Part shown: positions 1 to 30,796 of the stretch, piece by piece
Layout: each line of letters begins with the position of its first letter
Position numbering within the stretch: the stretch's first letter is position 1
Source of the DNA: a virus
IMG/VR virus record: IMGVR_UViG_3300025468_000010
Coordinates: 1 to 30,796 of that record
Length of the DNA: 30,796 nt
Reading direction: 5' to 3' (one strand)
Notes under the pieces: model-generated
What the model was told of the DNA's origin: nothing
The model's input: only the letters and a program-made list of their open reading frames with translations
Database searches by the model: none
Position numbers and translations under genes: made by a program

Positions 1-545
1 CCACCCAATGATAGTGATCCATTGGCATATGCGACGGCATATTCATTTGTGTCAACACTGTCATCGCCTGTTGTGCCATCTGCTGTTAGCATTGCAGAAC
101 CGGTGAATCCACCCATATTTGGTGATGTATATAGCATTGTGTTATTATTACGGGCTTGGCTTGTAACAGTTGCACTATTGCCTTCGAAAATATCAACCGC
201 GCCACCGATCACTTTAGTTAAATTCTTCTGTCGTCCCATTGTGATAGTACCAGCATTGGAACTAATCCCAACTTTAGCATCACGAGTAGTTGCGGCATTA
301 CCACCCTCAGAGTCTATATTTAATGAAATGTCACCAAATGCAGATAATCCATTGCCTAAGTCCTCGGTTGCTTTAAAACCTACGTATGTATCACCGTTTG
401 TTATATCTTTGGAATTAGTTGTTCCATTGTCTGTTATTGTTAATGCTTGTTCAGTTGAACCATAAACTGTTATATCTGCTGATGCTTGTTCAGCACCACC
501 CATCAATGCCATGCTACCGATTGCTACTGTTAAAAATCTTTTCAT
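1..545 (-). CDS. Gram-negative porin, 3' end cut by window edge
   Basis: The first 181 residues of an outer-membrane beta-barrel porin, open to the left edge. A Sec signal peptide (MKRFLTVAIGSMAL... ending EQASA, about residues 1-23) precedes a mature start DITVYGS. The mature part has typical general-porin strands: TYVGFKATEDLGNGLSAF, then AKVGISSNAGTITMGRQKN, and later MLYTSPNMGGFTGSAML. The pattern GFK.(S/T)EDLGNGL followed by G...MGRQ is characteristic of trimeric proteobacterial porins. The start has a clear Shine-Dalgarno (ATAGGAGAAAGT-ATG). A CTAAATA element at 603-609 might be a variant late promoter. Lambdoid prophages are known to carry porin genes that replace host porins. Here a role in altering the envelope of the infected cell (nutrient uptake or exclusion of other phages) is inference. 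The missing C-terminus should end in an aromatic residue if the barrel is intact. Confidence 0.85.
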   Translation of the reverse strand, partial: MKRFLTVAIGSMALMGGAEQASADITVYGSTEQALTITDNGTTNSKDITNGDTYVGFKATEDLGNGLSAFGDISLNIDSEGGNAATTRDAKVGISSNAGTITMGRQKNLTKVIGGAVDIFEGNSATVTSQARNNNTMLYTSPNMGGFTGSAMLTADGTTGDDSVDTNEYAVAYANGSLSLG

Positions 546-637
546 ACTTTCTCCTATGTTAATGTGAAATTTTGTTAACGACTATTATGTTGTTTACTGG
601 GTTATTTAGTAAGGAGAAGGTTCGGTATTATTTTTTT

Positions 638-671
638 AATAATATTGTTGTTTTAAAACAATAATATTATT
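638..671. repeat. AT-only near-perfect palindrome
   Basis: A 34-bp inverted repeat, arms AATAATATTGTT / AATAATATTATT around a GTTTTAAAAC centre, with one mismatch. It lies between the stop of the 496-residue gene and the porin promoter region. On the minus strand the run that follows is A-rich, not T-rich, so it is not a standard terminator for the gene that ends at 696. It could stabilise the 3' end of that mRNA. Confidence 0.55.
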
Positions 672-695
672 TGTCCTGATGTATGTTACCGAGGA

Positions 696-2186
696 TTAAA
701 ATATACCTTGATCACGAAGTTGTGCCATGTTCTGTTCATGTTTTGATAACTTTTTGCGATCTGCTAGTTTTTTCTTGTGTGCTGCTTTTGCTTTGGTATA
801 TGAATCACCGCTAAACATATTCTTCACATCTTGTCCGAATTTGTTTAAATGTCCGCCTGCTTTTTTAACTTTGTCATTGTACGACTTTGTTTTTGCTTCT
901 TGCCTTTTGCGGTTAGTAGCACCCTGCGTTGTTTCAGGTCGCTTTTCGCCCCATTGTACATTTGGTTTACCAGTATATGGATTCAGTTGGGTTTTTCTAC
1001 CTTTTGAATCATATGATTTAGGATTTCTTGCTTTGTCCTGTGCTGTTTGCCGTTGATGCCATGAATCGCCTTCTTTACCATATCCTTTGGCTGTTACTTG
1101 ATCGACTGCCCTGTTTATATGCCCACCTGCCTTTTTAACTTCGTCTTTGTAAGCCTTTGATTTTGCTTCTTGTCTGCGACGGTTTGTAGCACCTTGTTTT
1201 GTTTCAGGTCGTTTTTCACCCCATTGCACATTTGGTTTACCAGTATATGGATTCAGTTGGGTTTTTCTACCTTTTAAATCATATGAGTTAGGATTTCTTG
1301 CTTTATCCTGTGCTGTTTGCCGTTGATGCCATGAATCGCCTTCTTTGCCATAACCTTTAGCTGTTACTTGATCAACTGCCCTGTTTATATGCCCACCTGC
1401 CTTTTTAACTTCGTCTTTGTCGCTTGTTTCTTTATGACGAAGTTTATTTACTTCGGCGTTGTAAAGGCTGTCATCCTCCCACCATGCTTCATCTAATTGA
1501 TCCATTTTAGTATCACGGTCTATATCATCACTGAAAAAATCCCACGGTTGCTTTTTTTGATTATCGGGATGCGACCCTGATTTAACCGGATCACCCCATG
1601 TATCACGAACGACCTTGCCATACGAATCATGCCAGTACCAATCTTTGTTATACTCTTCTGGTGCCGAGGTAGGTTCTTTAACACCCGCTAATTTTTTAAT
1701 ATCATCAACTGGGTCAATTTCCATTTCCAAGTCACCGAGCCAACCACCTTTGTATTTGTCTGGGATGTCATCAGGTTCTGGAGTATCTGCCCATCTTGTA
1801 TTGGGACGTTCCCATCTTGTATTTGGCGTTTTATTGTTATTCCATTGATTAACTTCCTTGTCTAGTTCTTGCCCTTTCGGGGAATCTACATGGATAGTAT
1901 TAATTAATGGAAGTTCACCACCGTCGGCCTTAACAGTATCATTGGGTTTATTCCAATCCCACCATGCTTCATCTAGACTAGACGATGGCCCTTTCTCTTT
2001 CTGGGCATTTGGTGTTACATTTGTTTCATAGTCACCCCACATTTTTTGATCTTTCCACGCATTGTATGCATTCCAATCCCCAGCTGGCTTACCTGCGGCT
2101 ACTTGCTCCTTCTCCCACTGTTTGTAGTTAGTCCCACCTTCCTGTAATTTGTTTTCTAATTCTTGTAAATGTTGTGCTAAATCCAT
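696..2186 (-). CDS. Hydrophilic repeat protein, probable late/virion-associated, unknown function
   Basis: A 496-residue protein without membrane segments or signal peptide, rich in W, D, K, G and N. The N-terminal half carries a repeated DEAWW motif (about residues 70 and 232) in an acidic, Trp-rich context. The C-terminal half contains two nearly identical 90-residue repeats, each starting KDEVKKAGGHINRAVDQ and containing WHQRQTAQDKARNP and LNPYTGKPNVQWGEKRPE. A third, degenerate partial copy (KDKVKKAGGHLNK) precedes a basic tail. An ATAAATA late promoter lies 27 nt upstream and an AGGAT Shine-Dalgarno precedes ATG. No family was recognised. Late expression and composition would fit an internal virion or scaffold-like protein, but that is inference. 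Confidence 0.75.
   Translation of the reverse strand: MDLAQHLQELENKLQEGGTNYKQWEKEQVAAGKPAGDWNAYNAWKDQKMWGDYETNVTPNAQKEKGPSSSLDEAWWDWNKPNDTVKADGGELPLINTIHVDSPKGQELDKEVNQWNNNKTPNTRWERPNTRWADTPEPDDIPDKYKGGWLGDLEMEIDPVDDIKKLAGVKEPTSAPEEYNKDWYWHDSYGKVVRDTWGDPVKSGSHPDNQKKQPWDFFSDDIDRDTKMDQLDEAWWEDDSLYNAEVNKLRHKETSDKDEVKKAGGHINRAVDQVTAKGYGKEGDSWHQRQTAQDKARNPNSYDLKGRKTQLNPYTGKPNVQWGEKRPETKQGATNRRRQEAKSKAYKDEVKKAGGHINRAVDQVTAKGYGKEGDSWHQRQTAQDKARNPKSYDSKGRKTQLNPYTGKPNVQWGEKRPETTQGATNRKRQEAKTKSYNDKVKKAGGHLNKFGQDVKNMFSGDSYTKAKAAHKKKLADRKKLSKHEQNMAQLRDQGIF
851..1390. repeat. Two tandem 270-bp coding repeats
   Basis: Two consecutive copies with a 270-bp (90-codon) period lie inside the 696-2186 gene, nearly identical at DNA level; for example TTTGGTTTACCAGTATATGG occurs at 961 and again at 1231. 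A third partial copy begins the C-terminal region. The near identity suggests recent duplication or homogenisation. Confidence 0.85.
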
Positions 2187-2213
2187 AAGTTAAATCCTAA
2201 AGTTGATTATTGT

Positions 2214-2220
2214 TATTTAT
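2214..2220 (-). promoter_or_regulatory. T4-type late promoter (ATAAATA)
   Basis: ATAAATA on the minus strand, 27 nt before the ATG of the repeat protein. It leaves a leader of about 22 nt that contains an AGGAT ribosome site. It is one of a coherent set in this window matching the NATAAATA late motif of T4-like cyanophages. Confidence 0.6.
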
Positions 2221-2221
2221 G

Positions 2222-2671
2222 TTATTTTGAATAGTATGTATTCCATAACTCTAATACACCTGCTTCTTTTCTGCTTTCTTCTTTGTTACCACCAGTGTAT
2301 GGTATTGCTAATTTCTCTTCCATTAATATTTGGTTCACTGATATGTTGCCGCTATTATATTTTATGGTAGTTTCGGTTATCATATCTGCTGGAATCAATA
2401 TTTCGCCCAATATTCTGCCGAACTTACCCTTTTTCTGTAATTTAGTGGTAATTATAAATTCTCCTTTGGTGGATTTTAGGATTTTTTTTAATCTATCTTT
2501 AGCTGCCAATCCCCATGACTTTTCTGCTTTATTGCGTGTTCTGCTTTCTGGGGTATCAATTCCCATAAGTCTAACACGTTCTTTGATAAAAATACCAAAT
2601 CCTAGTGAAATTAAGCAATCTAGCGTATCTCCATCAACTACTCTAATTAATTTAGCGGTGTATTGGTACAT
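2222..2671 (-). CDS. Staphylococcal nuclease-like (thermonuclease) protein
   Basis: A 149-residue SNase-fold nuclease that would cleave DNA or RNA phosphodiester bonds with Ca2+. The signature residues are present in order: DGDT with D15, then VRLMGIDTPE with R34, D39 and E42, and GRILG with R86. These match Asp21, Arg35, Asp40, Glu43 and Arg87 of the S. aureus enzyme. It has no signal peptide, so it is predicted to act inside the cell or virion. AAGGA precedes the ATG, and the upstream 57-codon gene ends 2 nt before it, so the two are probably co-translated. A role in host DNA degradation is plausible but not shown. Confidence 0.9.
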   Translation of the reverse strand: MYQYTAKLIRVVDGDTLDCLISLGFGIFIKERVRLMGIDTPESRTRNKAEKSWGLAAKDRLKKILKSTKGEFIITTKLQKKGKFGRILGEILIPADMITETTIKYNSGNISVNQILMEEKLAIPYTGGNKEESRKEAGVLELWNTYYSK

Positions 2672-2673
2672 TC

Positions 2674-2847
2674 TTATTCCTTTATATTGACATCTGCTTC
2701 TTTGTTTAAATCTGTTTTACTACCCATTACTCCAGAATCACCGAGTACCCTGTCTGATGTTATGAATGTTACTTTGTATTCAACCTCATTGAAGAAGAAT
2801 AAATCGCCTATTTTTAGATCTTTGGCTTTAACTGTTTTTTTGGGCAT
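2674..2847 (-). CDS. 57-residue hypothetical protein
   Basis: A small ORF read directly from the sequence. It starts MPKKTVKAKDLKIGDLFFF and ends EADVNIKE. It fills the gap between the spanin-like gene (20-nt overlap) and the nuclease gene (2 nt away), in the same direction. The opening pattern, K..DLKIGD.F.F......V, resembles small beta-barrel domains, but no family can be assigned. Its tight packing and uninterrupted frame are the evidence that it is real. Confidence 0.6.
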   Translation of the reverse strand: MPKKTVKAKDLKIGDLFFFNEVEYKVTFITSDRVLGDSGVMGSKTDLNKEADVNIKE

Positions 2848-3229
2848 TATTCTTATTCTGCACTGCTTCTATAATACCAATAATACTTGCACCAACCATC
2901 CCCATTATCATCATGCTGAAAAAGAACCATAACAAGGTGTTATCTTTTTCATCCTCATTGGTTAGTTCTGTTGGTTTGGTGAATTTTGTGATATGTGGTG
3001 TAGAATTAGGTGGCACACCACGCCCAAACCCGGTTGGTTTCCTATCTGATGGGCTGTTGGGCTGTCTCTTGGTTAAATCCATAACAATCACACTATCTGA
3101 TTGTTCAGTTGCTGATACAACAACAGAACTAGCGGTGCTTGCGGCTGCTGATTTCCATGCGACCGGAGTGCAACCAGATAATATTCCTACTAATACTAGT
3201 ACCCATAAGCTATATGTTACCAATTTCAT
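2828..3229 (-). CDS. Lipoprotein with C-terminal TM: candidate unimolecular spanin
   Basis: A 133-residue protein with a signal sequence ending in a lipobox, ILSGC (Cys20), a hydrophilic middle (about residues 25-98, Ser/Pro/Thr-rich), and a hydrophobic helix at about 99-123 (LLWFFFSMMIMGMVGASII). This N-terminal lipid anchor plus C-terminal transmembrane helix is the architecture of unimolecular spanins such as T1 gp11 (also about 134 residues), which bridge and fuse inner and outer membranes at the last step of lysis. Its ATG overlaps the stop of the holin-like gene (ATGA), consistent with a lysis cassette. It could instead be a generic membrane lipoprotein. The topology is seen; the function is inferred. 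Confidence 0.6.
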   Translation of the reverse strand: MKLVTYSLWVLVLVGILSGCTPVAWKSAAASTASSVVVSATEQSDSVIVMDLTKRQPNSPSDRKPTGFGRGVPPNSTPHITKFTKPTELTNEDEKDNTLLWFFFSMMIMGMVGASIIGIIEAVQNKNNAQKNS

Positions 3230-3654
3230 CGTTGCTGCACGGTGGCCCCTCCAAAATAAAACCCAATTATACTTGCCAATATAGAACGAATAGTATCATC
3301 GTACATCATTCCACTAATAACAGTTACTACTATTTGTTTGCCACCACCCCACCATAAGAACCCTTCTCGTTCTATTTCAGTAACTATGTTAGTTGTTAAT
3401 GTGGAATCCAATGCGGGTGCTACTACTAGGAATGCCAATATAGACATCATGGTAATAACAATAAATCTACGAATAAAGGCTGCTGCTGGGTTCTGGAGTT
3501 TTCTTGCTTCTTTGCGACTATCTTCAATGACGGCATGTTGTTGCATCATCATTTTGAATTGTTCTCGTTTGTTTTCTTGATGTACAGCCATCATCTTGAA
3601 AGCAAACCCTGCCAATGCACTCACACCCATACTCATTATTTCAAAAGGTATCAT
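3226..3654 (-). CDS. Small membrane protein, holin-like
   Basis: A 142-residue protein with a hydrophobic N-terminus (residues 1-20), a charged Met/Gln/Lys-rich helical segment (HQENKREQFKMMMQQ), then two or three further membrane segments (FIVITMMSILAFLVVAPA near 68-85; a weaker one near 105-115; SILASIIGFYFGG near 125-137). Size and topology fit phage holins or holin-like proteins, and it immediately precedes and overlaps the spanin candidate. An ATAAATA element lies 7 nt before the ATG and no Shine-Dalgarno is seen, so the mRNA may be nearly leaderless. The holin role is inferred from context. Confidence 0.5.
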   Translation of the reverse strand: MIPFEIMSMGVSALAGFAFKMMAVHQENKREQFKMMMQQHAVIEDSRKEARKLQNPAAAFIRRFIVITMMSILAFLVVAPALDSTLTTNIVTEIEREGFLWWGGGKQIVVTVISGMMYDDTIRSILASIIGFYFGGATVQQR

Positions 3655-3661
3655 ATCTTTG

Positions 3662-3668
3662 TATTTAT
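3662..3668 (-). promoter_or_regulatory. T4-type late promoter (ATAAATA), near-leaderless
   Basis: ATAAATA followed by 7 nt and then ATG (3654). With initiation about 6 nt past the element, as in T4, only about 2 nt would precede the start codon. Confidence 0.5.
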
Positions 3669-3681
3669 TAAACTATGTATA

Positions 3682-4017
3682 TTATTTTTCTTTGGGAACC
3701 AAATGCGTATCGCATGCAATTGTTCGCATATAATCTTTTTTAAATCCACATTTGACTATGATAATTGATATTAGCAGGAATGATATATCTACCATTACAC
3801 GGCTTTGTAGCATTTCCACTGGTACTAACTCTGAACTCATTAGCCATATTTTACTACAAAAATAAAATGATGTTACTGCTATCGTAGCCTCAGTTACGAA
3901 AATTGCCCAATTGTATCGCTTCCAATACCGTATTATCCACAATACACTCATAAACACCGCAGTCGATGATACGATAGATGTTATGGATACTATATTAAAT
4001 AATGTCGCCGAGTCCAT
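3682..4017 (-). CDS. Three-TM membrane protein, paralogue of the next upstream gene
   Basis: A 111-residue protein with three predicted membrane helices (about 5-28, 38-55 and 72-90) and a Cys-containing basic tail. It shares a pattern with the adjacent 118-residue protein: (R/H)RY.W.IFV in the middle and RV..D(I/L)SFLL at the third helix. The two therefore look like diverged tandem duplicates. ATAAATA sits 5 nt before the ATG, and AAGGA lies further upstream within the preceding gene. Function unknown; a holin or superinfection-related membrane role is possible but unsupported. Confidence 0.6.
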   Translation of the reverse strand: MDSATLFNIVSITSIVSSTAVFMSVLWIIRYWKRYNWAIFVTEATIAVTSFYFCSKIWLMSSELVPVEMLQSRVMVDISFLLISIIIVKCGFKKDYMRTIACDTHLVPKEK

Positions 4018-4021
4018 AGTA

Positions 4022-4378
4022 TTATTTATTCCTTATCGGTTTTAACTGTTTGGTATATACACAAGCATCGCATACTTCTAGATGCCACCATTTACCCCAT
4101 TTTAAACCAGGGTTTAACCCATGCCGGATGAGTATTGATGTTACTAATAAAAATGAAAGATCCCATAATACACGGTTGGTATGATGTGTAGGCGGTATTT
4201 CTGTAAATAACCACGGGCTATTATACAATGATGTGAATACCATAAAACATAGCACGAATACAATTTCCCACCTATAAATGCGGTGACGTGTGATAGCCCA
4301 ACATGTACCAACGATTAATATCGTAATTTCCAACAAGGAAATCCACATAAATGTCGCTGTTGCTAATGTGTTGGTCAT
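4022..4378 (-). CDS. Three-TM membrane protein (paralogue pair)
   Basis: A 118-residue protein with hydrophobic helices at about 8-28, 36-52 and 70-86, then a tail with GKWWHLEVCDAC. It is similar in layout and sequence pattern to the downstream 111-residue protein (RVLWDLSFLLV versus RVMVDISFLLI). The ATG overlaps the stop of the coiled-coil gene (ATGA) and has AGGAAG about 7 nt upstream. No enzymatic motif is visible. Confidence 0.6.
   Translation of the reverse strand: MTNTLATATFMWISLLEITILIVGTCWAITRHRIYRWEIVFVLCFMVFTSLYNSPWLFTEIPPTHHTNRVLWDLSFLLVTSILIRHGLNPGLKWGKWWHLEVCDACVYTKQLKPIRNK
4023..4029 (-). promoter_or_regulatory. T4-type late promoter (ATAAATA), leaderless configuration
   Basis: ATAAATA-ATACT-ATG. 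The 5-nt gap would put the T4-type late transcription start on the A of the start codon of the 3682-4017 gene. The element overlaps the 3' end of the upstream gene. Confidence 0.5.
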
Positions 4379-4626
4379 TGTATACTTCCTGTGCTATTCT
4401 GAAGAGTGTATATAATATAGCCTATACCACCTGTAATCAATGCCCAGAAGATACGTTCAAAGTTAGATACACTTAGTGAATTCTGCTGTGCCGTTAAATC
4501 GACATCGTGATCGTGTTTTTTTAAGGCACTAATTTCTTCCTCCACCGTAACCATCTCACGTTGTAGTTGTCCGATGCGTTCTTCTAAGCGAATAACACGT
4601 TCTAATTCTTGTTGATTCAATGCCAT
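4375..4626 (-). CDS. Coiled coil plus C-terminal TM protein (XhlA-like layout)
   Basis: An 83-residue protein starting MALNQQELERV. A heptad-rich helix at about residues 5-40 (RLEERIGQLQREMVTVEEEI) is followed by a single C-terminal membrane helix (IFWALITGGIGYIIYTL). This layout matches haemolysin XhlA-type phage proteins and some holin partners. An in-frame TTG at 4647 would add 7 residues, but AAGGAG sits about 6 nt before the ATG at 4626, so that start is preferred. An ATAAATA element lies 27 nt upstream. It heads the membrane-protein run. Confidence 0.65.
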   Translation of the reverse strand: MALNQQELERVIRLEERIGQLQREMVTVEEEISALKKHDHDVDLTAQQNSLSVSNFERIFWALITGGIGYIIYTLQNSTGSIQ

Positions 4627-4653
4627 GATTACTCCTTCTAAATGCAACTAATG

Positions 4654-4660
4654 TATTTAT
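4654..4660 (-). promoter_or_regulatory. T4-type late promoter (CATAAATA)
   Basis: CATAAATAC on the minus strand, 27 nt before the ATG at 4626, leaving a leader of about 22 nt with AAGGAG. It probably drives the membrane-protein run down to the nuclease. Confidence 0.6.
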
Positions 4661-4693
4661 GGAGGAGTAAGGTATTATTGTGTGTGTATATTA

Positions 4694-4897
4694 CTAATCA
4701 GATGTTATATAATCAGGGTCATTGCGATAGTAATGGTTATTCAAGCACTCGGTATACAATGACTCTGTGATTGGGTATTTTGGTGTTATATAATACGACT
4801 TGATTATATATTCTGGGTCAAGTTTTGCTATTTCGTATGCAGAATATGTTGCATATTCACCTGAACTGAATGGAATACTATCAATGTGATATCTCAT
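4694..4897 (-). CDS. 67-residue hypothetical protein
   Basis: A small Tyr- and Ile-rich ORF (MRYHIDSIPFSSGEYATYSA... ending PDYITSD) following the Ala-rich gene. Its start codon lies within one arm of a perfect 13-bp inverted repeat (4888-4927), and no good Shine-Dalgarno is visible, so translation might be structure-controlled or the ORF might be spurious. No family recognised. Confidence 0.4.
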   Translation of the reverse strand: MRYHIDSIPFSSGEYATYSAYEIAKLDPEYIIKSYYITPKYPITESLYTECLNNHYYRNDPDYITSD

Positions 4898-4927
4898 TAA
4901 TGTTACTTATAGCGTTAATGAGATATC
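4888..4927. repeat. Perfect 13-bp inverted repeat covering a start codon
   Basis: Arms GATATCTCATTAA (4888-4900) and TTAATGAGATATC (4915-4927) around a 14-nt loop. On the minus strand the hairpin follows the stop of the Ala-rich gene (4939) and buries the ATG of the 67-residue ORF. It has no T-run on the minus strand. Confidence 0.75.
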
Positions 4928-4938
4928 ATCGTTTTATA

Positions 4939-6219
4939 CTACCAAAACTTTAATTTTTTGGCTGCCTTAGCAGCGGCATTTGCTGCATCCTCTGCCGCTT
5001 TTACTGATGCATTGTAAGCATCTTCGGCTGCCTTAGCAGCGGCATTTGCTGCATCTGCTGTTGCCTGTGCAAGTGAATTAGTAGCATCTGATACTGCGTT
5101 GGTAGCGGCATTGAGTGTAGATTCGGATGATGAATAAACATCGTTGGCGACATTTTCTGCTTCTTCTGCGACTTTAACTGCATCGTTCGCAACAACAATA
5201 GCCTCTTGTTGTGCTTGATCCATTTGGTCTGTCATATACATTGTTGCTTCATCAATGGAACCCCCTGCATCTAATATAGCATTAGCACCATCAATAATAG
5301 GAGATAGGTCAATATCTACATCCACATCGGCATCAATCCCAAGCAGTACCGCAGCTTTGCCATCAATGCCAATCGATACTGTGTTATCTTCGTATGTGGC
5401 GTGTGCTGAACCTTGTATGCCTACTTGCGCACCGACACTAACACCAGCTTCTGCTGAACCAGACACCCCAGCTACTTCACCCGATACACTTGCATCAGCA
5501 CCTACGCTAACACCAGCAATAGCACCAGCTTCAACTTCTGCACCGTGTTCGCCTACCGTAGCACTAGCACCAGCTTCTGCATATGCATCTGCGTGTACAC
5601 CAGCTTCTGCATTGCCGCCGGCATCGACACTAATATCTCCGATTGGTGTATCTAACCCGATATCGGTACTAGCCCCAGCACCTATATTAGCTTCTGCACT
5701 AGCACTTGTTCCAACATCTACACCAGCAGTAGCATCACTCCCATCCCAACCTGCACTAGCATTGGCATGTGCTTCAGCTTCTGCATATGCATCTGCGCTA
5801 GAATGTGCTTCTGCACTTTCGTGAAGGGTTGCACCGCCCAAATCTTGTTCTGAATGTGCTTCTGCACTAGCCCCAGCCTCAGCACTTGCTTCTGCATGTA
5901 CTTCAGCACCAGCTGCCACGCTAGAATCCGTAACCTCTGTCCCAGCATTAGCCCCCGCACTCGCTTCTGCACTAGCATTAGCGTCTGCACTAGCCCCAGC
6001 CTCTTTGTTACCAGTTGAAACGGAAGTATCTATTCCCGTATTGGCGACAACCTCTACTGTGTATTGTGGGTTGCTAACCTTAATAACTTTTGCTTTCGCA
6101 TCTTCTGTTGTTGCTTTTGCATCATCGTAATCTTGTTTCGCTTGCGCTTCATTGTCTACTGCATTATGATAATCATTTGTTGCATTATTAACATTCTGTT
6201 GTTCTTGTTCGACTGACAT
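4939..6219 (-). CDS. Ala/Ser/Glu/Gly-rich low-complexity protein, late
   Basis: A 426-residue acidic protein dominated by Ala. Residues about 1-45 are a charged helical start (EQEQQNVNNATNDYHNAV). About 65-290 is an alternating small-residue region rich in A-x-A, ASAEA, AGA and SVGA units that may form a beta-type or extended repeat. About 310-426 is an Ala/Asp/Lys helical coiled-coil region ending AAKAAKKLKFW. It has no signal peptide and no membrane helix. A late promoter (ATAAATA, 18 nt upstream) and AAAGGAGC Shine-Dalgarno precede the ATG. Composition suggests a structural or filamentous virion protein, but no family is recognised. Confidence 0.75.
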   Translation of the reverse strand: MSVEQEQQNVNNATNDYHNAVDNEAQAKQDYDDAKATTEDAKAKVIKVSNPQYTVEVVANTGIDTSVSTGNKEAGASADANASAEASAGANAGTEVTDSSVAAGAEVHAEASAEAGASAEAHSEQDLGGATLHESAEAHSSADAYAEAEAHANASAGWDGSDATAGVDVGTSASAEANIGAGASTDIGLDTPIGDISVDAGGNAEAGVHADAYAEAGASATVGEHGAEVEAGAIAGVSVGADASVSGEVAGVSGSAEAGVSVGAQVGIQGSAHATYEDNTVSIGIDGKAAVLLGIDADVDVDIDLSPIIDGANAILDAGGSIDEATMYMTDQMDQAQQEAIVVANDAVKVAEEAENVANDVYSSSESTLNAATNAVSDATNSLAQATADAANAAAKAAEDAYNASVKAAEDAANAAAKAAKKLKFW

Positions 6220-6237
6220 TGTGTGCTCCTTTCATTT

Positions 6238-6244
6238 TATTTAT
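6238..6244 (-). promoter_or_regulatory. T4-type late promoter (ATAAATA)
   Basis: ATAAATA on the minus strand, 18 nt upstream of the Ala-rich protein ATG, with AAAGGAGC between. Confidence 0.6.
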
Positions 6245-6291
6245 TGCAGGGTAGATTAATAGGTTTATTGTGTGATTGGTAAAATAAGCAT

Positions 6292-6615
6292 TTAACCACA
6301 TGCGGCGGGTTTAGGCAATCCAGCAATTTTACAGGCTTGTTTGCCTGGTCCACCTGGAAATAAATCATACATATATGCTGAATTCCCTTTAGCGTTGCCT
6401 AACTGTTTACCAACAGCTTTTATTAATACACGGACTGCTGGTGCAACTTGAAATTCCTCGTAATATTCTCGTAAAAAATTAATAATTTCGTGATGTGTCT
6501 TTGATAGCTCGATATTTTCAATCTTTGCTAATTCAATTGCAATCTCTGGAGTCCAGTCATTTCTGTTAATTAAATACCCGTTTTCATCCACACTAATGTC
6601 GTTAAGATGCATCAT
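6292..6615 (-). CDS. dsrC: DsrC sulfur-carrier protein (two-cysteine type)
   Basis: A 107-residue DsrC/TusE-family protein. DsrC carries sulfur as a persulfide or trisulfide on C-terminal cysteines and is the partner of reverse dissimilatory sulfite reductase in sulfur-oxidising bacteria. Recognised segments are DENGYL, NDW, HHEIINFLREYYEEFQVAPAV, KAVGKQLG..KGNS, LFPGGPGKQACKIAGLPKP and a CG end. Both functional cysteines are present, Cys95 and the penultimate Cys106, with ten residues between them as in Allochromatium DsrC (Cys100/Cys111). TusE proteins that act only in tRNA thiolation usually lack the first. GGAG precedes MM; the second Met is an alternative start. A late promoter lies at 6643-6649. 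Phages of SUP05 bacteria are known to carry dsrC as an auxiliary gene. Confidence 0.95.
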   Translation of the reverse strand: MMHLNDISVDENGYLINRNDWTPEIAIELAKIENIELSKTHHEIINFLREYYEEFQVAPAVRVLIKAVGKQLGNAKGNSAYMYDLFPGGPGKQACKIAGLPKPAACG

Positions 6616-6642
6616 ATTAGTAACTCCGCTGTCTACTAAGTC

Positions 6643-6649
6643 TATTTAT
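6643..6649 (-). promoter_or_regulatory. T4-type late promoter (CATAAATA) of dsrC
   Basis: CATAAATAG on the minus strand, 27 nt before the dsrC ATG, giving a leader of about 22 nt with GGAG. The spacing is identical to that at 2214 and 4654. Confidence 0.6.
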
Positions 6650-6663
6650 GGTGATATTCCGTA

Positions 6664-6704
6664 TAAATTAAAACCCCATCATCCTAAAAATAGAATAATG
6701 GGGT
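6664..6704 (-). terminator. Hairpin terminator after the 67-residue exported protein
   Basis: On the minus strand an ACCCCAT...ATGGGGT stem (6698-6704 with 6673-6679), extended by imperfect pairs around a CTATTTTTAG loop, is followed directly by TTTTAATTT. It separates the early exported-protein gene from the late dsrC promoter. Confidence 0.65.
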
Positions 6705-6745
6705 CAAAATATTAACTCTTTGTGAATTATGATCTTTTGATTGTT

Positions 6746-6949
6746 TTATAGTCCGTAGATTGTTCCTGTATACATTTCCATGTAATTGGTGTCGATAGTT
6801 TCATACAATTCTTCATCAAAATCAATATAATTTTGTGCTGATGTTGGATTAGTGTACTGGGTGAATGCCGAGTGATCCATATCGTTCCAGTAGTATGCAT
6901 TTGCAGCACTTGATGCTAGTAGTGCCATTGTTAAAATTGTCTTTTTCAT
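6746..6949 (-). CDS. Small exported protein, unknown function
   Basis: A 67-residue protein with a clean Sec signal peptide, MKKTILTMALLASSAANA, cut before YYWNDMDHSAF. The mature part (about 49 residues) is acidic and rich in Tyr and Asp, with no Cys. AAGGA lies before the ATG. It sits between the sulfur-globule-like gene and dsrC, with its own AT-rich promoter/palindrome upstream and a terminator downstream. Small exported Tyr-rich proteins occur alongside sulfur-globule proteins in sulfur oxidisers, but a link is speculative. An overlapping ORF in another frame (6727-6909) is rejected because this one has the signal peptide and ribosome site. Confidence 0.65.
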   Translation of the reverse strand: MKKTILTMALLASSAANAYYWNDMDHSAFTQYTNPTSAQNYIDFDEELYETIDTNYMEMYTGTIYGL

Positions 6950-6989
6950 TGGGTTGTCCTTATTAAAAATTGGTTAGTGTTACTATATT

Positions 6990-7023
6990 ACTATATTATA
7001 ATATAGTGATGTACTTAGTTTAA
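6990..7023 (-). promoter_or_regulatory. Weak sigma70-type promoter with palindromic -10
   Basis: TTAAAC (7018-7023), a 17-nt spacer and TATAAT (6995-7000) on the minus strand, upstream of the 67-residue exported protein. The -10 sits within a perfect 18-bp palindrome (6990-7007), a possible operator. Confidence 0.45.
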
Positions 7024-7053
7024 AAAATTACGATGTTAATTTTTACATTAACA
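7022..7053 (-). terminator. Hairpin terminator after the sulfur-globule-like gene
   Basis: TGTTAAT/ATTAACA arms (7047-7053 with 7034-7040) around a short loop, followed on the minus strand by a T-run (7023-7028), 25 nt past the stop at 7078. It is weak because of AT-rich pairing. Confidence 0.5.
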
Positions 7054-7077
7054 CCGCAATTAATTTCAGCTACTGTA

Positions 7078-7428
7078 TTATTTAGATGCAGTTGGGTATG
7101 TTGGTGCAATGCCGTAGTACTGTTGTGAAGGTTGATTTTCGGTGCGAATATCGGTTGTCCCGTTCATATGAACGTTCTCGGCTGCATCTAGGTTAGCTTC
7201 CATTGTGGTAGAACCTTTGCCAGAAGCATTGATTGACATACTAAAATTACCTTCTGCATCAGCAGTACCTTTGCTAGTACCGCGTCCACGCCCATTAAAA
7301 ATTCCATCAGCAGTGCCTGTGCCATAACCAGACTGGTTGTTATCTGAACCACCAAAGAATGCATTGGCTGATCCCATTGATAGTGTAGCGATTGTTGCTG
7401 CGATTAAAGTTTTGTTTAAAGTTCTCAT
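7078..7428 (-). CDS. Small exported Gly/Ser-rich protein, sulfur-globule-protein-like
   Basis: A 116-residue protein with a Sec signal peptide (MRTLNKTLIAATIATL... ending GSANA, cut before FFGGSDN). The mature part is Gly/Ser/Thr/Asn-rich: GYGTGTADGIFNGRGRG, then AEGNFSMSINASGKG, and a tail with QQYYGIAPTYPT. It has no Cys. The ANA-(F/W)(F/W)GG start, the D(G)xF/NFSMS segment and the YYG.AP tail recall sulfur-globule family proteins of sulfur-oxidising gammaproteobacteria, which coat periplasmic sulfur granules. That assignment is by resemblance only. AGGAG precedes the ATG. A consensus early promoter lies about 100 nt upstream. Confidence 0.5.
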   Translation of the reverse strand: MRTLNKTLIAATIATLSMGSANAFFGGSDNNQSGYGTGTADGIFNGRGRGTSKGTADAEGNFSMSINASGKGSTTMEANLDAAENVHMNGTTDIRTENQPSQQYYGIAPTYPTASK

Positions 7429-7500
7429 TTATATCTCCTGTTAAGTTTAAAGTTGTTTAGCATATTAGTGAATACTTATATACTCTAGTTAAAAAATTTT

Positions 7501-7518
7501 GTTAGCACCATTGCTAAC
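7501..7518. repeat. Palindrome just downstream of the early promoter
   Basis: GTTAGCA (7501-7507), a 4-nt loop, TGCTAAC (7512-7518). It falls at about +3 to +20 of the transcript predicted from the 7528-7556 promoter, so it could be an operator or a 5' hairpin. It is followed on the minus strand by AAAATTTTTT. Confidence 0.55.
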
Positions 7519-7527
7519 TTGTGTACT

Positions 7528-7556
7528 ATTATAGTACCTTCTTTAACATTTGTCAA
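7528..7556 (-). promoter_or_regulatory. Consensus sigma70 promoter
   Basis: TTGACA (7551-7556), exactly 17 nt, TATAAT (7528-7533), all perfect matches on the minus strand. The predicted start is near 7521, giving a leader of about 90 nt to the exported-protein gene at 7428. Confidence 0.85.
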
Positions 7557-7599
7557 GTACTTTGTATTTAATTGTTTGCTAGTATGCGTGTATTTACCA

Positions 7600-7623
7600 T
7601 TATTCAATAAAATAGTTGAATAA
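7600..7623. repeat. Perfect 8-bp inverted repeat after the 7628 gene
   Basis: TTATTCAA (7600-7607) and TTGAATAA (7616-7623) with an 8-nt loop, starting 4 nt beyond the stop codon of the upstream gene. It has no T-run on the minus strand, so it is an imperfect terminator candidate. Confidence 0.45.
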
Positions 7624-7627
7624 GTGT

Positions 7628-8017
7628 CTATTTTTGGCTATAATTGAAGTTAAAAATGGAAAAGATTGCTTCGGGTGGGAATTTTTCTAATTTATCACTG
7701 ATAGGTTGTATTTCAGACATGTAATAATGATATAATCGGCTATCATTTTCCCCTATCCAGGCATCCACGATCCAGTCTACCTTGCCAAATCCCCCATTGT
7801 TTACTATCTCTTTCCATTTGTTATTGGCAACACGCTTCATCTCTGGGGTTGGGTAAATATTTAACAATAATGAACTGCCGACCATAAGACCATATTCATT
7901 CGTCATCATGATACCATTCCATGCTACTAAGTCAGTATCTAACTCATCGTTATGCCATATAACAGGCATAGTGTCTATCTTAGACCAAGATAATGCATCA
8001 CATAGATTCATAATCAT
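7628..8017 (-). CDS. Hypothetical protein downstream of the nucleotidyltransferase-like gene
   Basis: About 129 residues (from MIMNLCDALSWSKID), with no recognised motif. It has regularly spaced Trp residues (PVIWHND, LVAWNG, NKWKEI, VDWIVDAWIG) and ends FSIFNFNYSQK. It overlaps the 3' end of the nucleotidyltransferase-like gene by about 20 nt. An ATG at 8029 would add four residues, but GAGG lies about 6 nt before the ATG at 8017. The pair may work as one unit; function unknown. Confidence 0.6.
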   Translation of the reverse strand: MIMNLCDALSWSKIDTMPVIWHNDELDTDLVAWNGIMMTNEYGLMVGSSLLLNIYPTPEMKRVANNKWKEIVNNGGFGKVDWIVDAWIGENDSRLYHYYMSEIQPISDKLEKFPPEAIFSIFNFNYSQK

Positions 8018-8654
8018 CCATCGCCTCATGCCAGTTAATTAGGTGGCTATTCTTTCGTGTGAAACCCATCAGATCTTCATCTGGTTTAAATCCATACACT
8101 ATGTATTTAATAATCCGTGCGATTACTCCATCTGTTCTTGGTTCTACTTGTGCATTCCTCAGTATTTTATGTTCAATGTCGTGCTTTGTGTTGTCACCGA
8201 ATATAAAGTTTTTCCCGTCGTCTGTTGCTACTTGGCATACAGTAAAATCAAAATTGTTTATGATATCTATGGCTGTATTATAATGGGTTCGTTTAATGAT
8301 CTGAATCGTATGAATGTCGGTATCGACTACCTCACTCTTATCATCAACCGCCACAACATCAAAACTGAACGTAGTGGGTTGTGGATGACCAAATTCCTGG
8401 TGATGATAGGTAACAGCATTGTCAGTTTCAAATACTATTCTGCAACTCCGAAGATGATTCAATCGTTCAGTAACACGATTTTCTTGGTCTTTGTTTTTCA
8501 CCCAAATATCCCAATCTGAATGTCCAGGCTCTTCGTTTGTAAATAGTTTGCGTGCCATACTACCAGCAAGCCAAGGGCCATTCACAATGTCTAGTTCAAG
8601 ATATTCGAATAGATTGGTAGCAAAGTTATTTTTAATAGAATGCATTGTACCCAT
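7998..8654 (-). CDS. Nucleotidyltransferase-fold protein
   Basis: A 218-residue protein. Near residue 30 it has GPWLAGSMARKLF, followed by GHSDWDIWV: the G-S motif and D-x-D metal-binding pair of the DNA polymerase beta-like nucleotidyltransferase superfamily. Later FSFDVVAV could supply the third acidic residue. Members transfer NMP to small molecules, RNA or proteins; the substrate here cannot be told. AGGAG lies 7 nt before the ATG, and a promoter (TTGCTT-N17-TATACT) is at 8685-8713. It heads a two-gene unit. Similar proteins occur in many marine phages. Confidence 0.7.
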   Translation of the reverse strand: MGTMHSIKNNFATNLFEYLELDIVNGPWLAGSMARKLFTNEEPGHSDWDIWVKNKDQENRVTERLNHLRSCRIVFETDNAVTYHHQEFGHPQPTTFSFDVVAVDDKSEVVDTDIHTIQIIKRTHYNTAIDIINNFDFTVCQVATDDGKNFIFGDNTKHDIEHKILRNAQVEPRTDGVIARIIKYIVYGFKPDEDLMGFTRKNSHLINWHEAMDDYESM

Positions 8655-8684
8655 TACGGCACTCCTATGTTGTTAGAAAGTGTA

Positions 8685-8713
8685 AGTATAGCAGATTATG
8701 GATCAGAAAGCAA
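8685..8713 (-). promoter_or_regulatory. Sigma70-type promoter
   Basis: TTGCTT (8708-8713), a 17-nt spacer and TATACT (8685-8690) on the minus strand, upstream of the nucleotidyltransferase-like gene. The -35 lies inside the end of the preceding gene. Confidence 0.55.
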
Positions 8714-9883
8714 ATTATTAATCAATTTTTCTAGGCGATGTTTTTTACTAGCATTAAATAATGCTGAATTATGTTCTACTATAGGTTTAACTTGTTGATT
8801 TATCTCTTGAAACTCATTACTAGACTTTGCCGCTAAATCATGTATTACATTGCGAACTGCATGATATCGTTGTAAGTCATTCTTAATATAATCATAGCTT
8901 TCATCTATGATACCATCAAATGTTTTGTATCCAAGTTCTCGCAAATGCGATAATGAACCAATTGTTCCTATTATAATGAATGCCTGATTATGCCTAATAG
9001 GTTTAAATGTTTTTTCTGTTATAAAAGAACCAATCGTCCCTTCTAGGTTAACATATGTCTCTAATACTATATTCCAGTAAGCATCACTGTAAAACTTATC
9101 AATGTGATTCTCATAATCATCATGTAATTCATCAGATTGTGCATCACAGTTGAATGGCATTTGGTTCGTGAAATCTGCCATTGCATCTATATTATCCAAC
9201 TGCAATGGATTATTATCTAAATTGATATCATATATGGTGGCATCTTCTGGTCCACCATGTCCAGCATCTATTCCGTTATAACTGAAATAACTATCATTGT
9301 GTAATTGGCTAGACCAGAAATCGGCAGCCACTGATAATCGCCAATTTTTATGTCGCCTAACTAAGAATGTAAACTTCTTAGATCGGTGATTATTATGCCA
9401 TATTGATTGATGTTTGCTATAATTCTGCGCACTTCTGTACAATAGTTCATCATCGTTGAAATAATGAAAATTTGGTAATTTAGATGCCAATGTGGAATGG
9501 CATATGAATTGGGGATGATCTACGTTGTGCTTTTCTACTAGCTGTTGTAGTGTGTGTTTTATATCTACTATTTCTGGTTCACAGTAAAAGAATATTAGTT
9601 TGTATTTTTTATTCTTGATCGCATTAAACGTATGGACAGGCATTAGGTCATACCAGTCAATGCTATGGTCAAAATAATTTACATTTATAAAATAAAAACT
9701 ATCTTTTGGTGCATCCAATGTGGAATATAAGCCATATTCAATCTGTTCCTGATCAAGATACTCTAGTAAGCGAGGGTAGTCACTAAATGGGTATGTTACT
9801 GCGCATTGGTCTACTTCACAATCTGCTGCCAAGTTAGGAGAGAAGTCATCCCCATTTATTTTATCAAAGCAAAAATTTATCAT
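8696..9883 (-). CDS. Glycosyltransferase-like protein (exostosin/fucosyltransferase type)
   Basis: A 395-residue protein. The N-terminal half has a Rossmann-like pattern (KLIFFYCEPEI, PQFICHST) and the central KKFTFLVRRHKNWRL. The C-terminal domain has IVLETYVNLEGTIGSFITEK, TFKPIRHNQAFIIIGT and LRELGYKTFDGIIDESYD. The E...-(I/F)(S/T)EK-(T/S)-F..........P.(I/V)..G arrangement is the nucleotide-sugar-binding motif of GT10/GT47-like families. It is translationally coupled to the radical SAM gene (ATGA overlap), so the two probably modify the same target. Two further proteins in the window (10726-11694 and 29752-30780) share the C-terminal pattern. Donor and acceptor are unknown. Confidence 0.6.
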   Translation of the reverse strand: MINFCFDKINGDDFSPNLAADCEVDQCAVTYPFSDYPRLLEYLDQEQIEYGLYSTLDAPKDSFYFINVNYFDHSIDWYDLMPVHTFNAIKNKKYKLIFFYCEPEIVDIKHTLQQLVEKHNVDHPQFICHSTLASKLPNFHYFNDDELLYRSAQNYSKHQSIWHNNHRSKKFTFLVRRHKNWRLSVAADFWSSQLHNDSYFSYNGIDAGHGGPEDATIYDINLDNNPLQLDNIDAMADFTNQMPFNCDAQSDELHDDYENHIDKFYSDAYWNIVLETYVNLEGTIGSFITEKTFKPIRHNQAFIIIGTIGSLSHLRELGYKTFDGIIDESYDYIKNDLQRYHAVRNVIHDLAAKSSNEFQEINQQVKPIVEHNSALFNASKKHRLEKLINNLLSDP

Positions 9884-10707
9884 TTTGCTGTCACGGTAGA
9901 TAAGTGGTCAAGTATATAAGCAGTATCTTCTTTGGTCGGACATTGACCACATAAAGCAGATGGTTTGCCAAAGTTATTTAGAAATGGGACAATATCATCG
10001 GTTGGTGATACCCCATTATCTATATAATCTTCCCATTCATCTATGTTTGGATTATTAAATCTTGCCAATGTATCTTTTAATAACCCAGCAGTGCTACATT
10101 TGTATATCTTTCCATTGTATAACAATGGGCAAGTTTGTTGGCAACAAATATCATATGCTTTGATTGGGACAGAGTGAAAGGGCATCATATCTTCGTATGC
10201 GTTTTGAAATGATTTTGTAAATGTTGTTGGGTAATTGACCTGAAAACGAACATTATTGTCTGTTTTCCATCTAGCGATGCCAAATTCGGTAACTACTTCC
10301 CATTTATATTGGTTGAATATATTTTTAATACCAAGTTTGGTTCTACTATCGTTAGTGTGTGCCGTTATCTTGAATACTATATTGCCTATATCAAGCATAG
10401 TTTTCATTATATCAGGATGTTTGTGTAATAATAACCCATTTGTAGTAAATCTAAGTTGGCTGCTTGGCATTAGTTCTCTGATACCATATAGCCAATCATA
10501 TACTTCTGGGTTTATTAACGGTTCACCCCCCATAATACCGAAATCAGGTATATCAACTACATTTAACCATTTTGCAATATCTTGTTTACCATCTTCCCAT
10601 TTAACATACCCTTTATGATTTAGATCAGAGTAGTTAGTACATCCTTCACATGATAGATTACATACCTGTGTGATCATTGTTTCTAAAAATGGTATAGTGG
10701 GTTTCAT
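9880..10707 (-). CDS. Radical SAM enzyme with SPASM-like C-terminal cysteines
   Basis: A 275-residue protein. CNLSCEGC near the start (Cys16, Cys20, Cys23) is the CX3CX2C site for the [4Fe-4S] cluster that cleaves S-adenosylmethionine. GIMGGEPLINPEV is the GGE SAM-binding segment, and LRFTTNGLLL is the next strand. The C-terminal third has further cysteines (DICCQQTCPLLYNGKIYKC and CGQCP), as in SPASM/Twitch auxiliary-cluster enzymes that modify peptides or sugars. It is coupled to the glycosyltransferase-like gene through a 4-nt overlap and divergent from another glycosyltransferase-like gene 18 nt away. The substrate is unknown. No convincing Shine-Dalgarno was seen. Confidence 0.85.
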   Translation of the reverse strand: MKPTIPFLETMITQVCNLSCEGCTNYSDLNHKGYVKWEDGKQDIAKWLNVVDIPDFGIMGGEPLINPEVYDWLYGIRELMPSSQLRFTTNGLLLHKHPDIMKTMLDIGNIVFKITAHTNDSRTKLGIKNIFNQYKWEVVTEFGIARWKTDNNVRFQVNYPTTFTKSFQNAYEDMMPFHSVPIKAYDICCQQTCPLLYNGKIYKCSTAGLLKDTLARFNNPNIDEWEDYIDNGVSPTDDIVPFLNNFGKPSALCGQCPTKEDTAYILDHLSTVTAK

Positions 10708-10725
10708 TTAGGGTTAAATATCGAT

Positions 10726-11694
10726 ATGCAATATGATAGATTAAAAGATGAGAATAATGTCATAGAATTTGATGTGTTAGTTGATGAAATTTTGTTAGAT
10801 TTGATACCCAATGAATATCAGTATATATCCTCGGTATTGTATAGACCACTTGAAAATAATAAATGGGTCGTTAAGTTACCAAAATCATCGCATGATATAG
10901 TTATTGTATTTACCCAGGATTTCGTTAATGTGGACAATAACATTTCACCAGAGTTAGAATACATCGATGAGTTCTACAATGATGTGAGTACCGTGGTTGT
11001 GATACATTGGAATCATAATTTGAATAGGGTATATAATGGGAGATTGAAGCTAATAGAATTCCCTGCACATAGCTTTGAGTTTGTTCAGCAACTCATCAAT
11101 AACTATAGCCGGTGGAATGGTAATAGCACACGGGTAAACCCATATATGTGCTTGAATGGTATACCAAAGGCACATCGGAAACTTGTGTATTCATATTTAA
11201 GGTCGTCTGCGAATGGTATTTTGACATTGAATGGTATAACTAACACAGAGTTGTTATCATACAACCAGTATGATTGGGATAATGTGAGTAATTTTATAGC
11301 ATTGAAGGATATTTACTTTTCAACCCCGGTTAATATAATAACTGAAAGTTTGTACAATGAATCATCTGGAATTATATCTGAAAAATCATTAATGGCATTT
11401 GCTAGTTTACAATTGCCAATTTTTATAGCACATAATGGTATTATTCAAGATGTAAAAAATTATGGGTTTGATACATTTGACGACATTTTAGATAATAGTT
11501 ATGATACATTGCCGAATGATATTAGATGGCAAGAAGCACTAGATCGTAATAAGCATATATTGAATGGGGATTATGATTATGGCAACTTATTGCATAGATT
11601 ACAGAATAACCAACATCATTTACTAGATAACTATCTGAATTTGTTAGAAGATAGATTGATTACCCAACTAACAGCGATTTTAGGTAAGCATTAA
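10726..11694 (+). CDS. Glycosyltransferase-like protein, second copy of the family
   Basis: A 322-residue plus-strand protein. Its C-terminal region aligns by eye with that of the 8696-9883 product: ITESLYNESSGIISEKSLMA, then FASLQLPIFIAHNG, then VKNYGFDTFDDILDNSYD. The N-terminal half is diverged. It is transcribed away from the radical SAM gene, and its last 35 bp overlap the convergent 11660-12031 gene. No clear promoter is seen; a TTAAATA at 10714-10720 is only a weak late-motif variant. Enzyme class is inferred from the shared pattern. Confidence 0.55.
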   Translation: MQYDRLKDENNVIEFDVLVDEILLDLIPNEYQYISSVLYRPLENNKWVVKLPKSSHDIVIVFTQDFVNVDNNISPELEYIDEFYNDVSTVVVIHWNHNLNRVYNGRLKLIEFPAHSFEFVQQLINNYSRWNGNSTRVNPYMCLNGIPKAHRKLVYSYLRSSANGILTLNGITNTELLSYNQYDWDNVSNFIALKDIYFSTPVNIITESLYNESSGIISEKSLMAFASLQLPIFIAHNGIIQDVKNYGFDTFDDILDNSYDTLPNDIRWQEALDRNKHILNGDYDYGNLLHRLQNNQHHLLDNYLNLLEDRLITQLTAILGKH

Positions 11695-12031
11695 AATCAC
11701 CATATAGATTAATAATGGTAGCTTCTTTGCACCCAAATAGGTCGATGTGCTGTGATTTTTGGTTCATATTTGATATAAAGTATGGACAAGACATTTTCCT
11801 ATCTAGCACTAGCAATGTTTTTAGTTTTGAGATGCCAATGGCATTGAATTGGTAAGATTTATATTCAAGATCACATAATACTTTATTGCCAATGCTAGTT
11901 AAACGTAGTCCTCCATGTGAGTTGATCCACCATTTCCTCAATGCCGTTCTGAGATCATAATCATCAGTGCATGCGTTGATCATCTCTTCGGTTATTGCTA
12001 ATTTCTTATTCCGAAAAGATTGTTTCGTCAT
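11660..12031 (-). CDS. Conserved phage hypothetical protein (123 aa)
   Basis: Contains LRKWWINSHGGLRLTSIGNKV, later LDRKMSCPYFI, and LFGCKEATIINLYGDFNAYL. From memory this layout resembles a protein common near replication genes in T4-like cyanophages, function unknown. Its start overlaps the end of the preceding gene by 26 nt and has no obvious Shine-Dalgarno, so translation is probably coupled. The 3' end overlaps the convergent plus-strand gene by 35 bp. Confidence 0.65.
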   Translation of the reverse strand: MTKQSFRNKKLAITEEMINACTDDYDLRTALRKWWINSHGGLRLTSIGNKVLCDLEYKSYQFNAIGISKLKTLLVLDRKMSCPYFISNMNQKSQHIDLFGCKEATIINLYGDFNAYLKSLLVG

Positions 12032-12293
12032 GTGATAGTTTAACTACTGTGAATTTAGTAGTACCAAATTGTTTGTTGAGTTTTTTTGCCAAATTTATGG
12101 CATGCCCACTATTAGAAAAAGATACCTTCTTATATTTTGGTATAGAATATGCCATTGAATTAATAACTTTTATATTAATTGGTTTTGCATCATAGTATAC
12201 AGCCACTATACTTTCTGCTTCTAAAACTTGCGTGGAATGATATGTTTCTGTGTTTGTGTATTCTGATATTATTGTTGGGGATGGTCTACTCAT
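12006..12293 (-). CDS. Conserved phage hypothetical protein (95 aa)
   Basis: Starts MSRPSPTIISEYTNTETYHS, then QVLEAESIVAVYYDAKPINIK and PKYKKVSFSNSGHAINLAKKLNK. The VSFSNSGHA.NLAKKLN segment is one I recall from small conserved T4-like cyanophage proteins of unknown function. It belongs to the exonuclease operon. The upstream sequence CTAAATATATAT-ATG is AT-rich with no Shine-Dalgarno. Confidence 0.65.
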   Translation of the reverse strand: MSRPSPTIISEYTNTETYHSTQVLEAESIVAVYYDAKPINIKVINSMAYSIPKYKKVSFSNSGHAINLAKKLNKQFGTTKFTVVKLSHDETIFSE

Positions 12294-12318
12294 ATATATA
12301 TTTAGTTAATATATATTT

Positions 12319-12540
12319 TCACCATTCACCCCCACTTATCTCTGTATTTGTTTGGGTATCGGTATCATCTTGATTTTGAAGGGCATATATAGTTGATAAT
12401 AATTTTGTAATATCACGGTGCAGGTTCTTAGCTTCATTAAGTGGTATTATGAAATCTTTGCTGTTTTTTGATTCAAAGAACTTTATTTTATCAATGAAAT
12501 TATGAATATGGATCACGTTTGAATGGTCCGTGGTATTCAT
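12319..12540 (-). CDS. Small hypothetical protein (73 aa)
   Basis: MNTTDHSNVIHIHNFIDKIKF..., then LNEAKNLHRDITKLLSTIYAL, a probable amphipathic helix, and an acidic Asp/Thr-rich tail. It overlaps the preceding gene by 41 nt in another frame. It is supported mainly by position in a dense operon and helical composition. No family recognised. Confidence 0.5.
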   Translation of the reverse strand: MNTTDHSNVIHIHNFIDKIKFFESKNSKDFIIPLNEAKNLHRDITKLLSTIYALQNQDDTDTQTNTEISGGEW

Positions 12541-12925
12541 TGCGTCGTAAGATGATTAGTTTGGGGCAATATACTATATCCCACTTGCCATTTAGGTTAA
12601 TATTGTAATACCCAGCGGCATACCAACATTTGCTATCGCCGGCTTTTGTGTACAGGGGTAACTGGTCATTCATATCCCATACAGAATTATGAACTTCTCC
12701 GTGTGCTGGATAATCATGTACTGCTACTGGACTACATTTTGTCGCATTTACATCGACGAATTTGATATTCGTTTTTTCTTTAAGACTTTGTAACGTATCA
12801 AAATAAGCAGTTTTTTCATCTACTTTAATTGAATATCCTTTTTGTTCGGCATTGATTGTACCAATCTTCTTATTATTTTCGCATATTACCCAAAATTTAT
12901 CTGATACTGTTTTTGCTTCAATCAT
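12500..12925 (-). CDS. Conserved phage hypothetical protein (141 aa)
   Basis: The first part (FWVICENNKKIGTINAEQKG) looks like a small beta-rich domain. The second contains HDYPAHGEVHNSVWDMNDQL, LYTKAGDSKCWYAAGYYNI and YCPKLIILRRNEYHGPFK. The Trp/Tyr/Cys/His pattern is distinctive and resembles a cyanophage conserved protein of unknown function. It overlaps the end of the exonuclease gene by 8 nt, which supports co-expression. Confidence 0.65.
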   Translation of the reverse strand: MIEAKTVSDKFWVICENNKKIGTINAEQKGYSIKVDEKTAYFDTLQSLKEKTNIKFVDVNATKCSPVAVHDYPAHGEVHNSVWDMNDQLPLYTKAGDSKCWYAAGYYNINLNGKWDIVYCPKLIILRRNEYHGPFKRDPYS

Positions 12926-13931
12926 TAATTAGTTCTCCGTTGTATGTGGCATTTAGCCATTGACTAGCTTGTTCTGGAAATTCTGCTAGTTTATTTAGTT
13001 CATGTTTTGCACAAAATTTTATAAACTTGAATCCGATAGTTGGGGAATTAAGGTTAACATTATTAAGTACAGTTTCTATAATAGATAGATCTATTGAATC
13101 TTTTATGTATTGTGGTTGTCTGGTTAAATCAATTAACCCATTGTTTCGTTCATAGTCATCTTTAACTCGGTGGTCATTGTTATCATGGTCAGACCAATGT
13201 TGCAGCATTAAATTGTTCCAAGCATACCCTTTTTTATCTTTATCTTTAAATGCTTCTAATAACCCGATGCGTTTTGATGTTCCTTTTGTTCTAACACCTG
13301 GATAGGCACTGAATATATTATCCGATGTATCGCCCCTGATAGATTTTTCAAACAAGATCCATTTTGGATCAGGGAGTAATTTTGGCAAATTAGTTTTCTT
13401 ATCTATAATAGGGCGATTTTTATCGTCAAAGTATCCGTTAAGGGTTATTAGTTGGTCTGAAATACCGTTGTATTGAACAACATTTTCTGTGATGAGTTGA
13501 TAAAAATCACTATCACTGCTTAGAATCACATGCTTGTCATGTGTGTGAAGGCTAATCCATCTGGCAATTATGTCATCTGCTTCAGCCTGTGAGTTTTGAA
13601 GTACTGTGCAATTAGTACTATCTTGCAAGTATTTAGCAAATTCCTCAAAAACTTCCCAAAACAGCTTATCTTCTGCCAATTCTTCATCTGTTAGTTTAGC
13701 TAATTTTGCTTTTCTATTTTTCTTATACGGTTCATAAACATCTTTTCGCCAACTTCTACCTTCTAGGCAAAATACTATATGATCTGACTTTAGAATTCGT
13801 TGCGCTTTATTAATAGAACTGAACATCAGGTGCAAACAGAACCCTAGTTTAGTGAATGCATCTGTGCCTATATGAACAGAATGTTTGGCACGGAAGAATA
13901 AATTCGCAGTATCAACTAGTAAATATTTCAT
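12918..13931 (-). CDS. rnh: 5'-3' exonuclease / T4 RNase H-like flap nuclease
   Basis: A 337-residue member of the FEN/T4 RNase H family, which removes RNA primers and 5' flaps during lagging-strand synthesis. Acidic metal ligands occur in the expected order: LLVDTANLFFRA (Asp7), HIVFCLEG.SWRK, NSQAEADDIIARW, VILSSDSDFYQL and SIRGDTSDNIFSAYPGV. The last runs into the helix-three-turn-helix DNA-binding element (KRIGLLEAF). T4 RNase H is 305 residues, so the length fits. It has a strong early promoter, TTGACT-N17-TATAAT. The -10 ends 6 nt before the ATG, so the mRNA is probably leaderless. It leads an operon of four small genes. Confidence 0.9.
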   Translation of the reverse strand: MKYLLVDTANLFFRAKHSVHIGTDAFTKLGFCLHLMFSSINKAQRILKSDHIVFCLEGRSWRKDVYEPYKKNRKAKLAKLTDEELAEDKLFWEVFEEFAKYLQDSTNCTVLQNSQAEADDIIARWISLHTHDKHVILSSDSDFYQLITENVVQYNGISDQLITLNGYFDDKNRPIIDKKTNLPKLLPDPKWILFEKSIRGDTSDNIFSAYPGVRTKGTSKRIGLLEAFKDKDKKGYAWNNLMLQHWSDHDNNDHRVKDDYERNNGLIDLTRQPQYIKDSIDLSIIETVLNNVNLNSPTIGFKFIKFCAKHELNKLAEFPEQASQWLNATYNGELIND

Positions 13932-13937
13932 TGGTGT

Positions 13938-13966
13938 ATTATAATAGATTTATATAACAAAGTCAA
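13938..13966 (-). promoter_or_regulatory. Sigma70 promoter of the exonuclease operon
   Basis: TTGACT (13961-13966), a 17-nt spacer and TATAAT (13938-13943) on the minus strand. The predicted start is at about 13931, the first base of the start codon. It overlaps the divergent late promoter at 13966-13972. Confidence 0.8.
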
Positions 13967-13972
13967 TAAATA
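13966..13972 (+). promoter_or_regulatory. T4-type late promoter (ATAAATA), divergent
   Basis: ATAAATA on the plus strand followed by AG-ATG-ATG. T4-type initiation about 6 nt past the element would start exactly on the second ATG (13978). It touches the -35 of the oppositely directed exonuclease promoter. Confidence 0.5.
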
Positions 13973-13974
13973 AG

Positions 13975-14436
13975 ATGATGAGAGATTGGAATAAAAGTAT
14001 AGCGGATGTAGGTGAAATAGTATACGAGTACACTGGTGACATAAACCCATTCATTAGGTCATTGAAGGTAATTCATTTCCCCCTTCAAATGCTCGGTCCA
14101 GCGGAAGAAAGCGATATGTATCAGTTAGTATATGATGTTGGACCTATTATACCTGATATATATAAGTGGCATTCCGACCCCACCCAATTATTGTGGTTGG
14201 ATAAAAAGGATAAGTTACACTGGTTAAGTGATGAGATGTCTATGGTGCGGGAGGATTATGCTGTGGTGGGACCGCAGGCGGTGGATGAGTATGTAGGTGG
14301 TTTTGTGTATCCCCCCGTGAGGGCATTAATGCCCCGCATAGCACCTGAACTAGGTGGATCTGTGTACTGGAGCATCGAGGATTTCCAATATAGCGATGAC
14401 GGTATTGTATACACTTCTATGGTAGATTATGGATGA
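13975..14436 (+). CDS. Hypothetical late protein (153 aa)
   Basis: Starts MMRDWNKSIADVGEIVYEY, then VIHFPLQMLGPAEESDMYQL, WHSDPTQLLWLDKKDKLHWL and PAVRALMPRIAPELGG-type sequence, ending EDFQYSDDGIVYTSMVDYG. It is soluble, with no signal or membrane helix and no recognised domain. Translation may begin at the second ATG (13978), which coincides with the predicted late start. It opens the plus-strand late cluster ahead of the repeat genes. Confidence 0.65.
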   Translation: MMRDWNKSIADVGEIVYEYTGDINPFIRSLKVIHFPLQMLGPAEESDMYQLVYDVGPIIPDIYKWHSDPTQLLWLDKKDKLHWLSDEMSMVREDYAVVGPQAVDEYVGGFVYPPVRALMPRIAPELGGSVYWSIEDFQYSDDGIVYTSMVDYG

Positions 14437-14474
14437 TTGGAACAGCGACAGTTCAAAGATAGCACGCATATGCC

Positions 14475-14481
14475 ATAAATA
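14475..14481 (+). promoter_or_regulatory. T4-type late promoter (CATAAATA) of the repeat-gene cluster
   Basis: CATAAATA-CTAGAAT-ATG on the plus strand. The 7-nt gap is the same as at 3662 and would give a leader of about 2 nt for the gene at 14489. Confidence 0.55.
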
Positions 14482-14488
14482 CTAGAAT

Positions 14489-14986
14489 ATGATTGATTTA
14501 TACAGCAACCACACGAATCCAGAGACATTGCATGGGTATAAAGATAGGTTTAAAATCCCAGGATTCGCATATGAAGAAGCAAAACGAACAGGTAACTGGA
14601 CAGAAGCAGAACCATATATAATGAAAGATCCATCTTCTGTATTTCTGTATGCTAGGTGGGTAATAGGAGACAGATGGTCAGAAGCCGAACCTTACATCAT
14701 GAAAGATCCATATTATGCATTTCTGTATGCTAGAGATGTAATAGAAGGCAGATGGAAAGAAGCCGAGCCATATATAATGAAAGATCCATCTTCTGCATTT
14801 CTGTATGCTAGGGGGGTAATAGGAGACAGATGGTCAGAAGCCGAGCCATATATAATGAAAGACCCAGAATATGCATATTGGTATGCTAGGGGGGTAATAG
14901 GAGACAGATGGTCAGAAGCTGAACCTTACATCATGAAAGATCCATCTTCTGCATATAACTACAAAGAATTCATAAGGGCACTATAA
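14489..14986 (+). CDS. EAEPYIMKDP-repeat protein 1
   Basis: A 165-residue protein with a unique N-terminal cap (SNHTNPETLHGYKDRFKIP), five repeats built on W.EAEPYIMKDP..A..YAR.VI.(G/D)R with a 26-residue period, and a C-terminal cap (YNYKEFIRAL). Regular helix-forming repeats suggest an alpha-solenoid interaction protein. Such repeats are, as I recall, common in marine phage proteins without known function. Its stop overlaps the ATG of the next gene (TAATG), so the three paralogues are probably translationally coupled. A late promoter lies just upstream and no Shine-Dalgarno is seen. Confidence 0.75.
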   Translation: MIDLYSNHTNPETLHGYKDRFKIPGFAYEEAKRTGNWTEAEPYIMKDPSSVFLYARWVIGDRWSEAEPYIMKDPYYAFLYARDVIEGRWKEAEPYIMKDPSSAFLYARGVIGDRWSEAEPYIMKDPEYAYWYARGVIGDRWSEAEPYIMKDPSSAYNYKEFIRAL

Positions 14987-15860
14987 TGATGAATTTATAC
15001 GAATATCACACAAATCCAGAGACATTATATGGCTATAAAGATAGGTTTAAAATCCCATTATTCGCATGGGAAGAAGCAGAACGAACAGGTAACTGGACAG
15101 AAGCAGAACCATATATAATGAAAGACCCAGAATCTGCATATTGGTATGCTAGGGGGGTAATAGGAGACAGATGGTCAGAAGCCGAACCTTACATCATGAA
15201 AGATCCATATTATGCATTTCTGTATGCTAGAGATGTAATAGAAGGCAGATGGAAAGAAGCAGAACCTTACATCATGAAAGATCCATATTATGCATTTCTG
15301 TATGCTAGAGATGTAATAGAAGGCAGATGGAAAGAAGCCGAGCCATATATAATGAAAGATCCATCTTCTGCATTTCTGTATGCTAGGTGGGTAATAGGAG
15401 ACAGATGGACAGAAGCCGAACCATATATAATGAAGAATCCATTTTCTGCATATAACTACAAAGAATTCATAAGGGCACTATAATGATGAATTTATACGAA
15501 TATCACACAAATCCAGAGACATTGCATGGGTATAAAGATAGGTTTAAAATCCCAGGATTCGCATATGAAGAAGCAAAACGAACAGGTAACTGGACAGAAG
15601 CCGAACCATATATAATGAAAGATCCTACATATGCATATCTGTATGCTAGGGATATAAGAAAAAAAGGAAGATGGCCAGAAGCCGAACCATATATAATGAA
15701 AGATCCATATTCTGCATATTGGTATGCTAGATATGTAATAGAAGGCAGATTTCCAGAAGCAGAACCATATATAATGAAAGACCCAGAATATGCATATATG
15801 TATGCTAGGGATATAAGAAAAAAAGGAAGATGGTCAGAAGCAGAACCAGCGATTGCTACA
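14600..15860 (+). repeat. Array of 78-bp coding repeats across three genes
   Basis: Fifteen or so copies of a 26-codon unit (EAEPYIMKDP + YAR + VI/GRW) run through three adjacent genes. Individual units differ by few bases and some are repeated verbatim between genes, as are the caps (for example TACAAAGAATTCATAAGGGC near 14960 and 15459). This indicates recent duplication and gene conversion. Confidence 0.85.
14986..15483 (+). CDS. EAEPYIMKDP-repeat protein 2
   Basis: The same length (165 residues) and architecture as the preceding gene: cap YHTNPETLYGYKDRFKIP, five 26-residue repeats, cap YNYKEFIRAL. Two consecutive repeats (KDPYYAFLYARDVIEGRW) are identical, evidence of very recent unit duplication. 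It starts at the overlapping TAATG; a second ATG directly follows. Binding partner and role unknown. Confidence 0.75.
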   Translation: MMNLYEYHTNPETLYGYKDRFKIPLFAWEEAERTGNWTEAEPYIMKDPESAYWYARGVIGDRWSEAEPYIMKDPYYAFLYARDVIEGRWKEAEPYIMKDPYYAFLYARDVIEGRWKEAEPYIMKDPSSAFLYARWVIGDRWTEAEPYIMKNPFSAYNYKEFIRAL

Positions 15861-16115
15861 TCGCATGTGGTTATTCGGTATGCCAATGATGTGATCAATG
15901 ATGATGTAACCCACGGGTTCAAGAAACGATGGAAAGAAGCTGAACCATACATACTACGCGATGCGCAGAAATCAGCATTGTATGCAATTATGCTTAATAC
16001 CCCCTGGGAGGAAGCAGAACCGATCATACGAACATCCAACTATTGGTGGGGTAGGTACGAAAGTATGGTTGAAGATAGTAATCACACCAGCATTGATGAA
16101 CTAGAAGTAGCGTAA
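15483..16115 (+). CDS. EAEPYIMKDP-repeat protein 3, longer and diverged C-terminus
   Basis: A 210-residue protein. It has the same N-terminal cap, then units of 26-27 residues (including YARDIRKKGRW variants). Its last units are eroded (SEAEPAIATSHVV, KEAEPYILRDAQKSA, EEAEPIIRTSNYWW), and it ends in a new tail, TSIDELEVA. It keeps the EAEP core six times. It starts at TAATG overlapping gene 2. It ends 3 nt from the convergent SGNH gene, with no terminator visible between them. Confidence 0.75.
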   Translation: MMNLYEYHTNPETLHGYKDRFKIPGFAYEEAKRTGNWTEAEPYIMKDPTYAYLYARDIRKKGRWPEAEPYIMKDPYSAYWYARYVIEGRFPEAEPYIMKDPEYAYMYARDIRKKGRWSEAEPAIATSHVVIRYANDVINDDVTHGFKKRWKEAEPYILRDAQKSALYAIMLNTPWEEAEPIIRTSNYWWGRYESMVEDSNHTSIDELEVA

Positions 16116-16118
16116 TAT

Positions 16119-16865
16119 CTATGTTCGGTTGAATCTCGACCCGATGCTAAGATCAGTGATTATATTCTTTTCCACTATATATTTCAGTAGCATTTTCGCC
16201 CATGCTGCATGTGCATCTGCACCATAATGCCACGAACCCCTAGTGACAGTGCTATAATCGTGTAGTTTAAGATATGCATCATATGTCCCATTATCTGTGT
16301 ACGGACTGATGTAATTGTAACCCCATTCTACCCTATCATCTTCTCTAATCTTGCTAAAGTTATTATTGCAATTAAAGAAAATGGGGTTGATCTTGCGGTC
16401 TCCTAGCCAATCACGCAGTTCTTTGGCATTTTCATATGCTTCATATGTTTTTTGTTTCCAATCCACATTAGTAACAAATTCTTTGTACTTGTCTTTATGG
16501 CTAGCAGGGATATCATCAATTCCACTAGCACCGACCTGGTGATATTCACCATCAATAAACCATTCTTCTCGTTCCCACGTACTCCATCCAATAATAACTA
16601 GTAATTCATCGTATGGAGTTTTTGTATTATCAATCCAATCTTTTGTAGTGCGAATAATGCGAGTATTGCTTGCAGCACTCTCTGCATCACAAAAGAAACT
16701 ATATTTTAGTAGTTCAGCTAATTTTTTGCCCCAACTAACATTAACATTATCTGGATGTGGTAATCTACCAAGCATTTTCAGTTTTGGGTCATCTTCTGCG
16801 AAAGCATGTGTGTTTGCTGCTTCCGCACCAGCAGTGTGGCTATCCCCATTTACATAAAGCATCAT
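16119..16865 (-). CDS. SGNH/GDSL-type hydrolase-like protein
   Basis: A 248-residue protein. It opens MMLYVNGDSHTAG, the block I GDSH motif with candidate nucleophile Ser9. It then has ESAASNTRIIRTT (Asn of block III region), VIIGWSTWEREEW, and a C-terminal WHYGADAHAAWAKML carrying the expected His. SGNH enzymes deacylate or demethylate esters on lipids, sugars or polysaccharides. No signal peptide, so cytosolic. It is a paralogue of the upstream gene, with which it overlaps by 4 nt and shares a 51-bp identical stretch. The substrate is unknown; glycan trimming alongside the glycosyltransferase-like genes is one guess. Confidence 0.7.
   Translation of the reverse strand: MMLYVNGDSHTAGAEAANTHAFAEDDPKLKMLGRLPHPDNVNVSWGKKLAELLKYSFFCDAESAASNTRIIRTTKDWIDNTKTPYDELLVIIGWSTWEREEWFIDGEYHQVGASGIDDIPASHKDKYKEFVTNVDWKQKTYEAYENAKELRDWLGDRKINPIFFNCNNNFSKIREDDRVEWGYNYISPYTDNGTYDAYLKLHDYSTVTRGSWHYGADAHAAWAKMLLKYIVEKNIITDLSIGSRFNRT
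16542..16592. repeat. 51-bp identical repeat, copy 1
   Basis: Identical to 17261-17311. It encodes the shared IGWSTWEREEWFIDGEY segment of the two SGNH paralogues. Identity at silent positions, against strong divergence elsewhere, suggests gene conversion. Confidence 0.8.
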
Positions 16866-17530
16866 ATTATTCTATTTTCTGTAATATGATTGATTAGGCA
16901 ATCAGCCCAAATGGTATGTCCAGCTGCATCAAAATGATATTGATCATCTGGAAATGGATGGTGATTATTAACTCTGACAAGATAATCATACATTGTATAA
17001 TCATCGTTGTATGGATGAATATATTCGGCAATATCATTGTCTAGTCCTTCTACTCGATCCAATGCGATGTAGTTATTCCACATAAAAAATTGAATATCGT
17101 GATCATATAACCATTCAATGTAGTTATGAATTTTTGAATTCCATTCGATTGCTTTTTGTGTCATGTAGCCGTGTGTATTATCTACCTTCTCCCGCCATTC
17201 ATTATATCTAGATAGTGCATTGGGTGGAATGTCATTGAGTGAATACTGATCAACATTTACATATTCACCATCAATAAACCATTCTTCTCGTTCCCACGTA
17301 CTCCATCCAATGAATACCATAAGGTCGTCTTGTGGGTCTTGATTGCTTACCCATTCATTTGTTCGTCGTATGATTTGGTCATTGCTTGCACCGAACCTAG
17401 CATGGCATTCAAAATTTAAACCAAAATGATCCATTATCTTGGTAGCAAAATTATCTTTGTCTGGTACATGTCCATCGGCTGTGCTAGCATCTTCTACATT
17501 GCTATCACTCATTATGAAATATTTTTTCAT
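16862..17530 (-). CDS. SGNH hydrolase-like paralogue, altered GDSH motif
   Basis: A 222-residue protein related to the downstream gene. It starts MKKYFIMSDSNVEDAST, where the GDSH motif is replaced by SDSN (Ser kept, His and Gly changed). It has RFGASNDQIIRRTNEW and FIGWSTWEREEW, and a C-terminal YHFDAAGHTIWADCL with Asp and His kept. It may be active with altered specificity or be a non-catalytic partner. The ATG overlaps the stop of the 95-residue gene by 4 nt (ATGA), and it overlaps the next gene the same way, so all are one operon. Confidence 0.65.
   Translation of the reverse strand: MKKYFIMSDSNVEDASTADGHVPDKDNFATKIMDHFGLNFECHARFGASNDQIIRRTNEWVSNQDPQDDLMVFIGWSTWEREEWFIDGEYVNVDQYSLNDIPPNALSRYNEWREKVDNTHGYMTQKAIEWNSKIHNYIEWLYDHDIQFFMWNNYIALDRVEGLDNDIAEYIHPYNDDYTMYDYLVRVNNHHPFPDDQYHFDAAGHTIWADCLINHITENRII
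17261..17311. repeat. 51-bp identical repeat, copy 2
   Basis: Identical to 16542-16592; see that entry. Confidence 0.8.
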
Positions 17531-17814
17531 TTGATCGCTTCTGCTTGTTCGTATGTTTCCATCACTATATTACGGCATATATTTTGAAACCATTGATCAA
17601 CTAATGTAGAGTCATCTTTGCCTTGGTATCCTGCTTTAATTAATCTAGCTACGAATATTTCATTCCAATCTAATTCAAATGCACCGTTGTTTAGGTCCGT
17701 TGGATCAACATCCATTGATATTACTTCAACCCATGGTTCTCCTCGTTCTGATGCTAATTCTTTTGCTGTTTTCAGTTCTTTTTTGTGTTTTCGTTTCTTT
17801 AACCATTCAATCAT
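17527..17814 (-). CDS. Conserved phage hypothetical protein (95 aa)
   Basis: A basic N-terminus (MIEWLKKRKHKKELKTA) is followed by a segment (GAFELDWNEIFVARLIKAGY and STLVDQWFQNICRNIVME) that I recall from T4-like cyanophage proteins of unknown function. AAGGA lies 8 nt before the ATG. It overlaps the nadE end by 8 nt and the next gene by 4 nt. Confidence 0.7.
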   Translation of the reverse strand: MIEWLKKRKHKKELKTAKELASERGEPWVEVISMDVDPTDLNNGAFELDWNEIFVARLIKAGYQGKDDSTLVDQWFQNICRNIVMETYEQAEAIK

Positions 17815-18568
17815 TGTATTTTTCCTTATATGTTGGAATTGGTATCATCTTATGTAAATTGGCATTGCGTATGTCTTTGTATTTGATGAGGTTAGCACAT
17901 TCTCCGTCTGTTTTGGGAGTGATATTATTTTCATGATAGTACATTGCTTGTTCTAACTCTTGGTATGTTAATCCAAGTTGATCAATATCAGTTCTATTAT
18001 CTTCCCAAAGTCCATCAGTTGGGATGGCATCAATGATTTGCTGATCAATACCCAATTCTTTTCCGAGATTCCATACTTCTGTCTTTGTTAAGTCTGCGAT
18101 AGGTGATATATCAACACCACCATCACCATATTTTGTAAAAAACCCTACCCCGAAATCTTCTACTTTATTCCCAGTACCAACAACAATGCTGCTTGTACTT
18201 TGTGCTATTTGGTATAGATACATCATACGTAATCTGCTTTTACTATTAGCAAATGCCAATTCATTATCGTATATATCTGCTTTATCAACGAACACATCAA
18301 AAACATCGGTTAAATCTTTGTTATGATGTGTTATATTAATATGGTCATCCAATAATTGAGTTGAATGAAGAATACTCAATGAATGTAAATCTTCGTTTTG
18401 GTGGATTGGCATAGATACTACGGTTGTTGGTAACCCAGTATTTGCACATAATTTACTTACGACAGAACTATCAATGCCGCCACTAATACCAATAGTAAGT
18501 CCATTGATCTTATGTTTCGCTGTGTAATTTTCGATCCAACTTGATATTTTTGCAGATAACATAGTCAT
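17807..18568 (-). CDS. nadE: NAD+ synthetase (ammonia-dependent)
   Basis: A 253-residue NadE-type enzyme that amidates nicotinic acid adenine dinucleotide to NAD+ using ATP and ammonia. It has the N-type ATP pyrophosphatase loop SGGIDSS (residues 29-35), FANSKSRLRMMYLYQIAQ, VVGTGNKVEDFGVGFFTKYG, and DGGVDISPIADLTKTEVWNL, all hallmark NadE segments. There is no glutaminase domain. The longer frame from 18610 is rejected: the ATG at 18568 overlaps the upstream stop (ATGA) and has AAGG upstream. It lies in an operon with HIT and SGNH proteins. Phage NAD synthesis could support replication or offset NAD-depleting defences; this is inference. Confidence 0.92.
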   Translation of the reverse strand: MTMLSAKISSWIENYTAKHKINGLTIGISGGIDSSVVSKLCANTGLPTTVVSMPIHQNEDLHSLSILHSTQLLDDHINITHHNKDLTDVFDVFVDKADIYDNELAFANSKSRLRMMYLYQIAQSTSSIVVGTGNKVEDFGVGFFTKYGDGGVDISPIADLTKTEVWNLGKELGIDQQIIDAIPTDGLWEDNRTDIDQLGLTYQELEQAMYYHENNITPKTDGECANLIKYKDIRNANLHKMIPIPTYKEKYND

Positions 18569-18936
18569 ATTTTGGATACCTTTTGATCTCTGTGCTGAAA
18601 CGAACAACATTCTTCATTCCCTTCTGACCCATACCTTCTATGTGCTTTGCATAGTTCTTTCTTCGGTAGCCATTCCCCATCATTCATATACACATCGGGT
18701 GGAATTACGGTTTCTTTCCCATCAAAGCATTCGGTGATAGTGATATCATTAGGGTCTTCTTTGTGTTTTTTAAGGTATCCGCAGATACCACATATAGTGT
18801 CACTAAACCAGTTGATCACGATATCATTATCACCTTCAAATACTTGCAGTGATGCCTGATATGTATATGGTAACCGTGGGTCTTCTTTTTTAATCCAATT
18901 ATATCTATTACCAAAGAATCTTTTAAATAATCCCAT
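18565..18936 (-). CDS. Cys-rich hypothetical protein
   Basis: About 123 residues from MGLFKRFFGNRYNW. It contains CGICGYL, then ITECFDGKE, LCKAHRR and ECCSFQH. The paired cysteines and histidine suggest a metal (zinc) site. AGGA lies about 10 nt before this ATG. A start at 18966 would overlap the HIT gene and lacks a ribosome site. Its stop overlaps the nadE ATG. Function unknown. Confidence 0.6.
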   Translation of the reverse strand: MGLFKRFFGNRYNWIKKEDPRLPYTYQASLQVFEGDNDIVINWFSDTICGICGYLKKHKEDPNDITITECFDGKETVIPPDVYMNDGEWLPKKELCKAHRRYGSEGNEECCSFQHRDQKVSKI

Positions 18937-18937
18937 T

Positions 18938-19345
18938 TTAATAATCCTGTTTCTCTGGTATAACACCTCTTATACCACCGCGTGGGTTCACCGTATCTCC
19001 GAGTCTACGTGGGATTAAATGTATATGGCAATGTGGGATTGTTTGCTCTGCCTGTTCGCCATCATTGATACCCATATTAAATGATGCGATTGTGTCATCT
19101 AGAGCTTCCAAGTATGTTTTTGCCCAGAATAATGCCTTATCCATTTCCTGCCGTTCACGTAATGCTAGGTCAAAATAAGATTCAACGTGTGCATATGGTA
19201 TTACTAGGCAATGATGCTTAGTTACCGCATATGCATCATATTTCACATAGCAAAAATGTCCTCTCCAGATGACTCCCCCCATGCTGATATCTGGGGATGT
19301 TATTGTAGCTTCTTCTAAACAAAACGGACAATCTAATTCGTACAT
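18938..19345 (-). CDS. HIT-family (histidine triad) hydrolase
   Basis: A 135-residue protein. It has the catalytic triad HCHIHLIPRR (His105, His107, His109), an N-terminal zinc knuckle half CPFC (Cys6, Cys9), HHCLVIPYAHVESYFDL and FNMGINDGEQAEQT, all typical HIT features. Such proteins hydrolyse nucleoside phosphoramidates and dinucleotides such as Ap4A or adenylylated intermediates. It starts 12 nt after the protease gene and is followed by the Cys-rich gene and nadE, so a nucleotide or adenylate clean-up role beside NAD synthesis is reasonable but inferred. Confidence 0.9.
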   Translation of the reverse strand: MYELDCPFCLEEATITSPDISMGGVIWRGHFCYVKYDAYAVTKHHCLVIPYAHVESYFDLALRERQEMDKALFWAKTYLEALDDTIASFNMGINDGEQAEQTIPHCHIHLIPRRLGDTVNPRGGIRGVIPEKQDY

Positions 19346-19357
19346 GTGTATTTCTCT

Positions 19358-22300
19358 TTATTTAAATTGGTAGGTTAAATTAACCCCTGTGTTATAATCT
19401 TCTTTGTCTGCAACTGTGGTTACTGTTACCGATGTGTCATCCGATGTGTATTTCCATCCAATACCAGCAAATATTTCAACTGAATTATTAATGCTAGTAT
19501 CAGTGCTAGTATAGTACATTGACCCATCATTGTCAACGCTTGATGGTACATCCATATTTATTTTTCCAGCAAATGCCGTTGGTTTTATTCCACCATATAG
19601 ATTGACTGCATCGTTATCCCATCCCATGACTGAATATACCGAATGAATAGTATCCACATCATTCACCAACCCAGGGTTATAATCTGTATTTGTATTCATT
19701 ATGCCCAATTGTGTCCAGAACTTGTCTTTGCGCCATACTAGATTAGTATCAACGGTAGATGATCCATTCGTTTCACCCCAAATTCCTGACATTTGAATCC
19801 AAGGACTATTATCAGCTTCGGTATAGCTAATATTTACATCAATATTATTATACCAATTAAAATTATACCCAAATGAATAGTTATTCTCATCACTCATTGC
19901 ATATGTATAGTTGTTATTTGTGATAGCTGTTAAATTGGCATATTTAATACCCCAAGATGCACCGTCGGTGTGTGATAGATGTGCTATATTGCTGTTATTT
20001 TCAGTTACTAATCCCGATAAATCAACCGTAAAATCTCGATCAAAACCATCCACTGCAATTACTGAACTTATTGCGCTTGTATCAATACCATCAAACGAAA
20101 TACCCCCACCAACCGATGTTGTGGCACCTGTTCTGCCTGTGAGACTAATGCCCAAATTGCCAATTGGTCTTGTTGCTTGGTCTAAGTCCATTAACCCTTG
20201 CCCATGTGTATTAGCATTATAGCCATTGATGTTCTTATTCGCAGTCTGTAGTAATACTTGTGCGATATTTTTACCTTGCATGTATGGCCAAAGTTGGTGA
20301 ACTATTGCAACTCCCCCAGCGACAGCAGGGGCAGCCATGCTTGTGCCACTCATGGAAGTATAACCACCACCATTCTGGACGCTATTGATGCTTGTTCCTG
20401 GTGCTAAAATATAAAAATCACTAGTCGCATATGGGTCATTGCATTGGGTAGTATAATCTTTGCATACATGTCCTGATTTAGCACCATCAATTGCTTGTGA
20501 ACTAGTGTTCCAATTGCCAACTACTAGCATCCTGCCATCCATTATAAGATCACCATTCGCATTTACTGCACTTGCAAATGTAGCAGGGTTCTGAACATAT
20601 CCTAAATCATAGTTGCCGGCACTTATTGTTAATACTAACTCACTCGGTAATACATCCCCCCAATCTTGTGGATTCTCTTGGTTGTAATAGTTAGTACCAC
20701 CATAATATACATGGTTATTAGTATAAACACCATTGCCGTGATCGGTTATGCTATTCTTATAATCATTGCTATAATTTGTATTAGCACTGATATTAGCAGC
20801 CACTATATCTTCGTGTTGTTTAGCCCAATCTAGGGCTTGCCTCGCACCAGATAGACTAATGCCATTTTGTTCACCTATCTTAGCAACGGCAATATCAGCA
20901 TCATATGCAATACCATGAGATCCTAACCCATCCTTATTTCCTGCTGCAATGCCAGCTACGTGGCTACCATGACCATTCTCATCTTCATACGGGGTGTCAT
21001 ACCCAGCATCCCATAAGTATTTGATTTTTCCAGTAAATGCTTCGTGATCTTGGTCAATGCCAGTGTCAATAATCATAATAGTTGATCCTTTTCCTGTCCA
21101 TCCCCTTGCATACGCATAGTTGGCATTTACATCAAGTACTGATCCATTGTCTGCCTCTACCGTAGAAAAATCAGCAGGATCATTGCTATTTACTACGGTT
21201 GGTGTCCCCACTGATGGGTTATTATAGTATGTATTATAATCATATGTGGTTGGATCAAAGTCCAATGATGGTGCATTCGGTTGTGTTACCGTTCCGCCAT
21301 TGCTATCAGGGGCTTCTGGCTCACTGGGTGTTGATTCTGGTGCTACCACTCTCGTAGTGACTTCTTCCGATGTTGTGATTTCTTCAGTTACTTGGGTATC
21401 AATAACACCGGTTGTAGTAGAACCATCAGTGTATGAAGTTGCACGAGTAGTTGTTACAGTAGTTGTGATAGTTGTAGTTGTTGTCCAAACATCATAATAG
21501 AACATCCATACACCATCTTCGCGGGTATCTGTATTTTCAATGGTATCAGATAAAACAGGATCACTTATGACCGTAGTAGTTGACGATGAAGTTGAATCTT
21601 CGTAACCAACCACATTTGGTGTTATCGTTTCTGACACCATTTCTTCACGGGTGCTAGTGGTGATACTTTCAGCAATAGCTTCAGAAGTATTAACACCAAC
21701 GATTTCCGTGGTTGTACTGCCATCAGTCCATATCGAAGTTCTAGTAGTAGTAACCGTGGTTGTGGTTGTAATAGGTGTTGTGGTGGTGTCGGTATACACT
21801 GTCCATACTTGTGTTACTGTGCTGCCATTTGCATCTGTGGATGTACGAGTATCAGTTACAGAGGTTGTGGTTGTAGTTGGTGTTCCATTCATTGCTGCAT
21901 CTTCGGAAATGTCTTCGTCACTGGTGCTTACGATGTTAGGAGAAACCGTTGTTGATAGCAGTGATTCATTGGTAGTAGTAGTTACTTGGTCTTCTATAGT
22001 TGATGTTGTCGTGGTGCCAATGACTTCCGATGTAGTAGTGCCATCTGAATGCGTTGTAATCCTCGTAGTTGTAGTTGTAACGGTAGTTGTGATAGGAATA
22101 GTTGTTATGTCAGTGTATATTTTCCATGTTTTGGTAATGGAATTACCATTTACATCGGTTGAGGCACGGGTTTCTTCGGTGGTAGATGATACGGTGGTTG
22201 GTGTTCCTGAAACTAAAGTGACAGCACTGGATGATGTAGTTGTTTCAGTAGGACATTGGGTATTTCGTTCTTCGGTATCAGTGCGGATAAAGTCACCTTT

Positions 22301-22549
22301 GATGCCAGTGGGTTGTCCATTGATATACTTTTCAAACCATACATCCTGGCTATATACATCTGCTGTACATAGTGGATTATCTGCTGTATCTGTTGTAGGA
22401 ACATTTGAACTTGTCATTTTCCATTGATCATAGATACCATTCCCCCATGAAATATTTCCGCTGGGTTTTGTTCCTCCACCGCCCCCACCGCATGCGGTAA
22501 GGACAAATACAGAAGTAATTACAATAGCAGTTTTTGTTTTCTTGAACAT
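19358..22549 (-). CDS. Giant lipoprotein subtilisin-like (S8) protease, autotransporter-like
   Basis: A 1063-residue protein. A lipoprotein signal (MFKKTKTAIVITSVFVLTAC) puts the lipid on Cys20, followed by a Gly run. Residues about 100-420 are Thr/Ser/Val-rich with three or four degenerate repeats (TTTVTTTR.S...DGSTTTE(I/V)(I/V)G), a stalk-like region. A peptidase S8 domain follows, with triad Asp about 495 (IIDTGID), His about 530 (NGHGSHVAG) and Ser about 737 (SGTSMAAPA). The last 250 or so residues are beta-rich with alternating patterns (NNYTYAMSDENNYSFGY, IFAGIGWKYTSDD) and end LTYQFK, like an outer-membrane barrel. Surface protease function is inferred. A weak promoter (22586-22614) precedes it; it heads a seven-gene operon. 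It is unusual on a phage. Confidence 0.85.
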   Translation of the reverse strand: MFKKTKTAIVITSVFVLTACGGGGGGTKPSGNISWGNGIYDQWKMTSSNVPTTDTADNPLCTADVYSQDVWFEKYINGQPTGIKGDFIRTDTEERNTQCPTETTTSSSAVTLVSGTPTTVSSTTEETRASTDVNGNSITKTWKIYTDITTIPITTTVTTTTTRITTHSDGTTTSEVIGTTTTSTIEDQVTTTTNESLLSTTVSPNIVSTSDEDISEDAAMNGTPTTTTTSVTDTRTSTDANGSTVTQVWTVYTDTTTTPITTTTTVTTTRTSIWTDGSTTTEIVGVNTSEAIAESITTSTREEMVSETITPNVVGYEDSTSSSTTTVISDPVLSDTIENTDTREDGVWMFYYDVWTTTTTITTTVTTTRATSYTDGSTTTGVIDTQVTEEITTSEEVTTRVVAPESTPSEPEAPDSNGGTVTQPNAPSLDFDPTTYDYNTYYNNPSVGTPTVVNSNDPADFSTVEADNGSVLDVNANYAYARGWTGKGSTIMIIDTGIDQDHEAFTGKIKYLWDAGYDTPYEDENGHGSHVAGIAAGNKDGLGSHGIAYDADIAVAKIGEQNGISLSGARQALDWAKQHEDIVAANISANTNYSNDYKNSITDHGNGVYTNNHVYYGGTNYYNQENPQDWGDVLPSELVLTISAGNYDLGYVQNPATFASAVNANGDLIMDGRMLVVGNWNTSSQAIDGAKSGHVCKDYTTQCNDPYATSDFYILAPGTSINSVQNGGGYTSMSGTSMAAPAVAGGVAIVHQLWPYMQGKNIAQVLLQTANKNINGYNANTHGQGLMDLDQATRPIGNLGISLTGRTGATTSVGGGISFDGIDTSAISSVIAVDGFDRDFTVDLSGLVTENNSNIAHLSHTDGASWGIKYANLTAITNNNYTYAMSDENNYSFGYNFNWYNNIDVNISYTEADNSPWIQMSGIWGETNGSSTVDTNLVWRKDKFWTQLGIMNTNTDYNPGLVNDVDTIHSVYSVMGWDNDAVNLYGGIKPTAFAGKINMDVPSSVDNDGSMYYTSTDTSINNSVEIFAGIGWKYTSDDTSVTVTTVADKEDYNTGVNLTYQFK

Positions 22550-22585
22550 AACAACACCTTTTTGTTAAGGTTAAAAGATGTTACT

Positions 22586-22614
22586 AGTGTACTATGATTG
22601 CACTGGGTTGTCTA
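22586..22614 (-). promoter_or_regulatory. Possible sigma70 promoter of the protease operon
   Basis: TAGACA (22609-22614), a 17-nt spacer and TACACT (22586-22591) on the minus strand, leaving a leader of about 30 nt with AAAGGTG near the ATG. It is weaker than the other early promoters. Confidence 0.4.
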
Positions 22615-22625
22615 ATAGAAAAATT

Positions 22626-23231
22626 TTATGAGGCTATATTAATTTTTCTTATGTCTGGGTATGTGTGTGAATATGCGTTGTTTATGTTGCCAAACCCATT
22701 GATACCATCGATACATTCTTCGGGTCTCATCATATAATGATATCCTACTTGAAATTCTTTTTGATCTTGCCAGGGAGAAATACTAATATCACGCCCATCG
22801 TAACTTGCTTTTTTAAACCATTCATATGCTTCTTTGGTATCAGTCAGAATAGCACCGCCCCTTCCAATTTCCAATGGCTTAGTTCTGCCAAAACTTAAAC
22901 ATTGAAATTGGTCAGGAAGATACATATTAACTTCTAGCATCCTTGCACTATCCCATATTGAAGTGTTGCCTAATTGGTATCTTCCTTCCCATTCATATTC
23001 TTCAATTTCATAATCTAATTGTAACTTATGCATCAACATCGGCACACTAAGATATGTCCTATATGGTATGGTAATAGTCTCTGATGGTTTTAGATACCGT
23101 AAACATAATTCCATAGCATGAGTGCAACAATCAGTAGCAACAGCATAGGGTGATCCAGTGTATGTTGCCAATTTATTTTCAAAATCAGCTATAGCATCAA
23201 ATGGATTATCATAATCGGATAGTTCAATCAT
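22626..23231 (-). CDS. Half-length DegT/DnrJ/EryC1-type aminotransferase-like protein
   Basis: A 201-residue protein covering roughly the N-terminal half of a PLP-dependent sugar aminotransferase (usual length about 370). Visible segments are FENKLATYTGSPYAVATDCCTHAM (PLP-phosphate loop region), TIPYRTYLSVPMLM, SIWDSAR and CLSFGRTKPLEIGRGGAILT. The last has the SF...K motif with the Schiff-base lysine. The C-terminal substrate domain is absent; the protein ends after MMRPEECIDGIN. Either it is a truncated or minimal form or it acts with another subunit. Its ATG overlaps the stop of the 70-residue gene (ATGA). Confidence 0.75.
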   Translation of the reverse strand: MIELSDYDNPFDAIADFENKLATYTGSPYAVATDCCTHAMELCLRYLKPSETITIPYRTYLSVPMLMHKLQLDYEIEEYEWEGRYQLGNTSIWDSARMLEVNMYLPDQFQCLSFGRTKPLEIGRGGAILTDTKEAYEWFKKASYDGRDISISPWQDQKEFQVGYHYMMRPEECIDGINGFGNINNAYSHTYPDIRKINIAS

Positions 23232-23440
23232 CTATATTGTCGTGCGAGATCTACACCTAATTGATCTTTGAAATTTTTACCATTTAGTTTCTTCTGAAAC
23301 TGTTGGTATGGATAAATTCGCATATTATATAAATCGGGTTCTCTGAATTTATACCCATATGTTCTGCAGAAGTCTAGGTATGCTTCAAGGTCATCAAAAA
23401 TTTGATCAGTTGATTGCTCTTTTGTCGTTTTCTTTCTCAT
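23228..23440 (-). CDS. Small conserved hypothetical protein (70 aa)
   Basis: MRKKTTKEQSTDQIFDDLEA, then YLDFCRTYGYKFREPDLYNM and YPYQQFQKKLNGK. Highly charged and aromatic, with no membrane segment. I recall similar small proteins in T4-like marine phages but no function. AAGGA lies 8 nt before the ATG, and a strong promoter lies at 23500-23528. It is coupled to the aminotransferase-like gene. Confidence 0.65.
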   Translation of the reverse strand: MRKKTTKEQSTDQIFDDLEAYLDFCRTYGYKFREPDLYNMRIYPYQQFQKKLNGKNFKDQLGVDLARQYR

Positions 23441-23480
23441 CAGGTTTCCTTGCGTTGTTTAATAAAAATATTTTATCAAT

Positions 23481-23495
23481 AGTATAAAATATACT
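23481..23495. repeat. Palindrome at the predicted transcription start
   Basis: AGTATA-AAA-TATACT, perfect 6-bp arms, located at about +1 of the 23500-23528 promoter. It repeats the -10 sequence, so it could be an operator or chance in AT-rich DNA. Confidence 0.35.
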
Positions 23496-23499
23496 GATT

Positions 23500-23528
23500 A
23501 GTATAGTCTTTTAATGGTAGTAAGTCAA
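23500..23528 (-). promoter_or_regulatory. Sigma70 promoter
   Basis: TTGACT (23523-23528), a 17-nt spacer and TATACT (23500-23505) on the minus strand, driving the 70-residue gene and the aminotransferase-like gene. Confidence 0.7.
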
Positions 23529-23596
23529 ATAGTTTTTCATTATTTTTTCTGTCTAGGTAGGTATAAAACATGACTTATTAAGTGTGTGAATAAATG

Positions 23597-24313
23597 TTAG
23601 ACATTCACGAAATCAGCCTGTTCAATTAGTTCATAATCTTTTTTGTAGAAGTCTTTGATTTTCTGTTGTAATTTTGCATTATTCATTATTTTATCGTTAA
23701 TGAAGTCTACAATTACACGTTTACGAACACGAGAATCAGTTCTATCCGGTATTTCAATGCGGATATTTTTTGTATCTTCTGGTAATTTGGCTGGGTTTAA
23801 TTTAAGTGTTTCTATTAAAGATGGCGATAATGATTCGGTAAACTTATAATATTTTCGTGGTATTTCTGGGTATATGTCTTGAATAAAATAATATTGTGGT
23901 GTGGTATGATCATCAAACATTATAGTAGCAAACAGTAATTTTTCCACCAACTGATTATAATAATCATTGAACAATTGTTCAGTTGGCACATAACCCTCAG
24001 TCTCAGGTAGCAAATATGACATAGCATACTGAGAGATCCCAGAGATCCAGCGATCTACCGGATCTCTCAGTATCACGACGATTTCATTTATTTCCGATTG
24101 ATCTTTCAACGCACGAATCACAACTTTTACCTCTTCTTCGGTCGTGTGTATCCATCCACTGTTCCACAACAGCTCACTCACGAAACTACTTGCATTTTTT
24201 GGTATGTCTACATATAGCTTAGTCCCGACAGGGTTTAACAAAGACCCTACCTTGCTATGATCATAACCTTGTTCTTTTAATTTCTGTTTAAATTCAGGAC
24301 ATAAATTATGCAT
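23597..24313 (-). CDS. Sulfotransferase-family protein
   Basis: A 238-residue protein. LYVDIPKNASSFVSELLW near residue 33 matches the 5'-phosphosulfate-binding loop. VVILRDPVDRWISGISQYA near residue 80 matches the 3'-phosphate-binding motif (RDP..R..S...Y) of PAPS-dependent sulfotransferases. Known members sulfate carbohydrates or small molecules. The C-terminal part is charged and helical. It overlaps the end of the clamp gene by 8 nt, so it is probably transcribed with it. The acceptor is unknown; a phage or host surface glycan is plausible. Confidence 0.75.
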   Translation of the reverse strand: MHNLCPEFKQKLKEQGYDHSKVGSLLNPVGTKLYVDIPKNASSFVSELLWNSGWIHTTEEEVKVVIRALKDQSEINEIVVILRDPVDRWISGISQYAMSYLLPETEGYVPTEQLFNDYYNQLVEKLLFATIMFDDHTTPQYYFIQDIYPEIPRKYYKFTESLSPSLIETLKLNPAKLPEDTKNIRIEIPDRTDSRVRKRVIVDFINDKIMNNAKLQQKIKDFYKKDYELIEQADFVNV

Positions 24314-25046
24314 TGCTTCTAGCTGGAAGGATGTAGTTATATGTTGCTAATCCACTATTTACCGAAATCTCGGTGGCACCATCATCGCTAATTCTTATTA
24401 CTTTATCACCAGCTAAATTCAAAATATTGATGATATGCTTTACTGGCCAATGCCATTCCTTTTTAAGAGTGCCAACTATATCTGAATGAAATACGAAGTT
24501 GCCAGCATGTGTGCTATGATCACCGAAATAAAATACTAGATTACCATCTTCTGTCTTGCATTGGAATGTTTCTGCATCAGGATTTGCTTGTGATTGCATT
24601 TTTAATCGTTGAATACTTGCTACTGTAGGTTCAAATTCAACATTCCAATTGGCACCTTTGAATTTTACTGTTTTAAGTTTCTCACTAACGATTTCACTAA
24701 CCATAAATCGGTAATCGTTTTTAAAATCGCCGGATTTATTTTCAAAATGCAATCCTACGGGTACATTCTTTTCACCATTGCGATCTTGTGTATTGATAGT
24801 AATCTTAGCATCCTCTCTATATTCACTAATATTAAGAAGTGTTTTAAGGTTGCTAAGATTAGGCATTCCGAATGTACCAATGAAGTCAGTGATTGGTGTA
24901 GCAAAATTGCCTTGTACGATGACACTTCTGCCACCTTCTTCCATACCATCGATTGATGTCTTTTCATCTGTGCCAGTAATTTTTACAGCATCAATGCATC
25001 CTAGTCCGTGTGTGTGTTCTACTAAATCTAATAAATAATCTCTCAT
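24306..25046 (-). CDS. 45: Sliding clamp (gp45-like DNA polymerase processivity factor)
   Basis: A 246-residue protein; T4 gp45 is 228. It starts MRDYLLDLVEHTHGLGCIDA and shows clamp-like alternating strands: SVIVQGNFATPI, GTFGMPNLSNLKTLLNI, LHFENKSGDFKNDYRFM and FVFHSDIVGTLKKEWHWPV. The overall order fits gp45-type homotrimeric clamps. It would tether the polymerase, whose C-terminus (STFENLFEI) looks like a clamp-binding peptide, and in T4 it also activates late transcription. AAGGA precedes the ATG, and a perfect consensus promoter lies at 25079-25107. Confidence 0.8.
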   Translation of the reverse strand: MRDYLLDLVEHTHGLGCIDAVKITGTDEKTSIDGMEEGGRSVIVQGNFATPITDFIGTFGMPNLSNLKTLLNISEYREDAKITINTQDRNGEKNVPVGLHFENKSGDFKNDYRFMVSEIVSEKLKTVKFKGANWNVEFEPTVASIQRLKMQSQANPDAETFQCKTEDGNLVFYFGDHSTHAGNFVFHSDIVGTLKKEWHWPVKHIINILNLAGDKVIRISDDGATEISVNSGLATYNYILPARSNA

Positions 25047-25078
25047 AATTTTCCTTATATTGGTTGTAATGTTATGTA

Positions 25079-25107
25079 ATTATATACACATATAACGCAT
25101 TTGTCAA
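25079..25107 (-). promoter_or_regulatory. Consensus sigma70 promoter of the clamp gene
   Basis: TTGACA (25102-25107), exactly 17 nt, TATAAT (25079-25084) on the minus strand. It starts within the last codons of the methyltransferase-like gene; the leader is about 26 nt. Confidence 0.85.
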
Positions 25108-26132
25108 TCTTTAATTTGTGCTAATGCTTGTCCACCACGAAGTGATGTCATTGTTCCTTCTTTTTTTATTTCAACCCAACTTATATTGTTCTTGTTGTTG
25201 CTATACAAGACTTCATAACCAATCGACTCAATGAATGGGATTATGTATCGTTTAGGGAGATAAGAACTTAACCTTAATTCAACATTTTTGATTGCCTCTG
25301 GCAATTCACAATTATTGTATGTGAACATAATAACCCCACCAGGACGTAATACATTCAATAATTCAAGAAGATATTTTTTAATAATCTCTAATGGTTTGTA
25401 ATCAAAGAAGTCTGTTATTAACACAAATCCAAGTTGATTGGTTGGAAATGATTTGAATATACGGGCATCATCATCATTGATCAGTTTAACTCGCAATCTT
25501 GCTTCGTATTCTTCACCAATATTTTCTTGTGTTGGTTTTAGTAACTCAATGTGTTCATCCACTATGTACAATGGATCTAATGATACCATATGTGGGATTA
25601 TGTTATTCTTGCCCGGTCTGATATGCATTCCTGCATATTTCCAGTTACTATATAGGCTAATTCGTTTAGCTAAGGTGTCAGCAATGGTATATGGTTTTCG
25701 CACTGATAGATCATTGACCTTATCGTAATAGTGTTCACCATCGCGTGATGTTCTTTCTAATATAAATTCAGGAGTATCCTTTTTTCCTTGTTTGTATATA
25801 GTATAACTATCAGCGAAGTATGTTGGTTCAATTGCTTTCGTGGTATCAATAATCATATCATGCAATCGCAAAGCATCATCGTTCAACTTTGATATTGATT
25901 GCATTACATCTTGATGATCATTGGCTATCAAGTCAATTTGATCTTTCCACGGTTGTCCCTCTTCGTGTCCATAATCTTCGGGATTTAGATAATGGCTATG
26001 CTTTATAGTTTTTAACATAGCATATAGCATTTCTTCGGTGCTTTTATAATATTCCCATATCTTTTCAAATTCAATAGATCTATTATATGCTACTATAGAA
26101 CTAAGTTTTTTGGATGCGTTAATTTCTGGCAT
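25104..26132 (-). CDS. SAM-dependent methyltransferase-like protein
   Basis: A 342-residue protein. The N-terminal 150 residues are helical and charged. The C-terminal half has a class I methyltransferase pattern: PHMVSLDPLYIVDEHIELL (acidic end of strand 2), FVLITDFFDYKP (strand 4), LLNVLRPGGVIMFTYNNCEL (strand 5 region) and a final IIPFIESIGYEVLYS. Motif I glycines are poorly conserved (YAGMHIRPGKNN). It follows the polymerase C-gene after 2 nt. The substrate is unknown; similar genes occur in T4-like marine phages. Confidence 0.65.
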   Translation of the reverse strand: MPEINASKKLSSIVAYNRSIEFEKIWEYYKSTEEMLYAMLKTIKHSHYLNPEDYGHEEGQPWKDQIDLIANDHQDVMQSISKLNDDALRLHDMIIDTTKAIEPTYFADSYTIYKQGKKDTPEFILERTSRDGEHYYDKVNDLSVRKPYTIADTLAKRISLYSNWKYAGMHIRPGKNNIIPHMVSLDPLYIVDEHIELLKPTQENIGEEYEARLRVKLINDDDARIFKSFPTNQLGFVLITDFFDYKPLEIIKKYLLELLNVLRPGGVIMFTYNNCELPEAIKNVELRLSSYLPKRYIIPFIESIGYEVLYSNNKNNISWVEIKKEGTMTSLRGGQALAQIKD

Positions 26133-26134
26133 TT

Positions 26135-27121
26135 TTATATTTCAAATAAATTCTCAAATGTACTATTAATATCTGTGTTAGCTACGATACCCCAATCCAA
26201 TACCCCTAGTAAGTTATCTAGCTTTTTGTCAATAATGGTATCTTCCATAAGCTGGTCATCAAATGGCAACTCTTTAAACCATTCGGGTAAGTGTGCTTCA
26301 TCGGTTGGATATCCAATACTTGTCCATCCCAATTGATTGGGTTTTAATTTACACACAATAGTTTTCATGCCATCTACAATTGGCGCACTATGGTTATCAT
26401 TATTCATTCTACGCATATTATTCCAGTTTAATGCAGCACGAACATGCCCAGGCATATTAGCCTTTCCTTGTTCCTTCTCTAAGTTGCCGTATTTTGTTAA
26501 ATTATTCACTCTTTTCGGTGTTCCTTTTTCCCAACTCTGCATATTGTGAAACTTATGCTTAAAGTCCTTGGCATGATCAATGACATGTTCTTTGGATGAT
26601 CCCGTCAATGTATCATATAATATATCGCTTAGGAAATCTTGAACTATAGGAGGTGTATCACTTCGTTTAAGATCCAATCCCATTGCTTTTACTTTGCCAG
26701 GCTTACCATCAGTGTCCAGTCGGTCGCCTTCGTTATCATACACTAATACTGCATATCGTTTTTTAGTAATAAACAACGCACTTTCTGCATTGATTTCACG
26801 ACCACATTTAATAATTTCACCCTTTTCATGGGGTGCATGATGTGCAGTAGCCATGTATTTAGGAAAGCTAATATTAACTTCATCTGCTATTTGGTCATAT
26901 AGTTGAATAGCTAAGTCTTTATTCCATTTCTGCTCTCCTGCTTCTACTGCATCTTTTAATACTGGCCATGCAGAGAAATATGCTGAATCTGTGTTATGCA
27001 CAGCAATATCATTTGCAAAAAATATCGGCTCTTTGTTTTTTATAGAAATATCATATACGTATTGAGTAGTTCGCTCTAATTTTTCTATTTTGGTTATTCG
27101 TTGTCTGTATGTTTTAACCAT
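26135..27121 (-). CDS. 43: DNA polymerase C-terminal fragment with C-intein
   Basis: A 328-residue protein. Residues 1-43 are a C-terminal split intein: block F YVYDISI and block G IFFANDIAVHN, with the terminal Asn43 followed by Thr44 as +1 residue. From Thr44 the C-extein begins TDSAYFSAWP, completing motif C (YGD/TDS) of a family B polymerase. It continues with ALFITKKRYAVLVYD (KKRY), GLDLKRSDTP, then thumb sequence, ending STFENLFEI, a likely clamp-binding tail. Joined to the upstream fragment after trans-splicing, the product would be 606 + 285 = 891 residues (T4 gp43 is 898). The upstream frame is closed, so this is a genuine separate gene. Confidence 0.92.
   Translation of the reverse strand: MVKTYRQRITKIEKLERTTQYVYDISIKNKEPIFFANDIAVHNTDSAYFSAWPVLKDAVEAGEQKWNKDLAIQLYDQIADEVNISFPKYMATAHHAPHEKGEIIKCGREINAESALFITKKRYAVLVYDNEGDRLDTDGKPGKVKAMGLDLKRSDTPPIVQDFLSDILYDTLTGSSKEHVIDHAKDFKHKFHNMQSWEKGTPKRVNNLTKYGNLEKEQGKANMPGHVRAALNWNNMRRMNNDNHSAPIVDGMKTIVCKLKPNQLGWTSIGYPTDEAHLPEWFKELPFDDQLMEDTIIDKKLDNLLGVLDWGIVANTDINSTFENLFEI
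26993..27121 (-). other. C-terminal half of split intein (43 aa)
   Basis: The region encoding residues 1-43 of the C-fragment gene, ending His42-Asn43 before Thr44. Asn cyclisation and the Thr nucleophile would complete splicing. The first 20 residues (MVKTYRQRITKIEKLERT) lead into block F. Confidence 0.9.
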
Positions 27122-27246
27122 TTAACACACTCTTCGATAATAGTTGATTCATTTTCATTATATTCTGATTCCCAAATAATTTTAGTTTCGATGCCACGCT
27201 GTTCTTTTAACGTGTCTATTTTTATTTTATCCTTGTTCCAAATGTC
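27094..27246 (-). pseudogene. Remnant of a Vsr-like homing endonuclease C-terminus
   Basis: A 50-codon open frame with no start codon, bounded by TAA at 27247-27249 and TAA at 27094-27096. It reads DIWNKDKIKIDTLKEQRG, then IETKIIWESEYNENES and IIEECVKWLKH. The pattern W..D..K...LK..G......IWE.(E/D)(Y/W) is the C-terminal core of Vsr/EDxHD-type endonucleases found in phages. It fills the gap between the two polymerase fragments and runs 28 nt into the C-intein gene. Vsr-like homing endonuclease genes between split-intein halves are known from marine 'fractured genes'. Here the catalytic N-terminal part is gone. The assignment rests on a short motif. Confidence 0.6.
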
Positions 27247-27251
27247 TTATG

Positions 27252-29426
27252 CTAAACGGATATTATTAGATCGTCCTCCAATAATTCAACAGGTGTAATT
27301 TCGTGAATGGAACCATCGCGATCAATTATAATACTATGATCTTCAGTTACCGTAACACTTTTACCATCTTCGACTGTTATTTTATACATTTGCTTATCAG
27401 TCTTATGGCGCATTACATAACTAATTTCGTTATATTCTGCAACATCGTCTACTGAGTTATATCCCAGTACTTTAGTATCTTCGTCTGTTACTATTGCATA
27501 TTCTTTGCCGTGTTCTGTTTCTACTTTGTGCGATATACTATTGTATAAATCTGCAATAGTACTATCCTCTTCCTCGAATACACGAATCATCGAATCGCCT
27601 GTAACGCTATCACCATATACAATACATTCTCCATCGTGTTTGTATTTGCCAGTCAGACATTGGTTCACATAAGCATCCATGTGTTGTGCAATAGCACGAC
27701 CAGTTAACGTGGTTGATTGACCAATTCGCTTATCAAAAAACCGACAATGCTTGTTAAGAATCGCACCATACAATGAATTCAATAGAATTTTCTTTACTAG
27801 TTGGCGTTTATCCCAGAACGCAATATCTTCTTTGGTGGTGCTTTCTCTTTTCTTTTTCTGCATAACTTTACGTTCGGCATACCATCGTTCTAATAATCCA
27901 GGTATGATGCCTTCATTTTCATATGAAAAGATGGTTCCATTTGCACTTAATGCCCAATTACTAGCTGGGTTAAATACAATATCATATAATTCAGATGCCA
28001 TATGTTTTGATGTTTTGCCATCATCCCAATCAACATCTATTTCAATATCAGATCTCTTGCCCATTACCTCGGAATATTCTAACGAACTGAATAACCCCTC
28101 CCATGCACCAGCGAATGTTACTTGCGTTTCTCCTTTCCGCTTAGTCATTTTATCTTTGATATATTTGTCAGTTTTGGTAGGTCTTAACTGTCCAATAATC
28201 GTTTCGGGTGCCATGTTCAATGACCGGATAATTGATGGATATAGACTATTGATATCTATTGATCCGATCCATTTGTGAATACCTTTTTTTGGATAAGCAA
28301 CATATGCGCCAGCCGCCTTTGTATTCATTATCTCCTCTTTGGTTTTGTTTGGGACTACAAAACCACGTTCATGTGCTTCATTAATAATTGCCTGTTCAAT
28401 CAGTGCAACCGACCCAGCAGTAGTTGGGATCAGCACAGTATTCGCATGTGCTAACTCGTTAGCTAAATCTAAAAATTTTAATTTCCTATCTAGTTTAGCT
28501 AGTAACATTGTATCTTGTAAGCTATATTCGATGAATTTTTTAAAATCCTGGTTGTACAGCTGGTCTAATGTTCCCTTGTATGGGACTTTATGTTCACCAA
28601 GTTCATATTCAGCAATTGCATCAAGTGCATACGAATGCATTTCGTGATATGTGTATTTTTGGTATAGTTGCATATAATCCATATGGATTCTGCCAACGAG
28701 ATCATATGTTTGTTGTTCCTTGCCATATCGTTCAAATGTGCGTTTTTTTGGAAGTTTGTTCCATAAGCAGAATTTCCTAGTAGCATTCTTGTTCATTATC
28801 TTGGTAACACGATTTACTTGGTATGGGATATCATATGCTTCACTGTTCCATCCTGACAGTACATCAGCATCATCAATTAGTAGGAAAAAAGCCTCAACCA
28901 TTTCTACTTCGGTATTGAATAGAATAACATCATCCTTCTCAAATCCATTAACGATATCATTTGCTTCCGTTGGTGTTAATGTAGAAGGTGCAATCACGAG
29001 ACAAATTAATTTATCTAACCAATTAAGATACAATGAAATTGCAGTTATTTGGTTGAATGGATCAGAAGTTGGGGCATACCCCCTTTCTTGGCAAAAATCT
29101 GTCTCAATATCAAAGAATGCTGTGTGTAAGGTAGGTGAATCTACATCTTTGTAATTCTCAGATAAAAAACGAAAGACAGGGTTAAAATCACTCTCATATA
29201 TTTTTTTATTGTTGTGAATTTTCAACTCTTTGTAAAAATCTGTACTAGACTTGCATTTAACATGGCTAACAGGTGTTCGGTGTGTACTTTTATATTTTCC
29301 ATTTGGGTCATCGTAATAGAATTCATATATGGCAGGAAAATCTTTTAATATCCTTTTGCCATCTATGCGTTCTGCTATCTGTATTTTATCATTATCGCGA
29401 TCATAGATCGCATCAACATACGACAC
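27252..29426 (-). CDS. 43: DNA polymerase N-terminal fragment (gp43-like) with N-intein
   Basis: A 724-residue protein starting at GTG (TAGTG overlap with the preceding stop). Family B polymerase motifs appear in order: exo I FFDIETD (near 107), exo II GWNSEAYDIPY, exo III YSLQDTMLLAKL, motif A SIDINSLYPSII and motif B KKILLNSLYGAI. The extein breaks after Asp606 in CIVYGD. Residues 607-724 are a 118-residue N-intein: Ser607 start SVTGDSMIRV (block A), TVTEDHSII (block B, with TxxH), ending LLEDDLIISV. So the catalytic YGDTDS is split and should be restored by protein trans-splicing. It replicates the phage genome with gp45 clamp and lagging-strand factors. Confidence 0.93.
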   Translation of the reverse strand: MSYVDAIYDRDNDKIQIAERIDGKRILKDFPAIYEFYYDDPNGKYKSTHRTPVSHVKCKSSTDFYKELKIHNNKKIYESDFNPVFRFLSENYKDVDSPTLHTAFFDIETDFCQERGYAPTSDPFNQITAISLYLNWLDKLICLVIAPSTLTPTEANDIVNGFEKDDVILFNTEVEMVEAFFLLIDDADVLSGWNSEAYDIPYQVNRVTKIMNKNATRKFCLWNKLPKKRTFERYGKEQQTYDLVGRIHMDYMQLYQKYTYHEMHSYALDAIAEYELGEHKVPYKGTLDQLYNQDFKKFIEYSLQDTMLLAKLDRKLKFLDLANELAHANTVLIPTTAGSVALIEQAIINEAHERGFVVPNKTKEEIMNTKAAGAYVAYPKKGIHKWIGSIDINSLYPSIIRSLNMAPETIIGQLRPTKTDKYIKDKMTKRKGETQVTFAGAWEGLFSSLEYSEVMGKRSDIEIDVDWDDGKTSKHMASELYDIVFNPASNWALSANGTIFSYENEGIIPGLLERWYAERKVMQKKKRESTTKEDIAFWDKRQLVKKILLNSLYGAILNKHCRFFDKRIGQSTTLTGRAIAQHMDAYVNQCLTGKYKHDGECIVYGDSVTGDSMIRVFEEEDSTIADLYNSISHKVETEHGKEYAIVTDEDTKVLGYNSVDDVAEYNEISYVMRHKTDKQMYKITVEDGKSVTVTEDHSIIIDRDGSIHEITPVELLEDDLIISV
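27255..27608 (-). other. N-terminal half of split intein (118 aa)
   Basis: Begins at Ser607 (AGC codon 27606-27608) immediately after YGD, ends before the TAG at 27252-27254. Contains splicing blocks A and B, with the conserved His of TEDHS. The break after block B is where endonuclease domains normally sit. Confidence 0.9.
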
Positions 29427-29686
29427 TACTCGGTTTTACCGACTGTTTCAAGTATGGTTTCTAGCAATTCATGATCATCCTGTGCTTGGTGAAAGTTTCG
29501 TTTAAATGCTGTACGAACAGCCTTTTTCAAAACACTAGGTTTCACATCTAGTTCTTCGGCGATAGCCTTAATAGTATCATTAAGACCTTCATTTAGGGTT
29601 TGAACTTCTGTCATAACACTAACGCCCTCATTAATAAGGTATGTTAGTTTAGTCTTCTGTTCGGTGTTAAAAATTGGTATTGGCAT
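29426..29686 (-). CDS. dsbA: DsbA-like double-stranded DNA-binding protein
   Basis: An 86-residue protein, MPIPIFNTEQKTKLTYLINE then LNDTIKAIAEELDVKPSVLKK and RTAFKRNFHQAQDDHELLET. Size (T4 DsbA is 89) and the helical ..IK.IAEEL.VKPSVLKKA.R.A pattern match the small dsDNA-binding proteins found in T4-like phages, which in T4 enhance late transcription. AAGGAT precedes the ATG, and a perfect promoter lies at 29727-29755. It is translationally coupled to the polymerase N-fragment (TAGTG). Confidence 0.65.
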   Translation of the reverse strand: MPIPIFNTEQKTKLTYLINEGVSVMTEVQTLNEGLNDTIKAIAEELDVKPSVLKKAVRTAFKRNFHQAQDDHELLETILETVGKTE

Positions 29687-29726
29687 TTGTTATCCTTTTA
29701 TGTAATAGTGTTATTCATTGCATCGA

Positions 29727-29755
29727 ATTATAACAAAAAGATCTTAGAATGTCAA
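29727..29755 (-). promoter_or_regulatory. Consensus sigma70 promoter of the polymerase operon
   Basis: TTGACA (29750-29755), exactly 17 nt, TATAAT (29727-29732) on the minus strand. It starts at the very end of the preceding gene and should drive dsbA-like, both polymerase fragments and the methyltransferase. Confidence 0.85.
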
Positions 29756-30780
29756 TAGAGTGTTATTTTTTTAATTATATCGTCATAGAATGATTTGGTA
29801 TATAATGCACTATGATATTCTTTTAATACACTTTGGTTATGCATAGCTAACGCATCTAAATCAACATTGTTTGCAGTTATGTTATTTTTAAGAATTCCTA
29901 TAATTAATTGAATTTGTGAATAACGGTTAGGCATTAAATCTAGCATGTAATTTAATGGATGTGCTTTTAAGTTTAGGCTGTTTAATAATTGTTCACTCGT
30001 GTTGTTGCTATTTAATATTAATGATATGTTAGGGAGTTGCAAACTTTTGATACTCTTTTCAGTAAACACAATAAAAGGATTATCATATTCATTTGATGAA
30101 TTGTATGTCTCATTGATGACGGAATACTTTGTTTTTGATAATAAATCATATAAGTTTTCAGGTTCATCAAAATTCGTAAATGGCATTTCATTAATGTCGA
30201 TTGATGAAGAATCAAAACCCGGATTCTCTGACACCGTTTTTATAACATCGAGAGGGGTGGATATATTATGCTGTTGAAACCAATCAGGAATTTGATAACC
30301 CAGACAACTAACATACCCCTCGTGCAATAAATTATGTTTGCTAAGTTCATTGAATAGCAATAACCGGTATTCTTCTACCCGCTGAATTAAGCAATCATAT
30401 AATTTAGATGGGCGGTATTCATATCGGTAGTTATTGTAATATACCCCATAGAATTCTTTTACGAATATAAATTGTAGGTTATCATATTGAAAGGAACCTC
30501 CATTGATAATATTGTCTGATATCAATACGATTTTGTTATTGAATGTTTTGGCTATTTCATTAAGGTCAGTCATAAAGCCGTTGTCCCACATGATATCTGT
30601 AAATCCTAGCAATGCAAATGTTGCATCCGAATGGTCAGTATTCCAATTCTTGATGTCGGTGTCGATATCATTTGGTAATACGATAATACCAGCATCATTT
30701 AGAACATTTCGTAACTCGTTGGTAAAATGTGCCTCATTATCTAACCACATTAAATGGTCTAGTGATATGCGTGCTTTCAT
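29752..30780 (-). CDS. Diverged glycosyltransferase-like protein (third family member)
   Basis: A 342-residue protein. SVINETYNSSNEYDNPFIVFTEKSI... followed by a hydrophobic strand (LPNISLILNS) keeps the E.YN......(F/I)(T/S)EKS pattern of the two other glycosyltransferase-like proteins. The rest, including the IDE-SYD segment, is not evident. The N-terminus has IIVLPNDIDTDIK and KIVLISDNIING strands. The start is at ATG 30778-30780, 16 nt from the window edge, so its promoter is not visible. Function tentative. Confidence 0.5.
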   Translation of the reverse strand: MKARISLDHLMWLDNEAHFTNELRNVLNDAGIIVLPNDIDTDIKNWNTDHSDATFALLGFTDIMWDNGFMTDLNEIAKTFNNKIVLISDNIINGGSFQYDNLQFIFVKEFYGVYYNNYRYEYRPSKLYDCLIQRVEEYRLLLFNELSKHNLLHEGYVSCLGYQIPDWFQQHNISTPLDVIKTVSENPGFDSSSIDINEMPFTNFDEPENLYDLLSKTKYSVINETYNSSNEYDNPFIVFTEKSIKSLQLPNISLILNSNNTSEQLLNSLNLKAHPLNYMLDLMPNRYSQIQLIIGILKNNITANNVDLDALAMHNQSVLKEYHSALYTKSFYDDIIKKITLY

Positions 30781-30796
30781 TGCTGTATTTACACCA

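Follow-up and report, generated by a model that had tools for sequence, protein, structure and literature searches.

The mechanism described for DsrC of Allochromatium vinosum uses two cysteines, Cys100 and Cys111, and the part of that source drawn on here states that, in the absence of DsrAB, the first cysteine is nearly always replaced by A, S or T, apart from certain exceptions that it names (PMC3397948). DsrC-family proteins are also borne by phages: the sections of Kieft et al. 2021 used here report phage DsrC with both cysteines (n = 23) and with only the second cysteine (n = 112), view most copies missing a cysteine as TusE-like, and describe seven dsrC-bearing Myoviridae contigs with a gene order common among them (PMC8190135). 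A further phage-borne type, comprising dsrC_1 of SUP05 phages and the Lauvirus DsrC (Podophage Lau218), is likewise tied to sulfur oxidizers and, according to the corresponding portion of Roux et al. 2014, is without the cysteine pair (PMC4164917). As two-cysteine phage DsrC and myovirus dsrC were reported in 2021, the locus described here is a further example of a kind already known; what is new is the anatomy of its unit, the position of dsrC common to a T4-like lineage and the extent to which this copy has diverged. A literature search, judged by titles and abstract openings and leaving most subscription journals uncovered, returned no separate late promoter for a phage dsrC, nor did we find literature joining Thioglobus, phage, T4-like and dsrC.

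The window, by which we mean the whole stretch of DNA analysed, is a record of a T4-like marine virus with 30,796 nucleotides (IMGVR_UViG_3300025468_000010), which is linear and hence a fragment. The features on which the argument draws are as follows:

6292..6615, minus strand: dsrC, encoding a 107-aa DsrC-family sulfur carrier; a single intact ORF with start at 6615 and end at 6292
6624..6627, minus strand: ribosome-binding site GGAG, 8 nt 5' of the dsrC ATG, read off the sequence
6643..6650, minus strand: CATAAATA, T4-type late-promoter-like, 27 nt 5' of the dsrC ATG; motif search with random-placement control
6672..6705, minus strand: intrinsic-terminator-like hairpin (15 pairs, 5 of them G-C) with a T-rich tail, separating the preceding gene from dsrC
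2214..2221, minus strand: second CATAAATA, 27 nt 5' of ORF 696-2186 (start 2186); motif search
4654..4661, minus strand: third CATAAATA, 27 nt 5' of the ATG at 4626 (ORF 4375-4626); motif search
7078..7428, minus strand: small secreted Gly/Asn-rich protein, a homolog of which precedes dsrC in the viral contigs L089 and L099 (35% and 44% identity)
3-545, minus strand: porin of the Gram-negative type, truncated at the end of the contig (PF13609, 78 bits)

The dsrC of the window is an intact DsrC-family gene, somewhat diverged from bacterial DsrC. The C-terminal arm of its product carries Cys95 and the penultimate Cys106 with ten residues between them, and its score of 148.9 bits against the TIGR03342 profile (TusE/DsrC/DsvC; cut-off 53.5) places it within the family, with 117.9 bits against the TusE equivalog model NF008562 of NCBIfam lying under the cut-off of 191. 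Its top solved relative is the A. vinosum DsrC (PDB 1yx3; phmmer, 148 bits), on which the predicted fold superimposes with a TM of 0.89, compared with 0.84 for the Acinetobacter TusE 7syb; the fold model, derived from an 11-sequence input, is the best of five (pLDDT 89.6), the remaining four standing at 47-53. The A. vinosum protein shares with it the fold, both cysteines, the length of the arm and an undeleted KGNS loop, but has PTGC where the phage protein has PAAC, and further residues conserved in DsrC also differ: 11 of 62 near-invariant columns are altered, including W42H, T65I, Y88G, T104A and G105A, the last two being both residues directly preceding Cys106. TusE of the E. coli type has the TIGR03342 family and the fold in common with it. 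By comparison, the dsrC_1/Lauvirus type, as described in part of its source, lacks one arm cysteine and a stretch of 7-8 residues (PMC4164917), both of which are present here; all six Lauvirus-type rows in our alignment have T or S at the position of Cys95 and are 26-31% identical to the phage protein. The phages of Kieft et al. 2021 resemble the window in their C-x10-C DsrC, myovirus setting and proposed boost to sulfur oxidation; the portion of that paper used here says nothing of dsrC having a late-type promoter and terminator to itself, and the present contig may itself belong to their set (PMC8190135).

An initial annotation of this DNA had claimed, with no strand given, a DsrC with both redox cysteines at this ORF, which is borne out, and had taken the cysteine spacing as the mark of a genuine dissimilatory DsrC and the sequence as nearer to DsrC of sulfur oxidizers than to TusE, claims of which the latter is supported by identity and the former goes too far. 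After two duplicate rows were dropped from the alignment, both cysteines were seen in 49 of 49 DsrC rows from DsrA-matched genomes and in none of the four phage-borne TusE rows, all of which miss Cys95; the pair also occurs in 10 of the 26 rows whose genomes gave no DsrA hit, and the correct spacing is therefore no proof of a dissimilatory DsrC. Identity of the phage protein to the 49 DsrC rows reaches 65.4% (median 59.8%), against a median of 45.6% for the 26 rows without a DsrA hit and at best 48.6% for the phage-borne TusE. In a DsrC-minus-TusE profile score, the 49 DsrC, when held out, ranged from 39.3 to 78.3 and 20 held-out TusE reached no more than 19.5, and the phage protein (+29.6) lies above every one of the latter and below every one of the former. 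The 10 two-cysteine rows without a DsrA hit were excluded from both training sets and scored apart, eight being positive and two negative, and six of them (24.6 to 37.8) fall in the same range as the phage protein; for one of the ten, L182, the label stems from the assembly, since this row lies within a dsr operon that the contig end interrupts. Four viral orthologs, L088, L089, L093 and L099, score firmly as DsrC with these profiles (+51.7 to +54.2). A pattern search seeded with the phage protein gave the nearest bacterial loci (80 of 141 kept), and dsrA was above cut-off in all 21 of their genomes that were tested. By its sequence, then, the protein of the window is on the DsrC side, diverged.

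The phylogeny of DsrC and TusE, named in the initial annotation as a check, points in the same direction in its best trees, with a placement inside TusE nevertheless not rejected. In a 95-row tree, poorly resolved over 110 columns, the protein groups with phage DsrC (support 92/93), and smaller row sets were made on account of the poor resolution. It again joins phage DsrC in a 35-row tree (92/87), in which one bacterial DsrC lies within the group, and in a third tree it groups with phage DsrC and 12 DsrC of the G128 family, a small-genome family with reverse Dsr (95/85); the rows of the smaller sets were hand-picked after the large tree was known, and hence their support is not independent. 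Constraining the protein within TusE gave p-AU values of 0.639 in a first test, 0.0997 with the 35 rows and 0.524 with the third set, none of which is a rejection, and three of the AU runs (one in the first test, two with the third set) reached likelihoods above the free search, implying that the tree searches had not converged. The likelihood also rose in the third set when the protein of the window and the phage rows were forced into one clade.

Two scans together yielded 13 distinct viral contigs with a close relative of this DsrC, and the four orthologs named above (~66-68% identity) are those which group with it. L089 and L099 share with the window a gene order comprising a homolog of ORF 17527-17814, an exonuclease gene, the small secreted protein and dsrC. 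L088 and L093 have few genes in common with the window in the stretch compared, which makes whole-phage kinship less sure in their case, and no DsrC was seen at 80 loci found via the exonuclease of the window, many of these loci being too short to tell. The two closest pairs of viral orthologs gave dN/dS (NG86) of 0.05/0.87 (L093-L099) and 0.09/1.04 (L089-L093), which points to purifying selection on these genes; comparisons of the window's own dsrC with its orthologs are saturated. By profile matches, the window encodes a DNA polymerase and an exonuclease of T4-type families. Among the named phages, the only near DNA match to its positions 1-25000 covered 1% and fell within nadE of Pelagibacter phage HTVC008M. 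Several of the related contigs show further genes around dsrC. In L093 the phage dsrC is directly followed by another DsrC-like protein (10194-10655), which has no cysteine and terminates in KGGY, and then by a PstS-like gene; in L095 a Lauvirus-type DsrC end (GGLPKPTGCV, ~4000) directly precedes a two-cysteine DsrC, giving two kinds of DsrC in tandem; and in L001, the same contig as L088, inspection by eye places dsrC between an ammonium-transporter-like gene (1861-3012), which precedes it, and a PstS-like gene.

Along the minus strand the dsrC unit runs from the terminator-like hairpin (6705-6672) through CATAAATA (6650-6643) and GGAG (6627-6624) to the ATG at 6615. The hairpin is weak evidence alone, as a scan returned one in 1.2 kb against a shuffle mean of 0.8. 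The number of CATAAATA occurrences in the window, four against 5.4 expected, is by itself not above chance, and it is their placement that stands out: three of the four lie exactly 27 nt from a start (2186, 4626 and 6615), whereas three motifs at one gap were obtained in 0 of 20,000 trials with four motifs placed at random, both over all bases and over non-coding bases only. The element that the initial annotation reported as shared with other genes at a 27-nt spacing is thus confirmed. Of these starts 4626 is an internal ATG, the TTG of the longest ORF at 4647 giving a gap of 6, and an automatic start caller that prefers ATG chose 4626 independently. Such a fixed distance from starts is what characterizes T4-type late promoters (NATAAATA near starts), and the late promoter of cyanophage S-PM2 is given as NATAAATA in the part of its source used here (PMC2984593). 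Across 37 related contigs, each 10 kb or longer, the interval 20-34 nt 5' of starts contained CATAAATA 9 times (0.2 expected), GATAAATA 9 times (0.3), TATAAATA 5 times (0.2) and AATAAATA 3 times (0.4). These observations suggest that dsrC would be transcribed late from the CATAAATA site; ATAAATA is absent 27 nt 5' of dsrC in the other dsrC-bearing phages checked, and the suggestion of late timing is consequently for this contig alone. Of the factors gp55, gp33 and gp45, on which T4-type late transcription depends, neither gp55 nor gp33 was identified in the 30.8-kb fragment, which was searched with no dedicated model for either.

With regard to the host, a reverse-Dsr sulfur oxidizer, as also suggested at the outset, is the best-fitting candidate in view of the tree with a reverse-Dsr family and of the 21 dsrA-positive genomes. 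Matches to the DsrC family occur in 59 of the 60 genomes of the G128 family, whose sizes run from roughly 0.9 to 2.8 Mb; GC is 33-41% at 16 of the loci, and G128 itself has a dsr operon; for comparison, a SUP05/Thioglobus member is described with 3.1 Mb and 37.7% GC in the part of its source used here (PMC5581435). These traits probably fit the SUP05/Thioglobus group, and a SUP05-like host of the phage is plausible. Against this, a search of 60 G128-family genomes for the porin gave no match. Naming the host via the porin was tried and abandoned, the top matches (35%) being scattered over the class of G008, where 51 of 274 genomes gave a hit; a pattern search among viral contigs returned no porin match, and the window has no tRNA genes and hence no host link from tRNA. 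A porin homolog adjoins the dsrC of L093 too.

Taken together, we propose, with a probability of about 0.68, that dsrC is an auxiliary metabolic gene of a T4-like phage infecting a sulfur-oxidizing proteobacterium, and that it is expressed late and sustains sulfur oxidation. Under this proposal the CATAAATA site would drive dsrC late in infection, Cys106 of the phage protein would receive persulfide sulfur from the host DsrEFH, and the protein would pass this sulfur to the reverse DsrAB of the host. Sulfite would then be released through a Cys95-Cys106 disulfide, to be reopened by the host DsrMK, and the extra carrier may sustain sulfur oxidation and the supply of ATP during phage assembly. 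The case adds to the known viral sulfur genes a two-cysteine DsrC whose place is conserved within a T4-like lineage and whose signals suggest late timing. Should phages drive sulfur oxidation while they assemble, the turnover of both sulfur and carbon in low-oxygen water would be affected. The case also cautions against labelling a phage DsrC as dissimilatory on the cysteine pair alone.

A phage protein acting as TusE would instead pass sulfur to MnmA for tRNA 2-thiouridine, using only the penultimate cysteine, and its host need not oxidize sulfur. The six two-cysteine homologs that score in the same range, the AU results and the view, in the cited part of Kieft et al. 2021, of most one-cysteine phage copies as TusE-like (PMC8190135) are in keeping with such a role. 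We nevertheless regard it as unlikely, because the score of the phage protein exceeds that of every held-out TusE, its syntenic orthologs in viruses have DsrC-type scores, no tusA, tusB, tusC or tusD is seen near dsrC when the gene listing is read by eye, and Cys95 is kept at a position which, as cited above, is almost always A, S or T without DsrAB (PMC3397948). That the window is chimeric, or bacterial DNA taken for viral, is a reading to which we give hardly any credence: it is a linear fragment for which no second record covering dsrC at near identity was found, but it encodes phage-type polymerase and exonuclease, its gene order up to dsrC recurs in two other viral contigs, a second record matches 10582-14616 at 99.98%, and no dsr operon surrounds its dsrC, unlike the situation in L179 and L182.

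The divergence of this copy invites two related ideas, both of which we rate below a role as TusE. One, which we consider improbable, is that a fast-changing DsrC in a separate late unit has altered its docking to DsrAB or DsrMK through the PTGC to PAAC, W42 and Y88 changes, so that host sulfur oxidation would be re-routed and not merely boosted. The other, slightly more doubtful still, holds that the full cycle is lost, the changes tuning or blocking transfer to DsrAB or DsrMK, with the result that sulfur oxidation in the host is diverted or throttled. The altered near-invariant columns, two of them directly before Cys106, and a terminal branch of 0.81 to 0.88, where the other phage orthologs have 0.04 to 0.17, speak for this last idea, but the protein retains both cysteines, the predicted fold and the arm length, and fast drift in an AT-rich phage accounts for the changes equally well.

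Three other regions of the window deserve mention. On the plus strand, 14489-16115 comprises three tandem ORFs of EAEPYIMKDP-type repeats, the first of which has CATAAATA only 7 nt upstream. On the minus strand, 19358-22549 encodes a lipoprotein-like protein of 1063 aa that includes a protease part (phrog_3677) and for which a 51% identical homolog is present in L247. Also on the minus strand, the T4-type DNA polymerase (26135-29426) is distributed over two ORFs, one with an end resembling the N-terminal half of an intein and the next with a start resembling the C-terminal half (FFANDIAVHN); from the intein halves, read by eye, and the polymerase parts, identified by profile matches, these ORFs probably hold a split intein.

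What the first reader, a model, noticed from the sequence alone, without database searches (positions are those of the whole stretch)
19358..22549. Phage-borne lipoprotein subtilase with Thr-rich stalk and barrel-like C-terminus
A 1063-residue surface-type protease with a lipobox, an intact Asp/His/Ser triad and a beta-rich C-terminal domain is bacterial in style, yet it heads a phage operon. It could process host surface proteins, mature virion or receptor proteins, block superinfection or act on neighbouring cells. Having both a lipid anchor and a barrel-like end is odd.
Basis: partly seen in the sequence, partly recalled or inferred. Interest (0 to 1): 0.75.

Follow-up and report, generated by a model that had tools for sequence, protein, structure and literature searches.

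The report
Phage-encoded, surface-anchored subtilisin-like protease
A clade of large marine, T4-like bacterial viruses carries a gene for a protein-cutting enzyme built to be displayed on the outer surface of the infected cell, in the same layout that some bacteria use to trim their own surface proteins; the virus may use it to change the surface of its host.

Summary
AlphaFold2 models that domain as a 12-stranded barrel (pLDDT mostly 70-94); its structural matches are all outer-membrane barrels, NalP and EspP translocators among them. It is not a host-phage chimera: at least seven distinct viral relatives, one on a 213-kb contig with a T4 Gp23 capsid gene, share architecture and location. The gene is under purifying selection and in most relatives has its own near-consensus sigma-70 promoter. 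Broader phage kin lack it, so it looks like a lineage-specific acquisition. Lipid anchor plus barrel is not odd: it is the layout of NalP and SphB1, lipidated subtilase autotransporters that process surface proteins. New are the phage carriage and a leash of variable repeat number, absent from the compact bacterial homologues examined. Most likely it is made early, displayed on the outer membrane and cuts surface proteins, plausibly to block superinfection; substrate and function are untested. It lacks a PF03797 match, so I call it autotransporter-like.

The parts
19358..22549 (-). Whole gene: lipoprotein subtilase with Thr-rich stalk and C-terminal barrel, 1063 aa
   Evidence: ORF and translation; full-length relatives
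22490..22549 (-). Lipoprotein signal peptide, residues 1-20, lipobox LTAC with Cys20 followed by GGGGGG
   Evidence: Seen in the sequence; lipobox and Gly run kept in the viral relatives whose start is on the contig
22253..22453 (-). Conserved N-terminal domain (about residues 33-99, W.NG.YD.W...WWEK..NG..TGIKG), duplicated in tandem in relative L034
   Evidence: Alignment; L034 read
21290..22252 (-). Thr-rich stalk of ~107-aa repeats (clear copies at about residues 130 and 237, a diverged third after ~335); repeat number varies among relatives
   Evidence: repeats found only in members of this family in IMG/VR at this pattern sensitivity
20195..21094 (-). S8 subtilase catalytic domain, residues 486-785
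   Evidence: Pfam PF00082 E 4.6e-35; search of own record
21065..21067 (-). Catalytic Asp495
   Evidence: invariant
20969..20971 (-). Catalytic His527
   Evidence: invariant
20612..20614 (-). Oxyanion-hole Asn646
   Evidence: invariant
20339..20341 (-). Catalytic Ser737 (GTSMAAP)
   Evidence: invariant
19364..19924 (-). Predicted 12-stranded outer-membrane beta-barrel, residues about 876-1062
   Evidence: AlphaFold2 models; structure matches all OM barrels
22587..22615 (-). Weak sigma-70-like promoter TAGACA-17-TACACT in the upstream gap; counterpart of near-consensus promoters in relatives
   Evidence: Read off the upstream sequences; consensus scan of relatives
22626..23231 (-). Upstream DegT/StrS-like aminotransferase-related gene, found upstream of the subtilase within a few kb in relatives (neighbour, not part of the mechanism proposed)
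   Evidence: Pfam; synteny

Best explanation
It is a phage-encoded, lipidated subtilase that works like the NalP/SphB1 type of autotransporter. Inferred steps: early after infection the host RNA polymerase transcribes it; the host Sec and lipoprotein machinery export and lipidate it at Cys20; the Bam machinery inserts the C-terminal 12-stranded barrel into the outer membrane; the subtilase domain reaches the cell surface, tethered by the lipid through a long Thr-rich leash whose repeat number (and so reach) varies among the phages. There it cuts proteins on the surface of the infected cell, most plausibly receptors or other exposed proteins, so that superinfecting phage cannot adsorb and progeny are not lost on the dying cell and its debris. 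Supported by sequence or model: lipobox, intact active site, barrel model, phage location, purifying selection, sigma-70 promoters in relatives. Not shown: transcription timing, surface exposure, activity, substrate, effect on infection. The layout and surface location I hold at about 0.85; the shaving/exclusion role is the uncertain part of the overall figure.
For: Lipobox and intact active site. 12-strand barrel model, with only outer-membrane barrels among the top matches: NalP translocator 1uyn Z 11.3, rmsd 3.9, 181 aligned; EspP and BrkA beta-domains; KdgM Z 13.0, rmsd 2.7, 142 aligned. Aligned relatives end in the aromatic residue usual for outer-membrane proteins (YKF, VTF). Best solved-structure match by sequence is 8e7f, which I take from memory to be the Serratia Ssp passenger described in PMC9977779. 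NCBIfam's best match is the EprS autotransporter peptidase, far below its cut-off. Bacterial lipoprotein homologues with the same order of domains, barrel profiles alike at E 2.4e-6. Phage setting: synteny, Gp23 on the 213-kb contig, PolB nearest PA5oct-like jumbo phages. Purifying selection: dN/dS about 0.18 (protease) and 0.28 (barrel) for L007 versus L009. Promoters with at most one mismatch in relatives. NalP and SphB1 process surface proteins and depend on lipidation for it (PMC9289746); T5 Llp shows a phage using an OM lipoprotein for superinfection exclusion (PMC9586334).
Against: No match to the Pfam autotransporter barrel PF03797, and no pore-spanning helix is modelled with confidence. 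NalP and EspP score no better than 12-stranded porins, so the barrel could anchor rather than translocate. The window's promoter is weak (three mismatches) and its protein ends in F-K rather than F. No substrate, receptor cleavage or superinfection test. The gene is absent from broader kin, so it is dispensable there.
Confidence: 0.45

Rival explanations
1. Auxiliary nutrient enzyme: the surface protease digests dissolved or neighbouring-cell protein and feeds peptides to the infected cell for virion synthesis.
For: Surface-type export layout; sits among metabolic cargo such as NadE, and near GTP cyclohydrolase and SAM synthetase genes in a relative.
Against: Lipid tether plus barrel anchor favours cutting on the own surface over free digestion; infection is short; no peptide transporter or peptidase seen beside it.
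Confidence: 0.15
2. Maturase: it processes a specific surface-exposed host or phage-encoded protein, as SphB1 does for FhaB, rather than removing receptors.
For: SphB1 and NalP mature other surface proteins (PMC9289746).
Against: No large surface substrate gene is conserved next to it in the loci read.
Confidence: 0.12
3. Release aid: it weakens outer-membrane protein contacts late in infection to help lysis or to free progeny from debris.
For: Would also benefit from surface display and a long leash; inference only.
Against: Near-consensus host-type promoters in relatives and a location near replication genes point to early or middle expression; no lysis genes recognised nearby.
Confidence: 0.1
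4. Virion or tail component that digests surface protein during adsorption.
For: Phage tail proteins often carry enzymes; one small conserved neighbour (17527-17814) resembles a PHROG virion structural protein.
Against: Lipoprotein signal kept in relatives and an outer-membrane barrel; the gene lies near PolB and exonuclease genes.
Confidence: 0.05
5. Assembly chimera or recent bacterial DNA caught in a phage contig.
For: Bacterial in style; a copy lies on a contig binned with a gammaproteobacterial MAG.
Against: Same place and architecture in independent contigs from other samples; the MAG copy nests inside the phage clade and sits beside a gene with a strong PHROG match.
Confidence: 0.02

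Closest known systems
NalP (Neisseria) and SphB1 (Bordetella), lipidated subtilase autotransporters
   Same: Lipobox, S8 protease domain, C-terminal outer-membrane barrel (12 strands in NalP); structure match to the NalP translocator Z 11.3
   Different: Phage-encoded; added Thr-rich repeat leash and conserved N-terminal domain; no PF03797 match; substrates unknown
Serratia Ssp / Pseudomonas EprS subtilase autotransporters
   Same: Closest solved protease domain by sequence (8e7f) and closest NCBIfam model
   Different: Shorter region between protease and barrel here; 70 bits against a cut-off of 1700 for EprS
Compact bacterial lipoprotein subtilases (examples in L020, L003 Sphingomonas, L004 Thioalkalivibrio)
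   Same: Lipobox with CGG(G)n, subtilase, C-terminal barrel-like domain with aromatic end; barrel profiles related, E 2.4e-6
   Different: About 760 aa, no Thr-rich stalk; on a bacterial contig or plasmids
PHROG 3677 'protease' and BFVD phage proteins A0A6J5L9S5 / A0A6J5TBB6
   Same: phrog_3677 matches residues 474-887 at 1.6e-28; the BFVD proteins share the barrel fold, TM 0.70 and 0.52, one annotated as S8 peptidase
   Different: Uncharacterised, automatic names; whether they carry lipobox and stalk was not checked
Phage T5 Llp superinfection-exclusion lipoprotein
   Same: Phage-encoded outer-membrane lipoprotein acting on a host surface receptor (PMC9586334)
   Different: Llp is a small periplasmic binder, not a protease or barrel; analogy of role only

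Membership tests
S8 subtilase (PF00082) | Domain match over the curated cut-off | tested here: met
   121.8 bits versus cut-off 21.8
S8 subtilase (PF00082) | Asp/His/Ser triad and oxyanion Asn | tested here: met
   D495, H527, S737, N646, invariant in eight sequences
Type Va autotransporter | Sequence match to translocator family PF03797 | tested here: not met
   No match at E 0.1 for five relatives nor at E 0.01 for the window protein
Type Va autotransporter | C-terminal 12-stranded outer-membrane beta-barrel | tested here: met
   AlphaFold2 models with 12 strands, mostly at high confidence; only OM barrels among the matches. A prediction, not a structure
Type Va autotransporter | Alpha-helix threading the barrel pore | tested here: inconclusive
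   Residues before the barrel modelled at pLDDT under 50
Type Va autotransporter | Aromatic C-terminal beta-signal | tested here: inconclusive
   Aligned relatives end in F; the window protein ends QFK
Type Va autotransporter | Passenger secreted with the help of its own barrel | not testable with these tools
   Needs expression
Lipidated subtilase autotransporters (NalP/SphB1) | Lipobox at the N-terminus | tested here: met
   VFVLTAC20, conserved in viral relatives whose start is present; lipidation itself untested
Lipidated subtilase autotransporters (NalP/SphB1) | Cleavage of surface proteins | not testable with these tools
   No experiment
EprS equivalog (NF051851) | Score over 1700 bits | tested here: not met
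   70 bits
PHROG 3677 phage protease | Profile match | tested here: met
   1.6e-28, residues 474-887

The most novel reading that the evidence does not exclude
A lineage of large T4-like marine phages converts the infected cell's outer membrane into a protease-coated surface, using a leashed, lipid-tethered autotransporter-like subtilase that strips phage receptors: superinfection exclusion by receptor proteolysis, which I do not know to have been described for a phage-encoded surface protein.
Probability: 0.3. Interest if true: 0.8.

Novelty: new variant of a known kind. Interest (0 to 1): 0.55.

Why it matters
The phage superinfection-exclusion proteins I know of are small binders and blockers; an enzyme built for display on the host surface would be a different strategy. 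It would also show lytic T4-like phages taking over a bacterial surface-protease layout, keeping it under selection and extending it with a variable-length leash. The gene is small enough to express in a laboratory E. coli strain, so the idea is directly testable.

Tried and rejected
Chimera: rejected by synteny in independent contigs. Core gene of the wider phage family: rejected; 11 loci holding both the exonuclease and DegT-like neighbours lack it, and among 127 loci fetched through neighbouring genes only three, all from contigs already known as members, carry it, though many of those loci are too short to cover the site. Bacterial origin of the MAG copy: doubtful, as it nests within the phage clade and sits beside a phage-type gene. 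Stalk repeats shared with other viral proteins: none found beyond this family at this pattern sensitivity. Sequence match of the barrel to solved structures: none meaningful. Scans with single-sequence patterns of the whole protein and of the barrel found nothing. T4-type late promoter motif TATAAATA: none in the window. T4 portal family PF07230: no match anywhere, controls included, so uninformative. Structure prediction of the stalk was not run: the queue was full and the second job went to the barrel. Host assignment: not resolved; no host genome could be tied to these contigs. Papers describing phage-encoded subtilase autotransporters: none found in the open-access library with the terms tried. 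Phage subtilases as such are known: 38 phage records, 22 of them Bacillus phages, match a generic viral subtilase.

Full report
WHAT IS THERE. The gene lies at 22549-19358 on the minus strand and encodes 1063 residues. From N to C: a lipoprotein signal peptide ending in LTAC20 and followed by six glycines; a small conserved domain (about residues 33-99); a Thr-rich stalk with repeats of about 107 residues; an S8 subtilase domain at 486-785 (PF00082, E 4.6e-35) with D495, H527, N646 and S737 in place; and a C-terminal domain. The window is a 30.8-kb virus record carrying a family B DNA polymerase, an exonuclease, NAD synthetase and other phage-type genes.

IT IS A PHAGE GENE. Viral contigs hold full-length or near-full-length relatives: L007 (1100 aa), L008 (open at its start), L009 (1525 aa), L014/L015 (1105 aa), L016/L017 (1289 aa), L027/L028 (1327 aa) and L034 (cut by the contig end). 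L014/L015, L016/L017 and L027/L028 are pairs of near-identical or identical genes, so there are at least seven distinct relatives. Local comparison shows conserved neighbours in the same order: PolB, a phrog_12062 gene, the DegT-like gene, then the protease, the DUF6071-type gene and the exonuclease, as far as each locus reaches. The 213-kb contig G006 also has a T4 Gp23 major capsid gene, E 6.6e-99, and the window's PolB is nearest to those of PA5oct-like jumbo phages.

IT IS MAINTAINED, BUT NOT CORE. dN/dS between L007 and L009 is about 0.18 for the protease and 0.28 for the barrel (most other pairs are near saturation at silent sites), so the protein is under constraint in this lineage. Yet 11 loci that hold both flanking genes lack it. 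The simplest reading is an acquisition at a fixed site in a subclade. The one genome-collection hit, on a 4.2-kb contig of a gammaproteobacterial MAG, nests inside the phage clade beside a gene that matches a PHROG at 1.7e-27; the 23 other genomes searched in that order lack it. It is likely a misbinned phage contig or a phage-derived copy. In a sample of 369 gammaproteobacterial genomes only one other strong relative was seen: L020, a 773-aa lipoprotein subtilase without the stalk, next to a histidine-kinase-like and an ABC-transporter ORF (names by eye). Similar compact proteins are on Sphingomonas and Thioalkalivibrio plasmids. The barrel profiles of the two groups are related (hhalign E 2.4e-6, probability 89%, 82 columns). 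A bacterial origin of the phage gene is an inference from this.

THE BARREL. The domain alone gave mean pLDDT 72, with 12 strands mostly at 70-94 and lower at the last two. Foldseek and VIA-align place it among outer-membrane barrels: KdgM Z 13.0, NanC 12.2, NalP translocator 11.3 (rmsd 3.9, 181 aligned), EspP and BrkA beta-domains about 10-11. The porins score as well as the translocators, so the fold says 12-stranded OM barrel, not autotransporter in particular. The aligned relatives end in F, as outer-membrane proteins usually do; the window ends QFK. No PF03797 match was found, so I do not file it as a type Va member but say that it works like one.

LIPID PLUS BARREL IS KNOWN. NalP and SphB1 are subtilase autotransporters that stay on the surface for a time by N-terminal lipidation and process other surface proteins (PMC9289746; PMC9977779). 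The order of parts here is the same. What is new is the phage carriage and the Thr-rich leash, which varies from about two or three repeats (window, L007, L014) to about seven (L009), and whose repeats were found only in this family. By analogy, if the protease is cut from the barrel it would stay tethered by its lipid through the leash; this is inference.

EXPRESSION. In L007, L009 and L014 the gene has its own TTGAC(G/C)-17-TATAAT promoter, and in L016, L027 and L034 TTGACA-16-TATAAT, directly upstream; the window has a weaker TAGACA-17-TACACT. Similar promoters precede other genes in these contigs, so this marks a host-polymerase (early or middle) class rather than something unique to this gene. 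Timing is inferred from the promoter type only.

FUNCTION. Most likely the infected cell displays the protease on its outer membrane and exposed proteins are cut. The benefit that best fits a lytic phage is loss of receptors: no superinfection and no progeny lost on debris. T5's Llp lipoprotein is a precedent for the aim, by another mechanism (PMC9586334). Nutrient supply, maturation of a specific surface protein, or release remain possible. None of these was tested, and the host is unknown beyond an implied Gram-negative envelope.

NOVELTY. Phage-borne subtilases are known, BFVD already holds two uncharacterised phage proteins with a related barrel, and the lipid-protease-barrel layout is known from bacteria. 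I found no paper on a phage-encoded protein of this layout in the library searched. It is a new variant of a known kind.

Noticed in passing
26135-29426 (-): The family B DNA polymerase gene is split into two ORFs by a likely split intein inserted in the YGD|TDS motif: the N half ends in an intein N part (Pfam Intein_splicing), the C half starts with an intein C part ending VHN|TDS. The ~130-bp gap holds an out-of-frame stretch that looks by eye like the tail of a homing endonuclease. Relatives L022-L024 have the polymerase without this insertion.
   Followed up: partly
14489-16115 (+): Three adjacent ORFs made of 78-81-bp tandem repeats (W.EAEPYIMKDP..AY.YA), themselves near-copies of each other with a 497-bp period; related repeats occur in L022 and L024. 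Function unknown.
   Followed up: no
L034 5683-7765: In this relative the conserved N-terminal domain of the protease is duplicated in tandem before the stalk, suggesting a modular surface domain.
   Followed up: no
L009 9917-10750 (+): A phage gene for an ion-transport channel protein (PF00520, E 4.2e-45) directly follows the protease.
   Followed up: no
16119-17530 (-): Two adjacent, related genes of the DUF6071 type (the second below the Pfam cut-off); one of them has relatives in most of the 127 related phage loci fetched.
   Followed up: no
842-1420: A 270-bp unit repeated about twice within the 496-aa ORF at 696-2186, 90% matches.
   Followed up: no
17807-18610 (-): The NAD synthetase gene is 75% identical in DNA over 327 bp to that of Pelagibacter phage HTVC008M, a sign of gene exchange between marine phages or of shared descent.
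   Followed up: no
18938-19345 (-): A HIT-domain gene directly follows the protease; it gives a weak PADLOC match to ThsC (4.4e-9), probably just the shared HIT fold.
   Followed up: no

What the first reader, a model, noticed from the sequence alone, without database searches (positions are those of the whole stretch)
27094..27246. Decayed Vsr-like homing endonuclease between the intein halves: a late-stage 'fractured gene'
The 130-nt gap holds a start-less 50-codon frame with the W..D..K...LK..G......IWE pattern of Vsr/EDxHD endonuclease C-termini, overlapping the C-intein start. 'Fractured genes' with free-standing Vsr-like homing endonuclease genes between split-intein halves are described from marine metagenomes. 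Here the endonuclease has lost its N-terminal catalytic part, so this could be a snapshot of a post-invasion state in which the break and the trans-splicing outlast the mobile element.
Basis: partly seen in the sequence, partly recalled or inferred. Interest (0 to 1): 0.82.

Follow-up and report, generated by a model that had tools for sequence, protein, structure and literature searches.

The report
Fresh endonuclease stump in split polymerase
Between the two halves of a phage's split DNA polymerase gene lies the leftover tail of a selfish DNA-cutting gene; a near-identical virus still carries the whole gene, and the same kind of loss happened at least 11 times in related viruses, so we can watch a selfish element vanish while the split gene it rode in on stays split, or in at least one case seems to grow back together.

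Summary
Confirmed and extended. The 50-codon minus-strand frame (27246-27094) is the C-terminal stump of a free-standing Vsr-like homing endonuclease (HE) between the IntN and IntC halves of a fractured family-B DNA polymerase gene (intein at YGD|TDS). IMG/VR contig L199, the same phage at about 99% DNA identity, carries the full 318-aa HE at this site; its last 50 codons encode the window's frame. The window is L199 minus 834 nt, removed between imperfect direct repeats TTAGCA(T/G)AA. Three further near-identical contigs carry the deletion, one resolved on the other side of the single repeat mismatch. Among 71 non-redundant related inteins, about 51 have a full HE, 14 only a remnant or trace, 5 are contiguous; the tree needs 12 changes of the remnant state (11 forced by well-supported branches). 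Every remnant keeps the HE 3' end, which overlaps the start of the C-half. One contiguous intein (L281, sister of HE-bearing L179) looks like a re-fusion that keeps the former ribosome-binding site and ATG inside the intein.

The parts
27609..29426 (-). N-extein of phage family-B DNA polymerase (606 codons from GTG), ending ...IVYGD
   Evidence: PHROG 262 DNA polymerase E 9e-141, Pfam DNA_pol_B and exo1; intein-less relatives align through this point
27252..27608 (-). IntN half of the split intein (SVTGDS...VTEDHS...DDLIISV) and its TAG stop
   Evidence: Pfam Intein_splicing E 4e-6, below cut-off; alignment with 7 related IntN, Ser1 and TEDH motif present
27247..27255 (-). Deletion scar: fused copy of the imperfect direct repeat TTAGCA(T/G)AA; holds the IntN stop TAG and the TAA that closes the endonuclease frame
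   Evidence: Comparison with intact L199: 834 nt absent here
27094..27246 (-). 50-codon start-less remnant = residues 269-318 of the 318-aa homing endonuclease of L199, amino acids identical
   Evidence: leave-close-out HMM E 1.9e-8
27130..27135 (-). GAAGAG, possible weak Shine-Dalgarno of the C-half inside the endonuclease remnant (no match of 4 nt or more to the canonical site here)
   Evidence: 59 of 64 related split loci have a match of 4 nt or more upstream of the IntC start; window and L199 do not. Inference for the window
27094..27121 (-). 28-nt overlap of the endonuclease 3' end with the start of the IntC/C-half gene
   Evidence: overlap of about 20-25 nt seen in intact relatives
26993..27121 (-). 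IntC half of the split intein (MVKTYRQ...YVYDISIKNKEPIFFANDIAVHN), ending in His-Asn
   Evidence: Pfam Intein_splicing E 0.003, below cut-off; alignment A1
26135..26992 (-). C-extein of the DNA polymerase, beginning TDSAYFSAWP
   Evidence: PHROG 1918/262 E 1e-46/3e-44

Best explanation
The window holds an HE-deletion ('Y-type') allele of a fractured polB gene. A split intein interrupts the polymerase at the catalytic YGD|TDS motif. In the parent allele (L199) a free-standing Vsr-like homing endonuclease gene lies between the halves; its 3' end overlaps the start of the C-half. Here 834 nt, from just after the IntN coding end to HE codon 268, were lost by recombination or slippage between two copies of a 9-nt imperfect repeat. 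The deletion removed the HE start, its DNA-binding part and its catalytic residues. It left both intein halves and the C-half start intact, so the polymerase should still be rebuilt by protein trans-splicing although the mobile element can no longer home. Shown: the deletion, its junction, the parent allele, the recurrence in relatives, and the retention of the 3' overlap. Inferred: endonuclease activity of L199, trans-splicing, the repeat-mediated mechanism, and that the overlapping C-half start is why 3' stumps persist.
For: L199 aligns to the window at 99.07% over 2463 nt and 99.9% over 970 nt on the two sides of the insert; its 318-aa HE ends with the same 50 residues. The gap is 834 nt in window, L008, L244 and L245. 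Junction repeats TTAGCAtAA / TTAGCAgAA: window, L008 and L245 keep the T, L244 the G. The 11 residues that are invariant in the nuclease-domain alignment of 41 relatives occur in L199; the stump keeps only the W and E of WE. HE genes at the same site in about 51 of 71 non-redundant loci. The remnant state needs 12 changes on the IQ-TREE, 11 forced by starred branches. Intein splicing residues are conserved.
Against: L199 is a single contig of 4,445 nt; no reads were examined. Whether L199's HE is active, or whether the halves splice, is untested. The window's C-half has no strong Shine-Dalgarno, so loss of HE translation might affect it if the two were coupled.
Confidence: 0.95

Rival explanations
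1. The 50-codon frame is chance open sequence in an ordinary spacer.
For: No start codon; no Pfam match.
Against: Best of 814 frames at E 1.9e-8 with a leave-close-out profile; identical to the C-terminus of a full gene in L199.
Confidence: 0.01
2. The stump is a kept, functional mini-gene (a translated peptide or regulator of the C-half).
For: Remnants are always at the 3' end; L097 keeps the HE's own ribosome-binding site and start and could make a 65-aa fragment. Remnant frames stay open in L236, L097, L288, L300, L310.
Against: No start codon in the window and an in-frame TAA just upstream; L090 and L257 keep only a trace; the 3' retention is explained by the overlapping C-half start. Remnant dN/dS was too noisy to decide.
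Confidence: 0.07
3. Direction reversed: the short form is ancestral and the HE of L199 is a new insertion that completed the gene.
For: Homing could reinvade HE-less alleles.
Against: The short form already holds HE codons 269-318, which continue the HE reading frame of the whole family; full HEs are present across the related clade, and HE and intein divergences are correlated (r = 0.785).
Confidence: 0.04
4. The deletion is an assembly artefact.
For: Contigs come from metagenome assemblies.
Against: The same junction in four contigs including the window, in two junction variants, from several IMG datasets; independent deletions in at least 10 other places.
Confidence: 0.02

Closest known systems
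Fractured genes with split inteins and a free-standing Vsr-like endonuclease (Dassa et al. 2009, doi 10.1093/nar/gkp095; known here from citing papers, text not held)
   Same: Two gene halves, each with an intein half, separated by an endonuclease gene; the window's relatives (L199, L246, KP13-7 and others) have exactly this layout.
   Different: In the window the endonuclease is reduced to its last 50 codons by one deletion, with the intact allele still present in a near-identical phage.
polB split intein of Pseudomonas jumbo phages PA5oct / MIJ3 (PMC6892783)
   Same: Split intein in family-B polymerase with an endonuclease gene between the halves.
   Different: Insertion appears shifted by two codons (YGDTD|S), and a different endonuclease (annotated Hef-like, or HNH in the MIJ3 paper) lies between the halves.
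Contiguous mini-intein in polB of Salicola phage SCTP-2
   Same: Same YGD|TDS site.
   Different: One unbroken gene, no endonuclease.
Homing cycle, X/Y/Z allele models (PMC1654191, PMC3229294)
   Same: HE-bearing (Z) and HE-less but still spliced (Y) alleles; HE loss expected to be recurrent.
   Different: The models treat introns or contiguous inteins; here the spliced element is split in trans and the C-half's start is overlapped by the HE gene.
T4 free-standing HEs that carry embedded promoters for essential neighbours (PMC2988022)
   Same: Overlap of the HE gene with control sequence of an essential gene limits which deletions are tolerated.
   Different: Here it is the translation start (and in most relatives a ribosome-binding site) of the polymerase C-half, not a promoter.

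Membership tests
Fractured gene with split intein | Two separate ORFs encode N-extein+IntN and IntC+C-extein of one protein | tested here: met
Fractured gene with split intein | Insertion at a conserved active-site motif, rejoined by splicing | tested here: met
   YGD|TDS polymerase motif; intein-less relatives are contiguous there. The rejoining itself is not tested
Fractured gene with split intein | Free-standing endonuclease gene between the halves | tested here: not met
   Only the last 50 codons in the window; met in the sister allele L199
Natural split intein | Nucleophile at position 1, TxxH in block B, C-terminal His-Asn and +1 Ser/Thr/Cys | tested here: met
   S1, TEDH..VHN, +1 T
Natural split intein | Trans-splicing activity | not testable with these tools
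   needs a bench assay
Vsr-like nuclease (parent gene, L199) | Vsr-type nuclease fold in the C-terminal domain | tested here: inconclusive
   Vsr 1odg/1vsr/1cw0 top the PDB profile search at E 0.03-0.06; 1vsr is rank 3, TM 0.49, in the PDB fold search but not significant; viral 'putative VSR endonuclease' TM 0.82, E 1.4e-7; Pfam MTES_1575 in 33 of 41 members, best E 1.1e-5, and DUF559 in 10. Leans towards met
EDxHD homing endonuclease (I-Bth0305I) | Sequence or structure match to I-Bth0305I (3r3p) with the EDxHD active site | tested here: inconclusive
   3r3p found only at E 0.45 over the C-terminal part; the residue-level motif could not be checked because the defining paper is not held
Homing endonuclease (function) | Cuts HE-free alleles at the insertion site and is copied in | not testable with these tools
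   Only indirect: HE and intein divergence correlate better with each other (0.785) than with the extein (0.397, 0.366) in the near set

The most novel reading that the evidence does not exclude
Fracture of a gene by a split intein is reversible. Endonuclease loss through short-repeat deletions recurs often; because the HE 3' end overlaps the start of the downstream half, out-of-frame deletions leave 3'-anchored stumps (as in the window), while in-frame ones re-fuse the halves into a contiguous intein that keeps the former ribosome-binding site and ATG as an internal fossil (L281 against L179; possibly L009, L304, L311).
Probability: 0.65. Interest if true: 0.75.

Novelty: new variant of a known kind. 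Interest (0 to 1): 0.66.

Why it matters
How split inteins arise and end is an open question. This gives an intact and a deleted allele in near-identical phages, 11 or more parallel losses, a rule for which part survives, and a candidate for re-fusion: the homing cycle with its stages present side by side in one gene of one phage group, ready for competition, splicing and cleavage assays. It also offers many new candidate natural split inteins with and without an endonuclease.

Tried and rejected
Pfam and PHROGs on the 50-aa frame alone: uninformative. BLASTP against the PA5oct Hef-like endonuclease: no meaningful match; against KP13-7's: E 6e-5. Degenerate DNA pattern around the scar in viral contigs: 72 hits; contigs of this phage that were already known came back, and one further related split locus (L342) had a full HE; the rest showed no matching intein. 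Genome-contig scan with IntC: one distant hit, not followed. dN/dS on remnants: synonymous sites saturated or stretches too short. Fold search of the whole 318-aa model: nothing significant. Dassa 2009 and the I-Bth0305I paper are not held.

Full report
OBSERVATION. On the minus strand the polymerase N-half runs 29426-27252 and the C-half 27121-26135; between them lies a 50-codon frame, 27246-27094, without ATG/GTG/TTG. The halves match phage DNA polymerase families and weakly the Intein_splicing domain. The extein breaks inside the polymerase motif, YGD|TDS, and intein-less relatives run straight through it. The intein residues expected for splicing are present: Ser1, TEDH, terminal His-Asn, Thr at +1. 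The frame overlaps the C-half by 28 nt.

IS IT AN ENDONUCLEASE? Klebsiella phage KP13-7 has a 325-aa ORF between the same two halves, and its C-terminus matches the frame (E 6e-5 in a two-sequence test). IMG/VR scans gave many loci with a full ORF of about 315-320 aa there. A profile made without the two closest homologues picks this frame out of 814 in the window at E 1.9e-8, next best 1.3.

THE INTACT SISTER. Contig L199 (IMGVR_UViG_3300025584_000382) is the same phage: 99.07% identity over 2463 nt and 99.9% over 970 nt, with an insert between. The insert completes a 318-aa HE whose last 50 residues are those of the window. Alignment gives one 834-nt gap, shared by the window, L008, L244 and L245. 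At the ends of the gap stand TTAGCATAA (5' copy) and TTAGCAGAA (3' copy). The window, L008 and L245 keep the 5' letter, L244 the 3' letter. So there were either two deletions over the same repeat, or one whose heteroduplex segregated, or a later point change; the data do not decide. The IntN stop TAG lies inside the repeat and is unharmed.

WHAT WAS LOST. The L199 model is confident (mean pLDDT 92.5): a helical N-terminal region (a C-x2-C...H...C pattern at the start suggests zinc binding; inference) and a C-terminal nuclease domain. The domain alignment of 41 relatives has 11 invariant residues (S, D, E, G, Y, W, H, N, P, W, E); the stump keeps the last two. The domain is Vsr-like: Vsr heads the PDB profile list at E about 0.03; among viral models a 'putative VSR endonuclease' matches at TM 0.82, E 1.4e-7; Pfam MTES_1575 matches 33 of 41 members, best E 1.1e-5. 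The PDB fold search was not significant (1vsr rank 3, TM 0.49), and I-Bth0305I came only at E 0.45. I therefore call it Vsr-like and leave EDxHD open.

RECURRENCE. In 71 non-redundant intein loci I count 14 remnant or trace groups, 5 contiguous inteins, one locus with another endonuclease (PA5oct), and the rest with a full or nearly full HE; the two weakest traces (L257 E 0.03, L299 E 0.5) rest on position as well as sequence. On an IQ-TREE of 63 of them (eight distant loci left out) the remnant state needs 12 changes, 11 forced by starred branches. Because remnants contain HE sequence, these are losses. Several have close full-length sisters: L262/L099, L300/L095, L236/L196. Deletion ends often fall on short repeats: CTGGCA in L236, CCAAAAT in L097. 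Every remnant retains the HE 3' end; only L262 (26 codons) and L097 (start codon and a few codons) keep anything of the 5' end.

WHY THE 3' END. In intact loci the HE stop lies about 20-25 nt inside the C-half gene, and 59 of 64 split loci have a Shine-Dalgarno-like match upstream of the C-half start, inside the HE codons. A deletion that removed this stretch would be expected to silence an essential polymerase half. This is inference; the window and L199 themselves have only GAAGAG there. It parallels the embedded promoters of T4 HEs (PMC2988022).

RE-FUSION. L281 has a contiguous intein but is sister to HE-bearing L179 (support 96). L179 has CCTAAAACGGTAAATATATGG after IntN and GAAAAGGTAAAAAAATGGATATTG before IntC; L281 reads CCTAAAAGGTAAAAAAATGGATATTG: the former AAAGG site and ATG now lie inside one reading frame. 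Four contiguous loci are scattered in the clade. The reverse (insertion with a duplicated target) is not excluded, so I hold re-fusion in L281 at about 0.8 and the general cycle at 0.65.

MOBILITY. HE and intein distances correlate at r = 0.785 in the near set; HE-extein 0.397 and intein-extein 0.366. This suits an HE and intein that travel together between polymerase genes, though I did not test gene-tree conflict formally.

NOVELTY. Fractured genes with this type of endonuclease are known (Dassa 2009 as cited in PMC10448857 and PMC12350094; MIJ3 in PMC6892783), and HE-less alleles are expected by the homing-cycle models (PMC1654191, PMC3229294). I found no paper in the held library on an intact/deleted allele pair of a fractured gene or on natural re-fusion; most subscription papers are not held, so this is weak evidence of absence.

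Noticed in passing
L199 2646-2681; same place in L098, L180, L189, L215 and others: TAAATA (TATAAATA in 4), like a T4 late promoter box, at the IntN stop in 33 of 42 full-HE loci, followed by a predicted hairpin around the GGAG ribosome-binding site of the HE (z down to -7.5; some loci show none). Resembles I-TevI/mobE control (PMC2988022). The window has lost it.
   Followed up: partly
L281 around 4982-4989, L009, L304, L311: Contiguous inteins nested among split ones; the L281 linker looks like a fused former start region.
   Followed up: partly
L244 1-2650: Left of polB this near-identical contig carries ORFs resembling a TRAP transporter (substrate-binding and two membrane parts) in place of the window's neighbours: phage-borne genes, recombination at the polB start, or a chimeric contig.
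   Followed up: no
L097 3228-3434: HE remnant that keeps its own ribosome-binding site and start codon: a 65-codon ORF joining MPK to the HE C-terminus.
   Followed up: no
L002 6402-8084 (Pseudomonas phage PA5oct): polB split intein apparently inserted two codons further (YGDTD|S) with an unrelated Hef-like endonuclease: a neighbouring site used by another element.
   Followed up: no
L006 4001-6970 (Agrobacterium phage Atu_ph07): DNA polymerase annotated as two ORFs, split at 5698/5717, away from the intein site and with no intein match.
   Followed up: no
window 14489-16115: Three adjacent similar ORFs made of repeats of about 22 aa (W.EAEPYIMKDP..A..YAR).
   Followed up: no
window 19358-22549 (-): 1063-aa ORF with a lipoprotein-like start, Thr-rich repeats and subtilisin-like motifs (DTGID, HGSHVAG, GTSMAAP).
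   Followed up: no
window 4939-6219 (-): 426-aa ORF rich in Ala/Glu/Ser repeats (SAEAGASAEAH).
   Followed up: no
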